Assembly: GCA_015680905.1 (NCBI GenBank)
Contig: CM027382.1
Coordinates: 25,331,501-25,395,500 of the forward strand
Length of the DNA: 64,000 bases
DNA from: Coptis chinensis
Lineage: Eukaryota; Streptophyta; Magnoliopsida; Ranunculales; Ranunculaceae
Reading direction: 5' to 3'
Positions 1 to 64,000 of the stretch are shown piece after piece. Position numbers and translations under genes: made by a program. The notes below the pieces were generated by a model. That model had not been told where the DNA came from, ran no database searches, and worked only from the letters and a program-made list of their open reading frames with translations. Numbering within the stretch: position 1 is the stretch's first letter; each line of letters opens with the position of its first letter.

Positions 1-298
1 TCAGGCAGAGATACTACCGCACTAGTCAATGATTGTCTAGTGGGAATTATGTCAGATTGTGGTGAGTGCTATCTTAGTACCTTATGCCAGGATACAAAGT
101 GCTACCAAGGGTCACTTCAGATATGAGTGCAGAAAACTGAAGAGGGATGAGAAGAATAACTGTGTATATGAAGACATGGTAAAGGGGAACAAAAACTCAG
201 GCAGAGATACTACTGCACTAGTCGATGATTGTCTAATAGGAATTGTGTCAGATTGTGGTGATTGCTGTCTTAGTACCTCATGCCAGGATACAGAGTGG
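1..298 (+). repeat. Direct duplication of about 100 bp, offset 196 bp
   Basis: Bases 1-102 are nearly the same as 197-298 (both begin TCAGGCAGAGATACTAC). The first copy sits where the front half of the gag zinc knuckle should be, so only the back half of the knuckle (GHFRYEC) follows it. This looks like a local duplication that destroyed the knuckle. Confidence 0.8.
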
Positions 299-565
299 GT
301 GATAGATATAGGAGCATCCTATCACGTCACACCGCATAGGGGATTTTTCACTATCTACAACTGTGGTGAATATGGTGAAGTGAAGATGGGTAACAGTGGA
401 GTCTCGAAGATTGTAGGAATTGGGGATGTTCATATAGAAACCAATGTCGGAGACACCTTGACACTCAAGGATGTAAGACATGTCCCTGACATTCGACTAA
501 GCTTAATTTCCTCTGGAAAGTTAGATGATTATGGCTTTGTAAACTCGTTTGGTAACGGGGTATAA
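103..565 (+). pseudogene. Copia gag C-terminus and protease remnant
   Basis: The translation shows the second half of a CCHC knuckle (GHFRYECRKLK), then a spacer, then the aspartic protease start WVIDIGASYHVT. The Copia protease motif is normally D-S/T-G-A-S; here the second residue is Ile, an unfavourable change beside the catalytic Asp. The segment LKDVRHVPDIRLSLIS is the conserved end of the Copia protease. The frame stops at 563-565, before the GAG-pre-integrase domain. The front of the knuckle is replaced by the duplicated block at 1-102. It is a decayed part of one gag-pol gene. Confidence 0.8.
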
Positions 566-1500
566 AAACTGAGCAGAGGTTCCATTGTAGCAGCCGAAAG
601 GAAGAAAACTTGCACTCTTTACAAAACACAGGCTAGTTTGTGTAAAGCAGAAGTAAATGCGGCAGAAGAAGAAGCTTCCTCCAAACTATGGCACAAGAGA
701 CTGTGTCATATGGGCGAAAAAGGCATGAAAGTTCTTGCCAAGCAAAAGGCTTTGCCAGACATCAAAAGTACACATTTAAATAAATGTACTCACTGTTTGG
801 TAGGAAAGCAACACAGGGTGTCTTTCCAAAGATTCCCATCTCACAGAAAGGACAATGTCCTTGAGCTAGTGCACACAGATTTATGTGGTCCTATAAAAGT
901 AAAGTCTCATGGGAGAGCTTTATACTTCGTGACCTTCATTGATGATGCGTCAAGAAAGGTATGGGCATATAGTCTGAAGACCAAGGATGAAGTACTTGGC
1001 ATGTTTGAGAAATTCCATAGCATGGTGGAAAGAGAGACAGGGAAGCTTTTGATGTGTATTCGCTCAGATAATGGGGGTAAGTACATTGGGCCATTTGAAG
1101 AGTATTGCTAGAGTCATGAGATTCATCATGAGCAGACCGTTCCCAAAACTCCGTAGCAAAATGGTATAGCCGAGAGGATGAATCGTACCATTATAGAGAG
1201 GATGAGATGCATGTCGTCTCACTCTAAGCTACATAGAAGCTACTGGGTAGAAGCAATGCGCACAACATGTGATCAACCTATCGCCGTCAAAGCTTCTGAA
1301 TAGTAATTATCCAGAGAGAGTATGGTCAGGCAGAGATGTTGATTATGGATACTTGAGGGTATTTGGGTGCAGGGCATTTGTGCATTTCCGAAGGATGAGA
1401 GATCTAAGCTTGATGAGAAAGCCAAGCAATGCATTTTTTTGGGTTATGGTGATGAAAAGTTTGGCTACAAACTCTATAATCTGATTAACAAGAAGGTAAT
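566..1500 (+). pseudogene. Copia GAG-pre-integrase and integrase remnant
   Basis: After the stop at 563-565 the frame reads on through a GAG-pre-integrase domain (LWHKRLCHMGEKGM, then the C-x2-C of CTHCLVGKQ) and the integrase core. The core shows HTDLCGPI with the first catalytic Asp and VTFIDDASRKVW, then SDNGGKYIG with the second Asp. The third acidic residue lies in QNGIAERMNRT, reached only past a stop at 1109-1111 and another near 1155. Further stops follow near 1300. FLGYGDEKFGYKLYN marks the end of the integrase region in another frame. Integrase would insert element cDNA; this copy cannot make it. Confidence 0.8.
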
Positions 1501-1710
1501 CCTAAATCGAGATGTTGTGTTCTTGGAAGACGAAACGATAGCAATTTCGAGGAGAGTGAGAAGCTACAAGCTTTCACTAATGATCTTGTTGATTCAGATC
1601 CAGAAGTTCATACTATGGAACGTGCAGAAGGTATTAAGAATGCAGAGAATCATGGGCTTGAAGCTCATGATGAGAATTATATTGCTCATGATAGAATATA
1701 ACCTATTGAT

Positions 1711-2883
1711 ATGGAATATGCAGATGAAGTGCATGAACCACCACCAGAGCAAGCAGAAGTACATCCTCCTAAGGCACCAGCAGATGGGGCAAGGATGTCA
1801 GACAGAGAGAGACAAGCTTCAACCAGGTATCCACCACATATGTATGTTTTACTATCTGATGGTGGAGAACCTATGTATTATCAAGAGGTTCTTGAAGGTA
1901 CAGACAAAGAGAAGTGGCTGAAGGTCATGCATGATGAGATGTATTCTTTGCATAATAATCACATTTATGAGTTAGTTGAGAAACCGGAAGGAAGAAAAAT
2001 TCTCAAGAATAAGTGGATCTACAAAGTCAAGCATGAGGAGAATAATCTATACCCAAGGCACAAAGCTCGCCTTGTTGTGAAAGGATTTGGTCAAACGAAA
2101 GGTATTGACTTTGGTGAGATTTTCTCTCCTGTAGTGAAGATGACTTCTATCCAGGTGGTATTGGGTATGACCACAAATATGAACCTGGAGATTGAGCAGC
2201 TAGATGTTAAGACAAATTTTCTTCGCAAAGACCTTGAAGAAGATGTCTACATAGACCAGCCATAGGGGTTTGAGGTCAAAGGCAAGGAGCACCTAGTATG
2301 CAAGCTGATAAAGAGCTTGTATGGGTTGAAGCAAGCACCAAGACAGTGGTACATAAAGTTTGATTCCTTTATGGCAAAGCAAGGATACAAGAAGTCTGCT
2401 TCCGATCATTGTGTGTTTGTTTAGAAATTTCCAGACAAGGATTTCATTGTGCTCTTGTTGTATGTGGATGATATGTTGATAGTTGGCCCAAATGTCAACA
2501 AGATATTCAAGCTGAAGAAAGACTTGAGTAAGTCCTTTGAGATGAAGGATTTGGGTCAAGCAAAGCAGATACTTGGAATGCGCATCACTCATGACCAAAA
2601 GAGTGGGAAGTTGTGGCTTTCTCAAGAAAGCTACATTGAGAAGGTGTTGAAGAGATTCAACATGGATCAAGCGAAGCCACTCAGTTGTCCGCTTGGTGGC
2701 CAATTCTGCATGACCAAAGAGATGTGTCTAAAGGGTGAGCATAAGCAGAGTCAGATGGAAAAGATTCTTTATGCATCCGCAGTGGGCAGTTTGATGTATG
2801 CAATGGTGTGTACAAGACCGGATATTGCTTTCACCGTTGGTGTTGTAAGCCGATTTCTGTCAAATTCGGGTAAGGAGCATTAG
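1711..2883 (+). pseudogene. Copia reverse transcriptase remnant
   Basis: The RT domain is readable in one frame: NKWIYKVKHEENN, KARLVVKGFGQTKGIDFGEIFSPVVKM, then LLYVDDMLIVGPN with the YVDD active site near 2457-2475. Stops occur at 2263-2265 (where a Gln codon is expected), near 2422 (FV*KF), and at 2881-2883. LYGLKQAPRQWY, the usual segment before YVDD, is intact. The domain would copy element RNA into DNA in cytoplasmic particles. With three stops it is inactive. Confidence 0.85.
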
Positions 2884-3430
2884 GAAGGTGTTAAGTGGAT
2901 ATTAAGATATCTCAAGGGCAGTTCCAAATCGTGTTTGTGTTTTGGTGGAAGTAAGCCCTTACTTGAAGGCTGAATCGATGCGGACATGGCGGTGATGTTG
3001 ATTCAATGAAGTCCACCTCAGTGATATCCGGGTTACTTTGCGGGGAGAGCGGTTTTTGGCAATCTAAGTTGCAAAAGTGTGTTGCCCTCTCCACTACAGA
3101 AAGTATATTGCAGCCATTGAGTGTTGCAAAGAGATGTTATGGATGAAGAGGTTCTTCGATGAACTAGGGCTAAAGTAGAAACATCTTGTAGTTCTATGTG
3201 ACAGTCAGAGCGCCATCCATTTGAGCAAGAATTCGAGTTTTCATTCAAGATCCAATCACATACATGTGCGTTATCATTGGATTAGAGAAGTGCTCGAAGA
3301 CAAGCATTTGTGTATTGAGAAGATCCATACCGACAAGAACGGGTTGGATACGATGACCAAAGTGTTACCAAAAGGTAAGTTTGATGTTTGCTGTGTTATC
3401 GCCGGAATGGTAGCAGACTCCTCCTGTTGA
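2884..3430 (+). pseudogene. Copia RNase H remnant
   Basis: This continues the RT frame after the stop at 2881 as GVKWILRYLKGSS, then breaks into several frames. The end of the RNase H region is recognisable at 3240-3410 as HIHVRYHWIREVLEDK, then KIHTDKNGLDTMTKVLPKGKFD. These are the conserved last motifs of Copia pol. Several frameshifts separate the pieces. The purine tract and 3' LTR follow about 40 bp downstream. Confidence 0.75.
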
Positions 3431-3467
3431 TTTGGAAATTACATGGAGGTATCCCCCCTCATTGTTC

Positions 3468-3480
3468 GGGAGGGGGAGAG
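3468..3480 (+). other. Polypurine tract of Copia
   Basis: The purine run GGGAGGGGGAGAG lies directly before the LTR start TGTTGGAG, the normal plus-strand priming site. Confidence 0.75.
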
Positions 3481-4154
3481 TGTTGGAGTTATCCCTTACA
3501 TGAGGATGAAAAGAAGTTTAGTCTGCGTGATGATTTTGGCGCCGATCGCGTCTTTCGGATTTTGGTCTTGCTTTCGAAGACGCCAAGACGCGCCCCATGT
3601 CGTGGACAACTTACAGTGTTTTTTAGGCGCGCGACTTTCGACATTGGCTTTTACCGAAGCGGCGCATGCATGCCTATTTTCGTTAGAATTTCTATTTTTG
3701 CAAAACCGCGAGTTTGCAATATGAGGTTTTGGGTTTTTGGCAAAACCTAAGACAGAACCAACACGAACTAAGACAACACAAGATAGAGAAAACCCAATCT
3801 TGAAAGCAATCAAGATTGAGAGATAACATTTACAGATAGACAAACCTGTAAAGAGAGAGGAGTGATCTAGTAAGACGAGAGACTGAAATAAGTGATTGTA
3901 ATTTTCCTTCCCACTTTATAAAAGGATTAGCTTTTGTATAAGTAGGCACCATTGGCCGAACTACGGCATATCTTTGTGTTGTGGTATGCGTTTTACTTCT
4001 TTACATTATTATCTGTTATTAATAGTTGTTTAGAGAGTTGAGCATGTTAGCTAGTCTGTACTTAATATTTAGAATTTATCTAGAGTAGAAGTGAGTTCAA
4101 ATACAAATTATTTGTGTAGTGGAGATCGATTGGTATTGGTGTTAAACCCCAACA
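3481..4154 (+). repeat. 3' LTR of Copia (674 bp)
   Basis: It begins TGTTGGAGTTATCC after the polypurine tract and ends CCCCAACA, giving inverted ends TGTTGG/CCAACA. It contains a TATA-like box at 3917-3925. The following base is already in a reductase-like reading frame. The 5' LTR is outside the window. Confidence 0.85.
3917..3925 (+). promoter_or_regulatory. TATA box inside Copia LTR
   Basis: TATAAAAGG in the middle of the LTR, in the sense orientation. It is the likely U3/R boundary signal of the element. Reading through, it could drive transcription into the pseudogene at 4156. Confidence 0.5.
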
Positions 4155-4155
4155 A

Positions 4156-5029
4156 TTCTTCCCTTCGAAATATGGTAATAATGTAGATCTTGGCCATGGC
4201 GTTGAGCCAGCAAAGAGTCTTTTTGTAAACAAGGTTAAAATCTGCCGACTTGTTGAGGCCGAAGGGATTCCCTTCACCTTTGTCGTCTCAAATTTGGGTT
4301 CAAACTGGTTTCTCCCCTCATTGGTCCAGGTTGGAGCTACAACTCCTCCTAGAGACAAAGTCGTCATCGTAGGGGTGGAAACTCAAAAGGTACCTTTTCA
4401 CTATCTATTTCAGCAGACATCATGCATTAGGTACATGTCCAGTTTACTAATCACATGTAGATGTTTACATCCTCTCTGTTACCAGGCCAGCGATTTTTAA
4501 CAAGGAAAATGAACATTGGGACCTACACAATTAAAGCAGTTGATGATCCAAGAACCTTGAACAAGATTCTCTACATCAAACCACCAGGCAACATCATTTC
4601 CTTCAATGAACTTGTCTCCAATTGTCTTGAGCTAGCTGCCCCTGCTTGTCTCCCTGTGGGAGAAGAACATCGGAAAAACACTTGACAAGATTTACCTTTC
4701 TGAGGAGCAAGTGATGAAAGTTATCCAAGGTAAGTCGAAGATAATATAATTCTATTTGCTACTAAATTGCAACTTGAGATCTAAGGACAATTTTCTCCAC
4801 TCAAATCTTTTTCCATACGCTGAATTGCTAACTAAGCTCTCCCCCATCATCCATTTTGGTTCAACAAATATATTCTTCGTTTTGTGCCCCTTTTTGGTCA
4901 ATCAGTCACTCAGCTTTTATATAGGGGACAAACTTCGAAATTGAACCTTCAATTGGAGTGGAAGGTTCTGGGATTTATCCTTAAGTGAAATATGCGAGTG
5001 GTCATGAATTTCTTAATCAGTTTGACTGA
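4156..5029 (+). pseudogene. Phenylcoumaran benzylic ether reductase / isoflavone reductase-like pseudogene, 5' part missing
   Basis: The translation starts just after the Copia LTR with FFPSKYGNNVD, then VEPAKSLFVNKVKI and EAEGIPFTFVVSNLG, wording typical of PCBER/isoflavone reductase NADPH-dependent reductases of lignan metabolism. This exon ends at 4389 with a GT donor. The next exon (4486-4729) reads IGTYTIKAVDDPRTLNKILYI and, in another frame, LWEKNIGKTLDKIYLSEEQ. It has a frameshift near 4513 and about 34 extra bases near 4620-4655. The last exon, ending at the TGA 5027-5029, reads ISHSAFI, stop, GTNFEIEPSIGVEGSGIYP, stop, VKYASGHEFLNQFD. Exon order and introns are kept, so this is a decayed genomic copy rather than a processed one. 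The first roughly 100 residues, including the NADPH motif, are missing from the window; they may lie left of the Copia. Confidence 0.85.
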
Positions 5030-6069
5030 TATGCAAATTCTACATTTCATGTTGTCTTGTTAAGGCCTATTTGAATATGATATCAATAGAGACCGCCGTT
5101 ATATTGGCGTCTGTGGAAGAGTTACTATATCTATATTGTTGTTCTACCTGGTTCATTTTGATATAATATAATCATTTTAAGATTTTGGATTTAATTTCTT
5201 TATAAGTTCGAATTGATGTGAAGGGTCAATTCTATAAATATATTAAAGTCTTAGAGGTTCGGTAGAATGATTGGACATCAACATTTTTATCTGGTAGGGT
5301 CAATAAAAAACCAGTGTCTCTGATTCCATGTTAAATTGTCAATTTCTCCAATTATGTTAAGGGTCAATTCTATTAATTAATCAAGTGAGCGGAGCGAACG
5401 TTCTGGGCCGAGGGGAGTTATGTGGCCAAAATGTCATTTGGTTGGTTTCTGTCTGTCTGTCATTATTTTTCTTCTCTTCGTCTCCCTCTCTCTCTCCACT
5501 CTCCACGCCCTCCTCCCTCTCCCTCTCCAATTCTCCATCTCCAACCCTTCGTCTCCAGTTCTCCAATTCTCTGCTCACACCCCCACTGCTAAGCAGTATA
5601 CTAGCATATTAGAAGCTCATATATGTCAACAAATTTGATAATGGGTGCAGATTCATAGAAATGAGCAATATCATGTATTCCAATTACTTCTAAAGTACAT
5701 ATTATACTATGCATATGAGAAGTCAAAGATGGAAACGTGTGATGTCCTATAACTTTATATAATCTTTTTATGCAATTTATAAGTATTTAATTTGATGAAG
5801 TCAAAGATGCAGATGTTTGATGTCATGTAACTTATGAAGTGCATATTATACAGATGAGAAGCATATGTTCCCAACAGCTAGTACAATGCATCCTAGGTCC
5901 AAAGGAAGCATATACGATGAATTGTTGGTGGCTATCATATAGTTGAAATTTATTGATTATTCCTCATTGCCAAGTGAAAAAGAAGAACAATGACATGAAT
6001 GAAGAAAAGATTAACTAATGGTAAAGTTGCTTGAGATTGGTCAAATTCCAGGTGCCTAAGAGAACATGG
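5030..6069 (+). other. Non-coding flank with pyrimidine-rich tract
   Basis: No gene is seen. A CT-rich run (about 5456-5580) gives open but low-complexity frames on both strands. A loose direct duplication, AAGTCAAAGATG with flanking CATATTATAC, occurs around 5690-5760 and 5790-5870. Confidence 0.5.
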
Positions 6070-6083
6070 AGATTGAAGAACAA
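6070..6083 (+). repeat. Left target-site duplication of LINE (14 bp)
   Basis: AGATTGAAGAACAA here is repeated exactly at 13274-13287, just after a poly(A) run. This is the signature of target-primed reverse transcription. Confidence 0.75.
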
Positions 6084-6297
6084 GAATGATCAGTACTTAC
6101 CAAAACAAATTTGTGTATTTATAAGGCTGTAGCTCAAGAGAAAACTCTGACCCCCCGCCAGAGAAAGGGATTTCTGAGCGGTACAATGCCTAGGTACTGT
6201 CCTTGGGATTTTTAGGAGACATTGAAGATTGTGCTAACAAGGGACCAAATCAAACAACCTCAAATCAGAAGGTTGCAGAGATGGTGGTTGATGGTGG

Positions 6298-6705
6298 TTG
6301 CTGAGAAAGTGGGAACTCCAAAACCCACATGCAGAGAAAGCAAAAAGTAGAATGAGCCAATTTGTGGACGTCACATCCCTTCCCATTCCTGGTAAAAGAG
6401 GTGAAACACCCTCCATTAGGCTTCCTTCTAAAACCGTGCAGAAGGGTTTAAAAGCTTGCAAACATGCGCTCGTCGCTCGCTTGGATATGCAGAAGGTTAA
6501 ACTAGAGGCCATTCAGGAAGAAGGAAACTCCAATTGGGGATTGAGTGGGCCAGTAAAAATTTCGCCTTTAGGTAAGGGATATATTATTCTTCGATTCTCC
6601 AATGGAGACGATGTCAAGAAAGTATAGGAGATAGAAAAGCAAGTAGAGAAAACTCAAAACCAAGATATAGGTAATGTTGTGCAAGGTATTATTGAGAGTG
6701 GGGAC
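6298..6705 (+). pseudogene. LINE ORF1-like protein, DUF4283-type N-terminal domain
   Basis: The frame opens at 6298 and reads through WGLSGPVKISPLGKGYIILRF with GDDVKKV, the core of the DUF4283 domain found in plant LINE ORF1 and related gag-like proteins. In that family the domain is followed by a zinc knuckle and bound to element RNA. The frame stops at 6625-6627, and the nested Copia begins 80 bp later. The remaining part after the Copia (12628-13000) has stops and frameshifts. The true start may be upstream of 6298. Confidence 0.65.
6701..6705. repeat. Target duplication GGGAC, left
   Basis: GGGAC directly left of the LTR; the same five bases lie directly right of the other LTR (12623-12627). 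Confidence 0.9.
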
Positions 6706-7389
6706 TGTATGAATCTAGTATCGAAAAACAGTAATAAGAAAGGAAGTAAAACTTATCACTGAGGATTGTGCTCGGCACAATTTCCTTAAGACTAAAAAAC
6801 GCCCGGTATGGTTCTTTGCAAAGCCTCAATCGCGTCTCGGGATACAACAGTGGATGGATGGCGTGTCACCCGACCAATGACCGACTCTACAGAACTCTCA
6901 AAGATACTCGGACAAGTTAGTTTTTAATAAGAGGAAAATAATGTTGTGTTTTCGTGTTTTCTAAAACAGGAGAGACCTTAGTTTTATAGATCTGAAAAAA
7001 CGCAACTTCAGGCTATTGCCTTTATGGTTTGACTCGAATCAAGGAAAGATTTTGTAATTCACGGTTTAGGTTTTGGAAAGAAGACCAAAACAAGCCCCAA
7101 GACTTCGCCCCCCCACAAGCGGCGTGTGTGGGCACCGCCAAGACTAAGGTTTTTCGGAGCTCCCACCTCCCGAGAGCCCCCAAACCAAGGAGGCCTTGTG
7201 TGGCTGTAGAAGCACCTCCTTATATCTCTCTACACTATCCCTCCATAAGGACACAACCAATATAAACTTAAGAGTCTTAAGTTTAGTAACCAATAATGGG
7301 ACTAAAGCCCCCCATTAGAGTGTGAAGTAGTAGATAAAAGGTCATGGGTTCAAACCCATGAGGACACAAATTCATTCACATTTCCAACA
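6706..7389 (-). repeat. 3' LTR of nested Copia (left copy)
   Basis: It matches 11995-12622 over its length, beginning TGTATGAATCTAGTATCG on the plus strand and ending CATTTCCAACA. A TATA-like box, TATAAGGAGGT, is seen on the minus strand at 7214-7224. Confidence 0.92.
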
Positions 7390-8010
7390 ATCCCCACATG
7401 AATGGAATTATTAAGAAACGTAAGAAAGGAAAAACAAAACAAGAATGTCCGGAGTATGAAGAAGTTATGAATGGGTCGGAAGTGTGTCATCACGACTTGA
7501 ACCTTCGCTTGGTGTTTTGTCTGTCGGGATTACTAGTTGACCCGGTGACCTTAGTCTTGAACTGTTCAACCTATATGTAAGCCAAGTCAACAGGTAACAC
7601 ACATAACTTCAAAAACATCATAGAGTTCCCTCGGTTGTGCTCATTATAGCCATGAGCTTCCTGGTTTCATGAGTGCTCTAGAGAACAAGCCTATAAGTTC
7701 TCATAGGAAGGCTTCTACTTCCTCACTCATATAGGTGCCTCTATCGAGAGTGTAATTGTATCATTACACTTATTTGGAAAAACCAGCTATAGAAAGCATT
7801 AAGAGTATTCACTCATCCTTTAAAAGATACGTAAGGTACTACTACATCATAGGGATGGGTACGAGAGTTTTCACTCTAGGTGTAGTACCCCCATGAAAAT
7901 CAATTGAGATAACTTGTTTCCCCATTGAACCTTGATCCCGGGATCTCCATTCCACGAAGGTTGGGTGTCGGTTATCGGTGATTTAATTAAATAGGCAATT
8001 AGTCTTTAAT
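7390..8010 (-). other. Copia 3' untranslated region
   Basis: Lies between the pol end and the 3' LTR of the minus-strand Copia. No domain is recognised. On the minus strand a G-rich stretch (GTGGGGATTG) just before the LTR may be the degraded polypurine tract. Confidence 0.5.
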
Positions 8011-9559
8011 AGACTTTAGCCCCATCCCCTCGATGTACTAAAACCCGCTCTCTCTAGCGGGCCTTTAGTTAAAGGATCGCCTAAATTTTCTTTTGACCTC
8101 ACAAAGTCAATAGCTATGATCCCATCTCTTAACAACTGTCGCGACAGTGTTATGTCTACTTAATTTAATATGTCGAGATTTCCCATTATAGGAAGTATTT
8201 TTGGCCCTCAAGATAGCGGCTTGGCTATCCGCAGTGAATAGAGGCAGTGGAGCGAGGTTTAGGCCAAAGCGGGATATCCATCAAAAATTCTTGATCCACT
8301 CTGCTTCCTCACTAGCTTTGTCTAAAGCTATAAACTCAGATTCCATAGTGGAGCGGGCAATGCAAGTTTGCTTAGATGATTTCCAAGACATTTGCACCCC
8401 CGCCATAGTGAACACATAACCACTAGTGGATTTAGATTCCCGAGAATCAGCAATCCAATTGGCATCACTGTACCCTCAAGCACAATTTGGATATCGCCAT
8501 AATGAACACCATAATTTGAAGTATATTTCAAATATCTCAATACCCGATAAGAGCATCCCAATGCTCATTCTTTGGGATTTATGGTGTATCTACTAAGTTT
8601 GCTTGCTACGGCAGTAAGCTATGTCGGGTCTAGTGCAGTTCATAAGATACATGAGACTGCCTATAACCCTAGAAAACTCTAAAGGAGATACACCTAATCC
8701 AGTATTTTTTGTCAAATGTATACTAGGATCATATGGTGTTCTGGCAGGTATACAGTCAAATTGATTAAATCTTTTAAGCATTTTCTCTACATAATGAGAT
8801 TGAGACAAAGTAATTCCATCAGAATTATACACTATCTTAATGCCAAGAATGACATCGGCGATACCCAAATCTTTCATGTCAAAATGCTTACTCAAAAAAG
8901 ATTTAGTCTTATTGACGGTCTCTAAACTGGTTCCAATGATCAACATGTCATCCACATATAAACAGATAATTACACCGGATTGTTCCTCAAATTTGCAATA
9001 AATGCATTTATCCGCCTCATTAATATTAAAACCATTAGAGATTAGCACACTATCAAATTTTTCTCATGCCCTTTGTTAGGAGCTTGTTTGAGATCGTAAA
9101 GAGATTTCTTTAGCCTACAAACTTTTCTCTCAAGGCCTTCTAAGACAAACCCTTACGGGCTGATCCATATATATCTCCTCTTGTAATTCCCCATTTAGAA
9201 ATGCCGTTTTAACGTCCATTTGGTGAATTACTTAGATTACGAAAGTAGAAGCAAAGGCTATTAACATTTCGATAGATGTAATCCTTGTCACAGGGAGAGT
9301 AAGTATCAAAGAAATCAAACCCTTCTCTCTGTTTATAGCCTTTTGCTACTAATCTCGCTTTATATTTATCAATAGATCCATCGCCCTTTAAGTTTCTTTC
9401 TAAATAACCATTTATTCCTAATAGTTTTACAACTGGGGGCAACTCAACCAGCTCCCAAGTGTTATTGGTTATAATGGACTCATATTCACTTAGAATGGCC
9501 TCCTCCAAAAATGGCATCGAGAAGATGACATTGCCTCTAAATAGGTCTCGGAGGATCAT
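8010..9559 (-). pseudogene. Copia reverse transcriptase and RNase H remnant
   Basis: From right to left: RT start ([10 protein letters not shown], then [25 protein letters not shown], 9559-9300), RT palm with ICLYVDDMLIIGTS (8593-9048) and GSLMYLMNCTRPDIAY, then RNase H around 8200-8450 in broken frames ([19 protein letters not shown], then [12 protein letters not shown]). The normal LADDMI-type active site reads YVDD here, so the catalytic Asp pair is kept. Frameshifts near 9050-9200 and 8560-8600 and stops separate the pieces. The tail motif DPLTKG is recognisable near 8070. Inactive. Confidence 0.85.
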
Positions 9560-9562
9560 CCT

Positions 9563-10560
9563 CTACCAAGAAAGTAAGGAAATCAGGTCCAAAAGAGGTG
9601 TTAGTCCTAGGTCTTGCTCCTCCTCCGAGTTCAATTTCATCTTCAGCCAGGAAGAATCTTCTCGAACTCTAGGAGCAAGTGTAGAAGAACTCGAGTCCCT
9701 CCCCGATCTCTCAATAAATGGGAATTTATCCTCAAAAGACAAAGCATCCCTAGACTCAATAATGGTATTATCATCAACAAATCTATTTTTAGATTTGAAA
9801 ACTAAAACCTGTAGGGCTTTGCTATTATTACATGCATAATAAAAACACACACAATCTGAGTTTAGGGCCAAGTTTAGTCCTCTTGGGTGTTGGTATAGAT
9901 ACCTTAGCCAAACACCCCCACACTTTAAAGAATCTATAAGTCGGTGTCCTATTTTTCCACATCTCATATGGAGTTTTATCGTGTCTTTAAAAGGTATCTT
10001 ATTGAGGAATATAAGGGTCGTTAGCAAAGCCTCCCCATAGGTTCATAGAAGCCCTGTGAGCTATTGATCATTGAATTGATCATATCTTTGAGAGTCCTAT
10101 TTTTCCTCCTCTCTGCTATCCCATTGGATGGGGGAGCATAAGGGGGTAGTGGTCTCATGTACAATACCATTATTTTCACAAAATTTATTGAAAGGACGGA
10201 ATATTCACCTCCTCTATCAGACCTAACTATTTTTATTTTCTTGTCTAACTGGTTCTCAACTTCAGTTTTAAAGGAAATAAATTTAGCTAAGCTATCATCC
10301 TTACTCTTAAGAAGATAAATATGACAGAAACGTGAAGCATCATCAATGAATGTAACAAAATATTTATTACCTCCTCTAGTCATGTAACCTTTAAGATCAC
10401 ATAAGTCAGTGTGAATCAATGCCAACAACTCAGTGTTTCTTTCTACCTTTTTGAAAGGTTTCCTAGCATATTTAGATTCTACACATACTTCACATCTCTT
10501 ATTTTCAGAAATAGTATTCTTGGATATGTTACCTAGATGCATCGGTTTTTAATTGAAACA
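9563..10560 (-). pseudogene. Copia integrase remnant
   Basis: The best piece is 10021-10542: a C-x2-C of the pre-integrase zinc site (CEVCVESKYARKPF), HTDLCDLKGYM with the first catalytic Asp, VTFIDDASRFCHIYLL, RSDRGGEYS with the second Asp, and NGIAERRKNRTLKDMINSM with the catalytic Glu. The DDE triad is readable. The frame breaks near 10020 and the C-terminal part continues in 9563-10027, including FKSKNRFVDD. Confidence 0.85.
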
Positions 10561-10849
10561 TTATTAACGTGTCCAAGTCTACTATGCCACGAGATCAAAT
10601 ATTTCAACCATATAAGAAGAAGTAGATGCTTTATTAAATTCAAAATCAGTTACATTGAGCTTAAACAAGCCTTCATCTAAATAACCTTTACCCCAAAGGT
10701 TCCCCTTTAGTCGGAACAAATTTGTCCGACTCAAAGACAAGTTTGAACCCCTTCTTACTTAAAAGGGAACCGAAACCAGATTTTTCCTAATATCGGGGAA
10801 CATAAAGAACATCCTTCAAATTAAGAACATTTCAGTGAACTTCAAATTA

Positions 10850-11000
10850 ACAGTCCTTTTTCCTTTAACTCTGAAGCGGATGAGTTACCCATGAACAGAC
10901 TTTCTCCTTCTCCCGTAGGAGTGAAGGATCTAAATGCACTTTTAGTGCCACCGGATGTGTTTGGTAGCCCCGGTGTCTACCCACCAAATATCATGTTACT
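10850..11000 (-). pseudogene. Copia protease remnant
   Basis: On the minus strand near 10960-10990 the translation reads WWVDTGATKH, the Copia protease active site (D-T-G-A). The rest is frameshifted. Confidence 0.65.
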
Positions 11001-11084
11001 TTCACCAAGTTAACCTCAAGAACCCCAATGAGAAAAGTTACCATCTGAACTACATTTGCTTGTGCCTTGTCTTTCTTCCCATCA

Positions 11085-11914
11085 TTAGGACCTTTTTGAA
11101 TTCTGGTCCGGGGCTATATGACCTCGAGATCCGCACACATAGCAATGAATTTCAGGATTGTAAGGTTTCTTTTTAAAGTGAGGTTGGGACTGTTTATTCT
11201 TGTTTGCATATGGTTTCTTTTTGACGGGGAATTTAGTTGATTTAGACTTAGAAGAACTAGCAGCGTTACCTTCAACCAGGTTAGCCTTAGCCTTCATTTC
11301 TGAAGTCTCCACATTGATTTCAGCCTTCCTGTTATCCTCCTCGATCCGAAGGTTGACGATCGGATCTTCTAGGGTCATCTCTTTCTTCTTATGTTTGAGA
11401 TTTTTTTGTACTCCTTCCACGAGGAAGGAGTTTCTCAATGATGGAAGCAACACGGAAGCCTTTGCAGATTTTATAACCTTCCCGCAAAATCATGAATAAT
11501 TATTTGCGGCTCCTCCACTTGAGAAACAACAGATTTCCCATCTTCCATCTTGAATTCGAAACTTTCCTACAAGAAACTTCTTAGAACACGTGATCTTCGT
11601 GAGCATACTTCTTATCAAGTAAACTCCACAATTCTCAGTAGCGGTCATTACACACAAAGATAAACATCATACAAATCAAGGAAAGACAATCAAGTATATA
11701 ATTTCTACATAAATAGTCTTTCTTTTCCCATCTCTCCACACCACCGTAGCGGCCGGGTTCCTCTTCATTTTTTCATTGTAAGCGGGTTTCACAATGAAAT
11801 CCATTCAACAATTTAAGAGTAGTCGATAAAACCGCATTTTCATCGGCGCGGTAGCTTAAAATTTCTGCCATCAAAAATCTCAGGTTTGACAGACTTACCA
11901 CTAGGTTTTTCCAT
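11085..11914 (-). pseudogene. Copia gag remnant with defective zinc knuckle
   Basis: A gag start is seen at the ATG 11912-11914 (MEKPSGKSVKPEIFDGRNFK), a usual Copia gag opening, followed by a stop and frame breaks. The C-terminal part (11085-11453) is Lys-rich and carries the knuckle CYVCGSRGHIAPDQ. In a CX2CX4HX4C knuckle the last residue should be Cys but is Gln here. Gag would form the particle shell and bind RNA. Confidence 0.75.
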
Positions 11915-11994
11915 CTTAGCAGTATTAACAACAACGAGCACAATACTAGATAATAACAGATCGTTATTAGACAATCGATTTTTCGTCTTAAGAT

Positions 11995-12622
11995 TGTATG
12001 AATCTAGTATCGAAAAACAGTAATAAGAAAGGAAGTAAAACTTATCATCGAGGATTGCTTTCGCACAATTTCCTTAAGATTTTAAAACGCCCGCCGGTAT
12101 GGTTCTTTGCCGGCCTCAGCGTCGTCTCCCGAGGATACAACGATGGATGGCGTGTCACCACCAATGACCACTTACTGGGGAACTCTCCGGATACTCGGAC
12201 AAGTTAGTTTTTAATAAGAGGAAAATAATGTTGTGTTTTCGTGTTTTCTAAAACAGAGAGACCTTAGTTTTATAGATCTGAAAAACGCAAGACCGGGGCT
12301 ATTGCCTTTATGGTTTGATTTCGAATCAAGGAAAGATTTTGTAAGCTTATTACGGTTTAGTTTTGGAAAGAAGACCAAAAACAAGCCCAATACTGCGCGC
12401 ACCCACGCCAAGCCCAATTGATTGGATTTGCATTCCTAGGCCTTGCGAGCACCTCCCTTATATCTCTACACTATCCTCCATAAGGACACAACCAATATAA
12501 ACTTAAGAGTCTTAAGTTTAGTAACCAATGTGGGACTAAAGCCCCCCACATTAGAGTGTAGTAGATACAAAAGGTCATGGGTTCAAACCCATGAGGACAC
12601 AAATTCATTCACATTTCCAACA
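11995..12622 (-). repeat. 5' LTR of nested Copia (right copy)
   Basis: Partner of 6706-7389. In element orientation it starts TGTTGGAAATGTG at 12622 and ends at 11995. A minus-strand TATA-like box, TATAAGGGAGGT, lies at 12451-12462. Confidence 0.92.
12451..12462 (-). promoter_or_regulatory. TATA-like box of Copia 5' LTR
   Basis: TATAAGGGAGGT on the minus strand in the 5' LTR, conserved (with one G less) in the other LTR at 7214-7224. Confidence 0.4.
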
Positions 12623-12627
12623 GGGAC
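12623..12627. repeat. Target duplication GGGAC, right
   Basis: Exact partner of 6701-6705. Confidence 0.9.
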
Positions 12628-13060
12628 ATGGTGGATAGAATATACACTAACTTGCCAGAGCCAACTCTTGTGGAGAATATCTCTTAGAAGAAGGCTTACC
12701 AAGCTCTAGTTGATGATTCAGAGAGTGAAGAGGAAGAAATTGAGAGATTTACAAATCATGAAACCTAAGACACAATCGATAGCAGTTTTATTAACGTCTT
12801 AGCAGAGGGTTAATGATGAAGCTTGATTGGTATTACTAGCATGGCTGGAGGATACCAGGAAAGAAAACCAACAAGAATTCACTCTGGTCTTGAGCAAAAA
12901 GAACGGCAAGCAGGCCAAGCGAACTACTGGGTGGAAGCAAGCTCATGTTTCTCCACCATATACTAGATCTAAGTTACAACCTAACTAGGTAACTACTGTG
13001 GGACTGAAGATGGTCTAGATACTAGCTAGAAACGTTTGATGTTGAAGGGTGACCACATTT
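12628..13060 (+). pseudogene. LINE ORF1 C-terminus and ORF2 start remnant
   Basis: Right-hand continuation of the split LINE. Readable pieces are EFTLVLSKKNGKQAKRTTGW and YTRSK, like the C-terminal tail of plant LINE ORF1, and near 13002 M-V-stop-ILARNV, resembling the usual beginning of LINE ORF2 endonuclease (M-x-ILxWNVRG). Directly afterwards the sequence becomes a 3'-UTR-like region running to poly(A). The endonuclease and RT are therefore deleted. Frames are broken, so this is a remnant only. Confidence 0.5.
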
Positions 13061-13273
13061 GTTATAAATGTGTGTCCCCATTTATGCATAGTTCATGCAT
13101 AGGGTAGCAATAACATTCTCCCTTTTACAAATTTACAATGTAGCTTTATTTTACATTATATCTTCTTCAATAACTATTGGAGTGCCTACATGCATAGACA
13201 AGGTTCTCACATGTGTAAACTGTAATTCTTTTCTTATGTAATACAAAAGTTAGCTCACTTAGAAAAAAAAATT

Positions 13274-13287
13274 AGATTGAAGAACAA
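13274..13287 (+). repeat. Right target-site duplication of LINE
   Basis: AGATTGAAGAACAA, three bases after the A-run; exact copy of 6070-6083. Confidence 0.75.
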
Positions 13288-13405
13288 AGCAATGGCTTGG
13301 ATATTTTGGTGCAGACTTTGGGCGCCTCTAGGCTAATTGGTTTTGCTAAAATATGTTAGTCCAGAGTCAGCTAACCAAAAATGGCATATACTTATACCTA
13401 TTTCA

Positions 13406-13689
13406 TGTAGAACCAGAGGATTCAATTCAATTCAGTGTATATTTACTTGATTGAATTCTAAAGAGATTATAATTGTTTATATAAAGTTTACAAAATAGGA
13501 AACAAAACAATTCGGTGGCTTGAGAAACATGGGGCGCGGGTTGCGCTCTGTTTAGACTAGAGAAGAGCACGGGTCGCGCTCTAGCTACTGGACATCTCGA
13601 AAGCCTCGGTGAGCAGTCATACTATACACACACTATATCGGCGAAGCAGTCGCACCATATACATGGAAAGCAAAATACAACTTTCTACA
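13406..13689 (-). repeat. 3' LTR of short-LTR Copia
   Basis: 284 bp, beginning TGTAGAACCAGAGG and ending CTTTCTACA on the plus strand. It matches 17838-18114 with scattered changes, mainly in the GC-rich stretch carrying GGGTCGCGCTC. Confidence 0.93.
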
Positions 13690-13702
13690 CTCCCCCTCAA
13701 CT
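13690..13702 (-). other. Polypurine tract
   Basis: On the minus strand AGTTGAGGGGGAG runs straight into the LTR start TGTAGAAAG. Confidence 0.75.
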
Positions 13703-15010
13703 TGGTGCATAGATGTCAATCATGCCCAACTTGTCAACTGAGCTGTCAAACACCTTGTAGGATACACCTTGAAATTCAGCTTCTGCACTCGATCTGGCAA
13801 CAACTTTCTGCTTTTTACTATGCCAAATTACAAGATTTCCACCGACAAAAGTGAAATATCTTGATGTAGACCGTCTATTAGTTTTATCACCAGCCCAATC
13901 TGCATTTGTGTATCCAACAATATCCAATGCATCATACTTTCCAAATAGTAAACCTTTGCTAGGTGCTTTTTTCAAATACTTCAGGATACGAAAGACTGCA
14001 TCCATATGTTCTTCACTAGGACAATGCATAAATTGACTAACCACACTCACAACATAAGCAATATCAGGTCTAGTATGAGATAGATAGATTAACCTTCCTA
14101 CAAGACGTTGATACCTGCTTTTATCAGTAGGAACTTGGTCAGAATGAATGGCGAGTCCTTGATTCATCTCAATGGGTGTCTCCATCGGTTTGCAATCCAA
14201 CATCCCGGTTTCAGCAAGCAAATCAAGGACATACTTCCTCTGTGAGAGTGAAATCCCCTTTTTAGACCTTGCAACTTCAATACCCAGAAAATACTTCAGT
14301 TGTCCTAGATCCTTCATTTCAAATTCCTTCGACAAATACTTCTGCAATTCATTTATTTCCTTCGGATCATCTCCTGTAACGATCATGTCATAAACATATA
14401 CAATTAGAGCTGTAATCTTACCATCCTTGTGTTTGATAAACAATATATGGTCAGAATTGCTTTGTTTGTACCCAAAAACTTTCATTAACTGTGTAAGTTT
14501 TTCAAACCAAGCTCTTGGAGACTATTTCAGGCCATATAAAGCCTTCTTCAGTTTACACACCTTCCCAACATCTTTGGGATGGTTCTTCACACCTGAAGGC
14601 ATATCCATGTATACTTCCTCCTCCAAGTTCCCATTCGGGGAATGCATTCTTCACATCAAGTGGGTGCAAAGGGTCAATCTCATTTCTTCGCAAAGTGAAA
14701 TTAAAATCCGGTTGTATTGATTTTCGCTACAAAAGCGAAAGTCTCCTTATAATCAATTCCATAATTTGTGTGTATCCCTTTGGCAACCAATCGCTTTATA
14801 TCTATCAATAGTTCCATCTGCATTAAGCTTCACGGTAAACACCCAACGACATCCAACGATCTTCATTCCAACGGGCATATCAACTACCTCCCATGTTACA
14901 TTCTTTTGAAGGGCTTCCAATTCTTCATTCATTGATTTTTTTCTATTTTGAATCTTTCAAAGCATCCCGCGCACGTTACTAGGAATAGATCTGATGAACA
15001 ATTGATTTAT
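13697..15010 (-). pseudogene. Copia reverse transcriptase and RNase H, active site mutated
   Basis: The main open piece (13697-14485, 262 codons) covers the RT palm to RNase H: KVFGYKQSNSDHILFIKH, IVYVYDMIVTGDDP, EMKDLGQLKYFLGIEVA, SHTRPDIAYVVSVVSQFMH, TNADWAGDKTNRRSTS, SSAEAEFQGVS. The catalytic motif is normally YVDD; here the first Asp is Tyr (YVYD), so this RT could not work even if expressed. The upstream part (14490-15010) holds the RT N-terminus in several frames. The RNase H keeps DWAGD and SSAEAE. Confidence 0.9.
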
Positions 15011-15273
15011 GACAAATGCATGGGTTTGTAAAGGCTATGGTTAGACATATAGTTAGCTATAGGGTATTTAGCATTGGCTTTGATGTCCAGTTCATATTGT
15101 TTCTTAGGAACTCCCTTACTAGCTTTTGTGATTGTCTAGGTTCAAGACTTTCTACCCCAAATGACTTCATTAAAGGTTATAGGAGGTACCGAGGTGGAGC
15201 ATTCGATCGAGATCTTCAGTTATTGATGTAGAATGGGAAATGTCATATACTACTGAGTTCGGATACATCCGGA

Positions 15274-16380
15274 TCATGCTTGTCTCTCTTTATTACGGGG
15301 ATCAATTTCTACTTCGGGAACTTCAAATCGTTCCTCCAAGTGTTCCAATTCTCCAAAGACATCGATTCCCTTCACGCCACTCTCCCCGAAGGAAGACTGG
15401 GAAACTCCCTCGAAAGTAATGATGAAGTCCGATTCATGGAATGAGACATCAAAGGGATATATACATCTTGGCAATAATCGGATCATAACACCTATACCCC
15501 TTCTGAAACTCTGCATAACCCACAAAAATACACTTCTTCGCACGAGGATCAAGTTTACTTTGTTCTGGTTGTGGGATATGAACATAAGTTGTACATCCAA
15601 ACACCCGAGGCTCCAAGTTAGGCATAGATGGGATGGACAAAAGGGTATGGAGTTTCTGATAAGGATTCTGGAACTCAATTACCCGTGAGGGAATCACGGT
15701 TGATAACATATAACACGCTTGATTTCATCGCTTCACCTTAATAGGATCGAGGTACATTCATGCCAAACAAGGAAGCACGAACAACCTCCAACAACTGCCT
15801 GTTCTTCCGTTCGGCTAAACCATTTTGTTGGGGGGGTACCAGAATTGGAGGTTTGGTGACGAATTCCAATTAACCGGCAAAATTCAGCCATGAGGCCATT
15901 CACAAATTCTCCACCATTATCAGACTGAAAAACCCTGATAGATTGTTGATACTGCGTTGCCACCATTTTGTAAAAATCAGTAAACATCCTATATGCATCA
16001 CTTTTGTTTTTCAGTAGTGACACCCACGTCATGCGAGTGCAATCATCAATAAAAATCACATAATATCTAGCTCCAAAAAATGAAGAAACTTTGGCAGGAC
16101 CCCAAACATCAGAATGAATTTTTATAAAAGGAACAGGACATCTATTAATACTTGATGAATATGAAATACGGTGGCTCTTGGCCAGTTTACAAATGTCACA
16201 ATGAAACTCAGACTCACTAACAACTGAAAATAACTGAGGTTGCAACCTCTTCAAATAACTAAAAGATAGATGACCTAACCTACGATGCCATAACCACACA
16301 ACTTCTTTTGCATTCTCGACCCTATTAACCTGATTAGCTTGCCCCAGAAAATTCTTTTGTTTCTCTCCAGTTTTTGTCAA
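15274..16380 (-). pseudogene. Copia GAG-pre-integrase and integrase remnant
   Basis: Piece 15733-16380 shows WLWHRRLGHLSFSYLKRL, CDICKLAKSHR (zinc site), KIHSDVWGPAKV with the first catalytic Asp, FIDDCTRMTWVSLLK, QSDNGGEFVNG with the second Asp and GIRHQTSNSGTP. The Glu-bearing segment near 15800 is frameshifted. The next piece (15449-15709) has PNLEPRVFGCTTYVHIPQ and DPRAKKCIFVGYAEFQKGYRCYD, the usual end of the Copia integrase region. Confidence 0.9.
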
Positions 16381-16559
16381 GTCCAGGTAGTACAGTTTCC
16401 CCTTTCTAACACCATAACCAAGAATATGTCGAGTCAGAATGTCCTAAAAAACACAGAAAGATGGATAGAATGTCACAGTAAATGCAAGTGCGAGGATAAT
16501 TTGATAAACAGACAATAGGTTAGGCAAGGGATGCAATAACTAAGACAGATTCAAGAGTG

Positions 16560-16720
16560 AGGGTTTTAGATAACTAAATAGACCTTTCTCCGCTAACTGG
16601 AGTTAGAGTACCATCAGCAGTAGAAACATCGGTCTGAGGTGAAGGTCTAAGACTTTTCACAAGGTTAGGGTCATTTGTCATATGGTCAAATGCACCTGAA
16701 TCAATTATCTATGTATTATT
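16560..16720 (-). pseudogene. Copia protease remnant
   Basis: On the minus strand: stop in place of the expected Trp, then IIDSGAFDHMTNDPNLV. The Asp-Ser-Gly of the active site is kept. A short piece between gag and GAG-pre-integrase. Confidence 0.75.
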
Positions 16721-17695
16721 CGAAATAGCCTTACCATTCATACCTGATTGCGCGACACTAGACGAAGCATTGTCTCCATTCACAACATTAGCAATGGCGG
16801 CCTTGCTTAAATTCGTTTGTGGCCTCTTCGAGAAGTCCCACCAATCAGGATAACCAATCACTTCATAACATCTCTCCTTGCTATGACCCAAATCTTCGCA
16901 AACACCGCACTTTTTATCTGCCCAAGGATTTGATTTACCTTTAGGATAGCGTGGAGGACCAGAAAAAACTGGAGGAGTTGTCTTGCTATGAACAGCCAAG
17001 ACAGAGGATTCAGTTGATAAAGAGCGCCCCATAGTCTGTTTCTCAGATTGTACCTTACGAATGTAAGCATAGCTTTGTTCCAAGGAAAATTTAGGTTCTT
17101 TCCGAAGGATCTCTCCACGCACCTGATCATACTCCTAATCTAGTCCATGTAAAAACATATGAACATGCATTCTGGACATCGTGGACGTTTCATGGACTAC
17201 AACTTCAACACTGTTATTCTAGGAGGTCACCCTCTGCTCAATCTCCTGGAACATAGCCACCAATTCGTTGTAATAGGAAGGAATAAGTCTCCCATTCTGC
17301 TTCGCTTCAAAGCACTTCGTATTCAATTCAAAATTTTGAGTTTCATCAGAGTCATCATAGAAGGTCTTCTCCACAGCCTCCCAAATATCTTTTGCAGTAG
17401 GAAGACGAATATAACGGTTCATAAGAGAAATCTCCATAGAATCAATAAGCCACCTTTTTACCTTTTCATTATCTGTTGCCCAAACTTCATATTCGGACGA
17501 ATTCATAAGCAGTTTAACCTTTGCGCCAGTCAAATAACCAAGCTTTCCCCTTGCTCCAATCCGCATCCGCATGAGAGGAGCCCAGATGGTATAGTTAGAC
17601 TCATCTAATGGAACAGTTTTTGGGAACGCTGAGTTGTCTTGTGGGGTGTAGTGGTGATGAATGATACTTGAAGAATTGTTGTCAGATTCAGCCAT
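16709..17695 (-). pseudogene. Copia gag
   Basis: It starts at the ATG 17693-17695 (MAESDNNSSSIIHHHY) and runs 158 codons, with the gag-2/UBN2-like fold signs LDESNYTIWAPLMRMRIGAR, WATDNEKVKRWLIDSM and AKDIWEAVEKTFYDD. After a stop near 17219 it continues as 16709-17122 with KFSLEQSYAYIRK and the zinc knuckle CGVCEDLGHSKERC (CX2CX4HX4C intact). The ATG lies about 130 bp inside the element from the primer binding site. Gag forms the particle and binds RNA. Confidence 0.9.
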
Positions 17696-17825
17696 TGCAG
17701 AAAAAAATGATTTAGGTTTTTGAAGAGAATAAAAAAATAAAACTTTGTGAGAGGGATTTAAGATTCAAGGATTCAATAATGGGTTTAAGATTCAAGGATT
17801 CAATGCAGCGGATTTCAATGGTTCG

Positions 17826-17837
17826 ACTCTGATACCA
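17826..17837 (-). other. Primer binding site (initiator tRNA-Met type)
   Basis: TGGTATCAGAGT on the minus strand directly beside the 5' LTR, matching the 3' end complement of plant initiator tRNA-Met (TGGTATCAGAGC) in 11 of 12 bases. Confidence 0.9.
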
Positions 17838-18114
17838 TGTAGAACCAGAGGATTTAATTCAATTCAGTGTATATTTACTTGATTGAATTCTAAAGAGATT
17901 ACAATTGTTTATATAGAGTTTACAAAATCGGAAACAAAACAATTCGGTGGCTTGAGAAACACGGGGCGCGCTCTATTTAGGCTAGAGAAGAGCGCGGGTC
18001 GCGCTCTAGCTATTAGACATCTCGAAAGCCTGAGACATAGGTCGCGCCCTATATACACTATATCTGAGCGCAGGTCGCGCCCTATACATGGAAAGCAAAA
18101 TACAGCTTTCTACA
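17838..18114 (-). repeat. 5' LTR of short-LTR Copia
   Basis: 277 bp, partner of 13406-13689. Confidence 0.93.
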
Positions 18115-18376
18115 TTCCAGACACTAGAAGACGGCCAAGCTAGATTTTGCCTAGAGTGAGACAATAGGCTGAGAATTTCACTAGAATATGATAAATGACA
18201 ATTAAATCCGTGGTAAAATTAATTGAAGAGAAAGGAAAAAACAAAATTTATTTGTATAAATATATATTAAATTTTCAATAAACATATATATACTATATAA
18301 ATTTATACTACAAGCCCATTATATGAACTCAACCTAATATGAATTCCACCACCAAATTAAAAGTGTATTTATAAGA
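18115..18376. other. AT-rich spacer, no gene seen
   Basis: Short AT-rich flank between the Copia and a MITE-like element. No coding signal. Confidence 0.4.
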
Positions 18377-18630
18377 TGAATTGATGATTGATTTTTGGTG
18401 AAGATAGTCTTCTCATAATGGAGAATCTCCCTACAAAAAATCAGCCCAAACGAAAATGTTTAACCTTGTCAAAGTTGTCTTGAAATTTGAAAATTTTGGA
18501 CCGTTTGATAAATTTATAACATTGTATGCAAATTTTGATACGTCTAGACATTTTCAAATGTGTTGATTTTTTTTAAGGATGAACTATATTGTGGGGAGAA
18601 CATCTCCACTAAAAATCAGCTTCTAATTCA
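18377..18630. mobile_element. MITE-like element with imperfect TIRs
   Basis: The left end TGAATTGATGATTGATTTTTGG and the reverse complement of the right end TGAATTAGAAGCTGATTTTTAG are similar over about 30 bp. The 254-bp inside is AT-rich and non-coding. Part of the right end (GGGGAACATCTCCACC..AAAA) recurs in a tryptophan synthase intron near 37838-37870, so it is a dispersed family. No clear target duplication is seen. Confidence 0.5.
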
Positions 18631-19608
18631 TTGTTTTTCATGGTAAAGTTTTTTTTGGAGTTCATAGAACGGGCAAGTTTATCCTAATAGCAACAATCGT
18701 TGAACTAAATTTAAAGTTGAAACTCATTTCTAGCAACTAAATAGAAGGTGTCACAGGATAGATGATGGATCTTAAACTAGTGGTGTAGTGCATATTTGTT
18801 TGTTGATTGGATGCCCTCTTCTCGTCGAGGCCTATAACAATGGCAACCGAGTACACGTACAAGTTGTGGGTTCTTGTCAGTACATAGTCACTACACCTTT
18901 GGGGTATTAGTGTAAACAAAATGAGGGTTGTGGCCATCTGAGTTGCTTAGCCCTGCTAGACTAAAGTGGCTTCATGGCAAGAGAGAAGAGGAAGTTGAAA
19001 ATCTTCTTAGATTCATTTATAGCTATTGTATGAGTCCTGAACTTAACAAAACCACTGGTGGTGGAATAGTGAATGTAACTGTTGCGACTAAATGCAGAAG
19101 CGAATGACAACACAAAATCAACCTTATACTAAGACAAATGTTCCAACAATAACCCAGTAACAGTATCAACTAACAAAACATAAAACAAGTAAAGAGAAAG
19201 TAAATAACACACACCACAACGACACAATGACACAAGGATTTAAGGTGGTTCGGCCTTGATACCTAATTACCTATGTCCACATATGGTGAGATCAATGGTT
19301 CCACTAGTTGAAGAAGAATGTTACAAAAGGAGTTGATTTGACTGTACACAACAATCAACTCTCAACCACTCACAAAGAATAAATCACTCACAAAAAAGAA
19401 TGAAATATACCCAAATAGATTGGGTAATTAACGAACTAACCCCTAAATTTCAATTGAGGCACCGATTTTTTTTTCCGTCAATTAGGGTAACCAACTTATA
19501 GGATTGGTCAATAATGGTAATCCATTAACCCGCCATACCAAATTCTTTGTATCTATTATTAATCCAAAAAAAAAAAAATAATAAAATATATATATATATA
19601 TATATATC
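18631..19608. other. Non-coding spacer ending in A-run and (TA)n
   Basis: No gene recognised. Around 19170-19330 lies a stretch with ACACAAGGATTTAAGGTGGTTC, a phrase common in plant dispersed repeats. An A-run (19566-19578) and a (TA)n tract (19586-19607) form the insertion site of the next element. Confidence 0.4.
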
Positions 19609-20152
19609 GGTTTGTCTAGAGTGCCACTCTAATATTGCCACTCTTATCTCACACTTCTCCTCAGCCGTCCGATCCCACCTCAAGATCTGACGATCTAATT
19701 CACTCAAAAATAGCGAAATTTCAAAATTTCAAAATATTTCGGAAACCAAAAAACGAAAAAATGCGAAATGTTTGATCATCTCTCACGGTCGTCTTCTTCT
19801 CCACTCCAGAAATTTTCGAATCTAGAAAAACTCTTTTACCAAACAATTAATCAATTTTTCGATCAACAAGAACATTATTGAGTCTCGAGAAAGTTTCTCA
19901 ATTTTCGATCTAAGCTTCTTATAACTAGATCTCTTCGATGGTTTGGCATACAAGAGAAGCTCACCAGGCTCAAAGTCCAATCTCAAGATGTAAGCAATTA
20001 AAACCTCAAATCTATTTTATAATATTTATTCATCCTTTTTTTATTTTTTATAATGTTTTACGGTTTAGGATAACATCCGTAAGTTTTGCTAAGAAGAGTT
20101 TACCACCATCTCAAATCGGTGTGTTTCTTCGTGATTATCACGGTATCGCTCA
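19609..20152 (+). repeat. Left TIR of Pack-MULE
   Basis: Nearly identical to the reverse complement of 24257-24783. It includes the outer MULE sequence and the first part of an RPS13 gene copy. Confidence 0.9.
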
Positions 20153-20325
20153 GGTCAAAAGTGTTACTCGTGCTAAAGATCTTGCATATTCTCAAGGCTC
20201 ACGGTACTAATCCATTTTGTTTTCTATTTATTTATTCACTTGTTTTTGTATTTTAGTTTTAAAAATGGTTGCTTTATATTGTGGGGTTGTAGGGCTTGCA
20301 CCTGAAATTCTTGAAGAATTGGAAG
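19940..20325 (+). pseudogene. RPS13: Captured ribosomal protein S13 (uS15) gene fragment
   Basis: Three exon pieces with introns kept. Exon piece one (19940-19990) reads AYKRSSP then, after a frame change, LKVQSQDV, like the RPS13 segment YKRTPPSWLKISSQDV. After an intron with acceptor TTTAG at 20068, piece two (20069-20205) reads [26 protein letters not shown] and, in the other frame, LKAHG. After another intron with acceptor TTGTAG (end 20291), piece three reads GLAPEI and then loses similarity. An extra T near 20085 shifts the frame. The source protein is part of the 40S subunit. The first part lies inside the left TIR and is duplicated, inverted, in the right TIR. Confidence 0.88.
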
Positions 20326-20900
20326 CCTAGGCTAATTTCAAGACTTTGGGAAGTAGCCGGCACGCGATATGAGGATGATAAGTTAGTGAAGCAATGCGCT
20401 TCTTCTACTCTGCTTTCTGATGGAGATAGTGCAACAATGCCACTTGAATATTGGACTTGTCGAACAAGTGGAGGTATTACTAGTGCATAGTGAAAGATTC
20501 TACTCTAGACTCACTCTGTTTGAAGGCTTTGTTTCGTGTATTTTTAGTGCTTCTTGGAATTCTTAACTCATTTTGTTTTGTTGTTCAATGTTATGGATCC
20601 GGACAAGCGCCTATTGCTTGGATGAATTTTTTCAAGAAGGTGAGTCTTGCATCCTATTTTCATTCATTCTATTTTAATTCTTTTCTCTTGTGTAATCATT
20701 CATTTTAGGCTATATTTCGTACTAAGGATGGGGAGACGTGTGGACGGATAATTATTGGTAACTTGCTAAAACTTTGAAGTATCTATTTCTTATGGCTCAC
20801 ATCTTGATGTGGATAAGGCTGTTAGTCATACTTGGTACAATTTCTTCATTCATGATATAAGTGTTTAAACCTTTCCAGTGCACATCAGACCTATATACGA
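20326..20900 (+). pseudogene. Captured fragment of an unidentified host gene
   Basis: A plus-strand reading frame joins directly to the end of the RPS13 piece: NWKPRLISRLWEVAGTRYED, DDKLVKQCASS, GDSATMPLEYWTCRTSGG (20296-20490), then GQAPIAWMNFFKK ending near 20639 with an intron-like GT, then after TTTAG near 20708 AIFRTKDGETCGRIIIGN and, further on, VSHTWYNFFIHDI. The pieces look like consecutive exons of one conserved plant gene. I do not recognise the protein. Confidence 0.55.
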
Positions 20901-21300
20901 CCAATCCTGTAGGCTCTAGCCTAAGCATTCCAGGAACCTTGGGATTCAATTCAGACCAGTTTGCTCATACTTACCATTCTACATCATTAATGATTGTAAT
21001 ATTCTTTTTGTAGAGTAGTTGCTATTATGAATCTTAAACAAGTAAACCAGGTATAGGCCGTTGTGTGAATAAGCGATCAAATTGACATTCAAGTGCAAAC
21101 ACAAACTATTAAGTGAGAGTAGACCAAATCGTCAGTAGAAAGTGACCGACATTGTGTTTCTTTGAAGTTGCTTGTATTTACAAATAGTCATCTTATACTG
21201 CCTTAATAGTTTTTAGTAATCCCACTCTTCTGGATTTCAATTATTTTCGTGATGCTTATTGTTATCTCTGTTCATATGATTGATATCCTCGTTTAAAGAC
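20901..21300. other. Pack-MULE internal sequence, no gene recognised
   Basis: Only short frames and no known domain. Confidence 0.3.
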
Positions 21301-21305
21301 GGCGA

Positions 21306-21640
21306 CAATTTCGGTGAACTCTGTCAGAGTTCGGTGAACTAGCATATTCTAGTGAACTCTGTCAGAGTTTTAAATTCTGTCAGAGTTCGGTGAAGTAACA
21401 TATTCGGTGAACTCTGTCTGAGTTTTGAACTCTATCAAAGTTTTGAACTAACATATTTGGTGAACTCTATCAGAGTTTTGAATTCTATCAGAGTTTGGTG
21501 AAGTAGCATATTCGGTGAACTCTGTCCGAGTTTTGAACTAGCATATTCGGTGAACTCGCCGAGTTGGTGAAAGTAGCATATTCGTGAACTCGCCGGAGTT
21601 TTAACTAGCATATTCGGTGAACTCGGCCGAATTCTGTTTT
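21306..21640. repeat. Minisatellite of short palindromic units
   Basis: Irregular tandem copies built from CGGTGAACTCTGTCAGAGTT and GAACTAGCATATTCGGTGAA. The core AACTCTGTCAGAGTT is itself an inverted repeat. Later copies change to GAACTCGCCGGAGTT. It lies inside the Pack-MULE; function unknown. Confidence 0.75.
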
Positions 21641-22930
21641 GCTTCCACATTCATTTAGAAATTAGTGTGCTTGTTGTGCGCTTAATGGTGTGTTTCAACT
21701 TTTTCTCAAGGACATCAACTCATCTCACCAAGGCCGAATGAATTGACGCGTCTTTTATTTGTGGTTGTGGCATCCTTTACCGTGTTTCTTTTCCGATGTT
21801 TGTGATGTGGGTTTCAATTTGTTTTGAACCCATTTATGTCTGATTTTCTGAGAGACAAGTTTGCGGACATCAAGAACCGCTCTCTTAGAAGCGGATATAA
21901 CCAATGAATTTACACTTGGTGTGGCTGGTGAACCCTTCTCATTTCCCCTGTCATAACAACAAGGTGATGGCAGAGTCTTCCGGATTGACAGTGAAATAAA
22001 TATCTCGGCTTGAGCAATTCATCAGGGAATATGTGAGGCATTGAAATGGTTTTAGGTTGTTTATTGGTGAGACTTCATTTGATTGTTGAAGGTGTTTGAT
22101 AGTTTTGTAACATACACTGAGCAATCAAATTATTGGAATCCATTCCAAGGGGAAAATAAGTTTTGGAGTTTATACAATATACAGTGGATGCGTAATCTTA
22201 GTTTACGTTTATAGGTGGAAGTAATTTATGTTCCATTAAAACTGGACATGATTTTAGTCAATGAACTTTTATTTTTTTCTGCGTGAAATGTTGGTTGATG
22301 TTCACATTAGACGTTCACTTTTACAACTTGGGGCCATATAAATTATGATGCTTATTTTCTTGTTTAATTTATCAAAGGTTCAAAGCGGGTTATCGGTTCA
22401 CATTTGTGATGTCAAGAATTCAGGTTTTGAAAATTCGAATGATTTTAGTTCTAAACTTCTGTAATTATAGTTTTGAAAATTCTTTTGTGTAATTTATCAC
22501 ATGGTAAGACCTTTCAGATTGAATGTGAAATGGAACTTCGATCAAGTATGATAATATATCACTTCTAAGAAGCAAACCACCATTTTGGAAGAAGACATTG
22601 GCGGACACTTGGTATTTTAGTTCTCGGCCATTGCAGTTCTCGAACGCTGCTGCGTTTTGTTTTATTTGCTCATTCACTACCGCAAAATTACCCATTTCAA
22701 TACAGGCAAAACATCGTTCAATAGAACTTTGCAAGTGGCAAATCTTGTCAGTAGAAAGAAGATAAATAATGAAACAGGAAACTCTATCAAAGATTTAGTA
22801 CTAAATTCATACGCATATGTTGTACATAGACTTATGTTACATATATTATGCAACTAGCGTATTTTGAGGACATAAGAAACAATTACACAAGGCCATAAAA
22901 GCAATAGAGCATCTTTCACTAACACTCAAA
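21641..22930. other. Pack-MULE internal sequence without recognised gene
   Basis: A minus-strand frame at 22465-22734 (89 codons) has no known motif. No other coding signal is convincing. Confidence 0.3.
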
Positions 22931-22939
22931 AAACATAGA

Positions 22940-23462
22940 TCTTTACAACCTGCTTTATCTTGGCTTGGCAAATTTGGGCACCCCACTTTTACCTTGGATC
23001 TCAATCAGGCATGACATGCATCCAGACAAATGACCACAAGGGATGCAAGCCCCCTCTATTGGAGCATCCAAACATATCACACATGTTGAAGGTATGCTCT
23101 GCTGAGTTTCACTGTTACTAGGCCCACCTTCAGGCACATCCCATCCATTGTACCCAACTTGGGATGGCTTGTACGACCACCTGTTGCTACTACTTCCTGC
23201 TACTACTCCTTAGAGGAGATGCAGGTCCTCTCGTAGGGCCCCGATTGTTGGAGCTATTTTCTGACGAGTTGATCCAATAAACTGGTTTGTTGTCTAGAAT
23301 GCTCTTGTGTGCATTGGGATGCAGTGGTCGCTCGTCCATGGAGGAGGAATGGATATAGGTAGCGATTGCCATGGATAATTCTAAATCTTCGTTTGTCGTC
23401 AGTGATGCAGTTGCCGGAATAAGTGGTGCCGTTAAGGAGGGATTCATCACCTGCAGGGTAGA
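22940..23462 (-). pseudogene. Captured XBAT34/35-type RING E3 ligase C-terminus
   Basis: On the minus strand the segment starts after CAG with NPSLTAPLIPATASL and NEDLELSMAIATYI, continues in another frame through YNGWDVPEGGPSNS, and ends with the RING finger CVICLDAPIEGACIPCGHLSGC then MSCLIEIQ and, after a one-base shift, CQAKIKQVVKIY. In the family these RING E3 ligases have N-terminal ankyrin repeats and this C-terminal RING, which binds E2 enzymes. Here the second zinc-site pair (CPxCR) is lost (ICQ with an Ala before it) and two frameshifts are present, with no ankyrin repeats, so it is a broken fragment. The exact family member is not certain. Confidence 0.8.
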
Positions 23463-23467
23463 ACGTC

Positions 23468-23625
23468 AGATAGCCCATACTCTCCAACAAGCTTCAGTTC
23501 TGCATCCAAACGCTCCTTCTCATATGGACGACGAGGCTTCTTAAAGGTCTTCCCATTCAAAAAGAGCCTGTAGAAGTGTTGCGACTTTCTTTCTGTATGT
23601 ATCTTCCATTTGCGCCATTCTAAAC
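23468..23625 (-). pseudogene. RPS9: Captured ribosomal protein S9 (uS4) N-terminal fragment
   Basis: The minus-strand frame reads [19 protein letters not shown] then [17 protein letters not shown], matching the highly conserved N-terminus of plant 40S ribosomal protein S9. It begins near 23600 and loses similarity at the GL. The RING-gene fragment follows directly on the same strand, joined at a CAG/GTG boundary, so the two captured pieces form one artificial chimeric reading direction. No start codon of the source gene is evident in frame. Confidence 0.85.
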
Positions 23626-23629
23626 AAGA

Positions 23630-24125
23630 AAATTTTCTTTAAATAATCCTATCACTACTTTCGAAATTGCTGGCATCAAACACTTGGAAGTTGGAACTAA
23701 CTAATGTTGTAGTAAGTGTGTTTTAGTACCTTTGTGTGTCGGCAAAGTAAACAAGTTATCGCTGAACAAGCTCATAAAACCTATAGCTTAAATCAGTCAT
23801 TAATAATGTTTAGCTCAAAGAAACAAACATTATTAAATGAACTAAAAAATACTGCAAACTTGCTAAATAATCATATGGGCATCTCTAAAAAACTTAAACA
23901 AATAAATGGGTATCATTATAACGATCAAAACAATCAAAACAGTAAGTTTCATAATCTACTATACAAACTAAATTCACAAGCACTAATAACCACACGCTAA
24001 CAATATGCGAAGACAAGAAACAATTAAACGGTATCTCGGACTTGCTTTGCTTCTATTAACCACAATTTGTTTTTCAACATGTCAATTCATACATATTTTT
24101 ATTTCTAATAGGCATACAATAATTC
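23630..24125. other. Pack-MULE internal sequence without recognised gene
   Basis: AT-rich, with a plus-strand frame of 94 codons (23716-24000) that is Lys/Asn/Gln-rich and probably chance. Confidence 0.3.
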
Positions 24126-24130
24126 TCTAA

Positions 24131-24230
24131 CCATTTTAACTTTACGGTTCCTTTTCCAATTTGTTTCTCGATGAACTCCTTGGTGTGCTTGATCACTTTA
24201 TCAGTTTTGTTGCACAAGATGAGCCTTTGG
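24131..24230 (-). pseudogene. Captured SRP receptor beta subunit fragment
   Basis: The minus strand reads LILCNKTDKVIKHTKEFIEK then QIGKG. This is the NKxD guanine-binding segment (NKTD) and following helix of the signal recognition particle receptor beta GTPase at the ER membrane. Only about 30 codons are present. It directly adjoins the inner edge of the right TIR. Confidence 0.7.
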
Positions 24231-24256
24231 AATCTTTACGCGATATGACGAATCTT

Positions 24257-24783
24257 TGAGCGATACCGTGATAATCACGAAGAAACACACCGATTTGAGA
24301 TGGTGGTAAACTCTTCTTAGCAAAACTTACAGATGTTATCCTAAACCAGAAAACATTATAAAAAAATAAAAAAGGATGAATAAATATTATAAAATAGATT
24401 TGAGGTTTTAATTGCTTACATCTTGAGATTGGACTTTGAGCCTGGTGAGCTTCTCTTGTATGCCAAACCATCGAAGAGATCTAGTTATAAGAAGCTTAGA
24501 TCGAAAATTGAGAAAGGAATAATGTTCTTGTTGATCGAAAATTGATTAATTGTTTGGTAAACATTTTTCTAGATTCGAAAATTTCGGGTGGAGAAGAAGA
24601 CGACCGTGAGAGATGATCAAACATTTCGCATTTTTTCGTTTTTTGGTTTCCGAAATATTTTGAAATTTTGAAATTTCGCGATTTTTGAGTGAATTAGATC
24701 ATCAGATCTTGAGGTGGGATCGGACGGCTGAGGAGAAGTGTGAGATAAGAGTGGCAATATTAGAGTGGCACTCTAGACAAACC
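24257..24783 (-). repeat. Right TIR of Pack-MULE, including RPS13 fragment
   Basis: Inverted copy of 19609-20152. It carries RPS13 exon pieces one and two up to DYHGIAQ (minus strand, about 24257-24470) with the intron between them. Beyond the inner edge the sequence does not continue as RPS13, unlike the left side. Confidence 0.9.
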
Positions 24784-24814
<31 letters not shown>

Positions 24815-24825
24815 TATATATATAT
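24784..24825. repeat. (TA)n microsatellite
   Basis: Near-pure TA tract flanking the Pack-MULE; its counterpart at 19586-19607 flanks the left end. Confidence 0.9.
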
Positions 24826-25177
24826 AAGTAGCTACTTAAATTAGCTACTTAAAAATAAAAATAAATGACGTAAAAACTTCACCTACAAAATGAATTCAAA
24901 TCTAATTTTTAGTAGTTATGAAACACTCAGCTCATTTGAAAACTTCTAACATAGATAAAAATTGTTGGCATCTTTAAAAAGAAATCTAACGGTTCAAAAA
25001 TGTTAAGTTTTTGTAATCGTTTTTTGCCAATGTTAAAGGTTTCCAAATGCGTTGAAATTTTGTAGAGATGATCTTAGTATTGAGTATATCATATCCACAA
25101 AATAATAAGTTTGAATTCATTTTGTTGGTGAAATTTTACTTACGTACTTATTTTAAAGTTAACTTAAGTAGCTACTT
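24826..25177. mobile_element. MITE with AAGTAGCTACTT ends
   Basis: Inverted ends AAGTAGCTACTTAAA and TTAAGTAGCTACTT, followed inward by matching inverted segments containing CACCTACAAAATGAATTCAAA on the left and GAATTCATTTTGTTGGTG on the right. 352 bp, AT-rich and non-coding. It abuts (TA)n, so a TA target duplication cannot be separated from the tract. Confidence 0.7.
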
Positions 25178-25227
25178 TTTAAAAAAAGACTGTATAAATA
25201 AATTATTTTGATTTTCACTAGAGACTA

Positions 25228-25442
25228 GGAATCGATGGGCTTTCCATAGGACCCATTTTACTCACGGGATTCATCATTACTTTAGCCACTTTAGCGGGTT
25301 GGCCAGTTACTTGAGATTCAAAATTGTTTTATTTCCTCATGTTAGCAATGTACAGCGGTCAAATAGGATCATTTTCTTCTCGGGATATTTGACTTTTTAT
25401 AATGTGGGAGTTAGAATTAATTCATGTCTACCTACTTCTCTA
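25228..25442 (+). pseudogene. ndhD: Nuclear insertion of chloroplast ndhD fragment (NUPT)
   Basis: The plus-strand translation reads [26 protein letters not shown], stop, DSKLFYFLMLAMYSGQIGSFSS and IMWELELI, i.e. the middle of plastid NAD(P)H dehydrogenase subunit 4 (NdhD), a membrane proton-pumping subunit. Changes include a stop in place of Arg after WPVT and a frame break at SSRDI. The similarity starts and ends abruptly over about 215 bp. The codon pattern and wording are plastid ndhD rather than mitochondrial nad4. Confidence 0.88.
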
Positions 25443-25499
25443 GATGAGCCAATTAGGATTGATTTCCCCCCTACTAGATGGGGAAATTAGGGTCTCTCT

Positions 25500-25635
25500 C
25501 TCTCCCCCCCCACCAAGTAAACACAGAAAAAAAGTCAACTTGGGTTGATAGTATTTTTTTTGTGTGTATTTGAGAGGAGACCCTAATTATTCATCTAGTG
25601 TGTGTGTGTGTGTGTGTGTGTTGGGGAGGGGAGGG
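25500..25635. repeat. Low-complexity block with (TG)n
   Basis: C-rich and T-rich runs followed by a (GT)n tract at about 25599-25621. Confidence 0.8.
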
Positions 25636-25655
25636 GTAACACTAACTAACCCTTA

Positions 25656-26136
25656 GAGCATTTGCAATGCAGGTGATAGAGGGGGGTTTGTGAAAACTAT
25701 CACCTAGTTGGGTCCAAAAGCGCTGTGCAATGCAGGGTGATAAACTCGGTGATAGTTTTCCCCAGTTCAAAACAAGGTGAAACCTTCCACCGAAGTTTTC
25801 AATCGACTTGTTAACCGGACGGGATGTTGGATTCCGTCTGGGTGTTTTTTTAAAAAAAATGGGTTTTTTGGGACGGGATGTTAGATTCCGGCCTCGCATG
25901 ATTTTTGACTTTTTTCGTTTTTTAAATTTGAGGCCGGGATGTTTCATTCCGTCCGGAGTGTTTTTTCAATTTTTACGTCCAGACGGAATCCAACATCCCG
26001 TCCGAGATATTTTTTATCACCTTTGCATTGCACAGCTTCACCTTGTTTTTCACCGGGTTAGTGAAAAGAGGGTGAATAAGTGATGAGGTGGCGGTGATAG
26101 AGGGGGGAAAAATTATCACCTGCATTGCAAATGCTC
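25656..26136. mobile_element. Tourist/PIF-Harbinger-like MITE
   Basis: The TIRs are exact over 24 bp in inverted orientation (left GAGCATTTGCAATGCAGGTG). The element is flanked by TTA on both sides (25653-25655 and 26137-26139), the 3-bp target duplication of PIF/Harbinger elements. The inside is non-coding but holds four copies of a motif of the form GACGGGATGTTNGATTCCG, three direct and one inverted. 481 bp. Confidence 0.85.
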
Positions 26137-26278
26137 TTATATGTAAGGTCAATGAGTAAAATTGAGATGAGGGGTAAAAACCGCCGTATTTGCCACCATT
26201 TCTTGTGGGATAAGGGGTCATTGGACTCAGCCTAAAAAACAAAAAAACTCACGACACAAGGATATACATGCCAGTTAC

Positions 26279-27165
26279 TAGGGGTGTAATACGGGGCGGG
26301 CGAGTCAACTGCAGTCAACTAGTGATGGGGCGGGTCGGGGCGGGTCTAGGGGATACAAATCCAGTGGTCCCCGATGGGGCGGGTTGAAATGTCATGTCTT
26401 AGTACCATCATCCGGCCTGTTGGGTCAGCTAACGGGGCGGGTTTTGGGCGGGTCATCCGGGTCGGGTGGAAATTATCGTTTTAACCCAATTTCACCCAAA
26501 AAAAACTTTCTAATTCTGCAAGTAATATATTTCCAATTCACAACATAGAAAAAAATGGAATCAATCAATAAAAAATAAAAAAAAAAACTTGAATTTGAAC
26601 CCAAAACCATATCTGTAAATTTGAAACTTTTTTCTCGTGATTTACTATTTGTAAATTGATTATTTTCCATAGCATGATAAAATGAAGATGGGAACGAGGA
26701 TCTATGGTACAAAACAATAAAATATAAAATAAAAGAATTCGAAATTAATATAAGGATGAATGATTCATCTTTTCCAAAATTCGAAAGGTGAATTTGAACT
26801 TTTGATATTTGCCCAATGTTTAAATTTGAATACGTGAAATTGATGTTGAAATTATAAGTTTGTATTTATATCTCTCAAATTCCTACAAAAGTTAAAAGAA
26901 AATATAAACAAAATACAAAAATATTAGAGTTAGAGTCTTGAAATTGTGCGGGTCAATGAGGTTGGGTCAATGACTTTTTGACACGTGCGGTGGTCGGGCG
27001 GCTTGACGCGGTCGGTTTGAGCATAGAACCTACACCCATAGCCCGACCCGCATAAAAATTAGCAGGGTGGGTGGGTTTGTTTTCGGGTCGGTGCGGGTTT
27101 GGGTGGCGAGTGAAGATCGGGTACCCTACCGGATGATGGGTCAACGGGTTTTTTTTACACTCCTA
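26279..27165. mobile_element. hAT-like non-autonomous element, GC-skewed ends
   Basis: Inverted ends TAGGGGTGTAA and TTACACTCCTA with flanking 8-bp CCAGTTAC (26271-26278) and CTAGTTAC (27166-27173), one mismatch, the duplication size of hAT elements. Subterminal zones are rich in GGGCGGGT on the left and matching GGGTCGG/CGGGT blocks on the right, and the middle is AT-rich and non-coding. 887 bp. Confidence 0.75.
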
Positions 27166-27345
27166 CTAGTTACTGAGGCCATATAACGTGTCATACGAGG
27201 CCACCTAATTGCTTCTAGTATAAGAAAATGTGTGTATGTTAGATTACAATAGAAAATATCGGCAAGGTAAATGAGACAGTAAAAGCAAAAAAAACATTTG
27301 CATTATTTCTAGCCAGAAATTAAATAAGAATATATATATATATAG
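27166..27345. other. Spacer with (TA)n at right end
   Basis: No gene. A (TA)n tract at about 27331-27344 forms the left insertion site of the large MULE. Confidence 0.5.
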
Positions 27346-27960
27346 GGGCTGGCTACCTTGACAGCTCCAATTGACAGCTTATCTTGACAGCTCGTCACGT
27401 CCGTTTGATCACAACCCATCCAACGTCCAAGAACTATTCCTTATCAAACAAAGAATTTAGGGTGGGTATAATGGTCATCTTGATTTTCTATTCATAAAAA
27501 AAACAAAAAACCCAACAAAACACTCTGAGACTTCTTCTTCCTCTCTCTTCCTCACTCACTCTCTACAGATAAACCCATGCCGGTTTCTTCTTCACAAAAG
27601 ATCACCCGACTATTCAATTGGAGCCCATTATCTTTCTTTTTCACAAAAAATCACTATACTATTTTTTTGGAATTAGCCATCTCTGTAAACCAAGGTAAGT
27701 TAATCTTATTTTATCGTTCTTTTGGTTTTTCCAATTTGTAAGAAGTTAATATTCTTTGCTTTGATATTGTCCTTTTGAACTTAAGTGCTTTCTTTTCGAA
27801 TTAGAATTCTTAGTTGTTTGTTCTCGAAGAATTGCTCTATAGCCCTCTTTTATACCATAATCGTTTTTTGCTAATTAGAATAGACGCGTTAAAATTGTCA
27901 ATTTAATATATGGGAGTCATTAATATCTATTTTGCGTCATTTGATATTTTCTCTGTTTCT
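27346..27960 (+). other. MULE left TIR and 5' leader of transposase gene
   Basis: Terminal repeat followed by pyrimidine-rich leader. A donor-like AAGGTAAGTT at about 27692 and an acceptor-like TTTTTGCTAG ending at 27970, just before the ATG 27973, suggest a leader intron. Confidence 0.5.
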
Positions 27961-27972
27961 TTTTGCTAGAAA

Positions 27973-30240
27973 TGGAAGAAAATGTTAGAGCTTTGTTGGC
28001 ACTTCTTCTTGTTGTACTGATTCTCAAAGTAATGACGTTAATAAATTAGTTGCTCCACACTTAGGTATGAAATTTAATAGTGTTGATGAAGCAAAGACTT
28101 ACTACAGAGAGTTTGGTAAACAGGAGGGATTTGAGATTCGTGTTCGGACTATGGATAAAAAACAAACGGGTGTGGAATTGCCTTCTAATTGTCTATTGGT
28201 TTGCTCACGCGAGGGGGTCCATAACAAGAAAGAAGAAATTGAAGGTGTAGCTTCGAGAAGTACTTCGACTATTAGATGTGGTTGCCAAGCTAGAATGCGA
28301 GTTACAAAAAGAAAACTTGAAGATATATATGATGTGAGTTTGGCTGAAAATCGCCATAGCCAATCACTCCATCAAAGAGACAATATATGAAAGGTAACAA
28401 AAATATAGATTGCAAAGAGTTTGACAGAGGTTTTTCATGACAACGGTATACCTGTAGGGAAAGTGGCAGACGTTTTCCATGGGGATGAGATTGGGTTTCG
28501 GAGAAAGCATTGTTGGAACCACCATTATGGTTTGACGAGAAAAATGCCTAAAGATAATGATGCAACAGCCGTGCTTCACTATTTTAGGCAGAAGAGTGCT
28601 GAAAATCCTCAGTTCTACTATGCCGTTCAATTAGATACAAAAGGTGTAGTAGTAAATTTCTTTTGGGTTGATGGAAGGTCCCGTGTCCAATATGAGTACT
28701 TTGGGGATGTCGTATCTTTTGATACAACATATAGAACTAATGTTTACGGTATGCCATTTGCCCCTTTTATCGAGTCAACCACCACATAATCCATTCGGTT
28801 TGGTTGTGCCCTACTACTTGATGAGACGGCGGAAGAGACATTTGTGTGGTTGTTTTAGGACATGGCTTGCAGCTATGGGTGGTCGATCCACCAACTTCAA
28901 TACTTTATCGACCAAGATTTAGCGATGATCGCAGCAGTTAGAAAAGTTTTCCCTACTATTCGACATCGATTTTGTCTTTGGCACATTATGCAGAAATTTT
29001 CGAGAGAAGTTGTCATTTGTTTACCATAGGCTCGATGCTTTGTGTTTGAGCTTACATATATTATTTGGAAGTCATATAGGATTGTTGATTTTGAAAGCAG
29101 GTGGTCTGCGCTCATTGTTGAAGTATAACTTGACTGAAAATACTTGGTTGATGAAATATATAAAACCCGTGACGTCTTGGGTTCCGCTTATCACAATGAC
29201 ATTTTTTTTGGTATGCATAATGACGGGCTGAAGTGAATCAATGAATTCTCATTATGATCAATTCGTTAGTTCGACGACTACACTTATAGAATTTGTCCAT
29301 GGTAATGAGAGGTCTTTGGAATCGATAGCCGGAATGAAAGGAATCGATTACCATACGAACATACTTCTCGTGATTGTGGCTAAGGATGCTTTCCTCCTCA
29401 AGCATGCAGGTAAAGTTTATACCATTAGTGCTTTCAATAAATTCAAGAAACATTTAGAAAAGGCTAAGATGAAGTATAGAATTGTGGGAGAAGAGATAGA
29501 CATACATGGAACAGGAATTTATACGGTGAAGACAAGAGACATTAAGCAAACTTCAATTTGGAAAGTGACTTTTAATAGAGGAACTTTGGAGGGTATTTGT
29601 GAATGTAAGAATTTTCAGTTCGAAGAATTACTTTGTGCTCACATTTTAAAGCTTTTTCAGCGTTATGACATCGAAGAGATTCCAGATCATTTTATTTTGA
29701 AACGGTGGACGCAAAAGGCAAACACATACAGAGCGGTGTTTGATGGTGGACTAGTGGCCGGTCATGAAGACCATGAGCCATTAAGAGTTGCCCATTGTAT
29801 CAAGGTTGCTACTCAATTGGCTTATGATGCATCAACTAGTGTTGAGACATATGCATATTTTATTCAGAAGATGAGTGAAATGTCTATTGGAGTTTCGGAG
29901 CTTAAGGAAACTATCAACAAAACGGATGCAATGAATAATGAAGCACCTCCAGTTGAAGAGCCTATAGTTGATACCTCAAGGTAATTTATTTAGTTTGTTT
30001 TTTTATCTTTGCAATGATAAAAATCTTATTTGATTTTAACTCTTAAATCTTCTTTTCAGCTCTTGGTTTTAAATCCCAACATTTCTCAAACGAAGGGAGG
30101 AAGAAGAAAACGGAGAGAATGAAAGGCCCTGTGGAGGAAGCCTTAGAGAATCCGGGGAAGAATGTGTAAATCTTGTAATAAGATTGCTAAGCACGCGACT
30201 CAGAAATTGTCCAGAAAAATTAAAAAACAAGAGTGTGGAA
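27973..30240 (+). pseudogene. MULE transposase, FAR1/FHY3-like, frameshifted
   Basis: ATG at 27973, then a shift near codon 9. Pieces in order: FAR1 DNA-binding domain (28067-28390: DEAKTYYREFGKQEGFEIRV, CGCQARMRV), MULE transposase core (28421-28920: DATAVLHYFRQKSAENPQFY, FGDVVSFDTTYRTNVYGMPF with a catalytic Asp, then in another frame LLDETAEETFVWLF, TWLAAMGGR and further on IRHRFCLWHIMQKF), a poorly kept stretch to 29240, then KHLEKAKMKYRIVG and the SWIM zinc finger CECKNFQFEELLCAHILKLF (29241-29984). The end reads KGPVEEALENPGKKCKSCNK (30120-30180), the C-terminal knuckle of FRS proteins. Such proteins cut and paste MULEs; host FHY3/FAR1 factors derive from them. At least four frameshifts or stops make this copy inactive. 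Confidence 0.85.
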
Positions 30241-30300
30241 TGACATGCTTGTTGAGTGTGGAAGGACCGTTGGTTATGTTCTTACTGCCTTGTTTTTTTG

Positions 30301-30503
30301 GGTGTTTTTTTTCTAATTGTAAGAATTATAAAAATATCCAATTTTTTGGGAGCTTACACCAATGATTTCGGTTTTTTTTATGTCGGATAATTGATACTAG
30401 AAAAATGGCATGAGGCAGCTGATCCTAGGTTGTAGAAATCATTGGTGTAAGCTCCCAAAAAATTGGATAGTTTTATAATTCTTACAATTAGAAAAAAAAC
30501 ACC
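30301..30503. repeat. Long hairpin, about 68-bp arms
   Basis: The left arm 30301-30368 (GGTGTTTTTTTTCTAATTG to ACACCAATGATTT) and the right arm 30436-30503 are reverse complements with very few differences, separated by about 67 bp. It lies just after the transposase end. Confidence 0.85.
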
Positions 30504-30540
30504 AATGATTTCTAATTAGCAATTCAAACAATTCAAAAAA

Positions 30541-31045
30541 TTGACATCATTCGTGTTCGTGGTGGCACTTCGTTCCAATTTTTTGAATTGTTTGAATTTT
30601 AAATTGACTATCCAGTTTTTTGGGAGCTTACAGTGTGGAAGGACCGTCATTTTAAACATGCCTCCACGAACACGAGGAGGATTAAGCACCCAAACCCGAA
30701 AAAGAAAATGTAACGAAGTGCCACCAATTCCCATTGTTTATGAACCCAATGAAGAAATCATAAAATCAACAATGAACACTTAATGTTCATATTCTTGTTG
30801 GACTATGAACATTCAGTGTTCATACTCTAGTGGACTATGAACATTGAATGTTCATACTTTGTTAGACTATGAACATTCAATGTTCATAGTTGATGCAATG
30901 AGTTTTGCCAATGATGTCAATGAAGTTGGCATATGATGTGTATGTCAATGAAGTTGACATACGCCCTGGAAAAGCGGGTAACAAAGTCAGGAAAAGACAT
31001 GGACGTGCCCATATTTGATTGGAAATGTCAAAATAAGCATAACTC
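30541..31045 (+). repeat. Segment repeated in inverted orientation at 33215-33770
   Basis: It contains GACATCATTCGTGTTCG, a short frame beginning MPPRTRGGL (30658-30783), three palindromes, and GTCAATGAAGTTGGCATATG. The inverted copy runs about 33215-33770, and a partial copy in the same orientation as that one lies at 32225-32610. The 42-codon frame MPPRTRGGLSTQTRKRKC recurs, altered, in the inverted copy; I do not recognise it. Confidence 0.8.
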
Positions 31046-31370
31046 CAAGGTAAATTAAACCCATCTCCAAATTGAAGAATTATACACAAATCAATACCCA
31101 ACTATGAAATTTTATGCAGAGATGGCTTTTGTTAGGAGGGAAGAAGAATGGGGTCGTGGATTTTTGTGGATCTATTTTTTTTTGTGAATAGAAAGTCAAA
31201 TGACCATTGTACCCTCTCTTATTTGGGGTATGAACAATCATTGTTCATAACCCCAATATGAGCTATGAACACTCATTGTTCATATGAACATTCATTGTTC
31301 ATACATATTTGGGGTATGAACAATCAATGTTCATACCTCACTATATAAGCCGCGGTACAACACTATATAA
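31039..31370. repeat. Inverted-repeat arm (left) related to MULE termini
   Basis: Reverse complement of 35748-36082. It starts at AACTCCAAGGTAAATTAAACCC, includes TCAAATGACCATTGTACCCTC (also seen near the outer MULE ends) and ends near ACTATATAAGCCGCGGTACAA. Confidence 0.8.
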
Positions 31371-32200
31371 TAGAGAAAGTTTATATCGACAATGTATAAG
31401 CTGTGCACGAAAGTGGAAGACTGCCAAAATGGTTAGATCTAATCTCGACCACCCGATCTAAAATAAATGAGATGATCTAATCTCAACCGTTTACCAAAAC
31501 AAAAATAAAGATGATATTATTATCGGAAAAATCACTCCTCTCAATCGCAAAACAAGGGGGTATCTCAAATTAACCATTCTTTGTTCATACCACAGTCATG
31601 AGCTATGAACATTTTTGTTCATATCACAATTGAACTATGAGCAGTGAGTGTTCATAGTCCATATTGTAATGCGATTATAAACAATCAATGTTCATAGTCA
31701 TAAGCTATGAATATTCTTTGTGCATACCGCAATTGGACTATGAACAATGATTGTTCATAGTATGCATAATATGGACTATGAACACTCATTGTTCATAGCT
31801 ATGTTCATAGTTCATAGCTATGGACAATGAGTGTTCATAGCTATCGAACTATGAACAATCACTGTTCATAGTCCAATTGTGATATGAACAAAGAATGTTT
31901 ATAGCCCATACTATGATTAACTCTTAATATCACTGTTCATAGTCCAATTGTGGTAACTCTTAATATGATTAACTCAAAACCAAAACTGAAAACTTTAATA
32001 CAAACTACCAGCCTTTATATAGGGCTTAAATAATTCTAATTTCCACAAAACTCAAAAATTTTCCAAAATGGAAAGTTTTGGGATAACCATATATTAAGAA
32101 ACTACTAATCAAAATAGAATTAACCCAATTGACCAAATTGAAAACGGAATCTCCTATCAAAAGATATAACAAAAACAAAACTTTCCTAAAACGGCAAAAA
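31371..32200. other. MULE interior, palindromes and AT-rich sequence
   Basis: Apart from the palindromes at 31580-31950 no gene is recognised. Confidence 0.4.
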
Positions 32201-32224
32201 CATGATTTTGAAGGCCTAAATGAT

Positions 32225-32610
32225 GGTGCCCACAACAAAGCTGTGGGTTATGCTTATTTTGACATTTCCAATCAAATATGGGCACGTCCATGTCTTTCCG
32301 ACTTTGTTACCCGCTTTTCCAGTTCATTGACGTATGTCAACTTCATTGACATACACATCATATGCCAACTTCATTTACATCATTGGCAAACTATATTGCA
32401 TCAACTATGAACACTGAATGTTCATAGTCTAACAAGAGTATGAACATTCAATGTTCATAGTCCACTGGGAGTATGAACACTGAATGTTCATAGTCCAACA
32501 AGAGTATGAACATTAAGTGTTCATTGTTGATTTTGCGATTTCTTCATTGGGTTCATAAACAATGGGAATTGGTGGCACTTCGTTACATTTTCTTTTCGGT
32601 TTGGGTGCTT
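32225..32610 (-). repeat. Partial copy of the 30541-31045 segment (inverted)
   Basis: It shares CCCACAACAAAGCTGTGGG and ATGGGCACGTCCATGTCTTTCC with 33210-33300 and, in reverse, with 30960-31030. Confidence 0.75.
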
Positions 32611-33214
32611 AATCCTCCCTCGTATGCGATATGGTCTTTTGTTTCGTCGAACTTGCAAGTCCCTGTAAGTGAGTCCTCTCTCATTTGTCACTTTGTTTAG
32701 TCGACATTTTTGTATCTTTGATACATTTAATAAAATTCTCCAAAAAAAAAAAAAAAGATAAGACCTAGGAAATAATCTACCCATTATAGCAATAATTAAA
32801 TAAGAAAACGATGAACGTTGTATCTCTAAGAACAACATAAACTTTCAAGGGAATATTAAATGAAGCACTTTTAGTGTCTGGGATATAGGTGCATGCTGAC
32901 AATATTGCACCAACTCATTTTTTGAATGATATGAACAAAGAATGTTTATAGCTCATGACTATGAACAATCATTGTTCATAGTCCAATTGTGATATGAACA
33001 AAGAATGTTCATTGCTCATGACTATGAACATAAATTGTTCATTGCTCATGACTATAAACATTGATTGTTCATAGTCTATACTGTACTATGAACAATCAAT
33101 GTTCATAGTCATGAGCTATGAACATTCTTTGTTTTTGAAGAATGATGGATTTTTGAAGGCCTAAATGATTTTGAAGGCCTAAATGATGGATTTAGGGACC
33201 GAGAGGGTGGTGCC

Positions 33215-33770
33215 CACAACAAAGCTGTGGGTTATGCTTATTTTGACATTTCCAATCAAATATGGGCACGTCCATGTCTTTCCGACTTTGTTACCCGCTT
33301 TTCCAGTTCATTGACGTATGTCAACTTCATTGACATACACATCATATGCCAACTTCATTGACATCATTGGCAAACTGTATTGCATCAACTATGAACACTG
33401 AATGTTCATAGTCTAACAAGAGTATGAACATTCAATGTTCATAGTCCACTGAGAGTATGAACACTGAATGTTCATAGTCCAACAAGAGTATGAACATTAA
33501 GTGTTCATTGTTGATTTTGGCGATTTCTTCATTGGGTTCATAAACAATGGAATTGGTGGCACCGTTACATTTTTCTTTTTCGGGTTTGGGTGCTTAATCC
33601 TCCTGCGTGTTCGTGGAGGCATGTTTAAAAATGACGGTCCTTCCACCTCGTAAGCTCCCAAAAACTGGATAGTCAATTTAAAATTCAAACAATTCAAAAA
33701 TTGGAACGAAGTGCCACCACGAACACCTAATGATGTCAATTTTTTGAATTGTTTGAATTTTTGAATTGTT
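33215..33770 (-). repeat. Inverted copy of the 30541-31045 segment
   Basis: Runs from GTGCCCACAACAAAGCTG through four palindromes to CAATTTTTTGAATTGTTTG, reverse complement of 30541-31045 with scattered changes. It carries the MPPRTRR-like frame on the minus strand. Confidence 0.8.
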
Positions 33771-34301
33771 TGAAACCACCATTATGGTCTTTGTTTCAAG
33801 GAAGGTCGGGTGATTGATTATCATCACACGTTGTTAGTGATATATTTTTTTTTTGTTAAATCATGAAGCGATTTTTTTTTTTTCTCAAGAAATCAAAGGA
33901 GCCTTTAGAGTGAGGGTGAAAAGAGTTTTTGATTTTTGGCGAGCACGAACGTAATGAAATGATAAGGGGCCTACATGACGTCATCTTTTAAATGCCTATC
34001 ATCTGGAAATTTTGTACCGTTAGATTAAGATAATCCAAGAGTCCAAAAATTGAGTTAAACTTGAGTCAAATAAAATTGAGTCCCAGGAACCGGACCCTTG
34101 TTTTTATCACAATTGGACTATGAACAGTGATTGTTCATAGTCATGAGCAATGAACAATTTATGTTCATAGTCATGAGCAATGAACATTCTTTGTTCATAT
34201 CACAATTGGACTATGAACAATGATTGTTCATAGTCATGAGCTATAAACATTCTTTGTTCATATCATTCAAAAAATGAGTTGGTGCAATATTGTCAAAGAT
34301 G

Positions 34302-34460
34302 CACCTATATCCGCATTAACACTATAAAGAGGGCCTATTTAGGTTTAGGGGTGTGCCTATATCCCGCATTACACTATAAGAGGGTCCTATTTGGGTTTAG
34401 GGGCGTGAGCCTATATCCCAAGCACTATAAGAGGGCGGGTGCCTATTTGGGTTTTACTTT
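34302..34460. repeat. Short tandem repeat, three units of about 55-60 bp
   Basis: Units contain CCTATATCC, ACACTATAAGAGGG and CCTATTTGGGTTTAGGGG. Confidence 0.75.
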
Positions 34461-34579
34461 TCAGTTGTTATTTTCGGTGAGTAGATTGTGGGCTTTGTGA
34501 CTATGAACAATTGGACTATGAACATTGATTGTTCATAGTCATGAGCTATGAACATTCTTTGTTCATAGTCCACAAAGAA

Positions 34580-35740
34580 TCCATTTTACAGTATCCAATT
34601 GGCATTCAAATACAACAATAATGAATGAACCCATATAAACAATAGCATAGCATTGAATTATTTTTTACATTGCGATAACAAAGCTTTAAGTTTACAAAGC
34701 TTTCAATGTATACACTAACACACCTCGATCAAATACTTGAAGCTACACAAAACGGGTAACAAAATACAAACCAAGAAATGGCTAGATTTTCTTAATCAAA
34801 CATTGCTTTTTCTTAATTCCCATAAAAAAAGTTATTTAAGCTCGGCTCAAATTGCAACATGAAACAAGCTTGAGGGAGCTAGAAATGAGTAGAACCTCGA
34901 AAGTAGCTCGAAATTCACTAATACTTTGTCGGAAGTCAAATTTCAAAGCATGTTAGGACTCGGCCCATATTACAGCACAAATTAACTTGCTCGAGCCAAG
35001 AATGAGCGGCCCATCATCTGAATTGTGACATTTTATAGACAACTAAAGCTCAACCCGGTGGATCGGAATATATATTGTTTTGTTTTCCAAATTAGCATAC
35101 GATGTGCCAAAGATGTTTTTCTGTTAAAGTTTGGTGGTTAATACAGGTTTCAATTTCGTCTACTTCCTTGGATTTATGATTTCATCCCCGAGCACACGCA
35201 AACATTCTCACAAGCACGTCATAAACACCTCCCAATCGTAAATTGTATTTATGGGGGTATGTGTGTGTGTAATGTGAATTAGAAGAATGCTAATTTATTT
35301 CCACTCTCTTACTATTGTTGGGTTTGATCATGGTGGTGTAACACTTCAAATTTCCTCCAATGATATAATTTGTAGATTTAAGTCTACAAATATCGTGATT
35401 TGATTGCTCGAGAAAATTTTCTCATGAAAACAGACATTTTCCTCGACGGAAAGTAGTCAAAGTACTCCCCATATAATTTCTTTTGGCAAAATTTGTTATA
35501 TGAAAAATCAATATTTTCCCTATCAAAAATTTTCTACAAGAAAAAAACGGAATGCTTTTTCAAATCAAATAACTCATCGGGTTCAATTGTTCAAAAATCC
35601 CAATTGACCACTCCACTAATCTTAATCAATTTTAACAACATTATGATTGACTTTGATTGACTTTGTTGACTTCAACTGATTGAACACGGTTTTTGACTCG
35701 ATCGAAAAGGTAAATTCAATGGGGGCTCATCGGTGATAAA
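34580..35740. other. MULE interior without recognised gene
   Basis: No domain and no tandem structure seen; AT-rich. Confidence 0.35.
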
Positions 35741-35747
35741 CTTTCGG

Positions 35748-36082
35748 TTATATAGTGTTGTATTACCGCGGCTTATATAGTGAAAGGTATAAACATTGAT
35801 TGTTCATACCCCAAATAGGTATGAACAATGAATGTTCATATGAACTTATTCGTTCATAGCTCATATTGGGGTATGAACAATGTTCATACCCCAAATAAGA
35901 GAGGGTACAATGGTCATTTGACTTTCTATTCACAAAAAAAAATAGATCCACAAAAAAACCACGACCTCATTCTTCTTCCTCCTAACAAAAGTCATCTCTG
36001 GACAAAACTTCATAGTTGGGTATTGATTTGTGTATAATTCTTCAATTTGGAGATGAGTTTAATTTACCTTGGAGTTATCCTC
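35748..36082. repeat. Inverted-repeat arm (right) related to MULE termini
   Basis: Reverse complement of 31039-31370 with three palindromes inside. Confidence 0.8.
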
Positions 36083-36676
36083 ATAAATATGAAGTGGGTT
36101 ATCCGGTTATCTGTTGAAGTGAATTCTTTGACTTCCATTGAATCATTGATAAAGAAATACCTTATATTGTTATGACACATTTTTTTATGTAAACCATTGG
36201 AAGGAATTAAAGATATGGTTGAGTTGAGAATCTTGGTGAGTTTTTGTATCTGTTTGATTCTATTGTTGAGCAGGAGGTAATCAATTTTCAAATGAGTTCT
36301 TCAAACTTGATTGAGTTGGGTTTTAATTATATTTTCCTTTTGATTCTTAAGATTTGATTGTGGGTTAACCGGTTCCATTGAGTTTCCAAGCAGAGTTTTC
36401 ATGAAAAAACGTGGTGGTGGGTGTCCCTATAGTGAGGAGAGAGAAAGAGGATGAGGAAGAAGAAAGAGGATGAGGAAGAAGAAAGAGGCGTCAGTTTTTA
36501 CCTAATTTTCTAATCTAATTTGTGAAAGAAAAATAAAATGACTATTGTACCCTCTCATATTTGCTTTGTGAAATTAACGCAAAGATCCGGACGTTGGATC
36601 GGGTATAATCGAATGGACGGATGAGAAATTACATTAAGATGAAATTTGTCATTTTAAGTACATCAAGGTAGCCAAC

Positions 36677-36678
<2 letters not shown>
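36083..36678. other. MULE right terminal region
   Basis: Contains a direct repeat of GAGGATGAGGAAGAAGAAA (about 36446-36485), then the block resembling the left TIR (ACCCTCTCATATTTG, CGGACGTTGGATC) and the end GGTAGCCAACCC. Confidence 0.55.
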
Positions 36679-36762
<84 letters not shown>

Positions 36763-36800
36763 TTTTTTATTTATTTATTTATTTATTTTTTTTTTTTATA
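36679..36800. repeat. (TA)n microsatellite followed by (ATTT)n and T-run
   Basis: About 80 bp of pure TA, then TTTATTTATTTATT and a T-run to 36798. Confidence 0.95.
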
Positions 36801-37020
36801 AGTAAATTTTATTCAATTGGTTACACAATGTGGTACAAGTGTTAGAGAAGTTCACTTACAACTTACAAGATGCAACCAGTGCACAAGCGGACTAGATACC
36901 TCCTAAGACCTCTTAGCACTAGTTCCAATACCGTAAAGCTCTTCTAAAAGAAAAATTACGTCCCAAACGACGACCTGTAGGCCCCAAGATTTCATCCTAT
37001 CACTAGCAACAATGTTATTG
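36788..37020 (-). mobile_element. Possible 3' tail of a retroposon
   Basis: On the minus strand a non-coding stretch ends ...TTGAATAAAATTTACTTATAAAAAAAAAA, i.e. an AATAAA signal and an A-run. This fits the 3' end of a LINE- or SINE-type insert in minus orientation. No coding part is recognised and no duplication was identified. Confidence 0.35.
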
Positions 37021-37323
37021 CTAGAGGTGCACCTAGTTAGTCAACATGATCATCTTCATGTTCCCTCTCTAGGATAGACTGAAATCCATAGTTTGTTCAT
37101 TCCCACGGCTCTTAGTGTTATTCCCATGTATTTCCCCGAAAAGCTTTTCAAGGCCCATTCTTCCCGATTCAGATGTTATTCCCAAGTTGGTTGCTAATGG
37201 CATGACCATATAAGAATTTTCTTACACACTATAAGATATCAATCTAATTATTCTGTACATTTCTAAATGATATGTGATGGCATTAAGAGTGACAGGCTAT
37301 GCCACGTTCGTGGAAAGCTGTTG

Positions 37324-40300
37324 TTAAGGGAGAGCAGATTTCAGAGACTTGGTGAAGATTTCTAGTTCTTTCAACCCCTCTACAGGAGAGTTTGCTTCCC
37401 CAAGGAGCTTCACCAGGGCACTACCGACAATCACCCCGTCAGCTCCCCATCGCGCTATCTGTAACACATAAGATTATAATTGAAATTGTTGCCAGAGCAA
37501 CTAGCTAGTGTTTACGCATTTATACACATCAACGCTGCATAATTTAATTTACCTGTTGTACGTGCTCTGGTTTTGATATGCCAAAGCCAACTGTTACTGG
37601 TTTGCTTGTCACCTAATTAAGAAAGGATTGTGTATTAGGCAATAAGCCAATAAGGAAGAAATAATAGCACGCATCTATGTCATCTGGTATTAGCAGCTTA
37701 GCACTAGCCACTAAGAAGGTGCACGCACTACCTCTAGACACTAGCTATGCAAAATATATATGGAGGATCTTGTTTCCATACTGTGTTATACATTTTCAAA
37801 TGAACTGATTTTTTTGTGAGGGTGATCTTTGTTGTGTGGGGAACATCTCCACCAAAAAACCGTTTCTAATTCATGATTTTTTCGCTAGGTCTTAATAGAG
37901 TAATAGATAGTGCTAACTAGATGAGCTATAGTACGTGGTAACTAGATGATTAATATTCTAGATTGGTCTTAGGGATTATCCATCGCATTAACTAACAATT
38001 AGAAATTTATAAACAAGGTTAAATCCAATTTTTATTATTTCGGATAAAAGTATAACATATATATAGCTAAAGACAAATCAGCAACCTCTTTAATTTCGTG
38101 AAGAAGTGATTGAACCCTTGGGTTTACAGATGCTCGAGCGCCAGTAACACCAACAGAGCTCACCTGTTTAAGATATAAACTGTCCTTAGCACTACAGATA
38201 TATAAGTAATGACTAACCGATCTTGATAATACGAATAATGACAAAAGTGGTCTGACCCTACCAGTCTAGCTACCACAGAAAATTGAAAAAAATTTGTGAT
38301 AATGAACTGGATCTGAAAGAACTGATTGATGCAATTAGCTTCAGATGATGTAACAGGAAAATGTTAACAGTATATAACTAAACACACTGAAAGGAGACTC
38401 CGTCTGGGAATCAAGAATGACAAGATTAGAACCAAGGATACAAATATTCAAATGCCAAGTTGACCCTCAAACAGTTAGTTTTCCTTTACAACTGTGTCTG
38501 GACCTTATTTAACTCAAGCAAATAAAGGTATGATCAAGGGAGTGTCACTTAAAATTATGGTGGTTTTTCGTCTCTGTTACTTATACGTACACTCTTTTCT
38601 ATTGAATATTAGCATTTGGCCCCTTGACCGATAAGAAAAAAATATTGAACTAAGAACCACAACTTACAAGATATACAAATCCTTCCGCAGCTTCAACAAT
38701 AAGTTTCATTCGTTCTGTTGATGTAGTGGGTGTTGTCAGCTGTACCTGGTGCAGCAAATTTATTTGTTAATTAATAATTACATATTGCAATTATGAATTT
38801 CACTGGACCATATGTAAGAAAAGGAATTCAGACTGCTCCTATACCCGAGTTTTAAGTTTTAAGTAGGGATTATATGTGGTAAAGAGTTCCTTATTTTTTT
38901 TCTAAAACAAGAATAACATTAAGGAAGATAATCAACAAAATAGAGAATTGGAGATAAACGACCTACCATTTCAATGTCGTTCTTGGCAGCTTCCTTTCTC
39001 AAGTATGCAGTCTCCTCTAGACGCACATCTGGAACTACAAGGCCTGAACGAAGGATGGATGTAGTGAAGTTACAAGGCAGAATCACGTAGAACTAGAAAG
39101 ATAAAATTAAAGGAAGGTGGCTTATGTTTGTTTTTCAGTGTAATTATATTTTTGAGTAGAAATCGAATTAATGAAGTTCTTATTATCGCCAGAGTCTCTG
39201 GAGCAGGACTTTGTAATACAGTTGTTGCTTTTGAAAGCAAATTTATCACAGTTTTGGGCAAATCTCTGCCTCGTCCCCATTCTTTTCCAAGGAAACACCA
39301 CCAGACTTCATAGATATAAAAGTATAAACTATACAAAACTCTGATTCTGGATTTTATTATACATTAATGTGAATGAGACAATTATACTCAGGAAAAAGGT
39401 TGAACCTAACCGTGTACACCAGCATCATTTAAGGCAGCCATAAAATTTCCAATACCACGCTTATGTATCACATTGTAGTATGTGAATAATGTAATTGGGC
39501 AAGATATTTCCGGTAGCACCTGGTTTGTCAAAGTTGAATTCAGATTTTAGAAATCCACAAGACACCAAATCCTACCCCATAAATCAGAATTATATATGAT
39601 AGTCCTACACATATGGCTAGACTACTACCTTCTTCAGCATGGACATTATTGAATCCAAACTGGTTCCATTTGCTAGAGCACGAGTACAGGCAGCCTAAAA
39701 AAATATAACCAAATAAAAACTTTAGAATCAGATATTGCTAAAGTAAAAAGGACATAAGAAATAACACAATAACCGAATATTAACCTGTATAACGGGGCCA
39801 TCAGCAATAGGATCAGAGAATGGTATACCCAATTCAATTACGTCTGAACCACAACTGTCTAGTACTTTCAGTGCTTCTGCCGTTGTGGAAAGATCAGGAT
39901 CGCCAGCCACGACGTATGGAATGAACGCCACCTTTGCATTTGAGAAAGAGACTCTTAGTGAAATGTAACATCACTATGAATTAAGTGACATAAGTTTCGC
40001 GTTTGAAAAAAGTTATGCGACAATACATTTGTACGAGAACAAGCACGAAGGGCCTCCATCCTCCATCCGTGCGTGTTCCTGTAACATGACTAGTCCAAAA
40101 TATTGGTTGTTTAGGTGCTTTCATGGGCAAAGGACTAACACTATGTAGGCCTCTAGTCATAGTCATACACGTTAGTTGATGGGGCCCAACACTTTTTTTT
40201 TCTTTTTTCTTTTTCGCTAACCACCACCCTATAGTAGATGGGGCCTAACACCTATTATATGTATGTGCCGCCATGACTTTTTGTGGTGCATTATTTTTTT

Positions 40301-42237
40301 GTGAGTCACAAGTCAAACGATTTTGTAGATGAAATAGTATGAAGCATAATACAAAATATCAGGATATCGACTCCTGATTTAAAGATATGTATCGTGGATA
40401 TATATATATATATTTTTGGGGATATTTGACACTATTTTATATGCAAATATTGTGGATATTTTTTGATGTATCATAATATATAATTTATATTTATTTGAAA
40501 TATAATAATAAATATTAAATAAAATTATTACCTACACAAAATATCACCGAATATCTTCAAATATCATAAATATAGTTGAAATATCACCGATATTTATAAT
40601 CTTATATATCTCTAAACATATCGTGATATTTAAATATTTTTTGTTGAAATTTCGATATATATTGTGATATTTTGTACTATGATATGAAGTATATATAATC
40701 ATAGTACAAAATATCAGGATAGGAGTATTTATCGATACTCAATTTCTGGATATGTATCGTGGATATATCCCTCTCTTTAGAGATATTTGACATTGTTTCA
40801 CATGCAAATATCGTAGATATATCTAAAATATCGATAAATATCGTAGATATTGTAGATATTTTTTGATATATCCTGATACATTATTTATATTTATTTGAAA
40901 TATAATAGTAAATATTAAATAAAATTGTTATATATATAAAATATCTCCAAATATCCCAAAATATCACAAATATCACAAATATCGTCAAAATATCACCGAT
41001 ATTTACAGTCGTATATATCTCTAAATATATCGTGATATTTATATATCTTTTTCTAAAATCTGGATGAATATTCCCAAATATCGAAATATATCGAGATATT
41101 TTGTACTAGGTGCATAATTGCCTATTTCCATATTATCCACTTTTTCTTTTTGCAGTTTTCTTAACAATCTCTAGTAAAAATTTACTTGTAGATGAAAATG
41201 ATATGTAAAAGAACTATTAGAACACAATAAGTTTACAACAGCATTAAAAATATTCGTTATCTCGATCTCCAATTAGTTTGGACAGACCAAGTCTGAATAT
41301 AAGTATAACAGTGATGGTCATATCATAAATTAATAATAAAGTCCGATTGGAAGGTATGTAAACAGTGAAAGTTTAATTTACATGCAACAAGACTTCAAAA
41401 CGTCCCCTTAGTCTTACCGAAGACGTGGATCAGGGAATTTGTAGTCATCTATGTACCTTACAATTCACCATAACAATCAAATCATAATCAATTTAAAATT
41501 TAAAATAGTATACCGTGCAGGAATCGGGTCGTGTAGACCCGATCCGATTACAGAATATATTATATTCGGGTCAATTTTCATATCCGTTTATGTATTTGGG
41601 TCGAATTCGGATTTGGATATAATTTTTGGATATTTTTTAAATTTGTAGTGTTATCTTGATCGGGTTAGTTGGATTCGGTCGGATTCGAGTTGGATTTAAA
41701 TATTAAATTTCGGATATAATCGGGTTCGGATTTGGATTCCGTAAAATTATTCGGATTCGGATATAACCATATCCGACCCGAACCCAAACCCAAACCCAAA
41801 CCCAATCCCTACCCTAATACCATAAAACGGTGGGGGAAGACGGAGAGAGAGATAGGGATGTTTTAGTGTTCAATTGAGAAAATAAAAATTTGTTTGTGAT
41901 GAAGCAGACAGACTGAGAAGTACCTTTAAGCGTCTCTGGCCCAAGACTCACTTTGTTCGAGATCATTTTATATGATCCTTTAAATAGATGAAAAATGGCA
42001 AGATACAAATTAATTTTCAATAAAGATTGTACATCCAAAGGATTTTGGAAAGCTTACTTTGCCTTGTTGTTTCAGTTTGGTGAATGTATCAGAAATGCTC
42101 ACAGGAGCAACACTTAGAGAAGCCGTTTGTGTTGAGGATTTGAATGACCGAATGGGTTTTTCATTTGGAAGACTGAAAATATGGGTTTGAGGCTTTTTGA
42201 GTCCAAAGATGCTGCATGATTTTGGAGCCATAGCCAT
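37324..42237 (-). CDS. TSA1: Tryptophan synthase alpha subunit, plastidial (9 coding exons)
   Basis: Predicted 309 residues. Exons (minus): 42237-42058, 39931-39785, 39694-39629, 39519-39411, 39043-38967, 38745-38668, 38163-38086, 37612-37553, 37458-37324; all introns start GT and end AG and the frame is open throughout. It splits indole-3-glycerol phosphate to indole and glyceraldehyde-3-phosphate, working with the beta subunit. Exon 1 is Ser/Lys-rich without acids early on, a plastid transit peptide, then FTKLKQQGK. Exon 2 carries [16 protein letters not shown] and [15 protein letters not shown] with the catalytic Glu (about residue 93) and Asp (about 104). The phosphate-site motif [12 protein letters not shown] is in exon 7 and GFGISKPEH in exon 8. 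Length fits plant TSA (about 310). Unusual residues: YYNVIHKRG and PDVRLEE where Pro is usual. An indole-releasing TSA-like paralogue cannot be excluded. Confidence 0.95.
40347..40679. mobile_element. MITE copy 1 in TSA1 intron 1
   Basis: Inverted ends TAATACAAAATATC and GATATTTTGTACTA. AT-rich inside with many ATATCG/CGATAT words. Non-coding. A second copy follows 22 bp downstream in the same orientation. Confidence 0.7.
40702..41108. mobile_element. MITE copy 2 in TSA1 intron 1
   Basis: Ends TAGTACAAAATATC and GATATTTTGTACTA. It shares the order of internal blocks with copy 1 (GGATATGTATCGTGGATATAT, TTATATTTATTTGAAATATAAT, ATATCACCGATATTTA) plus an extra stretch with CGTAGATAT repeats. Confidence 0.75.
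41515..41820. mobile_element. hAT-like MITE candidate in TSA1 intron 1
   Basis: Ends GCAGGAATCGGGTCG and, inverted, GTAGGGATTGGGTTTGGG, with many GGATTCGG/CCGAATCC words inside and an (AACCCA)n run at the right. No clear target duplication. Candidate only. Confidence 0.4.
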
Positions 42238-42348
42238 CAGTACGTCTATGAGAAAAGTGTTGAGAAGTGGTGATATGATGGCACCAAAGCTCAGGTGTAC
42301 TCCTGCTTGAAACTGTCTTACTGTAGACGCAATGTGTGGCTTTGGTTC

Positions 42349-42356
42349 TTTTATAG
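42349..42356 (-). promoter_or_regulatory. TATA box upstream of TSA1
   Basis: CTATAAAA on the minus strand, about 112-119 bp upstream of the ATG at 42237. Position fits a plant core promoter with a leader of about 80-90 bases. Confidence 0.55.
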
Positions 42357-42599
42357 CACAAAATTAAGGAGCAAAAGGTTGCTTCTTGTTTCTAGCTGGC
42401 GCTGTTCTCCACTACTCCCTAACCCAAGGAACCGTGAAGGCAAACTGTATGCCAACGGACTGCCTGTTGCACATTTATCACATAATTCACATTTTTATTG
42501 AAATGCATGAAGTCATAAAAGTCAATATTCCAACTAAGTCGCGCATTTGTCAGATTTGCATTGAAATGAATGAGTTTCATAAAAGTCAATAGTGAACTA

Positions 42600-43800
42600 G
42601 CTAGTTATGGACCTAAGCAATTACAATTGGTTTTCAAAACTAATCCGTAGAAGAGCGATATGGGGTTAATAGGTGATTTAATCAGTTATATATATATATA
42701 TATATTTGATATTTTCAAAATATATAATAGTATAATCATATCAAATATTTATAAACAGTGATCCGAAATACAACAACAAATATTAAATTCTCATAATCAC
42801 ATCTAACTAGCTCAATTTTGAAGTACTACTACAGATATGTCAAATACAAAAATTACTTTAAATATTTAAAGGAATAAGGGGATTGAGAAGCGATAATATT
42901 TATTATAGAGATAATACAATAATTTGTATATTTAACTTTCGTTAAGGAGGGGAAAATAAGTAAACTCTTAGCTTTGTGTATTGATTGGATTCTATTATTA
43001 TTAATACGGTTTAAGAATCAAATTCGTTAATTTTACGTATTTTTTTGGATGAGGAACCAATATTTTCAATATTTTTTTTTTTTCCGGTTTAGCGAGAAAT
43101 CACTCATCTCGGCCGATTAATAGGTCAATTCGGTGATTAAATCGGTTCGGTGAGAAAAAATTAAAAAATCGGTAAAAACTAATCGGTTTACAAGCGATAT
43201 GTGATTAATCGGCCGAGATATCCGATATTGATAGCATAGTTAAGGACTCATCTTTGGGACTTGCCAATAGTTCTTGTTTTATTTTGCTACTTCACTTTAC
43301 CATCATAAGGGCATCTCCAATGGCGGTTACAAAGTTTCTCTTTCTCTCTCTAATTCGCTCTGATTTTACAATTTGTTTTGGAATGAATCGAGTGAATCCT
43401 TTTCTTTCTCCTTCCAGTCTTTATATAGTGTTCCAGTTATAGTCTTGTCCAATCATTTCTTGCCACGTGTCCATTCTATTCTTCCTCCTCATTTTTCCGC
43501 TTTGAACCTACAACATACAAACTTATGCGCGAGATATCGACATTTCGAGTTATTTACGATATATGGGCTAGAATATCGGGTTGACGATATTTGCCCACGA
43601 CATCGCCCCCTCTCGAAACTTTCAAATTTCAAACTCGAAAATTTGAATGCTTCGAGAAACAATCATGCAAAAATTTCAAACTGAAAACTAAAATTCAAAA
43701 TTCAAATTATCAAGCAGTTACTATTAGAAACGAAAAACCGTTTCAAAATATCGAATATAAAATTCGCTTTCACTTTCTCTCTCGTCACTTATTCGCACAA
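42600..43800. other. AT-rich intergenic region
   Basis: A (TA)n tract at 42690-42705, and a stretch at 43083-43210 with repeated CGGCCGA/TCGGTGA words (possibly a degraded dispersed repeat). GGGCATCTCCAATGG at 43308 resembles a MITE end but no partner end is seen. No gene. Confidence 0.4.
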
Positions 43801-43819
43801 AAGCTTGAAACATTAAAAC

Positions 43820-44502
43820 CCCACCACCATTAACAACCTCTGAAAAGCTTCATCTTGGAATTATTCGTTGTCTTCTTCACTAGATTTTCCTGCAATCTTG
43901 TCAGGTAAGTTAAAATAAAACTTCAATATGTTTTTTGCTATCATAAACTCTTCTCTTTTCATCTATTTATCTTACTACTTTAAAGAGAATGGTTCGGTGA
44001 ATAGTAGTTTTTCCCGATACTGCCCCTATAAAGTTTCGATAATTACGGTCGTGTAGGTTTGTAATAACATGTTTGAGTGAAGGGTAAAATGGGCAGTTAA
44101 CCAGTCAATTTCAGACGCGTCTCCTCAATTTTAGCACATTGCCATCCGTTTTGCAAAAAATTACAATGTTTTGCCACTGCCCAAAACAACTGACATGTCC
44201 TCAGTTTTGCAAATATTTGCAAAATTGCCACTGCCCGGGTTTTATACTTTTGTGGTGCTCGGACCCAAAAGCTGACCGAAAATTGTATTTTGCTGCCCGA
44301 CAAAAAAGAAATGAAATAAAGAAAATCTGACCGCACACGTGGCGAATGCCACATGCCAGTTTACTAGTCTTTAATAACGCATATGTTCCTCTTCTTAAAT
44401 TAAAAGAGTTAGGGTTAGGGTTAAGGTTTGAACTTAAATATTTTATCTGTACAACACCTATACTAACTAGATTTTGAATTATAATTTTTTATCTGTTTCA
44501 GT
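43820..44502 (+). other. Leader exon and intron of the antisense gene (predicted)
   Basis: A plausible spliced leader: ACCACCATTAACAACC with a donor CAGGTAAGTT at 43902 and an acceptor TCTGTTTCAG ending at 44501, immediately before TATGGCTAGG. Inferred from splice-like signals only. Confidence 0.35.
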
Positions 44503-46514
44503 ATGGCTAGGAGAAAAACTTGTATTAATTTTAGGCGAACACTCTCGAAATAATCCTGGCTTTGACGTCAAGAACGTATGTTTTTGAGACAAACATCCTC
44601 ACCTCGAAACCCGACATTGTCACCACGAAACCTCGATACGGTATAACAAATAAAATATTATACAATTATACTGAGTATAGCGATAGTAGTACCGATGAAG
44701 GATATAATTCTAATAAAAAATTTATTGTTTCTAGTGATATCGATATGTCGAATGAAGGTATCGAGTCTGCAACTATAACCAGCTCTTCTTCCTCAACCTT
44801 GACATCACAAAGGACTAAGATTGATGAACCAGCCTGGCGCCCATCGTATCTTGTTGATGGCTTAGCATGCCATCCTTTTGAGACTGTGACCTCAAAGTTA
44901 GAGCGCAAAATCATGGAAGATAACATCATATGGAGTGGTGGTTTGAATCCTCACTTTCCAAAAAGACCCAACCTAGAAATAGTTAGAGTTGTATACCAAA
45001 TACCAGATATTGTTACTCTTTGACATTATGCTGGATGTAGGAAAGGGACCAGATGCCAAAGTGGTGATACCCAGTCAATCATCATCACTGTTGGGCAACT
45101 CGCTATTGGTTTACGATTCCCTTTGACTGATCTCGATCGAGAAATACTGAACTATTTGACAATCTCTCCTGGCCAAGGCACAGGCAATTTTTGGAGATTG
45201 ATGTATATTTGTAATTATTATAATGCTCATCTTGAACCTGATATGCGGAGATCCCAAAAAATCCGACTAATCGACATTCAAAACCACTATACCTTTGTCA
45301 AACATACTGAAAAAAACAAAGCCGGTTTCAATGAGCCTAATGGTTATTTTTATCCCAAGAAGCGAAGTAACCGACATGGCATCATAAGAGTGAATCAAGA
45401 TAGTGAGTTTAGATGGCCACTCTATCCTCTCATTATATCTGGTCAATGGGACTCATCTGCTTCTATCATTATTCCCTCTTTGGTACACCATGTTTTTAAT
45501 CTTAGAGGTATGTTATCTATGACCCCCTCTCTTGAGACAAAATTTCGACACTCCATCTCGGACCTTATATTTGACTGGCATATCCTTGTGCTTTTGTTTC
45601 AGTACTAAGACATGCGACTTCAAAAAGTCGTGGAGAATCTTCTACAGTAATAATGGATCTTCTAAGAGGCACTGATGAAGAAATATCTGTTAGAACTAGT
45701 GCTGATCAATGTAGCAATCTAGCCTCGAATGTCGATTTACAAGATGTCGACAATTATGTTGCTCCTTTATATACCTTAAAGAGTAATGCGCTTAGAGGTC
45801 AAGATCCTTCACCTCCCCAACCTGTTATACCTTCCAAAACTGCTTCATATTAATTACGGCCTTGTTCGTATGAACAAGGATTTAGAAAAACTTTTGATTC
45901 TTCAGAATTGCTTGTTAATACTCCTCGATGTTATTTTGATTATATGATAAATGGTTTTAAAATGACTAAAGATCTCTTTCCCAAAATCAAACAAGAAGTT
46001 CCAGACTTCTATAATTATCCACTTTTGTAAGATATGTTTGATCACCACTGCTTATTGTACACAGATATAGCATCTCGCATTCCTCGTGGTCAAGACAAAG
46101 CAACTAAATCCATGAACAAGTTTCTGAACACGAAAAAATCAACAGGTAGTAGTTCCTCCAAGGCTCCCACCTCTTCCAAAAAAAAAACATGTCGATACTA
46201 GCCTTCATCAAAAGAAAAGAAAAGAACCTTGTACAATTGAAGCACCACCAACTACGAAGGTATCTAAGATTGCAAAAACTACCACCACTATTGCACCTGT
46301 CTTTGTGCCCTCGAAATCTTCAGCTATTCCAACCACTATTCAACTTACTACTCCATCCTGCTCCTGGTTCCTCTTCTTCATCTTTGTTTTCATTGCTGAT
46401 TTTATTTTACGTAACCAGACGAGAGTTCTGAAATCTGCTTCTCTATTTTCTAATCCCCCGACATCTGGACTCGGAGAAGCTCTTGTTATGAACACAATTA
46501 TTCCTCGATATTGA
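44503..46514 (+). pseudogene. Gypsy-type plant mobile domain protein (antisense ORF of Tat element), frameshifted
   Basis: It opens MARRKTCINFRRTLSK, meets a stop, then continues from 44562: Ser/Thr/Asp-rich N-terminus, EPAWRPSYLVDGLACHPF, then (45123-45608) LNYLTISPGQGTGNFWRLM, HYTFVKHTEKNKAGF, FRWPLYPLII. This layout (SPGQ..P/GNxWR, then a YYF-type and W-P segment) resembles the putative gypsy-type transposon domain PF04195. Later frames (45653-46515) are Ser/Pro/Thr-rich. In Tat-lineage elements such a gene lies between integrase and 3' LTR on the opposite strand, which matches its place relative to the minus-strand pol at 51-56 kb. Function in the family is not established. Several stops break it. 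Confidence 0.55.
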
Positions 46515-46675
46515 TCAGCGATGGCTGAGACTCCACCATGAGCTGAAAATTTCTCCAATTTGTAATATTGATACAATGAGTTGTCTATTTACATCTGAAA
46601 TAGATCTTTTTTGCTCCTTTTGGTTTGTTTATATTTACAATATATCTGTTATTAGCCTTTATCTTTTGCAAATAA

Positions 46676-47600
46676 AATTCGACTCTCGATACCACTCTTT
46701 GAAAAGAAAATTCGACTTTCGATACCCCTCCAATTAAAAGTAGTATCAATTGATACTTAGTAATATTTTGACATGAAAATTCAACTTTCGATACCTGCCA
46801 CTCCAATTAAAGTAGTATCAATTGATACTTAGTAACATTTTGAAATGAAAATTTGACTTTCGATATCACTCCAATTAAAAGCAGTATCAATTGATACTTA
46901 GTAATATTTTGAAATGAAAATTTGACTTTCGATATCACTCCAATTAAAAGCAGTATCAATTGATACTTAGTAACATTTTGAAATGAAAATTCAACTTTTG
47001 ATACCCCTCCAATTAAAAGCAGTGTCAATTGGTACTTAGTAATAGTTTGAAAAGCAAATTCGACTTTCGATACTACTCCAATTGAAAGCAGTATCAATTG
47101 ATATTTAGTAATATTTTGACATGAAAATTCAATTTTCGATACCACTCCAATTAAAGCAGTATCAATTGATACTTAGTAACATTTTGAAATGAAAATTCGA
47201 CTTTCGATACCACTCCAATTAAAAGCAGTATCAATTGATATTTAGTAACATTTTGAAATAAAAATTCGACTTTTGATACAACTCCAATTAAAAGCAGTAT
47301 CAATTGATACTTAATAACATTTTGAAATGAAAATTTGACTTTCGATACCACTCCAATTAAAACCAGTATCAATTAGTACTTAATAATAGTTTGAAAAGCA
47401 AATTCGACTTTCGATACTACTCCAATTAAAAGCAGTATCAATTGATATTTAGTAATATTTTGAAATGAAAATTTGACTTTTGATACCACTCCAATTAAAA
47501 GCAGTATCAATTGGTACTTAGTAATAGTTTGAAAAGAAAATTCAACTTTCGATACTACTCCAATTAAAAGCAGTATCAATTGATACTTAGTTTCGAGATC
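46676..47600. repeat. 69-bp tandem repeat array, about 13 units
   Basis: The unit contains GTATCAATTGATAC (a perfect 14-bp palindrome), ACTTAGTAA, TTTTGAAATGAAAATTCGA and TTTCGATACCACTCCAATT. Period 69 bp, measured between repeated GTATCAATTGATAC sites. Because 69 is divisible by 3 and stops are avoided in one minus frame, the array reads as a periodic 23-residue peptide (LILLLIGVVSKVEFSFQN); I take this as chance. Confidence 0.95.
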
Positions 47601-48060
47601 GACATATCGCTATAGATACCTTTGTCTTTGGACCTTAAATTTTGACCTGGTATCGAGATGAGGATCTACATATCACTAGGATTTTTTGTTTGACCTAGTA
47701 CTGATACCGAATTTGAACTCGTCACCTTGCTTGAATTCAACTTTGGTAATGAACCTTGTAACATTTACTCAATGTAAACATTCATATTAACAATAAATAA
47801 ATTTAACCAACTGGCCCACAACCCAACATGCATTTAAGCTTTATTATCATTTAAACCTAAAAAACTGTCCCGCGGTATATAACCAAGAATTACTTTTTCA
47901 TTAACTTTCATCGTTTTCTTAGTAATCATCATTAAATTCCCTCGTTTTCTTGCTAATCATCATTAAATTAACTCATTTTCTTGCTAATCACCATTAAATC
48001 CCTTCGTTTTTATAATTTTTACTACTATAAAAAGACCATCATTTGCATGATTCTAAACCA
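47601..48060. other. Element 3' region with short tandem repeats
   Basis: Contains one copy of GTATCGAGATGAGGATCTAC (about 47651-47670), which recurs four times at 51230-51416, and three units of about 32 bp with TTTTCTTGCTAATCATCATT at 47910-48005. Tracts between are unremarkable. Confidence 0.6.
48021..48030 (+). promoter_or_regulatory. TATA-like box
   Basis: CTATAAAAAG about 80 bp upstream of the acidic frame at 48104. Predicted from position and sequence only. Confidence 0.3.
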
Positions 48061-48103
48061 TTTTCTGCTATTCTTTTACTGAAAACACTTAACCTAAAAA
48101 AAA

Positions 48104-48365
48104 AATGCCTCCCATTTCAAACTTCCTAACTATTCTTGCTTTCTTTATGGTTTTCCCGGACTTGCCTCGTTAGTCAGACTGTCCTACAACCGAATATTCA
48201 GACGATGAAGAAGAAGAAGAAAAAGAATATGAGGATGAATGGCTTCGAGACCCCTACTGTTATGAAAAAAGTAAAAACGGGTCTTCGACTGATGGTGAGG
48301 ATGAGGATGATGGTGATGATGGTGATGAAGATGAAGATGAGGATGAGGATGACGATGAAGATTAA
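48104..48365 (+). pseudogene. Small acidic ORF with hydrophobic N-terminus, internal stop
   Basis: ATG at 48104, then MPPISNFLTILAFFMVF, a signal-peptide-like stretch, then a TAG at about 48170, then YSDDEEEEEKEYEDEWLRDP and a long Asp/Glu-Gly tail to the TAA at 48363. A TATA-like box lies 80 bp upstream. No family is recognised. Acidic tails arise easily from (GAT/GAA)n, so it may be noncoding. Confidence 0.3.
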
Positions 48366-49036
48366 GACTAATGCTTTCTCTATGTGTAACAACCCTGTGC
48401 TTCTTATGTTGTCTCTTTTAAATAAATTATTATTGCTCTACTTTTGCTTCAATACCAAGTTTTCAGTACAACTCTATGAAATGGCATTTACAATTATCTA
48501 AAAAGAACGAACTTGAAAATCAATACTATTCCCCTGATATAATTGGAACCGAAAAATAAGAAAGAAAAAATTTCTTCTTGTGACATACCTGATATGAAAT
48601 TAACCGACCTAAATAAACAGACTAAGTAAAAATTTCTTCTGGTGAGCAGTTTTATGTCTCAAGTAATTTGGTAATAGTGTACTTATTGACCTTGGTATAT
48701 TCTGAAAGTTCCATAAACTGGTAGGGAGTTCATCCAGAAAAGAAAATCTATAATTCCTGATACGAAAAGAAGTTCAAATTAAGACTGACCGCATCGTCAT
48801 TCATCATCCTGCTTTTGTCTAAGTTTTATAAAGTAATTGTGTTGTACTTGTAATGATTTTGATAAGCTAGATAAGGAAGCCATTTCAAATTGTTTGAATC
48901 CTACTGTGACTATATGCAAAGAGTAGGCCAAACGTAGGCAAAAGTAGACAACAGATAAATGCTTATTGTATAGAAAAATACTATTTTATTTATCTAGGGA
49001 TCTTATATTGTCTCATGATTGCAATTGTATTTTTGT
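48366..49036. other. No gene recognised
   Basis: AT-rich sequence. The last 20 bases (TTGCAATTGTATTTTTGTAG) look like the 3' end of an intron preceding the exon at 49039. Confidence 0.35.
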
Positions 49037-49038
49037 AG

Positions 49039-49322
49039 GATTTTTGCTACTATGCCAATACAATTGTCTTGGTCATGCTTCTCTTGTTTCCAAGAAATGA
49101 AAAGTTTTTCATGGTTTGCTTCTCCTTTGCAGAGGTAGGTATACTGCCACTCTTTACACATTTGCTCTGTATGGATAATTTGCGTAGATCATGTTTTTGA
49201 TGATATAACCTTCTGAATGCTACAACAGGGACCATTGGCGTGGGCGTTGATCGTGTGGCGATGTAGCCTTGTTTTCAATTCTCTCGACAAACTTGTTAGT
49301 GTCTAAATACATCTTTTACCTA
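49039..49322 (+). pseudogene. Fragment of a DUF2838 membrane protein gene (glycerophosphocholine acyltransferase type)
   Basis: Two exons with intron kept. Exon 49039-49134 (after TTTTTGTAG, before GTAGGT) reads [20 protein letters not shown] and [12 protein letters not shown]. Exon 49229-49322 (after ACAACAG, before GTGAGT) reads GPLAWALIVWRCSLVFNSLD, KLVSV, stop, IHLLP. These are conserved transmembrane segments of the plant DUF2838 family, whose yeast and plant members acylate glycerophosphocholine. Phase across the intron is preserved. A Leu codon has become TAA. It lies between arrays belonging to the Tat element, so it was probably captured from genomic DNA. Confidence 0.75.
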
Positions 49323-49430
49323 GTGAGTTCCTCTCTATCAAGCTATCTTTCTTGCTTCGAAGCACTATGTTAGAGTTTGAAGTCTAATAATAAAAAGATG
49401 AATTTTTTATTTTAAATTTTTTTTATTAGG

Positions 49431-50000
49431 TTGGAATTAGAAGAGAAGCCAACTATACTTGCGAATTCTTCAGATGCCGACAATGTTGGTTCTGATGATA
49501 TTGTCTCTTTCGAAGGAATTGAGTCCAGAGAGAAGATCTATGAAAGTGACCAAAGTTGTGAACTGAGACAGATTGCTGCTCATGTGGATACCTTTGTTAA
49601 GGAAGAGATTCAGACTCCAGAAACAGAAAATGTAACCAATGTTATCTCTTTTTCTGCTGATGAAGAGATAGAGAGAGAAATTAAGAATGGATGTACCGAT
49701 ACTTGGGATGTAGCTGAATTGGAAGAAAAAGATTCTCGTAACTTACATGCTCCCGACGCCAGTGTGAACATTGATGAAGGCTCTAGTAGTCAGGATGTGG
49801 TCAAGGAGCCTGAAGTGTTGGAAATTCAGGATAAACAAAAGAAAGAAGAGTCTCCTTCAATTGGGGAATTGCGCGATTCTGGTTTAAATAGGACCCTTGA
49901 AATTCTACCTGCTGTAGAACCTATTCAAGCTCCTCTTTCTCGTTGTCTGGCTGGCCTTGGTGGCACTGCTCCATTGATTGCTCATTTTGATGTTATATAG
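49431..50000 (+). CDS. Hypothetical acidic, Ser/Glu-rich protein fragment
   Basis: Open for 189 codons up to TAG at 49998-50000, preceded by an intron-end-like TTTTTTTATTAG. The protein is highly charged and looks disordered (SSDADNVGSDDIVSFEG, EEIQTPETENVTNVIS, EVLEIQDKQKKEESP), ending AGLGGTAPLIAHFDVI. No domain is recognised. It is about 110 bp after the DUF2838 exon on the same strand but does not look like a continuation of that membrane protein. It could be another captured exon, or part of a gene carried by the retroelement. Confidence 0.4.
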   Translation: MELEEKPTILANSSDADNVGSDDIVSFEGIESREKIYESDQSCELRQIAAHVDTFVKEEIQTPETENVTNVISFSADEEIEREIKNGCTDTWDVAELEEKDSRNLHAPDASVNIDEGSSSQDVVKEPEVLEIQDKQKKEESPSIGELRDSGLNRTLEILPAVEPIQAPLSRCLAGLGGTAPLIAHFDVI

Positions 50001-50890
50001 ACACATTTTGTAAAACTATATTTATAGTCACTGAATTTTTATAGACATTTTTTTGACATTTGAGTTCTAACCAGGTGACGCGGGTTATGGAAATATGAAT
50101 TTACATATGCAAATATGAAGTTACATATGTGCATACAAATTTACATATGCAAATATGAAATTTCATAGACATTTTTTCTGACAGGTGACACAGGTTATGT
50201 AAATATGAATTTTCATATGTAAATATAAATATAAATTTTCTTATGAAAAAAAATTCATATGAAAATTTAAATTTAAATAGGTTAAGAAGACTGTGTAATT
50301 TTATATTGTCATATGTAAATACAAATTTACATAGGATGACGTAAGCCCGGTTTGTCCTTAAGCCGAAATTATAAGTAAAGATTGATGACGTCAGCCCGGT
50401 TTTTACAGGGGTATTTTGGTTTGTTTTGGCTTTAATGTTATATTTTAAATAATAGGGAGGTTTTATGCATGTGTTCGGTTAGAGGGGGTTTTTGTGCAAC
50501 AATTTAAGTAGCAAGGAGATGAAACCCAAAATCTGCTTTGGATTAATGGTTATCCATAGTAAGGACTAAAAAGGAACCTCGTGGTACAAGGTTAAGATAT
50601 GAAGTAAAGTTTAAAAGAGTGGTAAACCTCGTGGCACAAGGTTAAGAAGTATATAGCTAATCTTGCTATCCATGCTTTGGTCTTCAGTACCAATTCAACT
50701 TTCTTGTGTCCTGTGTTGCAGTGAAATACCTATAACATCCTTCCATTCAAATCTTTAATTCTCTACTAGTGCACGACCACTTTTACATAAATTCCAATGA
50801 ACCTATGTAATCAATAAAATTACACTAATCAAATCTATTAATCAAATTTATTAGACTATGTAATGTCTTGAATGGATATAAATATGTATT
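50001..50890. other. Non-coding region with short repeats
   Basis: Runs of ATATGAATTTACATATGC-like words (50090-50340), two copies of GACGT(A/C)AGCCCGGTTT (50339 and 50388), and a direct repeat of AACCTCGTGGNACAAGGTTAAG (about 50575 and 50628). No gene. Confidence 0.5.
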
Positions 50891-50989
50891 AATTAGACAC
50901 CGATCAATACCTTAGGCATTTGCCTCCTTTTACTTTGACCTGGTATCGAGCATACGATACCATATATGCTAAGATTTTCAACACGATCT

Positions 50990-51230
50990 TGACATGATAT
51001 CGCCATTTCTACCAAGAACTGTATTTTTTTACCCGAACTCGACATTGCTGCCAAGAACTGGATTTTTTGACCCGAACTCGACATTGCTGTCAAGAATTAG
51101 ATTTTTTTACCCGAACTTACATTGTTGCCAAGAATTGGATTTTTGACCCAAACTTGACATTGCTGCCAAAAACTGGATTTTTTTACCCGAACTCGACATT
51201 ACTGTCAAGAACTGGATTTTTTGACCTAGA
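50990..51230. repeat. Tandem repeat, about 38-bp unit, about 6 copies
   Basis: Units contain CCCGAACTCGACATTGCTG and CCAAGAACTGGATTTTTT. Lies in the 3' region of the Tat element, next to the integrase end. Confidence 0.85.
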
Positions 51231-51416
51231 ATCGAGATGAGGATCTACAAATCACCAGGGTTTAGGTTTGACCTGGTATCGAGATGAGGATCTACAGATC
51301 ACCAGGGTTTAGGTTTGACCTGGTATCGAGATGAGGATCTACATATCATCAGGGTTTAGGTTTGACCTAGTATCGAGATGAGGATCTACAAATCACCAGG
51401 GTTTTTGATTGACCTG
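51231..51416. repeat. 47-bp tandem repeat, 4 copies
   Basis: Unit ATCGAGATGAGGATCTACA then ATCACCAGGGTTTAGGTTTGAC; starts at 51231, 51278, 51325 and 51372. A diverged single copy lies at about 47651. Confidence 0.9.
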
Positions 51417-51546
51417 TTATCAACATATAATTCTAGAGATACAAGGATCTGTGATATTTGCATAGATATTGCTTTGGGAAATAATAATCTCTTTATTGAA
51501 TGCATAACTTCGAGAAAAAAATACATGATGATACTCAAAATATTTT

Positions 51547-52700
51547 TTATTGATAAAATGCTTTCAAATTGTTTACATTTTGAGGCTTTGGTAATATTAC
51601 ACCTTCAGCTGTTTTTAAGTAGTAAACTCCATTTATCCCCACTTTGTAAATGATGTAAGGCCCATCCCAGCTTGCTGCTAGTTTGCTAGCCCCTTTCTCT
51701 TTGGTTGCTTGAGTAACCACTTTCAAGACCAAATCACCTTCTTGAAAATGTCTTTCTCTCACTTTCTTGTTGAAAGCTTTTCTGAGCTGTCGATGGTGTG
51801 TATCGAGTTTTAATCTTGCTTGATCTCTTGTTTCCTCAAGATTGAGGACTTCTGCTGCCATTACTTCATTATTTTGGCCATTTTTTAGGACTTTGGTTAT
51901 GGATGTCGACACCACCATTTTTATGGGGTTACTGCTTCCATGCCATAAGCTAATGTAAAAGGAGATTCACTAGTGGCCGTTCGAGGTGTCGTTCTATAAG
52001 CCCATAAAACACTGTTTAATTCATCCACCTAGAGATCTTTCTTGTCTTCCAGCTTCTTCTTGATATTATCCATAATGGTTTTATTTGTTGCTTCTGCTTG
52101 CCCGTTAGCCTGAGCATAATATGGCGCAGATGTGAAATGCTTCACCTTGTATGATTCCAAAAAAGCTTTAACTTTTCCTCCTTCGAATTGTGGTTCATTA
52201 TATGATATAATGGCATATGGCAATCCGTATCGACATTTTACTCTTTCAAAAAGAAAATTTATCACATCTTTCTCCTTTATGTGTTGTAAGGCTATGGCTT
52301 CTACCCACTTGGTGAAATAGTCCGTGACCACAAACATGAATCGCCTTTTACCTCTTCTAGGTACTAGAGGTTCGACAATGTCCATGCTCCATAGTGCAAA
52401 AGGCTATGGGTTCGATACACAATGCAACTCTTCAGTTGGAACGTGTATAGGCTTTCCATGTATTTGGCATTGCATGCACTTTTTAGCATAACGAAGACAA
52501 TCTCTTCACATCTGTGGCCAAAAATATCTTTGCCTCGTGATTTTATTTGCCAATGATCTTCCAGCTGAATGGTTTCCATATTCTCCTTCATGGAGTTCTG
52601 CAATGATTAAATGTGCATCCTCATGTGATATACACTTCAGATGTGGACCTCCTGGATTCTTTCGATATAGCTCATTATCAATCAATACATATATTTTCAC
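51547..52700 (-). pseudogene. Tat Gypsy integrase
   Basis: Pieces from right: zinc-binding start (52506-52700: DELYRKNPGGPHLKC, HEGEYGNHSAGRSLANKI, YFWPQM), core (52029-52385: DIVEPLVPRRGKRRFMFVVT, DYFTKWVEAIAL with the first Asp region, YGLPYAIISYNEPQFEG where the second Asp is Tyr (usually DNG), YYAQANGQAEATNKTI with the Glu) and C-terminal part (51547-51918: LKLDTHHRQLRKAFNKKVRE, FQEGDLVLKVV, ASWDGPYIIYKV). Frameshifts lie near 52000 and 52400. The change at the second Asp site alone would inactivate it. Confidence 0.88.
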
Positions 52701-52760
52701 TCCAGACTTGATTCTTTTGGCTTCATTTTTATCCTCAGGTACTTTACCCTTAAGTAAGTA

Positions 52761-53468
52761 TTATATATATGCTTCCATCCATGATGCCCTCAGTGTGTCA
52801 ATTTTCATAATCTCTGGTTCGTCGACATTGATGCTTGGCCTTTCCTGGACGTCGATGTGCAAAGTGCGACCCTCTGTGTTTTCTAGCATCGCTGCCACAT
52901 AAGCTAGGACGTCTGCATGCCTGTTTTCATTTCTATTGAGGTATTGAAGCATTATTTTACTAAAGTCCCTCAACTTAGTTTTTATAAAACTCTAGTATTC
53001 CACCATGTTATCACATTTTGCTGAATATCCTCTATTAATCTGGCTGACAACGAGCATTGAGTCACTAAAGATTGATAATTCTTTCACTTTGAGATATTTG
53101 GCCATCTTGAGCCTAGCGATTAGTGCTTCATGCTCAGCCTCGTTGTTTGATGCATGGAACCCTAACGTTACTGCTGTTTCAAGTCTTTGATTTTCGGGTG
53201 TAACCAATACAACCCCACTGCCACATCCCTTACTCCCAGATGATCCATCTACAAATAATTTCCAACCATTTGTTCCAGCCGATGGATCATCTGAATCGAT
53301 AATATCCTTAGGTTCTTGCAGCGTTGAGAACTCCTCCTCTTCCATGCCCCAACTAGGATCCTCACATGGAAAATTAGTTAAGAAGTCGGCCAATATTTGA
53401 CTTTTCTCTGATACTTGGTTTCGGTATTCAACACCAAATTCGTTTATTAGTACTGACCATTTCGACAT
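52761..53468 (-). pseudogene. Second (archaeal-type) RNase H of Tat element
   Basis: 53468-52992 reads LFVDGSSGSKGCGSGVVLV (first catalytic Asp in VDG), ASNNEAEHEALIARLKMA (Glu), FSDSMLVVSQINRGY (Asp in SDS). A stop near 52990 is followed in another piece by FSKIMLQYLNRNENRHADVL with the last Asp in HAD (52973-52761). This extra RNase H next to integrase is typical of Tat-lineage Gypsy elements. Confidence 0.88.
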
Positions 53469-53561
53469 TCTTCATGATTTGGTAGTTTTTGCTAGAGTTT
53501 GCTTTAATGGGAGATTCATCATAATAATCACAGAGTGTGATTGAAAATATGGCTTCATTAT

Positions 53562-54720
53562 CTAATATGAGAATAAAAGCGCCAAAGCATATTTCTCCAG
53601 TGTCGAATACCGTGTCTCTTCCTCGAGCATTGTTTTGCTTTGAAAATACAATGGTCTTTCAACACCCTTTTCAACTTTTAGCAATACCGAACTTATAGCA
53701 AATTCTGATACAGCCAAATAGAGAAGCAAACTTTCTCCCTCATTTGGCTTTGTAAGCGTCGGCATTTCTTGTAAATATTTCTTTAATTCAGAAAATGCTT
53801 ATTCACATTCTTTATTCTAGCATAATTTAGTATTCTTTTTAAACAACTTGAAAAGCGGCTTACATCGATCAGAAGTTCTGGATATGAATCTGTTGAGCGC
53901 AGCTATTTTACCAGTCAGCCTTTGTATCTGCTTTCTAGTTGTTGGTGATGGCATTTGCTGAAGAGTTCGTATTTGATCAGGATTAGCATTGATGCCTCGC
54001 TTGGTAACGATGTACCCCAAAAATTTGCCAGAACTGACCCCGAAAGTACATTTTTCTGGGTTAAGCTTCATGTTGAATTCTCGCAATATTCGGAGCACAG
54101 TGTCGAGATCCTTCATATGATCTTCAGCTTTCATGGACTTTATGACCATATCGTCAATATAGACCTCGACAATTCGTTTAATGAGCTTATTAAACATCTT
54201 CTCTACTAGCCTTTGATAAGTGGCTCCAATATTTTTCAATCCAAATGACATTCTGATGAAACAATATATACCTCCATTAACGACAAACACCATTTTTAGT
54301 TGGTCTATAATAGTCATTAGAATCTGAAAATTTCCCGAATATCCATCGCAAAAACTAATCAATTCAAAACCAGCTGTTCGATCAACCAACTCATCTATCC
54401 TTGGCATCGGATAATGATATTTAAGACACTTCTTATTTACATCAGTAAAGTCGACGCAAATTTGAACTCTACCATCCTTTTTGGGCACTACTACTATGTT
54501 CGCCACCCACTGAGAATGCTCCACTTTTCTAATTATGCCATTATTTAACATCTTTTGTATCTCAGCTTGCACCACTTCTTTATACATTGGTCTAACCTAT
54601 TGATGCTTTTGATGGACTGGAGTTGCATTTTCTTCCATATTCAGCTTGTGTGAACAGATAGCTGGGTCGATACCAGTGAGGTCCGACATTGACCATGCAA
54701 AAACATCCTGATTCTTTTTC
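53562..54720 (-). pseudogene. Tat Gypsy reverse transcriptase and first RNase H
   Basis: 54720-54600 reads FAWSMSDLTGIDPAICSHKL and 54587-53817 covers the RT: VVPKKDGRVQICVDFTDVNK, HYPMPRIDELVDRTAGFEL, MSFGLKNIGATYQRLVEKMF, VEVYIDDMVIKSM (YIDD active site), GISANP-like GINANPDQIRTLQQM. The Asp of the first catalytic site in the usual FLDAYSGYNQI is kept as CDGYSGNFQI. RNase H follows at 53765-53562 (LLLYLAVSEFAISSVLLKVE, PLYFQSKTM). A stop near 54596 and one near 53815 break the frame. Confidence 0.9.
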
Positions 54721-55026
54721 AAAAATATCAACACCTCATTTCTTATACTTCCAGACATTTATGTACCAATGAGCGTATGACGCTCACTTTCTCCAGTACA
54801 AATATTGATTTTTTGCACCGTCTCTATTATTTTTCTTTCCCAAGGGGGTTTTTTATTTTTTTTAGCTCTTGTGTGAACTTTACCTGCTCATGTATTTGCA
54901 TATCAGTGTTGGTAGGTAAAGCTTGCTGTAACTGCTAGTTAGAGCTTTCCAAGACACCCCCAATGTCTTGACTTTTCCCTTCATCATCCCCTTGACAGTG
55001 ACAAAATTACACTTTTCTTATCCCCC

Positions 55027-55467
55027 CTAATTTCTTGTAAACCATACAGTGGGAAATTTGATTACTTGATAGAATGTACTTGGAACAGCACGCATATCGT
55101 GTATCCACTTTCTACCAAGTATTGCATTATGATCTGAGTGATGCTTTATGACCACGTACTTCGTCATCACTATCTGAGGTCCCGCTATAACTGGCAATTT
55201 TATTTTTCCCACGGGTTTGGTAGAGTTTCCATTAAACCCAAATAAACTGAATTGAGGTGGCTTTAGATGAGTCTCATCAAGACCCATGCCTATGAATGCT
55301 TTCCAAAATAAAATATTCACAGAACTACCACAATCCACAAGTATCTTTTGCACATCATATCTAGAAATACGCAAAGTGATTAATAGTGCATTGTCATGTG
55401 GTAATATCACCTTAGACAGGTTATTTGGTACAAACATAATTGCTCCTGGGATGCTAGCCGATACCAC
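55027..55467 (-). pseudogene. Tat Gypsy protease
   Basis: Retropepsin-like: ILVDCGSSVNILFWKAF with active-site D-C-G-S-S (usually D-G/S-G-S-S), then NAILGRKWIHDMRAVPST, the conserved end of the domain. It is separated from the RT by a Lys/Glu-rich linker with stops and would process Gag-Pol. Confidence 0.88.
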
Positions 55468-55559
55468 ACTCTAACTTACTGGAATAGGCTCGATATTGAC
55501 CTCGAGTACTTCTTTTACTGTTGAAATCTTTCTTATCTTATCTCTCATGACTTTCTTCT

Positions 55560-56052
55560 GTGGAATTTTCCCTTTGTAAATCATATTTATTACTCCAAGG
55601 GGTTTATCATGTATTGTTGTTGTTTCTGCAGGTCTGCCATCAGCCCTAAACTCTCACAACTTCCCATCCTTCATTAGCCTATCAATTTCTTTTAATAACT
55701 GCAAGCACCTATTAGTCTCATTGTTCTCAATCTTATGGAATTGACAGTAAGGCCTATCCTTCACCTCCCTGAGAGTGTATTTTGGCCAGGTAAGGAAATC
55801 TTCTTTTGCTATCCTCCTCAATATATCTTCCGGTGTGGAATTGATGGCGATGAAGTTATTGGGATCTCGCTCTTCTTTTAGTGTTCTCTCTTATTTCCTT
55901 CTTTGTTGTGCCTGATTATCTCGGTTTGTATAATGCTCCTGAAGTCTTTTGTTATCTGACCTCGAGGCGTCTCGACTCTCGTGTCCATCACCGTTATCCT
56001 TATCTTTTTTCCCTGTCTCTGACACTTGTAAGACAGTTTGCACCGTGGTTGC
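55560..56052 (-). pseudogene. Tat gag C-terminal part, left of nested element
   Basis: Continues the gag frame after the nested element: VQTVLQVSETGKKDKDNGDG (near 56040-55960), then YCQFHKIENNETNRCLQLLK (55700-55760), a degenerate C..H..C zinc motif, then IDRLMKDGKL. Gag forms the particle. Confidence 0.7.
56048..56052. repeat. Target duplication GTTGC, left
   Basis: GTTGC directly left of the LTR; identical five bases at 61526-61530. Confidence 0.92.
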
Positions 56053-56527
56053 TGTTTCGGCAATAACTTGCTTCAACACAACGAGAGCAATGGTAAAGAA
56101 CACACTAAGAAACAGAGGAATTTGATGTTGGGGGGAGATGAAACTGAACCAAATAATGGCTGCCTATGTACCCAAGATCTATTATCTAGGGATCAAGTTT
56201 CAACGTAGTTCCTTATGAAAAATAATGTGGTATTTATATAGGTAGAGTAGAGAGTCCTTGTAGCTCAAGTAATCTTGTAGCTTGAGTAATTGTAATGGAG
56301 TATAACTGTCAACTGATAATTATCTTTTTGATAAGAAATGAATCTGGACATAAATCAATGTACATTAGTGGCAAGCCATGTGGCTAAGGTTCAACCTTAG
56401 ACACATGAGTTAATGGGCCTGTATATTGATCCATGATATTGTGAATTGGGCTTTAGCCCTGTTGATTAAACGAATAAAATAGAGACCCCTAATAATGGAC
56501 GTTTTTATTATGTATGGGGGTCGAACA
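56053..56527 (-). repeat. 3' LTR of nested Tat-like element
   Basis: Partner of 61051-61525. A minus-strand TATA-like box, TATATAAATA, lies at 56231-56240. Confidence 0.95.
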
Positions 56528-57295
56528 TACCGCTCTTCTTTGTCATGCGAACAAAGTTCACATGGCAAAGAAGAGAAGAAAAAGCAAGAAAAAAAAGGAA
56601 TAAGAAAAAAGTGAGCGTAGTGTATAACGAAGTATCATGCGAAAGGAAATGATAGAAAAATGGAATGTCGAGAAAAATGCCTGAAATATTGTGTGTTAAA
56701 TAATTTTAAACTAATTTATATGAGGCTGCAATGTAATTAATTGATAGAGGGGGAAGCAAGAAGTAAAATAGGTGACAAAAAATCGATAAAGAAAACCAAT
56801 TTTTAACCCGGATTGGCAGATCTAGTATAATAGAAGTATGGAAAAAAATAGATTCCTTTCAAGAAAGTGGTTGGGCTGTAGTGGCACACCCACTAGTTGG
56901 TGAGAGGGGTGAACAATGTTCGAGTCTCCACATGGACAAATTAATTATTGAATGTCAAGGGGTGAACAATGTTCGAGTCTCCACATGGACAAATTAATTT
57001 TTAAATGTCAAAGATTCCCAAACCTGGGCTATTAAGCCGGTCCAGTATATTGAAAATATCCGGGTTGGATAAGGTAGGAAGAATTTAAATATACTAAGTC
57101 GGTAGTTGAGGCAAGAAGGAGATAATGCAACGAATTTAAATCCGGATTAGGAAGTGATAAGCGAATTTAAATCCGGATTAGGAAGTGATAAGCTCCGTAA
57201 CTTGGAACAGTGGACGAACACAACAAAAACATAACTCGCGAAGGAAAAAAAATAATAATAATAATAATGAAGATTAGGAAGTGATAAGCTCCGTA
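56528..57295. other. Spacer of nested Tat-like element
   Basis: No gene. A direct repeat of GGGGTGAACAATGTTCGAGTC (about 56909 and 56959) and one of GAATTTAAATCCGGATTAGGAAGTG (57132, 57162) are seen. Confidence 0.6.
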
Positions 57296-57960
57296 ACGTG
57301 GAACAGTGGACGAACATAACTCGCGAAGGAAAAAAAATAATGAAGCTGATGAAAATTTTCGTTCGGAAAAATTCTCGTAGAAAGATTGGCAGAATACCTT
57401 AGAAAAAATAATGACGCTAACGAAAATTTTTGCTCTGAGAATTTTTCATAGAAAGATCGGCACAATGCCTTAGAAAAAATAATGAAGCTAACGAAAATTT
57501 TCGCTCGGAAATTTTTTCGTAGAAAGATCGGCACAATGCTTTAGAAAAAATAACGACGTTGACGAAAATTTTCGTCGAAATTTTTTTCGTAGAAAGATCG
57601 GCACAATGCCTTAGAAAAAATAATGAAATTTTGAAAATTTTCGGCGGAAAATTTTTTCATAGAAAGATCGGCACAATGCTTTAGAAAAAATAACGACGTT
57701 GACGAAAATTTTCGTCGAAAAATTTTTCGTAGAAAGATCGGCACAATGCCATAGAAAAAAAATGACGCTGACGAAAATTTTCGCTCGGAAAATTTTTCGG
57801 AGAAAGATCGGCACAATGCCATAGAAAAAATAATGACGCTGACGAAAATTTTCACTCGGAAAATTTTTCGGAGAAAGATCGGCACAATGCCATAGAAAAA
57901 ATAATGACGCTGACGAAAATTGTCGCTCGGAAAATTTTTCGTAGAAAGATCGGTACAATG
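57296..57960. repeat. 70-71-bp tandem array, about 9-10 units
   Basis: Units contain AGAAAGATCGGCACAATGCC, AATAATGACGCTGACG and AAAATTTTCGCTCGGAAAAT. Starts of GAAAGATCGG at 57451, 57522, 57592, 57662, 57732, 57802, 57873 and 57944. The minus-strand frames through it are periodic and not real genes. Confidence 0.95.
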
Positions 57961-58309
57961 TTTAAAAAAATCGGAAGATAGTTAACCGAAAGCGCTAGCG
58001 AAACAAATGCAGATTTCGAAAAAGAAAACGAAGATTTAATAGAACGACCATAAGACAATTGACAAAGACAATTGATTAGGTAATTGTGTGAATGTAATAC
58101 CATAGAGCTAAACCTTCTTTTGATGAAAAATAAAAATAAAGATGGGTTTGCTATTGAATATTGTTGTTGTGTCAAATAACATACCTGTGGAAAACTGACA
58201 ATGTTGTAGATTTATGTAATTGAAATGAAATAGAACAAGACGCCCCCATGTAGAGAAAAACACCCCCAATGCATACTTAACTTTGCAAAATTAGGCTAAG
58301 CGAGCATAA

Positions 58310-58945
58310 AAGCATTCAAACTTAGGCTGATGAAGCTAAACGTGGTAACCTCGTCAGATTTTGTCGGACGATAGTAATGGACTAAGCGAGCTTAAAAGCG
58401 TTCAAACTTAGACTGACAAAGTTAAATGCGATAACTTCGTCAGATTTTGTCGTAACGATATTAACGAACTAGGCGAGCGTAAAAACGTTCAAACTTAGAC
58501 TAGCGAAGTTAAACGTAGTAACTTCGTCAGATTTTGTCGTAGCGATAGTAATGAGTAAGCGAGCATAAAAAGCGTTCAAACTTAGACTGACAAAGCTAAA
58601 TGTGGTAACTTCATCAGATTTTTTTCGTAATGATAGTAATGAACTAAGCGAGCGTAAAAGCGTTCAAACTTAGACTGACAAAGCTAAATGTAGTAACTTT
58701 GTCAGATTTTTTCGTAATGATAGTAATGAATTAAGCGAGTGTAAAAATGTTCAAACTTAGACTGACAAAGCTAAATGTGGTAACTTCGTCAGATTTTTTC
58801 GTAATGATAGTAATGAATTAAGCGAGTGTAAAAACGTTCAAACTTAGACTGACAAAGCTAAATGTGGTAACTTCGTCAGATTTTTTCGTAATGATAGTAA
58901 TGAATTAAGCAAGTGTAAAAACGTTCAAACTTAGACTGACGAAAA
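58310..58945. repeat. 87-bp tandem array, about 8 units
   Basis: Units contain GCGTTCAAACTTAGACTGAC, AAAGCTAAATGTGGTAACTT and CGTCAGATTTTTTCGTAATG. Starts of TTCAAACTTAG at about 58401, 58488, 58575, 58663, 58750, 58837 and 58924. It lies directly at the RNase H end, where integrase should begin. Confidence 0.95.
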
Positions 58946-59520
58946 GATGACTGCAAAAGTGATGTGTCAAGCCCTTCGCTTCTAACGGCGGCGGAGAGAT
59001 AAGCCAATGAATCTACATGACGTAAGTCATTTTGGGGTCTTTGAGTGATAGAGATGCTATCAAATTGTCGAGCAAGACTATGTATCAAACTAAGATAAGC
59101 CGTCATACGCTCATCTTTTCCTTCAAAAGACCCACCAAACTGATTTGCAACAAGGCGAGAATCCGTGTATAACTGGAGCTTTCGCGCCCCCAGTGTCAAA
59201 GTTGTTCTCAAGGCACAAATGGCATCCTCATACTCGGCTTCGTTATTTGAAGCGGCGAAGCCAAGTCGCACAGATTTCCCAATCTTTTCTCCGCCAGGTT
59301 TAACAAAAACACATCCAATTCCCAACCCAGATTTACTATGGGAGCCATCTGAGTAAACAATACACAGGTCAATGGGTTTAGGAATTGCGTTTTCAAGTTG
59401 GTCTTCGTCGCCCCAGTTATTGGCGGCATAATGTCTTCCATAGATTCTTCTGGCGCAAAAAAATCGTCAATAGGAGAATCATCAATCGGAAAATCAGATA
59501 CCAAAGAAGCGAGCATGCCC
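58876..59520 (-). pseudogene. RNase H of nested Tat-like element
   Basis: 59325-58876 reads MGIGCVFVKPGGEKIGKSV, AASNNEAEYEDAICALRTTL (catalytic Glu), YTDSRLVANQFGGSF (Asp in TDS), NDLRHVDSLAYL (Asp in HVD). The front piece (59516-59208) lies in another frame, so a shift is present. This is the second, archaeal-type RNase H. It runs into the 87-bp array instead of integrase. Confidence 0.85.
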
Positions 59521-59673
59521 TTTTTCGTGAGTAACGACTTTCAAAGACAATGTTATATGCATTAAGATAACTTTCTCATTCGGCTAATCTGCTTGATTCT
59601 TGTGCATCTGAAAGATCTTGCGTAAAGGGATACTTTCAAGATAAACTCGACCAACCTCCCACGAAGTATGGTT

Positions 59674-60345
59674 TTAACCGATGGCGGCATGAACCAATGC
59701 AAGTGCAATTTTTTCCATCTTTGAATAACGAGACTCAGCTCTGGTTAACGTCTTACTGATAAAAAAAACGGGTCTACCATCATCGACGAAAAGAACAACA
59801 CTAACAGCTTGAGTTGTAGCTGCTAGGTATATGCCATTAGGTTGACCCGTTGAAGAACTTGTCAATATAGGAGGACTGACCAAGTATTTCTTAAGTTGTT
59901 GCAATGCCATCTCACAATCAACGTTCCAAGTTGTCGCCCCCTTTAAAGTCTGGAAGAAGGGATGACAACGATCGGAATATTTAGAAATAAATCTATGAAG
60001 AGCGGCAAGCCGACCAGTAAGTCATTGAATTTCCTTCTTATTTTTGGGTGATGACATATCAATAACGGCGCGTATCTGATCAGGATTAGCCTCAATACCT
60101 CTACGAGTCATGAGGTATCCCAGAAATTTTCTAGAAGAGAGGCCCATAAGAACATTTGGCGGGATTGAGTCTCATGTTATACTTGTTAAGCCTATCAAAA
60201 ACAAGTTAAAGATCGGAAAGATGATCACCCGTATCCTTCGATTTAATGACTATATCATCGATATAAGCCTCCATTATTTTTCCAAGCAAATCGGAAAAAA
60301 TTGTATTGAAGAGTGAAATTCATTTCACCCAGAAGATTTAAATAG
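59674..60345 (-). pseudogene. RT C-terminal part and first RNase H of nested Tat-like element
   Basis: On the minus strand, in broken frames: LLGKIMEAYIDDIVIKSKD (active site YIDD, near 60260), KFLGYLMTRRGIEANPDQIR, NKKEIQ, stop, LTGRLAALHRFISK, then 59910-59674 ALQQLKKYLVSPPILTSSST and GRPVFFISKTLTRAESRYSK. The left half of RT and everything up to gag is missing beyond 60345. Confidence 0.8.
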
Positions 60346-60479
60346 ACAGACGCCCCCGGTCGAGCCTATGTGGAAGATGACACCTGCCATTACCTCTTAC
60401 AAGAGTTAGAGATTTTAGGCGGTACACACTTTTGAGTCCGACTGGAGATTGTCTTTTTCTTTGTGTGTAACCAACCTAT

Positions 60480-60995
60480 CTAGGTCGGTAGTTTGTCTGG
60501 GATTGTGATCTTCCCTCTAGTTGCTTCTGTGACACCTTCCATCCCTACCTGGTCGGACCTGTCTGGGATGGCAGTTTTTCTCAAATCTGCGAGGTCGGCT
60601 TTCCCTGTCAGGTCGGTCCAGTCTAGGATGAAGGTTTTCCTTATTCTTTCTTCCGTGACGCCTTTTTTCCCTGTCTGGACGGACCTGTCTAAGATGGCTA
60701 TTTTCCGCAAATCTGCGAGGTCGGCCTTCCCTGTCAGGTCGGTCCAGTCTAGGATGAAGTTTTTCCTTAAACTTTCTTCCGCGACGCTTTCTTTCGGAGG
60801 CGTTTGTACCGCCGTTTGCGGTAGCGGCGGCGGCGGTGCTGCTGCTACAGTTGTATGTTGCGAATTGATCCTACCACTAGGAGCAACTTGATTGTTCAAC
60901 GGTTCTTGCATTGGCCGATTTGAATTTCGAGGGTTGCGAGTATTATTAGCAGGAGGAATATGTCGACTATTTGGTCTGCTTCTTGTGCTTACCAT
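60480..60995 (-). pseudogene. Gag N-terminus of nested Tat-like element
   Basis: ATG at 60993-60995 (MVSTRSRPNSRHIPPANN), Pro/Asn-rich, then two direct copies of a 42-codon block starting KNFILDWTDLTGKADLADL (126-bp period). The frame stops at 60480 and no gag core or zinc knuckle follows, so gag is truncated. MVSTRS-type starts are usual for this lineage. Confidence 0.65.
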
Positions 60996-61031
60996 CTTGA
61001 TTGTTTCACGTGATAATGAATTCTAAAATCC

Positions 61032-61049
61032 CCACAGACGGCGCCAATT
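61032..61049 (-). other. Primer binding site of nested Tat-like element
   Basis: TGGCGCCGTCTGTGGGGA on the minus strand, starting two bases after the 5' LTR. The phrase is typical of Tat-lineage Gypsy elements. Confidence 0.8.
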
Positions 61050-61050
61050 A

Positions 61051-61525
61051 TGTTTCGGCAATAACCTGCTTCAACACAACGAGAGCAATGGTAAAGAATG
61101 CACTAAGAAACAGAGGAATTTGATGTTGGGGGGAGATGAAACTGAACCAAATAATGGCTACCTATGTACCCAAGATCTATTCTATAAGGATCAAGTTTCA
61201 ACGTAGTTCCTTATGAAAAATAATGTGGTATTTATATAGGTAGAGTAGAGAGTCCTTGTAGCTCAAGTAATCTTGTAGCTTGAGTAATTGTAATGGAGTA
61301 TAACTGTCAACTAATAATTATCTTTTTGATAAGAAATGAATCTGGACATAAATCAATGTACATTAGTGGCAAGCCATGTGGCTAAGGTTCAGCCTTAGAC
61401 ACATGAGTTAATGGGCCTGTATATTGATCCATGATATTGCGAATTGGGCTTTAGCCCTGTTGATTAAACAAATAAAATAGAGACCCTAATAATGGACGTT
61501 TGCCACGTATGTGGGGGTCGAAACA
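61051..61525 (-). repeat. 5' LTR of nested Tat-like element
   Basis: Partner of 56053-56527. TATA-like box on the minus strand at 61229-61238. Confidence 0.95.
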
Positions 61526-61530
61526 GTTGC
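61526..61530. repeat. Target duplication GTTGC, right
   Basis: Exact partner of 56048-56052. Confidence 0.92.
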
Positions 61531-62601
61531 CTTCAACCCCTCTTCCATTCTAATATCTTTATCAGCCTTGTCATACAATTCTTGTAGACTTTTAACTTCC
61601 TTTCGCAAGAGATATTTGTGCATAAATGATCCAGGTATCACACTTGTTTGGAAAGCCATGACAGCTATCATCTCAGACTCATCTAGCATTTCCACTGATT
61701 GAGTTTTAGCTTTGAACCTGGCCAAGAAATCCTTCAATGACTCCTTCTTTCCTTGTTTCAACTGGAATAAGACCGACACCTGTTTCGGCTTCACCCTCTG
61801 GTGACCGTAGTTGGTAAGGAATCTTTTTTCTATTTCTCGAAAACACTAAACGGTTCCCTCATGAATTGTACAGTACCATTTCAGTGCTTTTCCTTTAAGG
61901 CTTGAAGAAAATGATCGACATAGTACTGTATCCCAATACTTCGTGCCATGATAAATCGAGAACAGGTGTCGATAGCTAAAAAGATGGTCCATGGGATCAG
62001 TAGTCCCATCATACTGTATGAACTTTGGATTCTTGAACTTTGGAGGTAACGACATCCTCTCTACTTCCTTTTTCAATGGGTTTCTACCTACATTGTCTGC
62101 TAGTTTATGAATTGAGGCTGATACCTTTTCCAGGAGCTGGTCCCCAAATTACCTCTGCATCATCTCCTGCACCATTTCCTTCGTGATTGGTGCTTTTACC
62201 TCTGCCTCTTGTACTGTCTTTGGCATCGATTTTGCTACCGATTGCACCTCTTCATGGTAGCTTTTTCTCACTTCATCGAAATGACTCTTCCTCACCACTA
62301 GAGTGCCTGAACTCGACGCCTCTCCATCTTTCTCATACATAGCGTCTTTTGCACGCCTCTCATTCTCTTCTCTCACAACTTTATTTTCATCCATTAAAAT
62401 TTTGTTCTGCTTTTCCAAATCCTCCAACCTTCTCAACAAAGCTTTTAACGACACCTTATCTTCATGTATCTCCTCTACTTCTTCTATCAGTCTACTTGTT
62501 GATCACCTTGTTCTTCGTTCCTTATTCTTAGACGCTGCTTGAGAAGTACTTCCTTCATTAACCATCACCGCTCTACTTGTTGTAGTACGCTTTAGAGGCA
62601 T
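61531..62601 (-). pseudogene. Gag of outer Tat element, right of nested element
   Basis: ATG at 62599-62601 (MPLKRTTTSRAVMVNEGS), a stop near 62503, then 62454-62149 with a coiled-coil-like segment (LLRRLEDLEKQNKILMDENK). Next, 62076-61846 has the retrotransposon gag core: LPPKFKNPKFIQYDGTTDPM, LFSYRHLFSIYHG, FSSSLKGKALKWYCTI. 61794-61531 reads VLFQLKQGKKESLKDFLARF and SVIPGSFMHKYLLRKEVKSL. The frame is then cut by the nested element at the GTTGC site and resumes at 56052. Several stops mean it is inactive. Confidence 0.9.
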
Positions 62602-64000
62602 CTTGACAAGAAAAATGAATACCTTTATAACAACCCCAATTTTTAGACAACATAGATTATATTATTTGAATTGAAAATACTTATTATATTATGAAGTCTA
62701 GCTTGTTCTAGAATTTGTTTGGTTGTTGTTGATTTTTCAAAATTGTTTGTTAGAAGTTGTGTGGGTATTTTAGAATCATTGTTGGGCTTGAAAACATTGT
62801 TAAAATATACCCATTGATATAGGTATGGACCTTGGGTGTTTTTAGACCCATTTGAGGCCCATAAGTTAACTTAAACAGACTTAAAACATTGAATAAACTA
62901 GACCGGTGAATTTTCTCTGTAAAAATCTCATTATTCAAAAACAAAACCCTAGCCTCCATTAAAAAGAATGTTTTTTTATTGAAAGAAATAAAAAGAAGGG
63001 GAAGAAGAAGAAAAGGGATTGAAGAAAAGGAAGCATATATAGATATTCTTTTGAAAATTCAATTTCGGGCGAGTAGTCTAAACCTTATTTTCATATAATT
63101 GATTTATTACTATGGTTTAAATTAGTTGTGTATTTAATTCTCTATAATGATATAGAACTTTGAGATCGAAATTATTTGTTTAATCAGAGACTTTCAATAT
63201 ATTGAGTTACTGGCACCAAAAGTTTAGCTTTGATATATAGGTGTTGTTGTGTTCAAGAGTACTTGTATACGATAGTGAGTAAACCATGTGTTTATTGATT
63301 GATTGGTAGTATTATATAGGCCTGCAACTGTTTTGAATGATGTGAAGTCATTGGATTCATGTTATAGTGTTTTGATTTTCAGAATTTCAGAACCATTCTT
63401 AGTAATTTAAGCACAGAAAATTCTTTTTTGATCTTTTTGATATGAATCCAACGCCTGTCTACTGTAGACACGTATATCTACAATTTTCGTGTTTTATAAA
63501 AGTTCATATCTAGTCGTTTTGCATACTGAAATTTAAGTTGAAGTCTGACGCAGAAACTGGGAATGAAACTGAGCAATCTGCAGTAATAAAATCATATAAA
63601 ATAAAATATTTACTCTTTTGTGTTGATTCTAAAACCATTAGAATCTAGACTTATAGAGATACAACCTCATACTTTGACCCGAGCTCATACTAGTGTTTAC
63701 GATTATGAAAACTGACTTCAATATATGATAACTGTTTGTGCACATATTCTGGATATGTTGCATTGTAGGAAGTGTATAGGACACTATACTTTGTAGATTT
63801 GTGGGAAACCAAAACCTAATGAAACCTTAGAGAGTCATTTATCCGATGCAGTGAGCCTCACTTAATTTGGATGAGTGACGAAAAAGATATGACCTCGACA
63901 ATTCTATGCGTCAAAAATTCTATTCGTCAGAAAACAATTTTTTGCATAGGGTTTGATCACAAATTGCATAAAGCTAGGGGGAGAGTTAGAGTTTTTGTAA
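62602..64000. other. Non-coding sequence, possibly the start of another LTR
   Basis: No gene is seen. Near 62626 TATAACAACCCCAATTTTTAG resembles the TGTAACAACCCC start common to plant Gypsy LTRs in plus orientation, except that TG reads TA. The end of the window shows no partner. The region is AT-rich with no domain. Confidence 0.3.

Follow-up and report, generated by a model that had tools for sequence, protein, structure and literature searches.

The window analysed here, meaning the whole stretch of 64,000 nt of Coptis chinensis DNA (GCA_015680905.1, CM027382.1, positions 25,331,501-25,395,500, forward strand), contains a Mutator-like element (MULE) of the Jittery/MuTAnT type, with a FAR1/SWIM transposase, terminal inverted repeats (TIRs) and insertion into a TA microsatellite (Table 1). 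The Pfam FAR1, MULE and SWIM domains are in line with a preliminary description of this DNA, which had recognised the host as a FAR1-type MULE and had placed the start of a series of palindromic repeats after the FAR1-like transposase, where the first array does lie, about 0.8 kb past the last transposase frame (29984). According to the list of open reading frames the transposase gene is broken by stops and a change of frame, and the window copy is therefore a relic; the SWIM-finger part has 150 scored relatives in the genome among 2088 candidates. The inverted ends are identical in 127 of 179 columns (71%), the TA flank counted in, and any 9-bp target site duplication would be masked by the (TA)n flanks. 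Thirty copies of the 3' end, one of them the window, come from a genome search in which the TIR-like block was the only query and which returned them out of 40 scored places, and the termini of other copies coincide with the end of the window MULE when the copies are aligned. By a fixed rule, at least four TA units lie within 60 bp of the terminus in 21 of the 30 copies, the window among them, and in seven of the remaining nine no terminus is found by this rule.

Table 1. Coordinates of the MULE, its transposase domains, the dyad arrays and neighbouring features in the window.
Feature	Position	Strand	Basis or remark
Whole MULE, 9.3 kb	27345..36678	+	ends GGGGCTGGCTACC... and ...GGTAGCCAACCC; sits in (TA)n microsatellite
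5' terminal inverted repeat	27345..27498	+	alignment of element ends
FAR1 DNA-binding domain, transposase	27989..28390	+	Pfam PF03101, E=7.8e-13
MULE transposase domain fragment	28859..29029	+	Pfam PF10551, E=5.3e-9
Transposase C-terminal part with SWIM finger	29232..29984	+	Pfam PF04434, E=3.2e-5
Segment with array A	30521..31043	+	inverted copies 33208-33759 (94% over 33231-33759) and, partial, 32224-32623 (93% over 32247-32623)
Dyad array A, 4 units	30771..30888		unit search
Inverted copy of H end (array B, TATA, block)	31033..31384	-	91% to 35736-36084
Dyad array B, 4 units	31229..31335		unit search
TATA-box-like TATATAAG	31342..31349	+	6 bp past array B
Dyad array X, 12 units	31568..31941		large inverted repeat itself; three units with 3 arm mismatches
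Dyad array C, 4 units	32406..32525		duplicate of A
Dyad array D, 7 units	32930..33137		large inverted repeat itself
Dyad array E, 4 units	33390..33509		duplicate of A
Dyad array F, 5 units	34119..34262		duplicate of part of D
Dyad array G, 2 units	34517..34567		unit search
TATA-box-like site beside array H	35772..35779	-	8 bp from H; points into element
Dyad array H, 4 units	35788..35888		canonical 3'-end array (alignment of 30 copies)
TIR-like block adjoining array H	35890..36084	+	genome query; 40 scored places at 93-100%, window included
3' terminal inverted repeat	36519..36678	-	alignment of element ends

The repeated unit is a 21-bp palindrome, TATGAACA-n5-TGTTCATA, with arms of 8 bases, and 46 such units, some of them decayed, form nine clusters between 30771 and 35888. 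The preliminary description had counted about 40 copies in at least nine clusters; the nine clusters stand, and the unit count is corrected to 46 and the start to 30771. Its observation that the arms match beyond chance is borne out by 23 exact units in 30701-36000, where every one of 300 simulated first-order Markov sequences of matching composition yielded none, and 38 units with at most one arm mismatch occur in this interval as against none elsewhere in the window. The spacer, which had been given as n4, is in reality five bases long, the n4 pattern with up to three mismatches matching just four places; exceptional spacers are n4, exact at 31604 only, and n1 at 35872. The central bases vary as had been noted, but they are not free, since the centre reads NTNAN at 16,424 of the 19,586 exact sites in the genome (84%). 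The units stand in tandem, mostly in steps of 30-34 bp, a spacing near three helical turns which is suggestive, the units not being independent of one another. Searched as a 21-mer, a 19-mer or an IUPAC string, the dyad has no match in the text of 5.39 million papers.

Self-alignment confirms that the segments surrounding the arrays are duplicated and inverted, at 91-96% identity, and includes a stretch at 32881-33076 that recurs inverted at 34116-34312 (96% identical). These inverted copies identify C and E as duplicates of A, H as one of B and F as one of part of D, and with such segmental duplication among the clusters the 46 units do not amount to 46 independent events. The idea that arrays B and H simply mark the ends of a transposon nested in the MULE was rejected, as homology continues outward to the MULE end in copies. 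In none of the three duplicate sets of the window does the aligned part show the clean gain or loss of a dyad, which bears on the suggestion in the preliminary description of a self-spreading palindrome, in which the 21-bp unit itself would be a mobile mini-insert. The same dyad does occur in differing surroundings, as such an insert might, but the units form arrays with steady steps and their carriers are recognisable elements with ends of their own, so that this origin is very improbable. A different role is brought up by the TATA-like sites, of which three occur in 30301-36100. The dyad could be bound by a host transcription factor and serve as an enhancer for the transposon promoter, which would suit the sites beside B and H and the finding that 23 of the 30 copies have a TTATATA no more than 30 bp from the corresponding array. 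No such site lies near the inner arrays X, C, D, E, F and G, however, and we know of no plant transcription factor with the dyad's site; a host regulatory role is hardly probable.

The motif had been placed inside one MULE, and a search of the same genome outside it had been proposed. The search returns 19,586 exact sites, compared with none for a reversed-pattern control, and the motif is also carried by further transposase subfamilies and by another type of element, so the restriction to one MULE does not hold; in other collections the same pattern is found in 82 prokaryote and 8 viral stretches, with one site in each. Dyads are a fixed component of the 3' ends in a mobile MULE family, in which the order is 5' TIR, FAR1 transposase, dyad arrays, array H, TIR-like block, about 600 bp and 3' TIR. 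Among the 30 loci, which like the 12 fetched transposase loci were picked without regard to dyads, all have at least two dyads beside the block and 25 have further dyads deeper inside (six or more in 18 of the 30), and the alignment of these copies reveals both gains and losses of units. A transposase at least 77% identical lies within 6 kb of the block at 11 of the 39 other scored places, every time on the same strand and upstream. Members of another subfamily (L138, L139, L142 and L147, transposase 65-69% identical) carry 20-22 dyads with an n5 spacer and have no 250-bp match in the 3' half to L141 of the window's family. Eleven loci of contig 1 (L095-L105), selected for holding dyads and including the near-duplicates L099/L100 and L102/L103, were also compared, and those inspected represent an element type different from the window MULE. 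The modal linkers of these four subfamily members (CCCAAAACAKA) and of the contig-1 loci differ from that of the window's family. The arm letters are common to this subfamily and element type with their differing linkers and flanks, all 16 arm bases being identical in the consensus of four element groups (counting only n5 units with at most two mismatches), and T10/A12 are likewise shared. L144/L145, a further subfamily, cannot count as independent evidence, because it shares its main linker with the window's family and matches L141 at 85% identity over 558 bp of the 3' half. In a common-origin test of six linker types, with three linkers of fewer than nine bases omitted, p ranged from 0.0015 to 0.93, and as the orientation had been picked ahead of the test these values are not relied on. 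Perfect 8-base half sites are found outside dyads in the four groups (42/228, 105/640, 39/156 and 10/40), from which it follows that decayed or other-spacer units exist. Close transposase relatives can also carry another 3' half without dyads: dyads are absent from 5 of 13 sampled transposase loci, some close relatives have an unrelated 3' half, and L143, L146 and L140 hold other short repeats instead (6, 7 and 10 copies). The tree took 13 rows, leaving out L136 (a decayed fragment only) and L137 (no match), the latter a foldback copy with inverted arms of 1.0 kb at 93% and dyads in both.

Nucleotide diversity in the 30 copies is 0.026 in the arms, 0.109 in the centres, 0.056 in the linkers and 0.21 in the inward flank, the arms differing from centre plus linker with p=0.0044 and from the linkers alone with p=0.057. 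Between five window arrays (25 units, duplicate arrays and units of other spacers omitted) the arms differ by 6.3%, the centres by 46.6% and the flanks by 54.4%. Throughout, units were chosen by arm match (at most 2-4 mismatches), and arm conservation is thus partly built in. Not all recent duplicates have protected arms, with p=0.039 for A-E and p=0.63 for B-H, and in D-F 1 of 80 arm columns has changed versus 5 of 116 other columns. The test for compensatory changes that had been proposed reveals no excess over chance in the fetched loci, with 13 complementary double changes in 635 dyads and 13.2 expected (L106, the window itself, L136 and L137 omitted). Genome-wide, paired changes at arm position 4 number 178 compared with 120 expected under independence, and 2,952 sites are altered there on one side only. 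Complementarity at centre positions 9/13 is lower than expected in two groups (11/109 versus 33.5; 1/32 versus 11.9) and higher in a third (58/100 versus 38.5). With arms more conserved than centres and linkers combined, and arm changes hardly compensated, it seems to be the letters of the arms rather than a hairpin that are kept. Hairpin-forming mini-inserts, another earlier suggestion, agree poorly with chance-level compensation and with duplicate sets in which no dyad is cleanly gained or lost. The further proposal that a lack of compensation would mark the motif as passive is right in so far as a hairpin under selection becomes less credible, but a passive motif does not follow, since a subfamily with different linkers and a different 3' half has retained identical arm bases. 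A microRNA or structured RNA was rejected, as the 32 Rfam matches (E<=0.1) in 27000-37000 all fall short of their gathering scores, the best lie on both strands and the arms lack covariation in the fetched loci.

The arrays might nevertheless act through RNA, giving rise to long hairpin transcripts and small RNAs by which the host silences the family, in the manner of Mu killer, an inverted duplication proposed as a source of hairpin RNA (PMC3440606). The regions of array X (31560-31950) and array D (32920-33140) fold much more stably than shuffled sequence (z -21.2 and -14.3), the TATA-like sites are directed inward, the ratio of observed to expected CpG is 0.12 inside the arrays versus 0.74 beside them, which could reflect past methylation, and the paired changes at arm position 4 are in mild excess. 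Such a silencing decoy is improbable given the chance-level arm compensation, the preponderance of one-sided changes at position 4, the reduced complementarity at positions 9/13 in two groups, though not in the third, and the Rfam result.

The dyad is best explained as the putative target of a sequence-specific, probably dimeric and probably transposon-encoded protein, with arrays kept near the 3' end (probability roughly 0.57), and of the three options in the preliminary description, that of putative binding sites multiplied by rearrangement is the best supported. The transposons would retain many sites as tandem arrays in the non-coding half adjoining the 3' end, and these arrays, which in the window copy were further multiplied through inverted duplications, would recruit the protein to the element. 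Once there it might help the transposase to assemble, or strip silencing marks and open the promoter that faces inward, in the way VANC acts on VANDAL elements. Candidate binders are the FAR1-type transposase or an accessory DUF1985/VANC-like protein supplied in trans, and we lean slightly towards an accessory or anti-silencing role, given that the arrays are one-sided in transposase-bearing copies and are found also in the second element type. A possible though unlikely alternative is that a dyad-bearing unit of 30-34 bp has grown by slippage and foldback-driven template switching into a passive minisatellite, a functionless hitchhiker of the transposon. The tandem arrays with their regular steps, the gain and loss of units between copies, the large inverted duplications, the B-H duplicates without extra arm protection and the selection of units on arm match are all compatible with this. 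It leaves unexplained why 16 arm bases and T10/A12 stay constant despite other linkers and flanks in the subfamily and element type, why NTNAN prevails at exact sites and why arm diversity falls below that of centre and linkers.

A second gene was not recognised in eight chosen frames of L141, L144 and L138, and the gene search of the 3' halves yielded only a weak kinase-like fragment, in L144. DUF1985 has no match in these eight frames nor in three frames of the window's array region, and elsewhere in the genome it has 149 scored places. On contigs 1-3, two of the 81 listed ends have a DUF1985 place no more than 6 kb away (chance mean 0.20, P 0.017), both among the 29 listed array-type ends of contig 1, and this nearness of DUF1985 (VANC-domain) frames is suggestive only. 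More tentatively still, one dimeric transposon protein, perhaps of the DUF1985/VANC kind, might serve several distinct families in trans at about 20,000 sites, with families competing by gaining, losing and swapping 3' array modules; they would then have in common a network for anti-silencing or transposition that is directed at a palindrome.

Autonomous En/Spm elements carry terminal or subterminal transposase-binding repeats at both ends, whereas the dyads of the window copy are not at both ends, none with up to three arm mismatches being found in 27345-30770. TIRs of MULEs hold transposase sites (the MURA site) and promoters, and MULEs with multiple or tandem TIRs share with the Coptis element an extra internal TIR-like copy, but dyad arrays are not described in the accessible text of that report (PMC3310237). 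The VANC arrays of VANDALs are similar in that a short motif is repeated in tandem in non-coding parts of MULEs (PMC5735166, PMC10398659), and VANC motifs are described as differing between related VANDALs and as shared with the unrelated AT9TSD1 (PMC5735166). The VANC21 motif is the 9-base YAGTATTAY (PMC5735166, PMC10398659), in contrast to a 21-bp dyad that spans transposase subfamilies, and a VANC protein is present there, whereas no VANC-like gene was recognised here in the frames tested. Muta1 and related Aedes MULEs also have ends of tandem short repeats and many non-autonomous derivatives; their 12-bp repeats lie within 145-bp TIRs at both ends (PMC5225508), whereas in Coptis about 0.8 kb separates the dyads from the 3' end, and it is only foldback derivatives such as L137 that have them in both arms. 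MuTAnT/AutoMuTAnT of Medicago has a Jittery-like transposase, ends starting with GGGG, insertion into TA microsatellites and foldback derivatives, but its end mask is GGGGTTTGCTAGAACA compared with GGGGCTGGCTACCTTG in the Coptis element, and the accessible text mentions no dyad arrays (PMC4486113). SIRCs of Arabidopsis resemble the arrays in having short direct repeats with diverse spacers, often in transposons and some of them palindromic; they are software-defined, with 2-8 repeats of 10-29 bp and no single common motif reported in the accessible text (PMC10342631), whereas Coptis has one motif at about 20,000 sites. Mu killer of maize is likewise an inverted duplication of MULE end sequence, but a silencing locus (PMC3440606), whereas the Coptis arrays are part of the mobile family itself.

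Sequence-specific anti-silencing by transposons is documented for Arabidopsis VANDALs (PMC5735166, PMC10398659), and the dyad arrays in several plant transposon families look like a landing site for a protein used by those transposons. Coptis offers a natural experiment, with a defined site at about 20,000 places, common to MULE subfamilies and a second element type, and with matched elements that have or lack the dyad. Candidate proteins are on offer in the FAR1-type transposases and the scored DUF1985 places, which makes it possible to test if a single trans-acting protein is shared between transposon families and how they exchange its targets.

The palindromic unit of the arrays is a 21-bp dyad, TATGAACA-n5-TGTTCATA, and the n4 spacer of the preliminary description gives way to n5, which is found in nearly all units. 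At the place described the motif is real and dense, with 23 exact units and 38 at no more than one arm mismatch between 30701 and 36000, against no unit at that tolerance in the remainder of the window and no exact unit in 300 first-order Markov sequences. By cluster layout 46 units are recognised, part of them decayed, in nine clusters with steps of mostly 30-34 bp; linkers within the clusters reach at most 19 bp, which leaves little space for missed decayed units. One duplicated segment makes up arrays A, C and E, another B and H, and a third is common to D and F. The duplicated surroundings noted earlier are thus borne out, and the nine clusters are not independent of one another, being related in part through segment duplication. 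Upstream of the arrays lie a FAR1 DNA-binding domain, a MULE transposase domain and a SWIM finger, in a transposase gene that is interrupted in this copy by stops and one frame change. Both TIRs adjoin TA microsatellites, and in its starting sequence, its preferred targets and its kind of transposase the host is similar to MuTAnT of Medicago (PMC4486113).

Coordinates of features in the window and at related transposase loci (L-numbers)
Feature	Position	Observation
Host MULE, FAR1-type	27345..36678 (+)	TIRs at 27345 and 36678, 71% alike over 179 columns, some TA flank counted in
Nine dyad arrays	30771-35888	A, B, X, C, D, E, F, G, H
TIR-like block	35890..36084	beside array H
Foldback	30301-30503	200 bp, directly past the transposase; arms with GTAAGCTCCCAAAAAATTGGAT
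Junction	31033-31043	A segment meets inverted B end at common ATAAC; microhomology as in template switching
Tandem repeat	34304-34454	52 bp, with CACTATAAGAGGG units; adjoins array F
Inverted pair	19578-24815	576 bp, 94%; outer ends (C)GGTTTGTC... adjoin (TA)n; looks like another MuTAnT-like element
Satellite-like tandem arrays	46698-47591, 57176-57970, 58296-58943	periods about 69, 70 and 87 bp (self-comparison)
Shared array region	L141 3124-3649; L145 1855-2410 (transposase strand)	85% identical; transposases only about 65% alike
Repeat copies	L143:2535-2720	six, about half with AACTC-n5-GAGTT; L143 has no TATGAACA dyads, and this may be another, weaker dyad built on similar lines
Weak protein-kinase match	L144:3557-3919	3' half of a dyad-positive MULE; E 0.002, under the curated cut-off; perhaps a captured gene piece

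The dyad had been placed inside one MULE, a confinement that a scan of the same genome, 935.6 Mb in 116 contigs, contradicts, as it returned 19,586 exact dyads, 16,424 of them with the centre NTNAN, and no occurrence of the reversed pattern. A control scan with the dyad pattern gave 82 stretches in bacterial and archaeal genomes and eight in viral contigs, with one site per stretch. The TIR-like block has 40 scored places in the genome (116 candidates), from which 30 loci including the window were returned. At least two dyads adjoin the block in all 30 loci, more lie further inward in 25, and 18 have six or more. In most copies homology continues outward from the block for some 600 bp and reaches a shared terminus; a fixed rule finds four or more TA units no further than 60 bp from it in 21 of the 30. 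Among the matches listed, a transposase at least 77% identical lies within 6 kb of 11 of the 39 other block places, always on the same strand and upstream. From this layout the canonical element appears to run 5' TIR, transposase, dyad arrays, block, 3' TIR, its 5' end being taken from the window copy, which itself appears to be such an element rearranged by inverted duplications. One further locus, L137, is a foldback derivative in (TA)n with two 1.0-kb arms (93%) and dyads in both. Eleven dyad loci near the start of contig 1, two pairs of which are near-duplicates, have a common end, GAGAGTCACTCCCTG, unlike that of the window MULE; nine of them show it at no more than three mismatches, alignment places it in L102 and L103 as well, and it occurs exactly 205 times genome-wide. 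Both ends were laid out for six copies in five of these loci, which are 0.67-1.4 kb long and start with CAAGAAATTGG or near it; TIRs are not evident in the six, and three have a perfect 9-bp target duplication, as judged by eye.

Dyads are present at eight and absent at five of 13 transposase loci (the window and 12 fetched). Four of the relatives (L138, L139, L142 and L147) have transposases 65-69% identical to that of the window and quite different linkers, CCCAAAACAKA, with steps of mostly 32 bp. The transposases of the dyad-bearing L144 and L145 are also about 65% identical to it, and their main linker is found in the window's family too, as is a 558-bp stretch of their 3' half, 85% identical to L141. 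These two matches show an exchange of 3' array modules between subfamilies, and L144 and L145 are thus not independent witnesses. Dyad presence requires four changes on the transposase tree against a mean of 4.2 for shuffled labels, so there is no extra clustering, and in this small sample dyads seem to have been gained and lost often. L143 and L146 are 97.5-98% identical to L138 at the DNA level as far as about 350 bp past the end of the transposase; beyond that point neither a further 250-bp match to L138 nor a dyad was found. Replacement repeats are six copies of a GGTGAACTC repeat in L143, seven of GTCAAAGTCA in L146 and ten of TTCTGTCAGAG in L140.

The changes in the arms bear on whether pairing or sequence is maintained. 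In the window, 300 of the 320 arm pairs of 40 n5 units are intact, 20 are changed on one side and none on both. The 635 dyads of the fetched loci hold 13 complementary double changes against 13.2 expected if the sides are independent (by group 9 vs 6.2, 3 vs 2.6, 0 vs 3.5 and 1 vs 0.9), so that compensatory change, raised as a check in the preliminary description, shows no excess over chance there. Arm position 4 genome-wide has 1,473 and 1,479 one-side changes and 178 on both sides vs 120 expected, a mild excess in a count that pools related copies, and 94% of changed sites at this position are uncompensated. The arrays are a possible hairpin source of small RNA, because X and D, both large inverted repeats, have very stable folds and the arrays are CpG-poor (observed/expected 0.12, vs 0.74 for the remainder of 30.3-36.1 kb). 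Across the 30 copies diversity is lowest in the arms (0.026), followed by the block that served as search query (0.029), the linkers (0.056), the centres (0.109) and the inward flank (0.21). Arms are less diverse than centre and linker (p=0.0044), with a borderline difference from linkers alone (p=0.057), and as arm columns were labelled from units at no more than two mismatches their low diversity is partly built in. Between recent duplicates in the window the arms are protected in the A-E pair (p=0.039) and not in the B-H pair (p=0.63). The consensus of all four element groups is the same 16 arm bases, which a purely passive minisatellite, a less probable reading, would explain less well, and a self-spreading palindrome finds little support. 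We read the arms as probably constrained in their sequence and infer a dyad of the type bound by a dimer. The main alternative to a VANC-like protein, within the same protein-target reading, is that the transposase itself binds the dyads: transposase sites are said to sit in MULE TIRs (PMC3310237, in excerpt) and Muta1 has subterminal repeats (PMC5225508, likewise), whereas the simplest form of this proposal is at odds with the window copy, which has no dyads at its 5' end.

A putative protein-binding target of this kind has a precedent in the VANC proteins. These are reported to bind short motifs repeated in tandem in the non-coding DNA of VANDAL MULEs, and to remove methylation; the motifs vary between related VANDALs, and that of VANC6 is present also in the unrelated AT9TSD1 (PMC5735166, PMC10398659). 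No VANC-like gene was recognised among the few frames tested. DUF1985, a domain of VANC (PMC5735166, in extract), has 149 scored places in the genome, and one is found less than 6 kb from 2 of the 29 array-type ends listed on contig 1 (0.09 expected by chance, P 0.004), both times at 2.6-2.7 kb and in the same relative orientation; dyad variants lie about 0.2 kb from each of the two ends. No listed end on contigs 2 and 3 is near a DUF1985 place, which gives 2 of 81 for the three contigs pooled vs 0.20 by chance (P 0.017). Binding-site arrays in MULEs are already known; no account of this palindrome, of its scale or of its presence in several families turned up in the literature covered, which takes in few subscription journals. 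The arrays differ from those of VANDALs in their palindromic, 21-bp target, and resemble them in the MULE host, the non-coding location, the differing 3' repeats of relatives and the sharing across element types.
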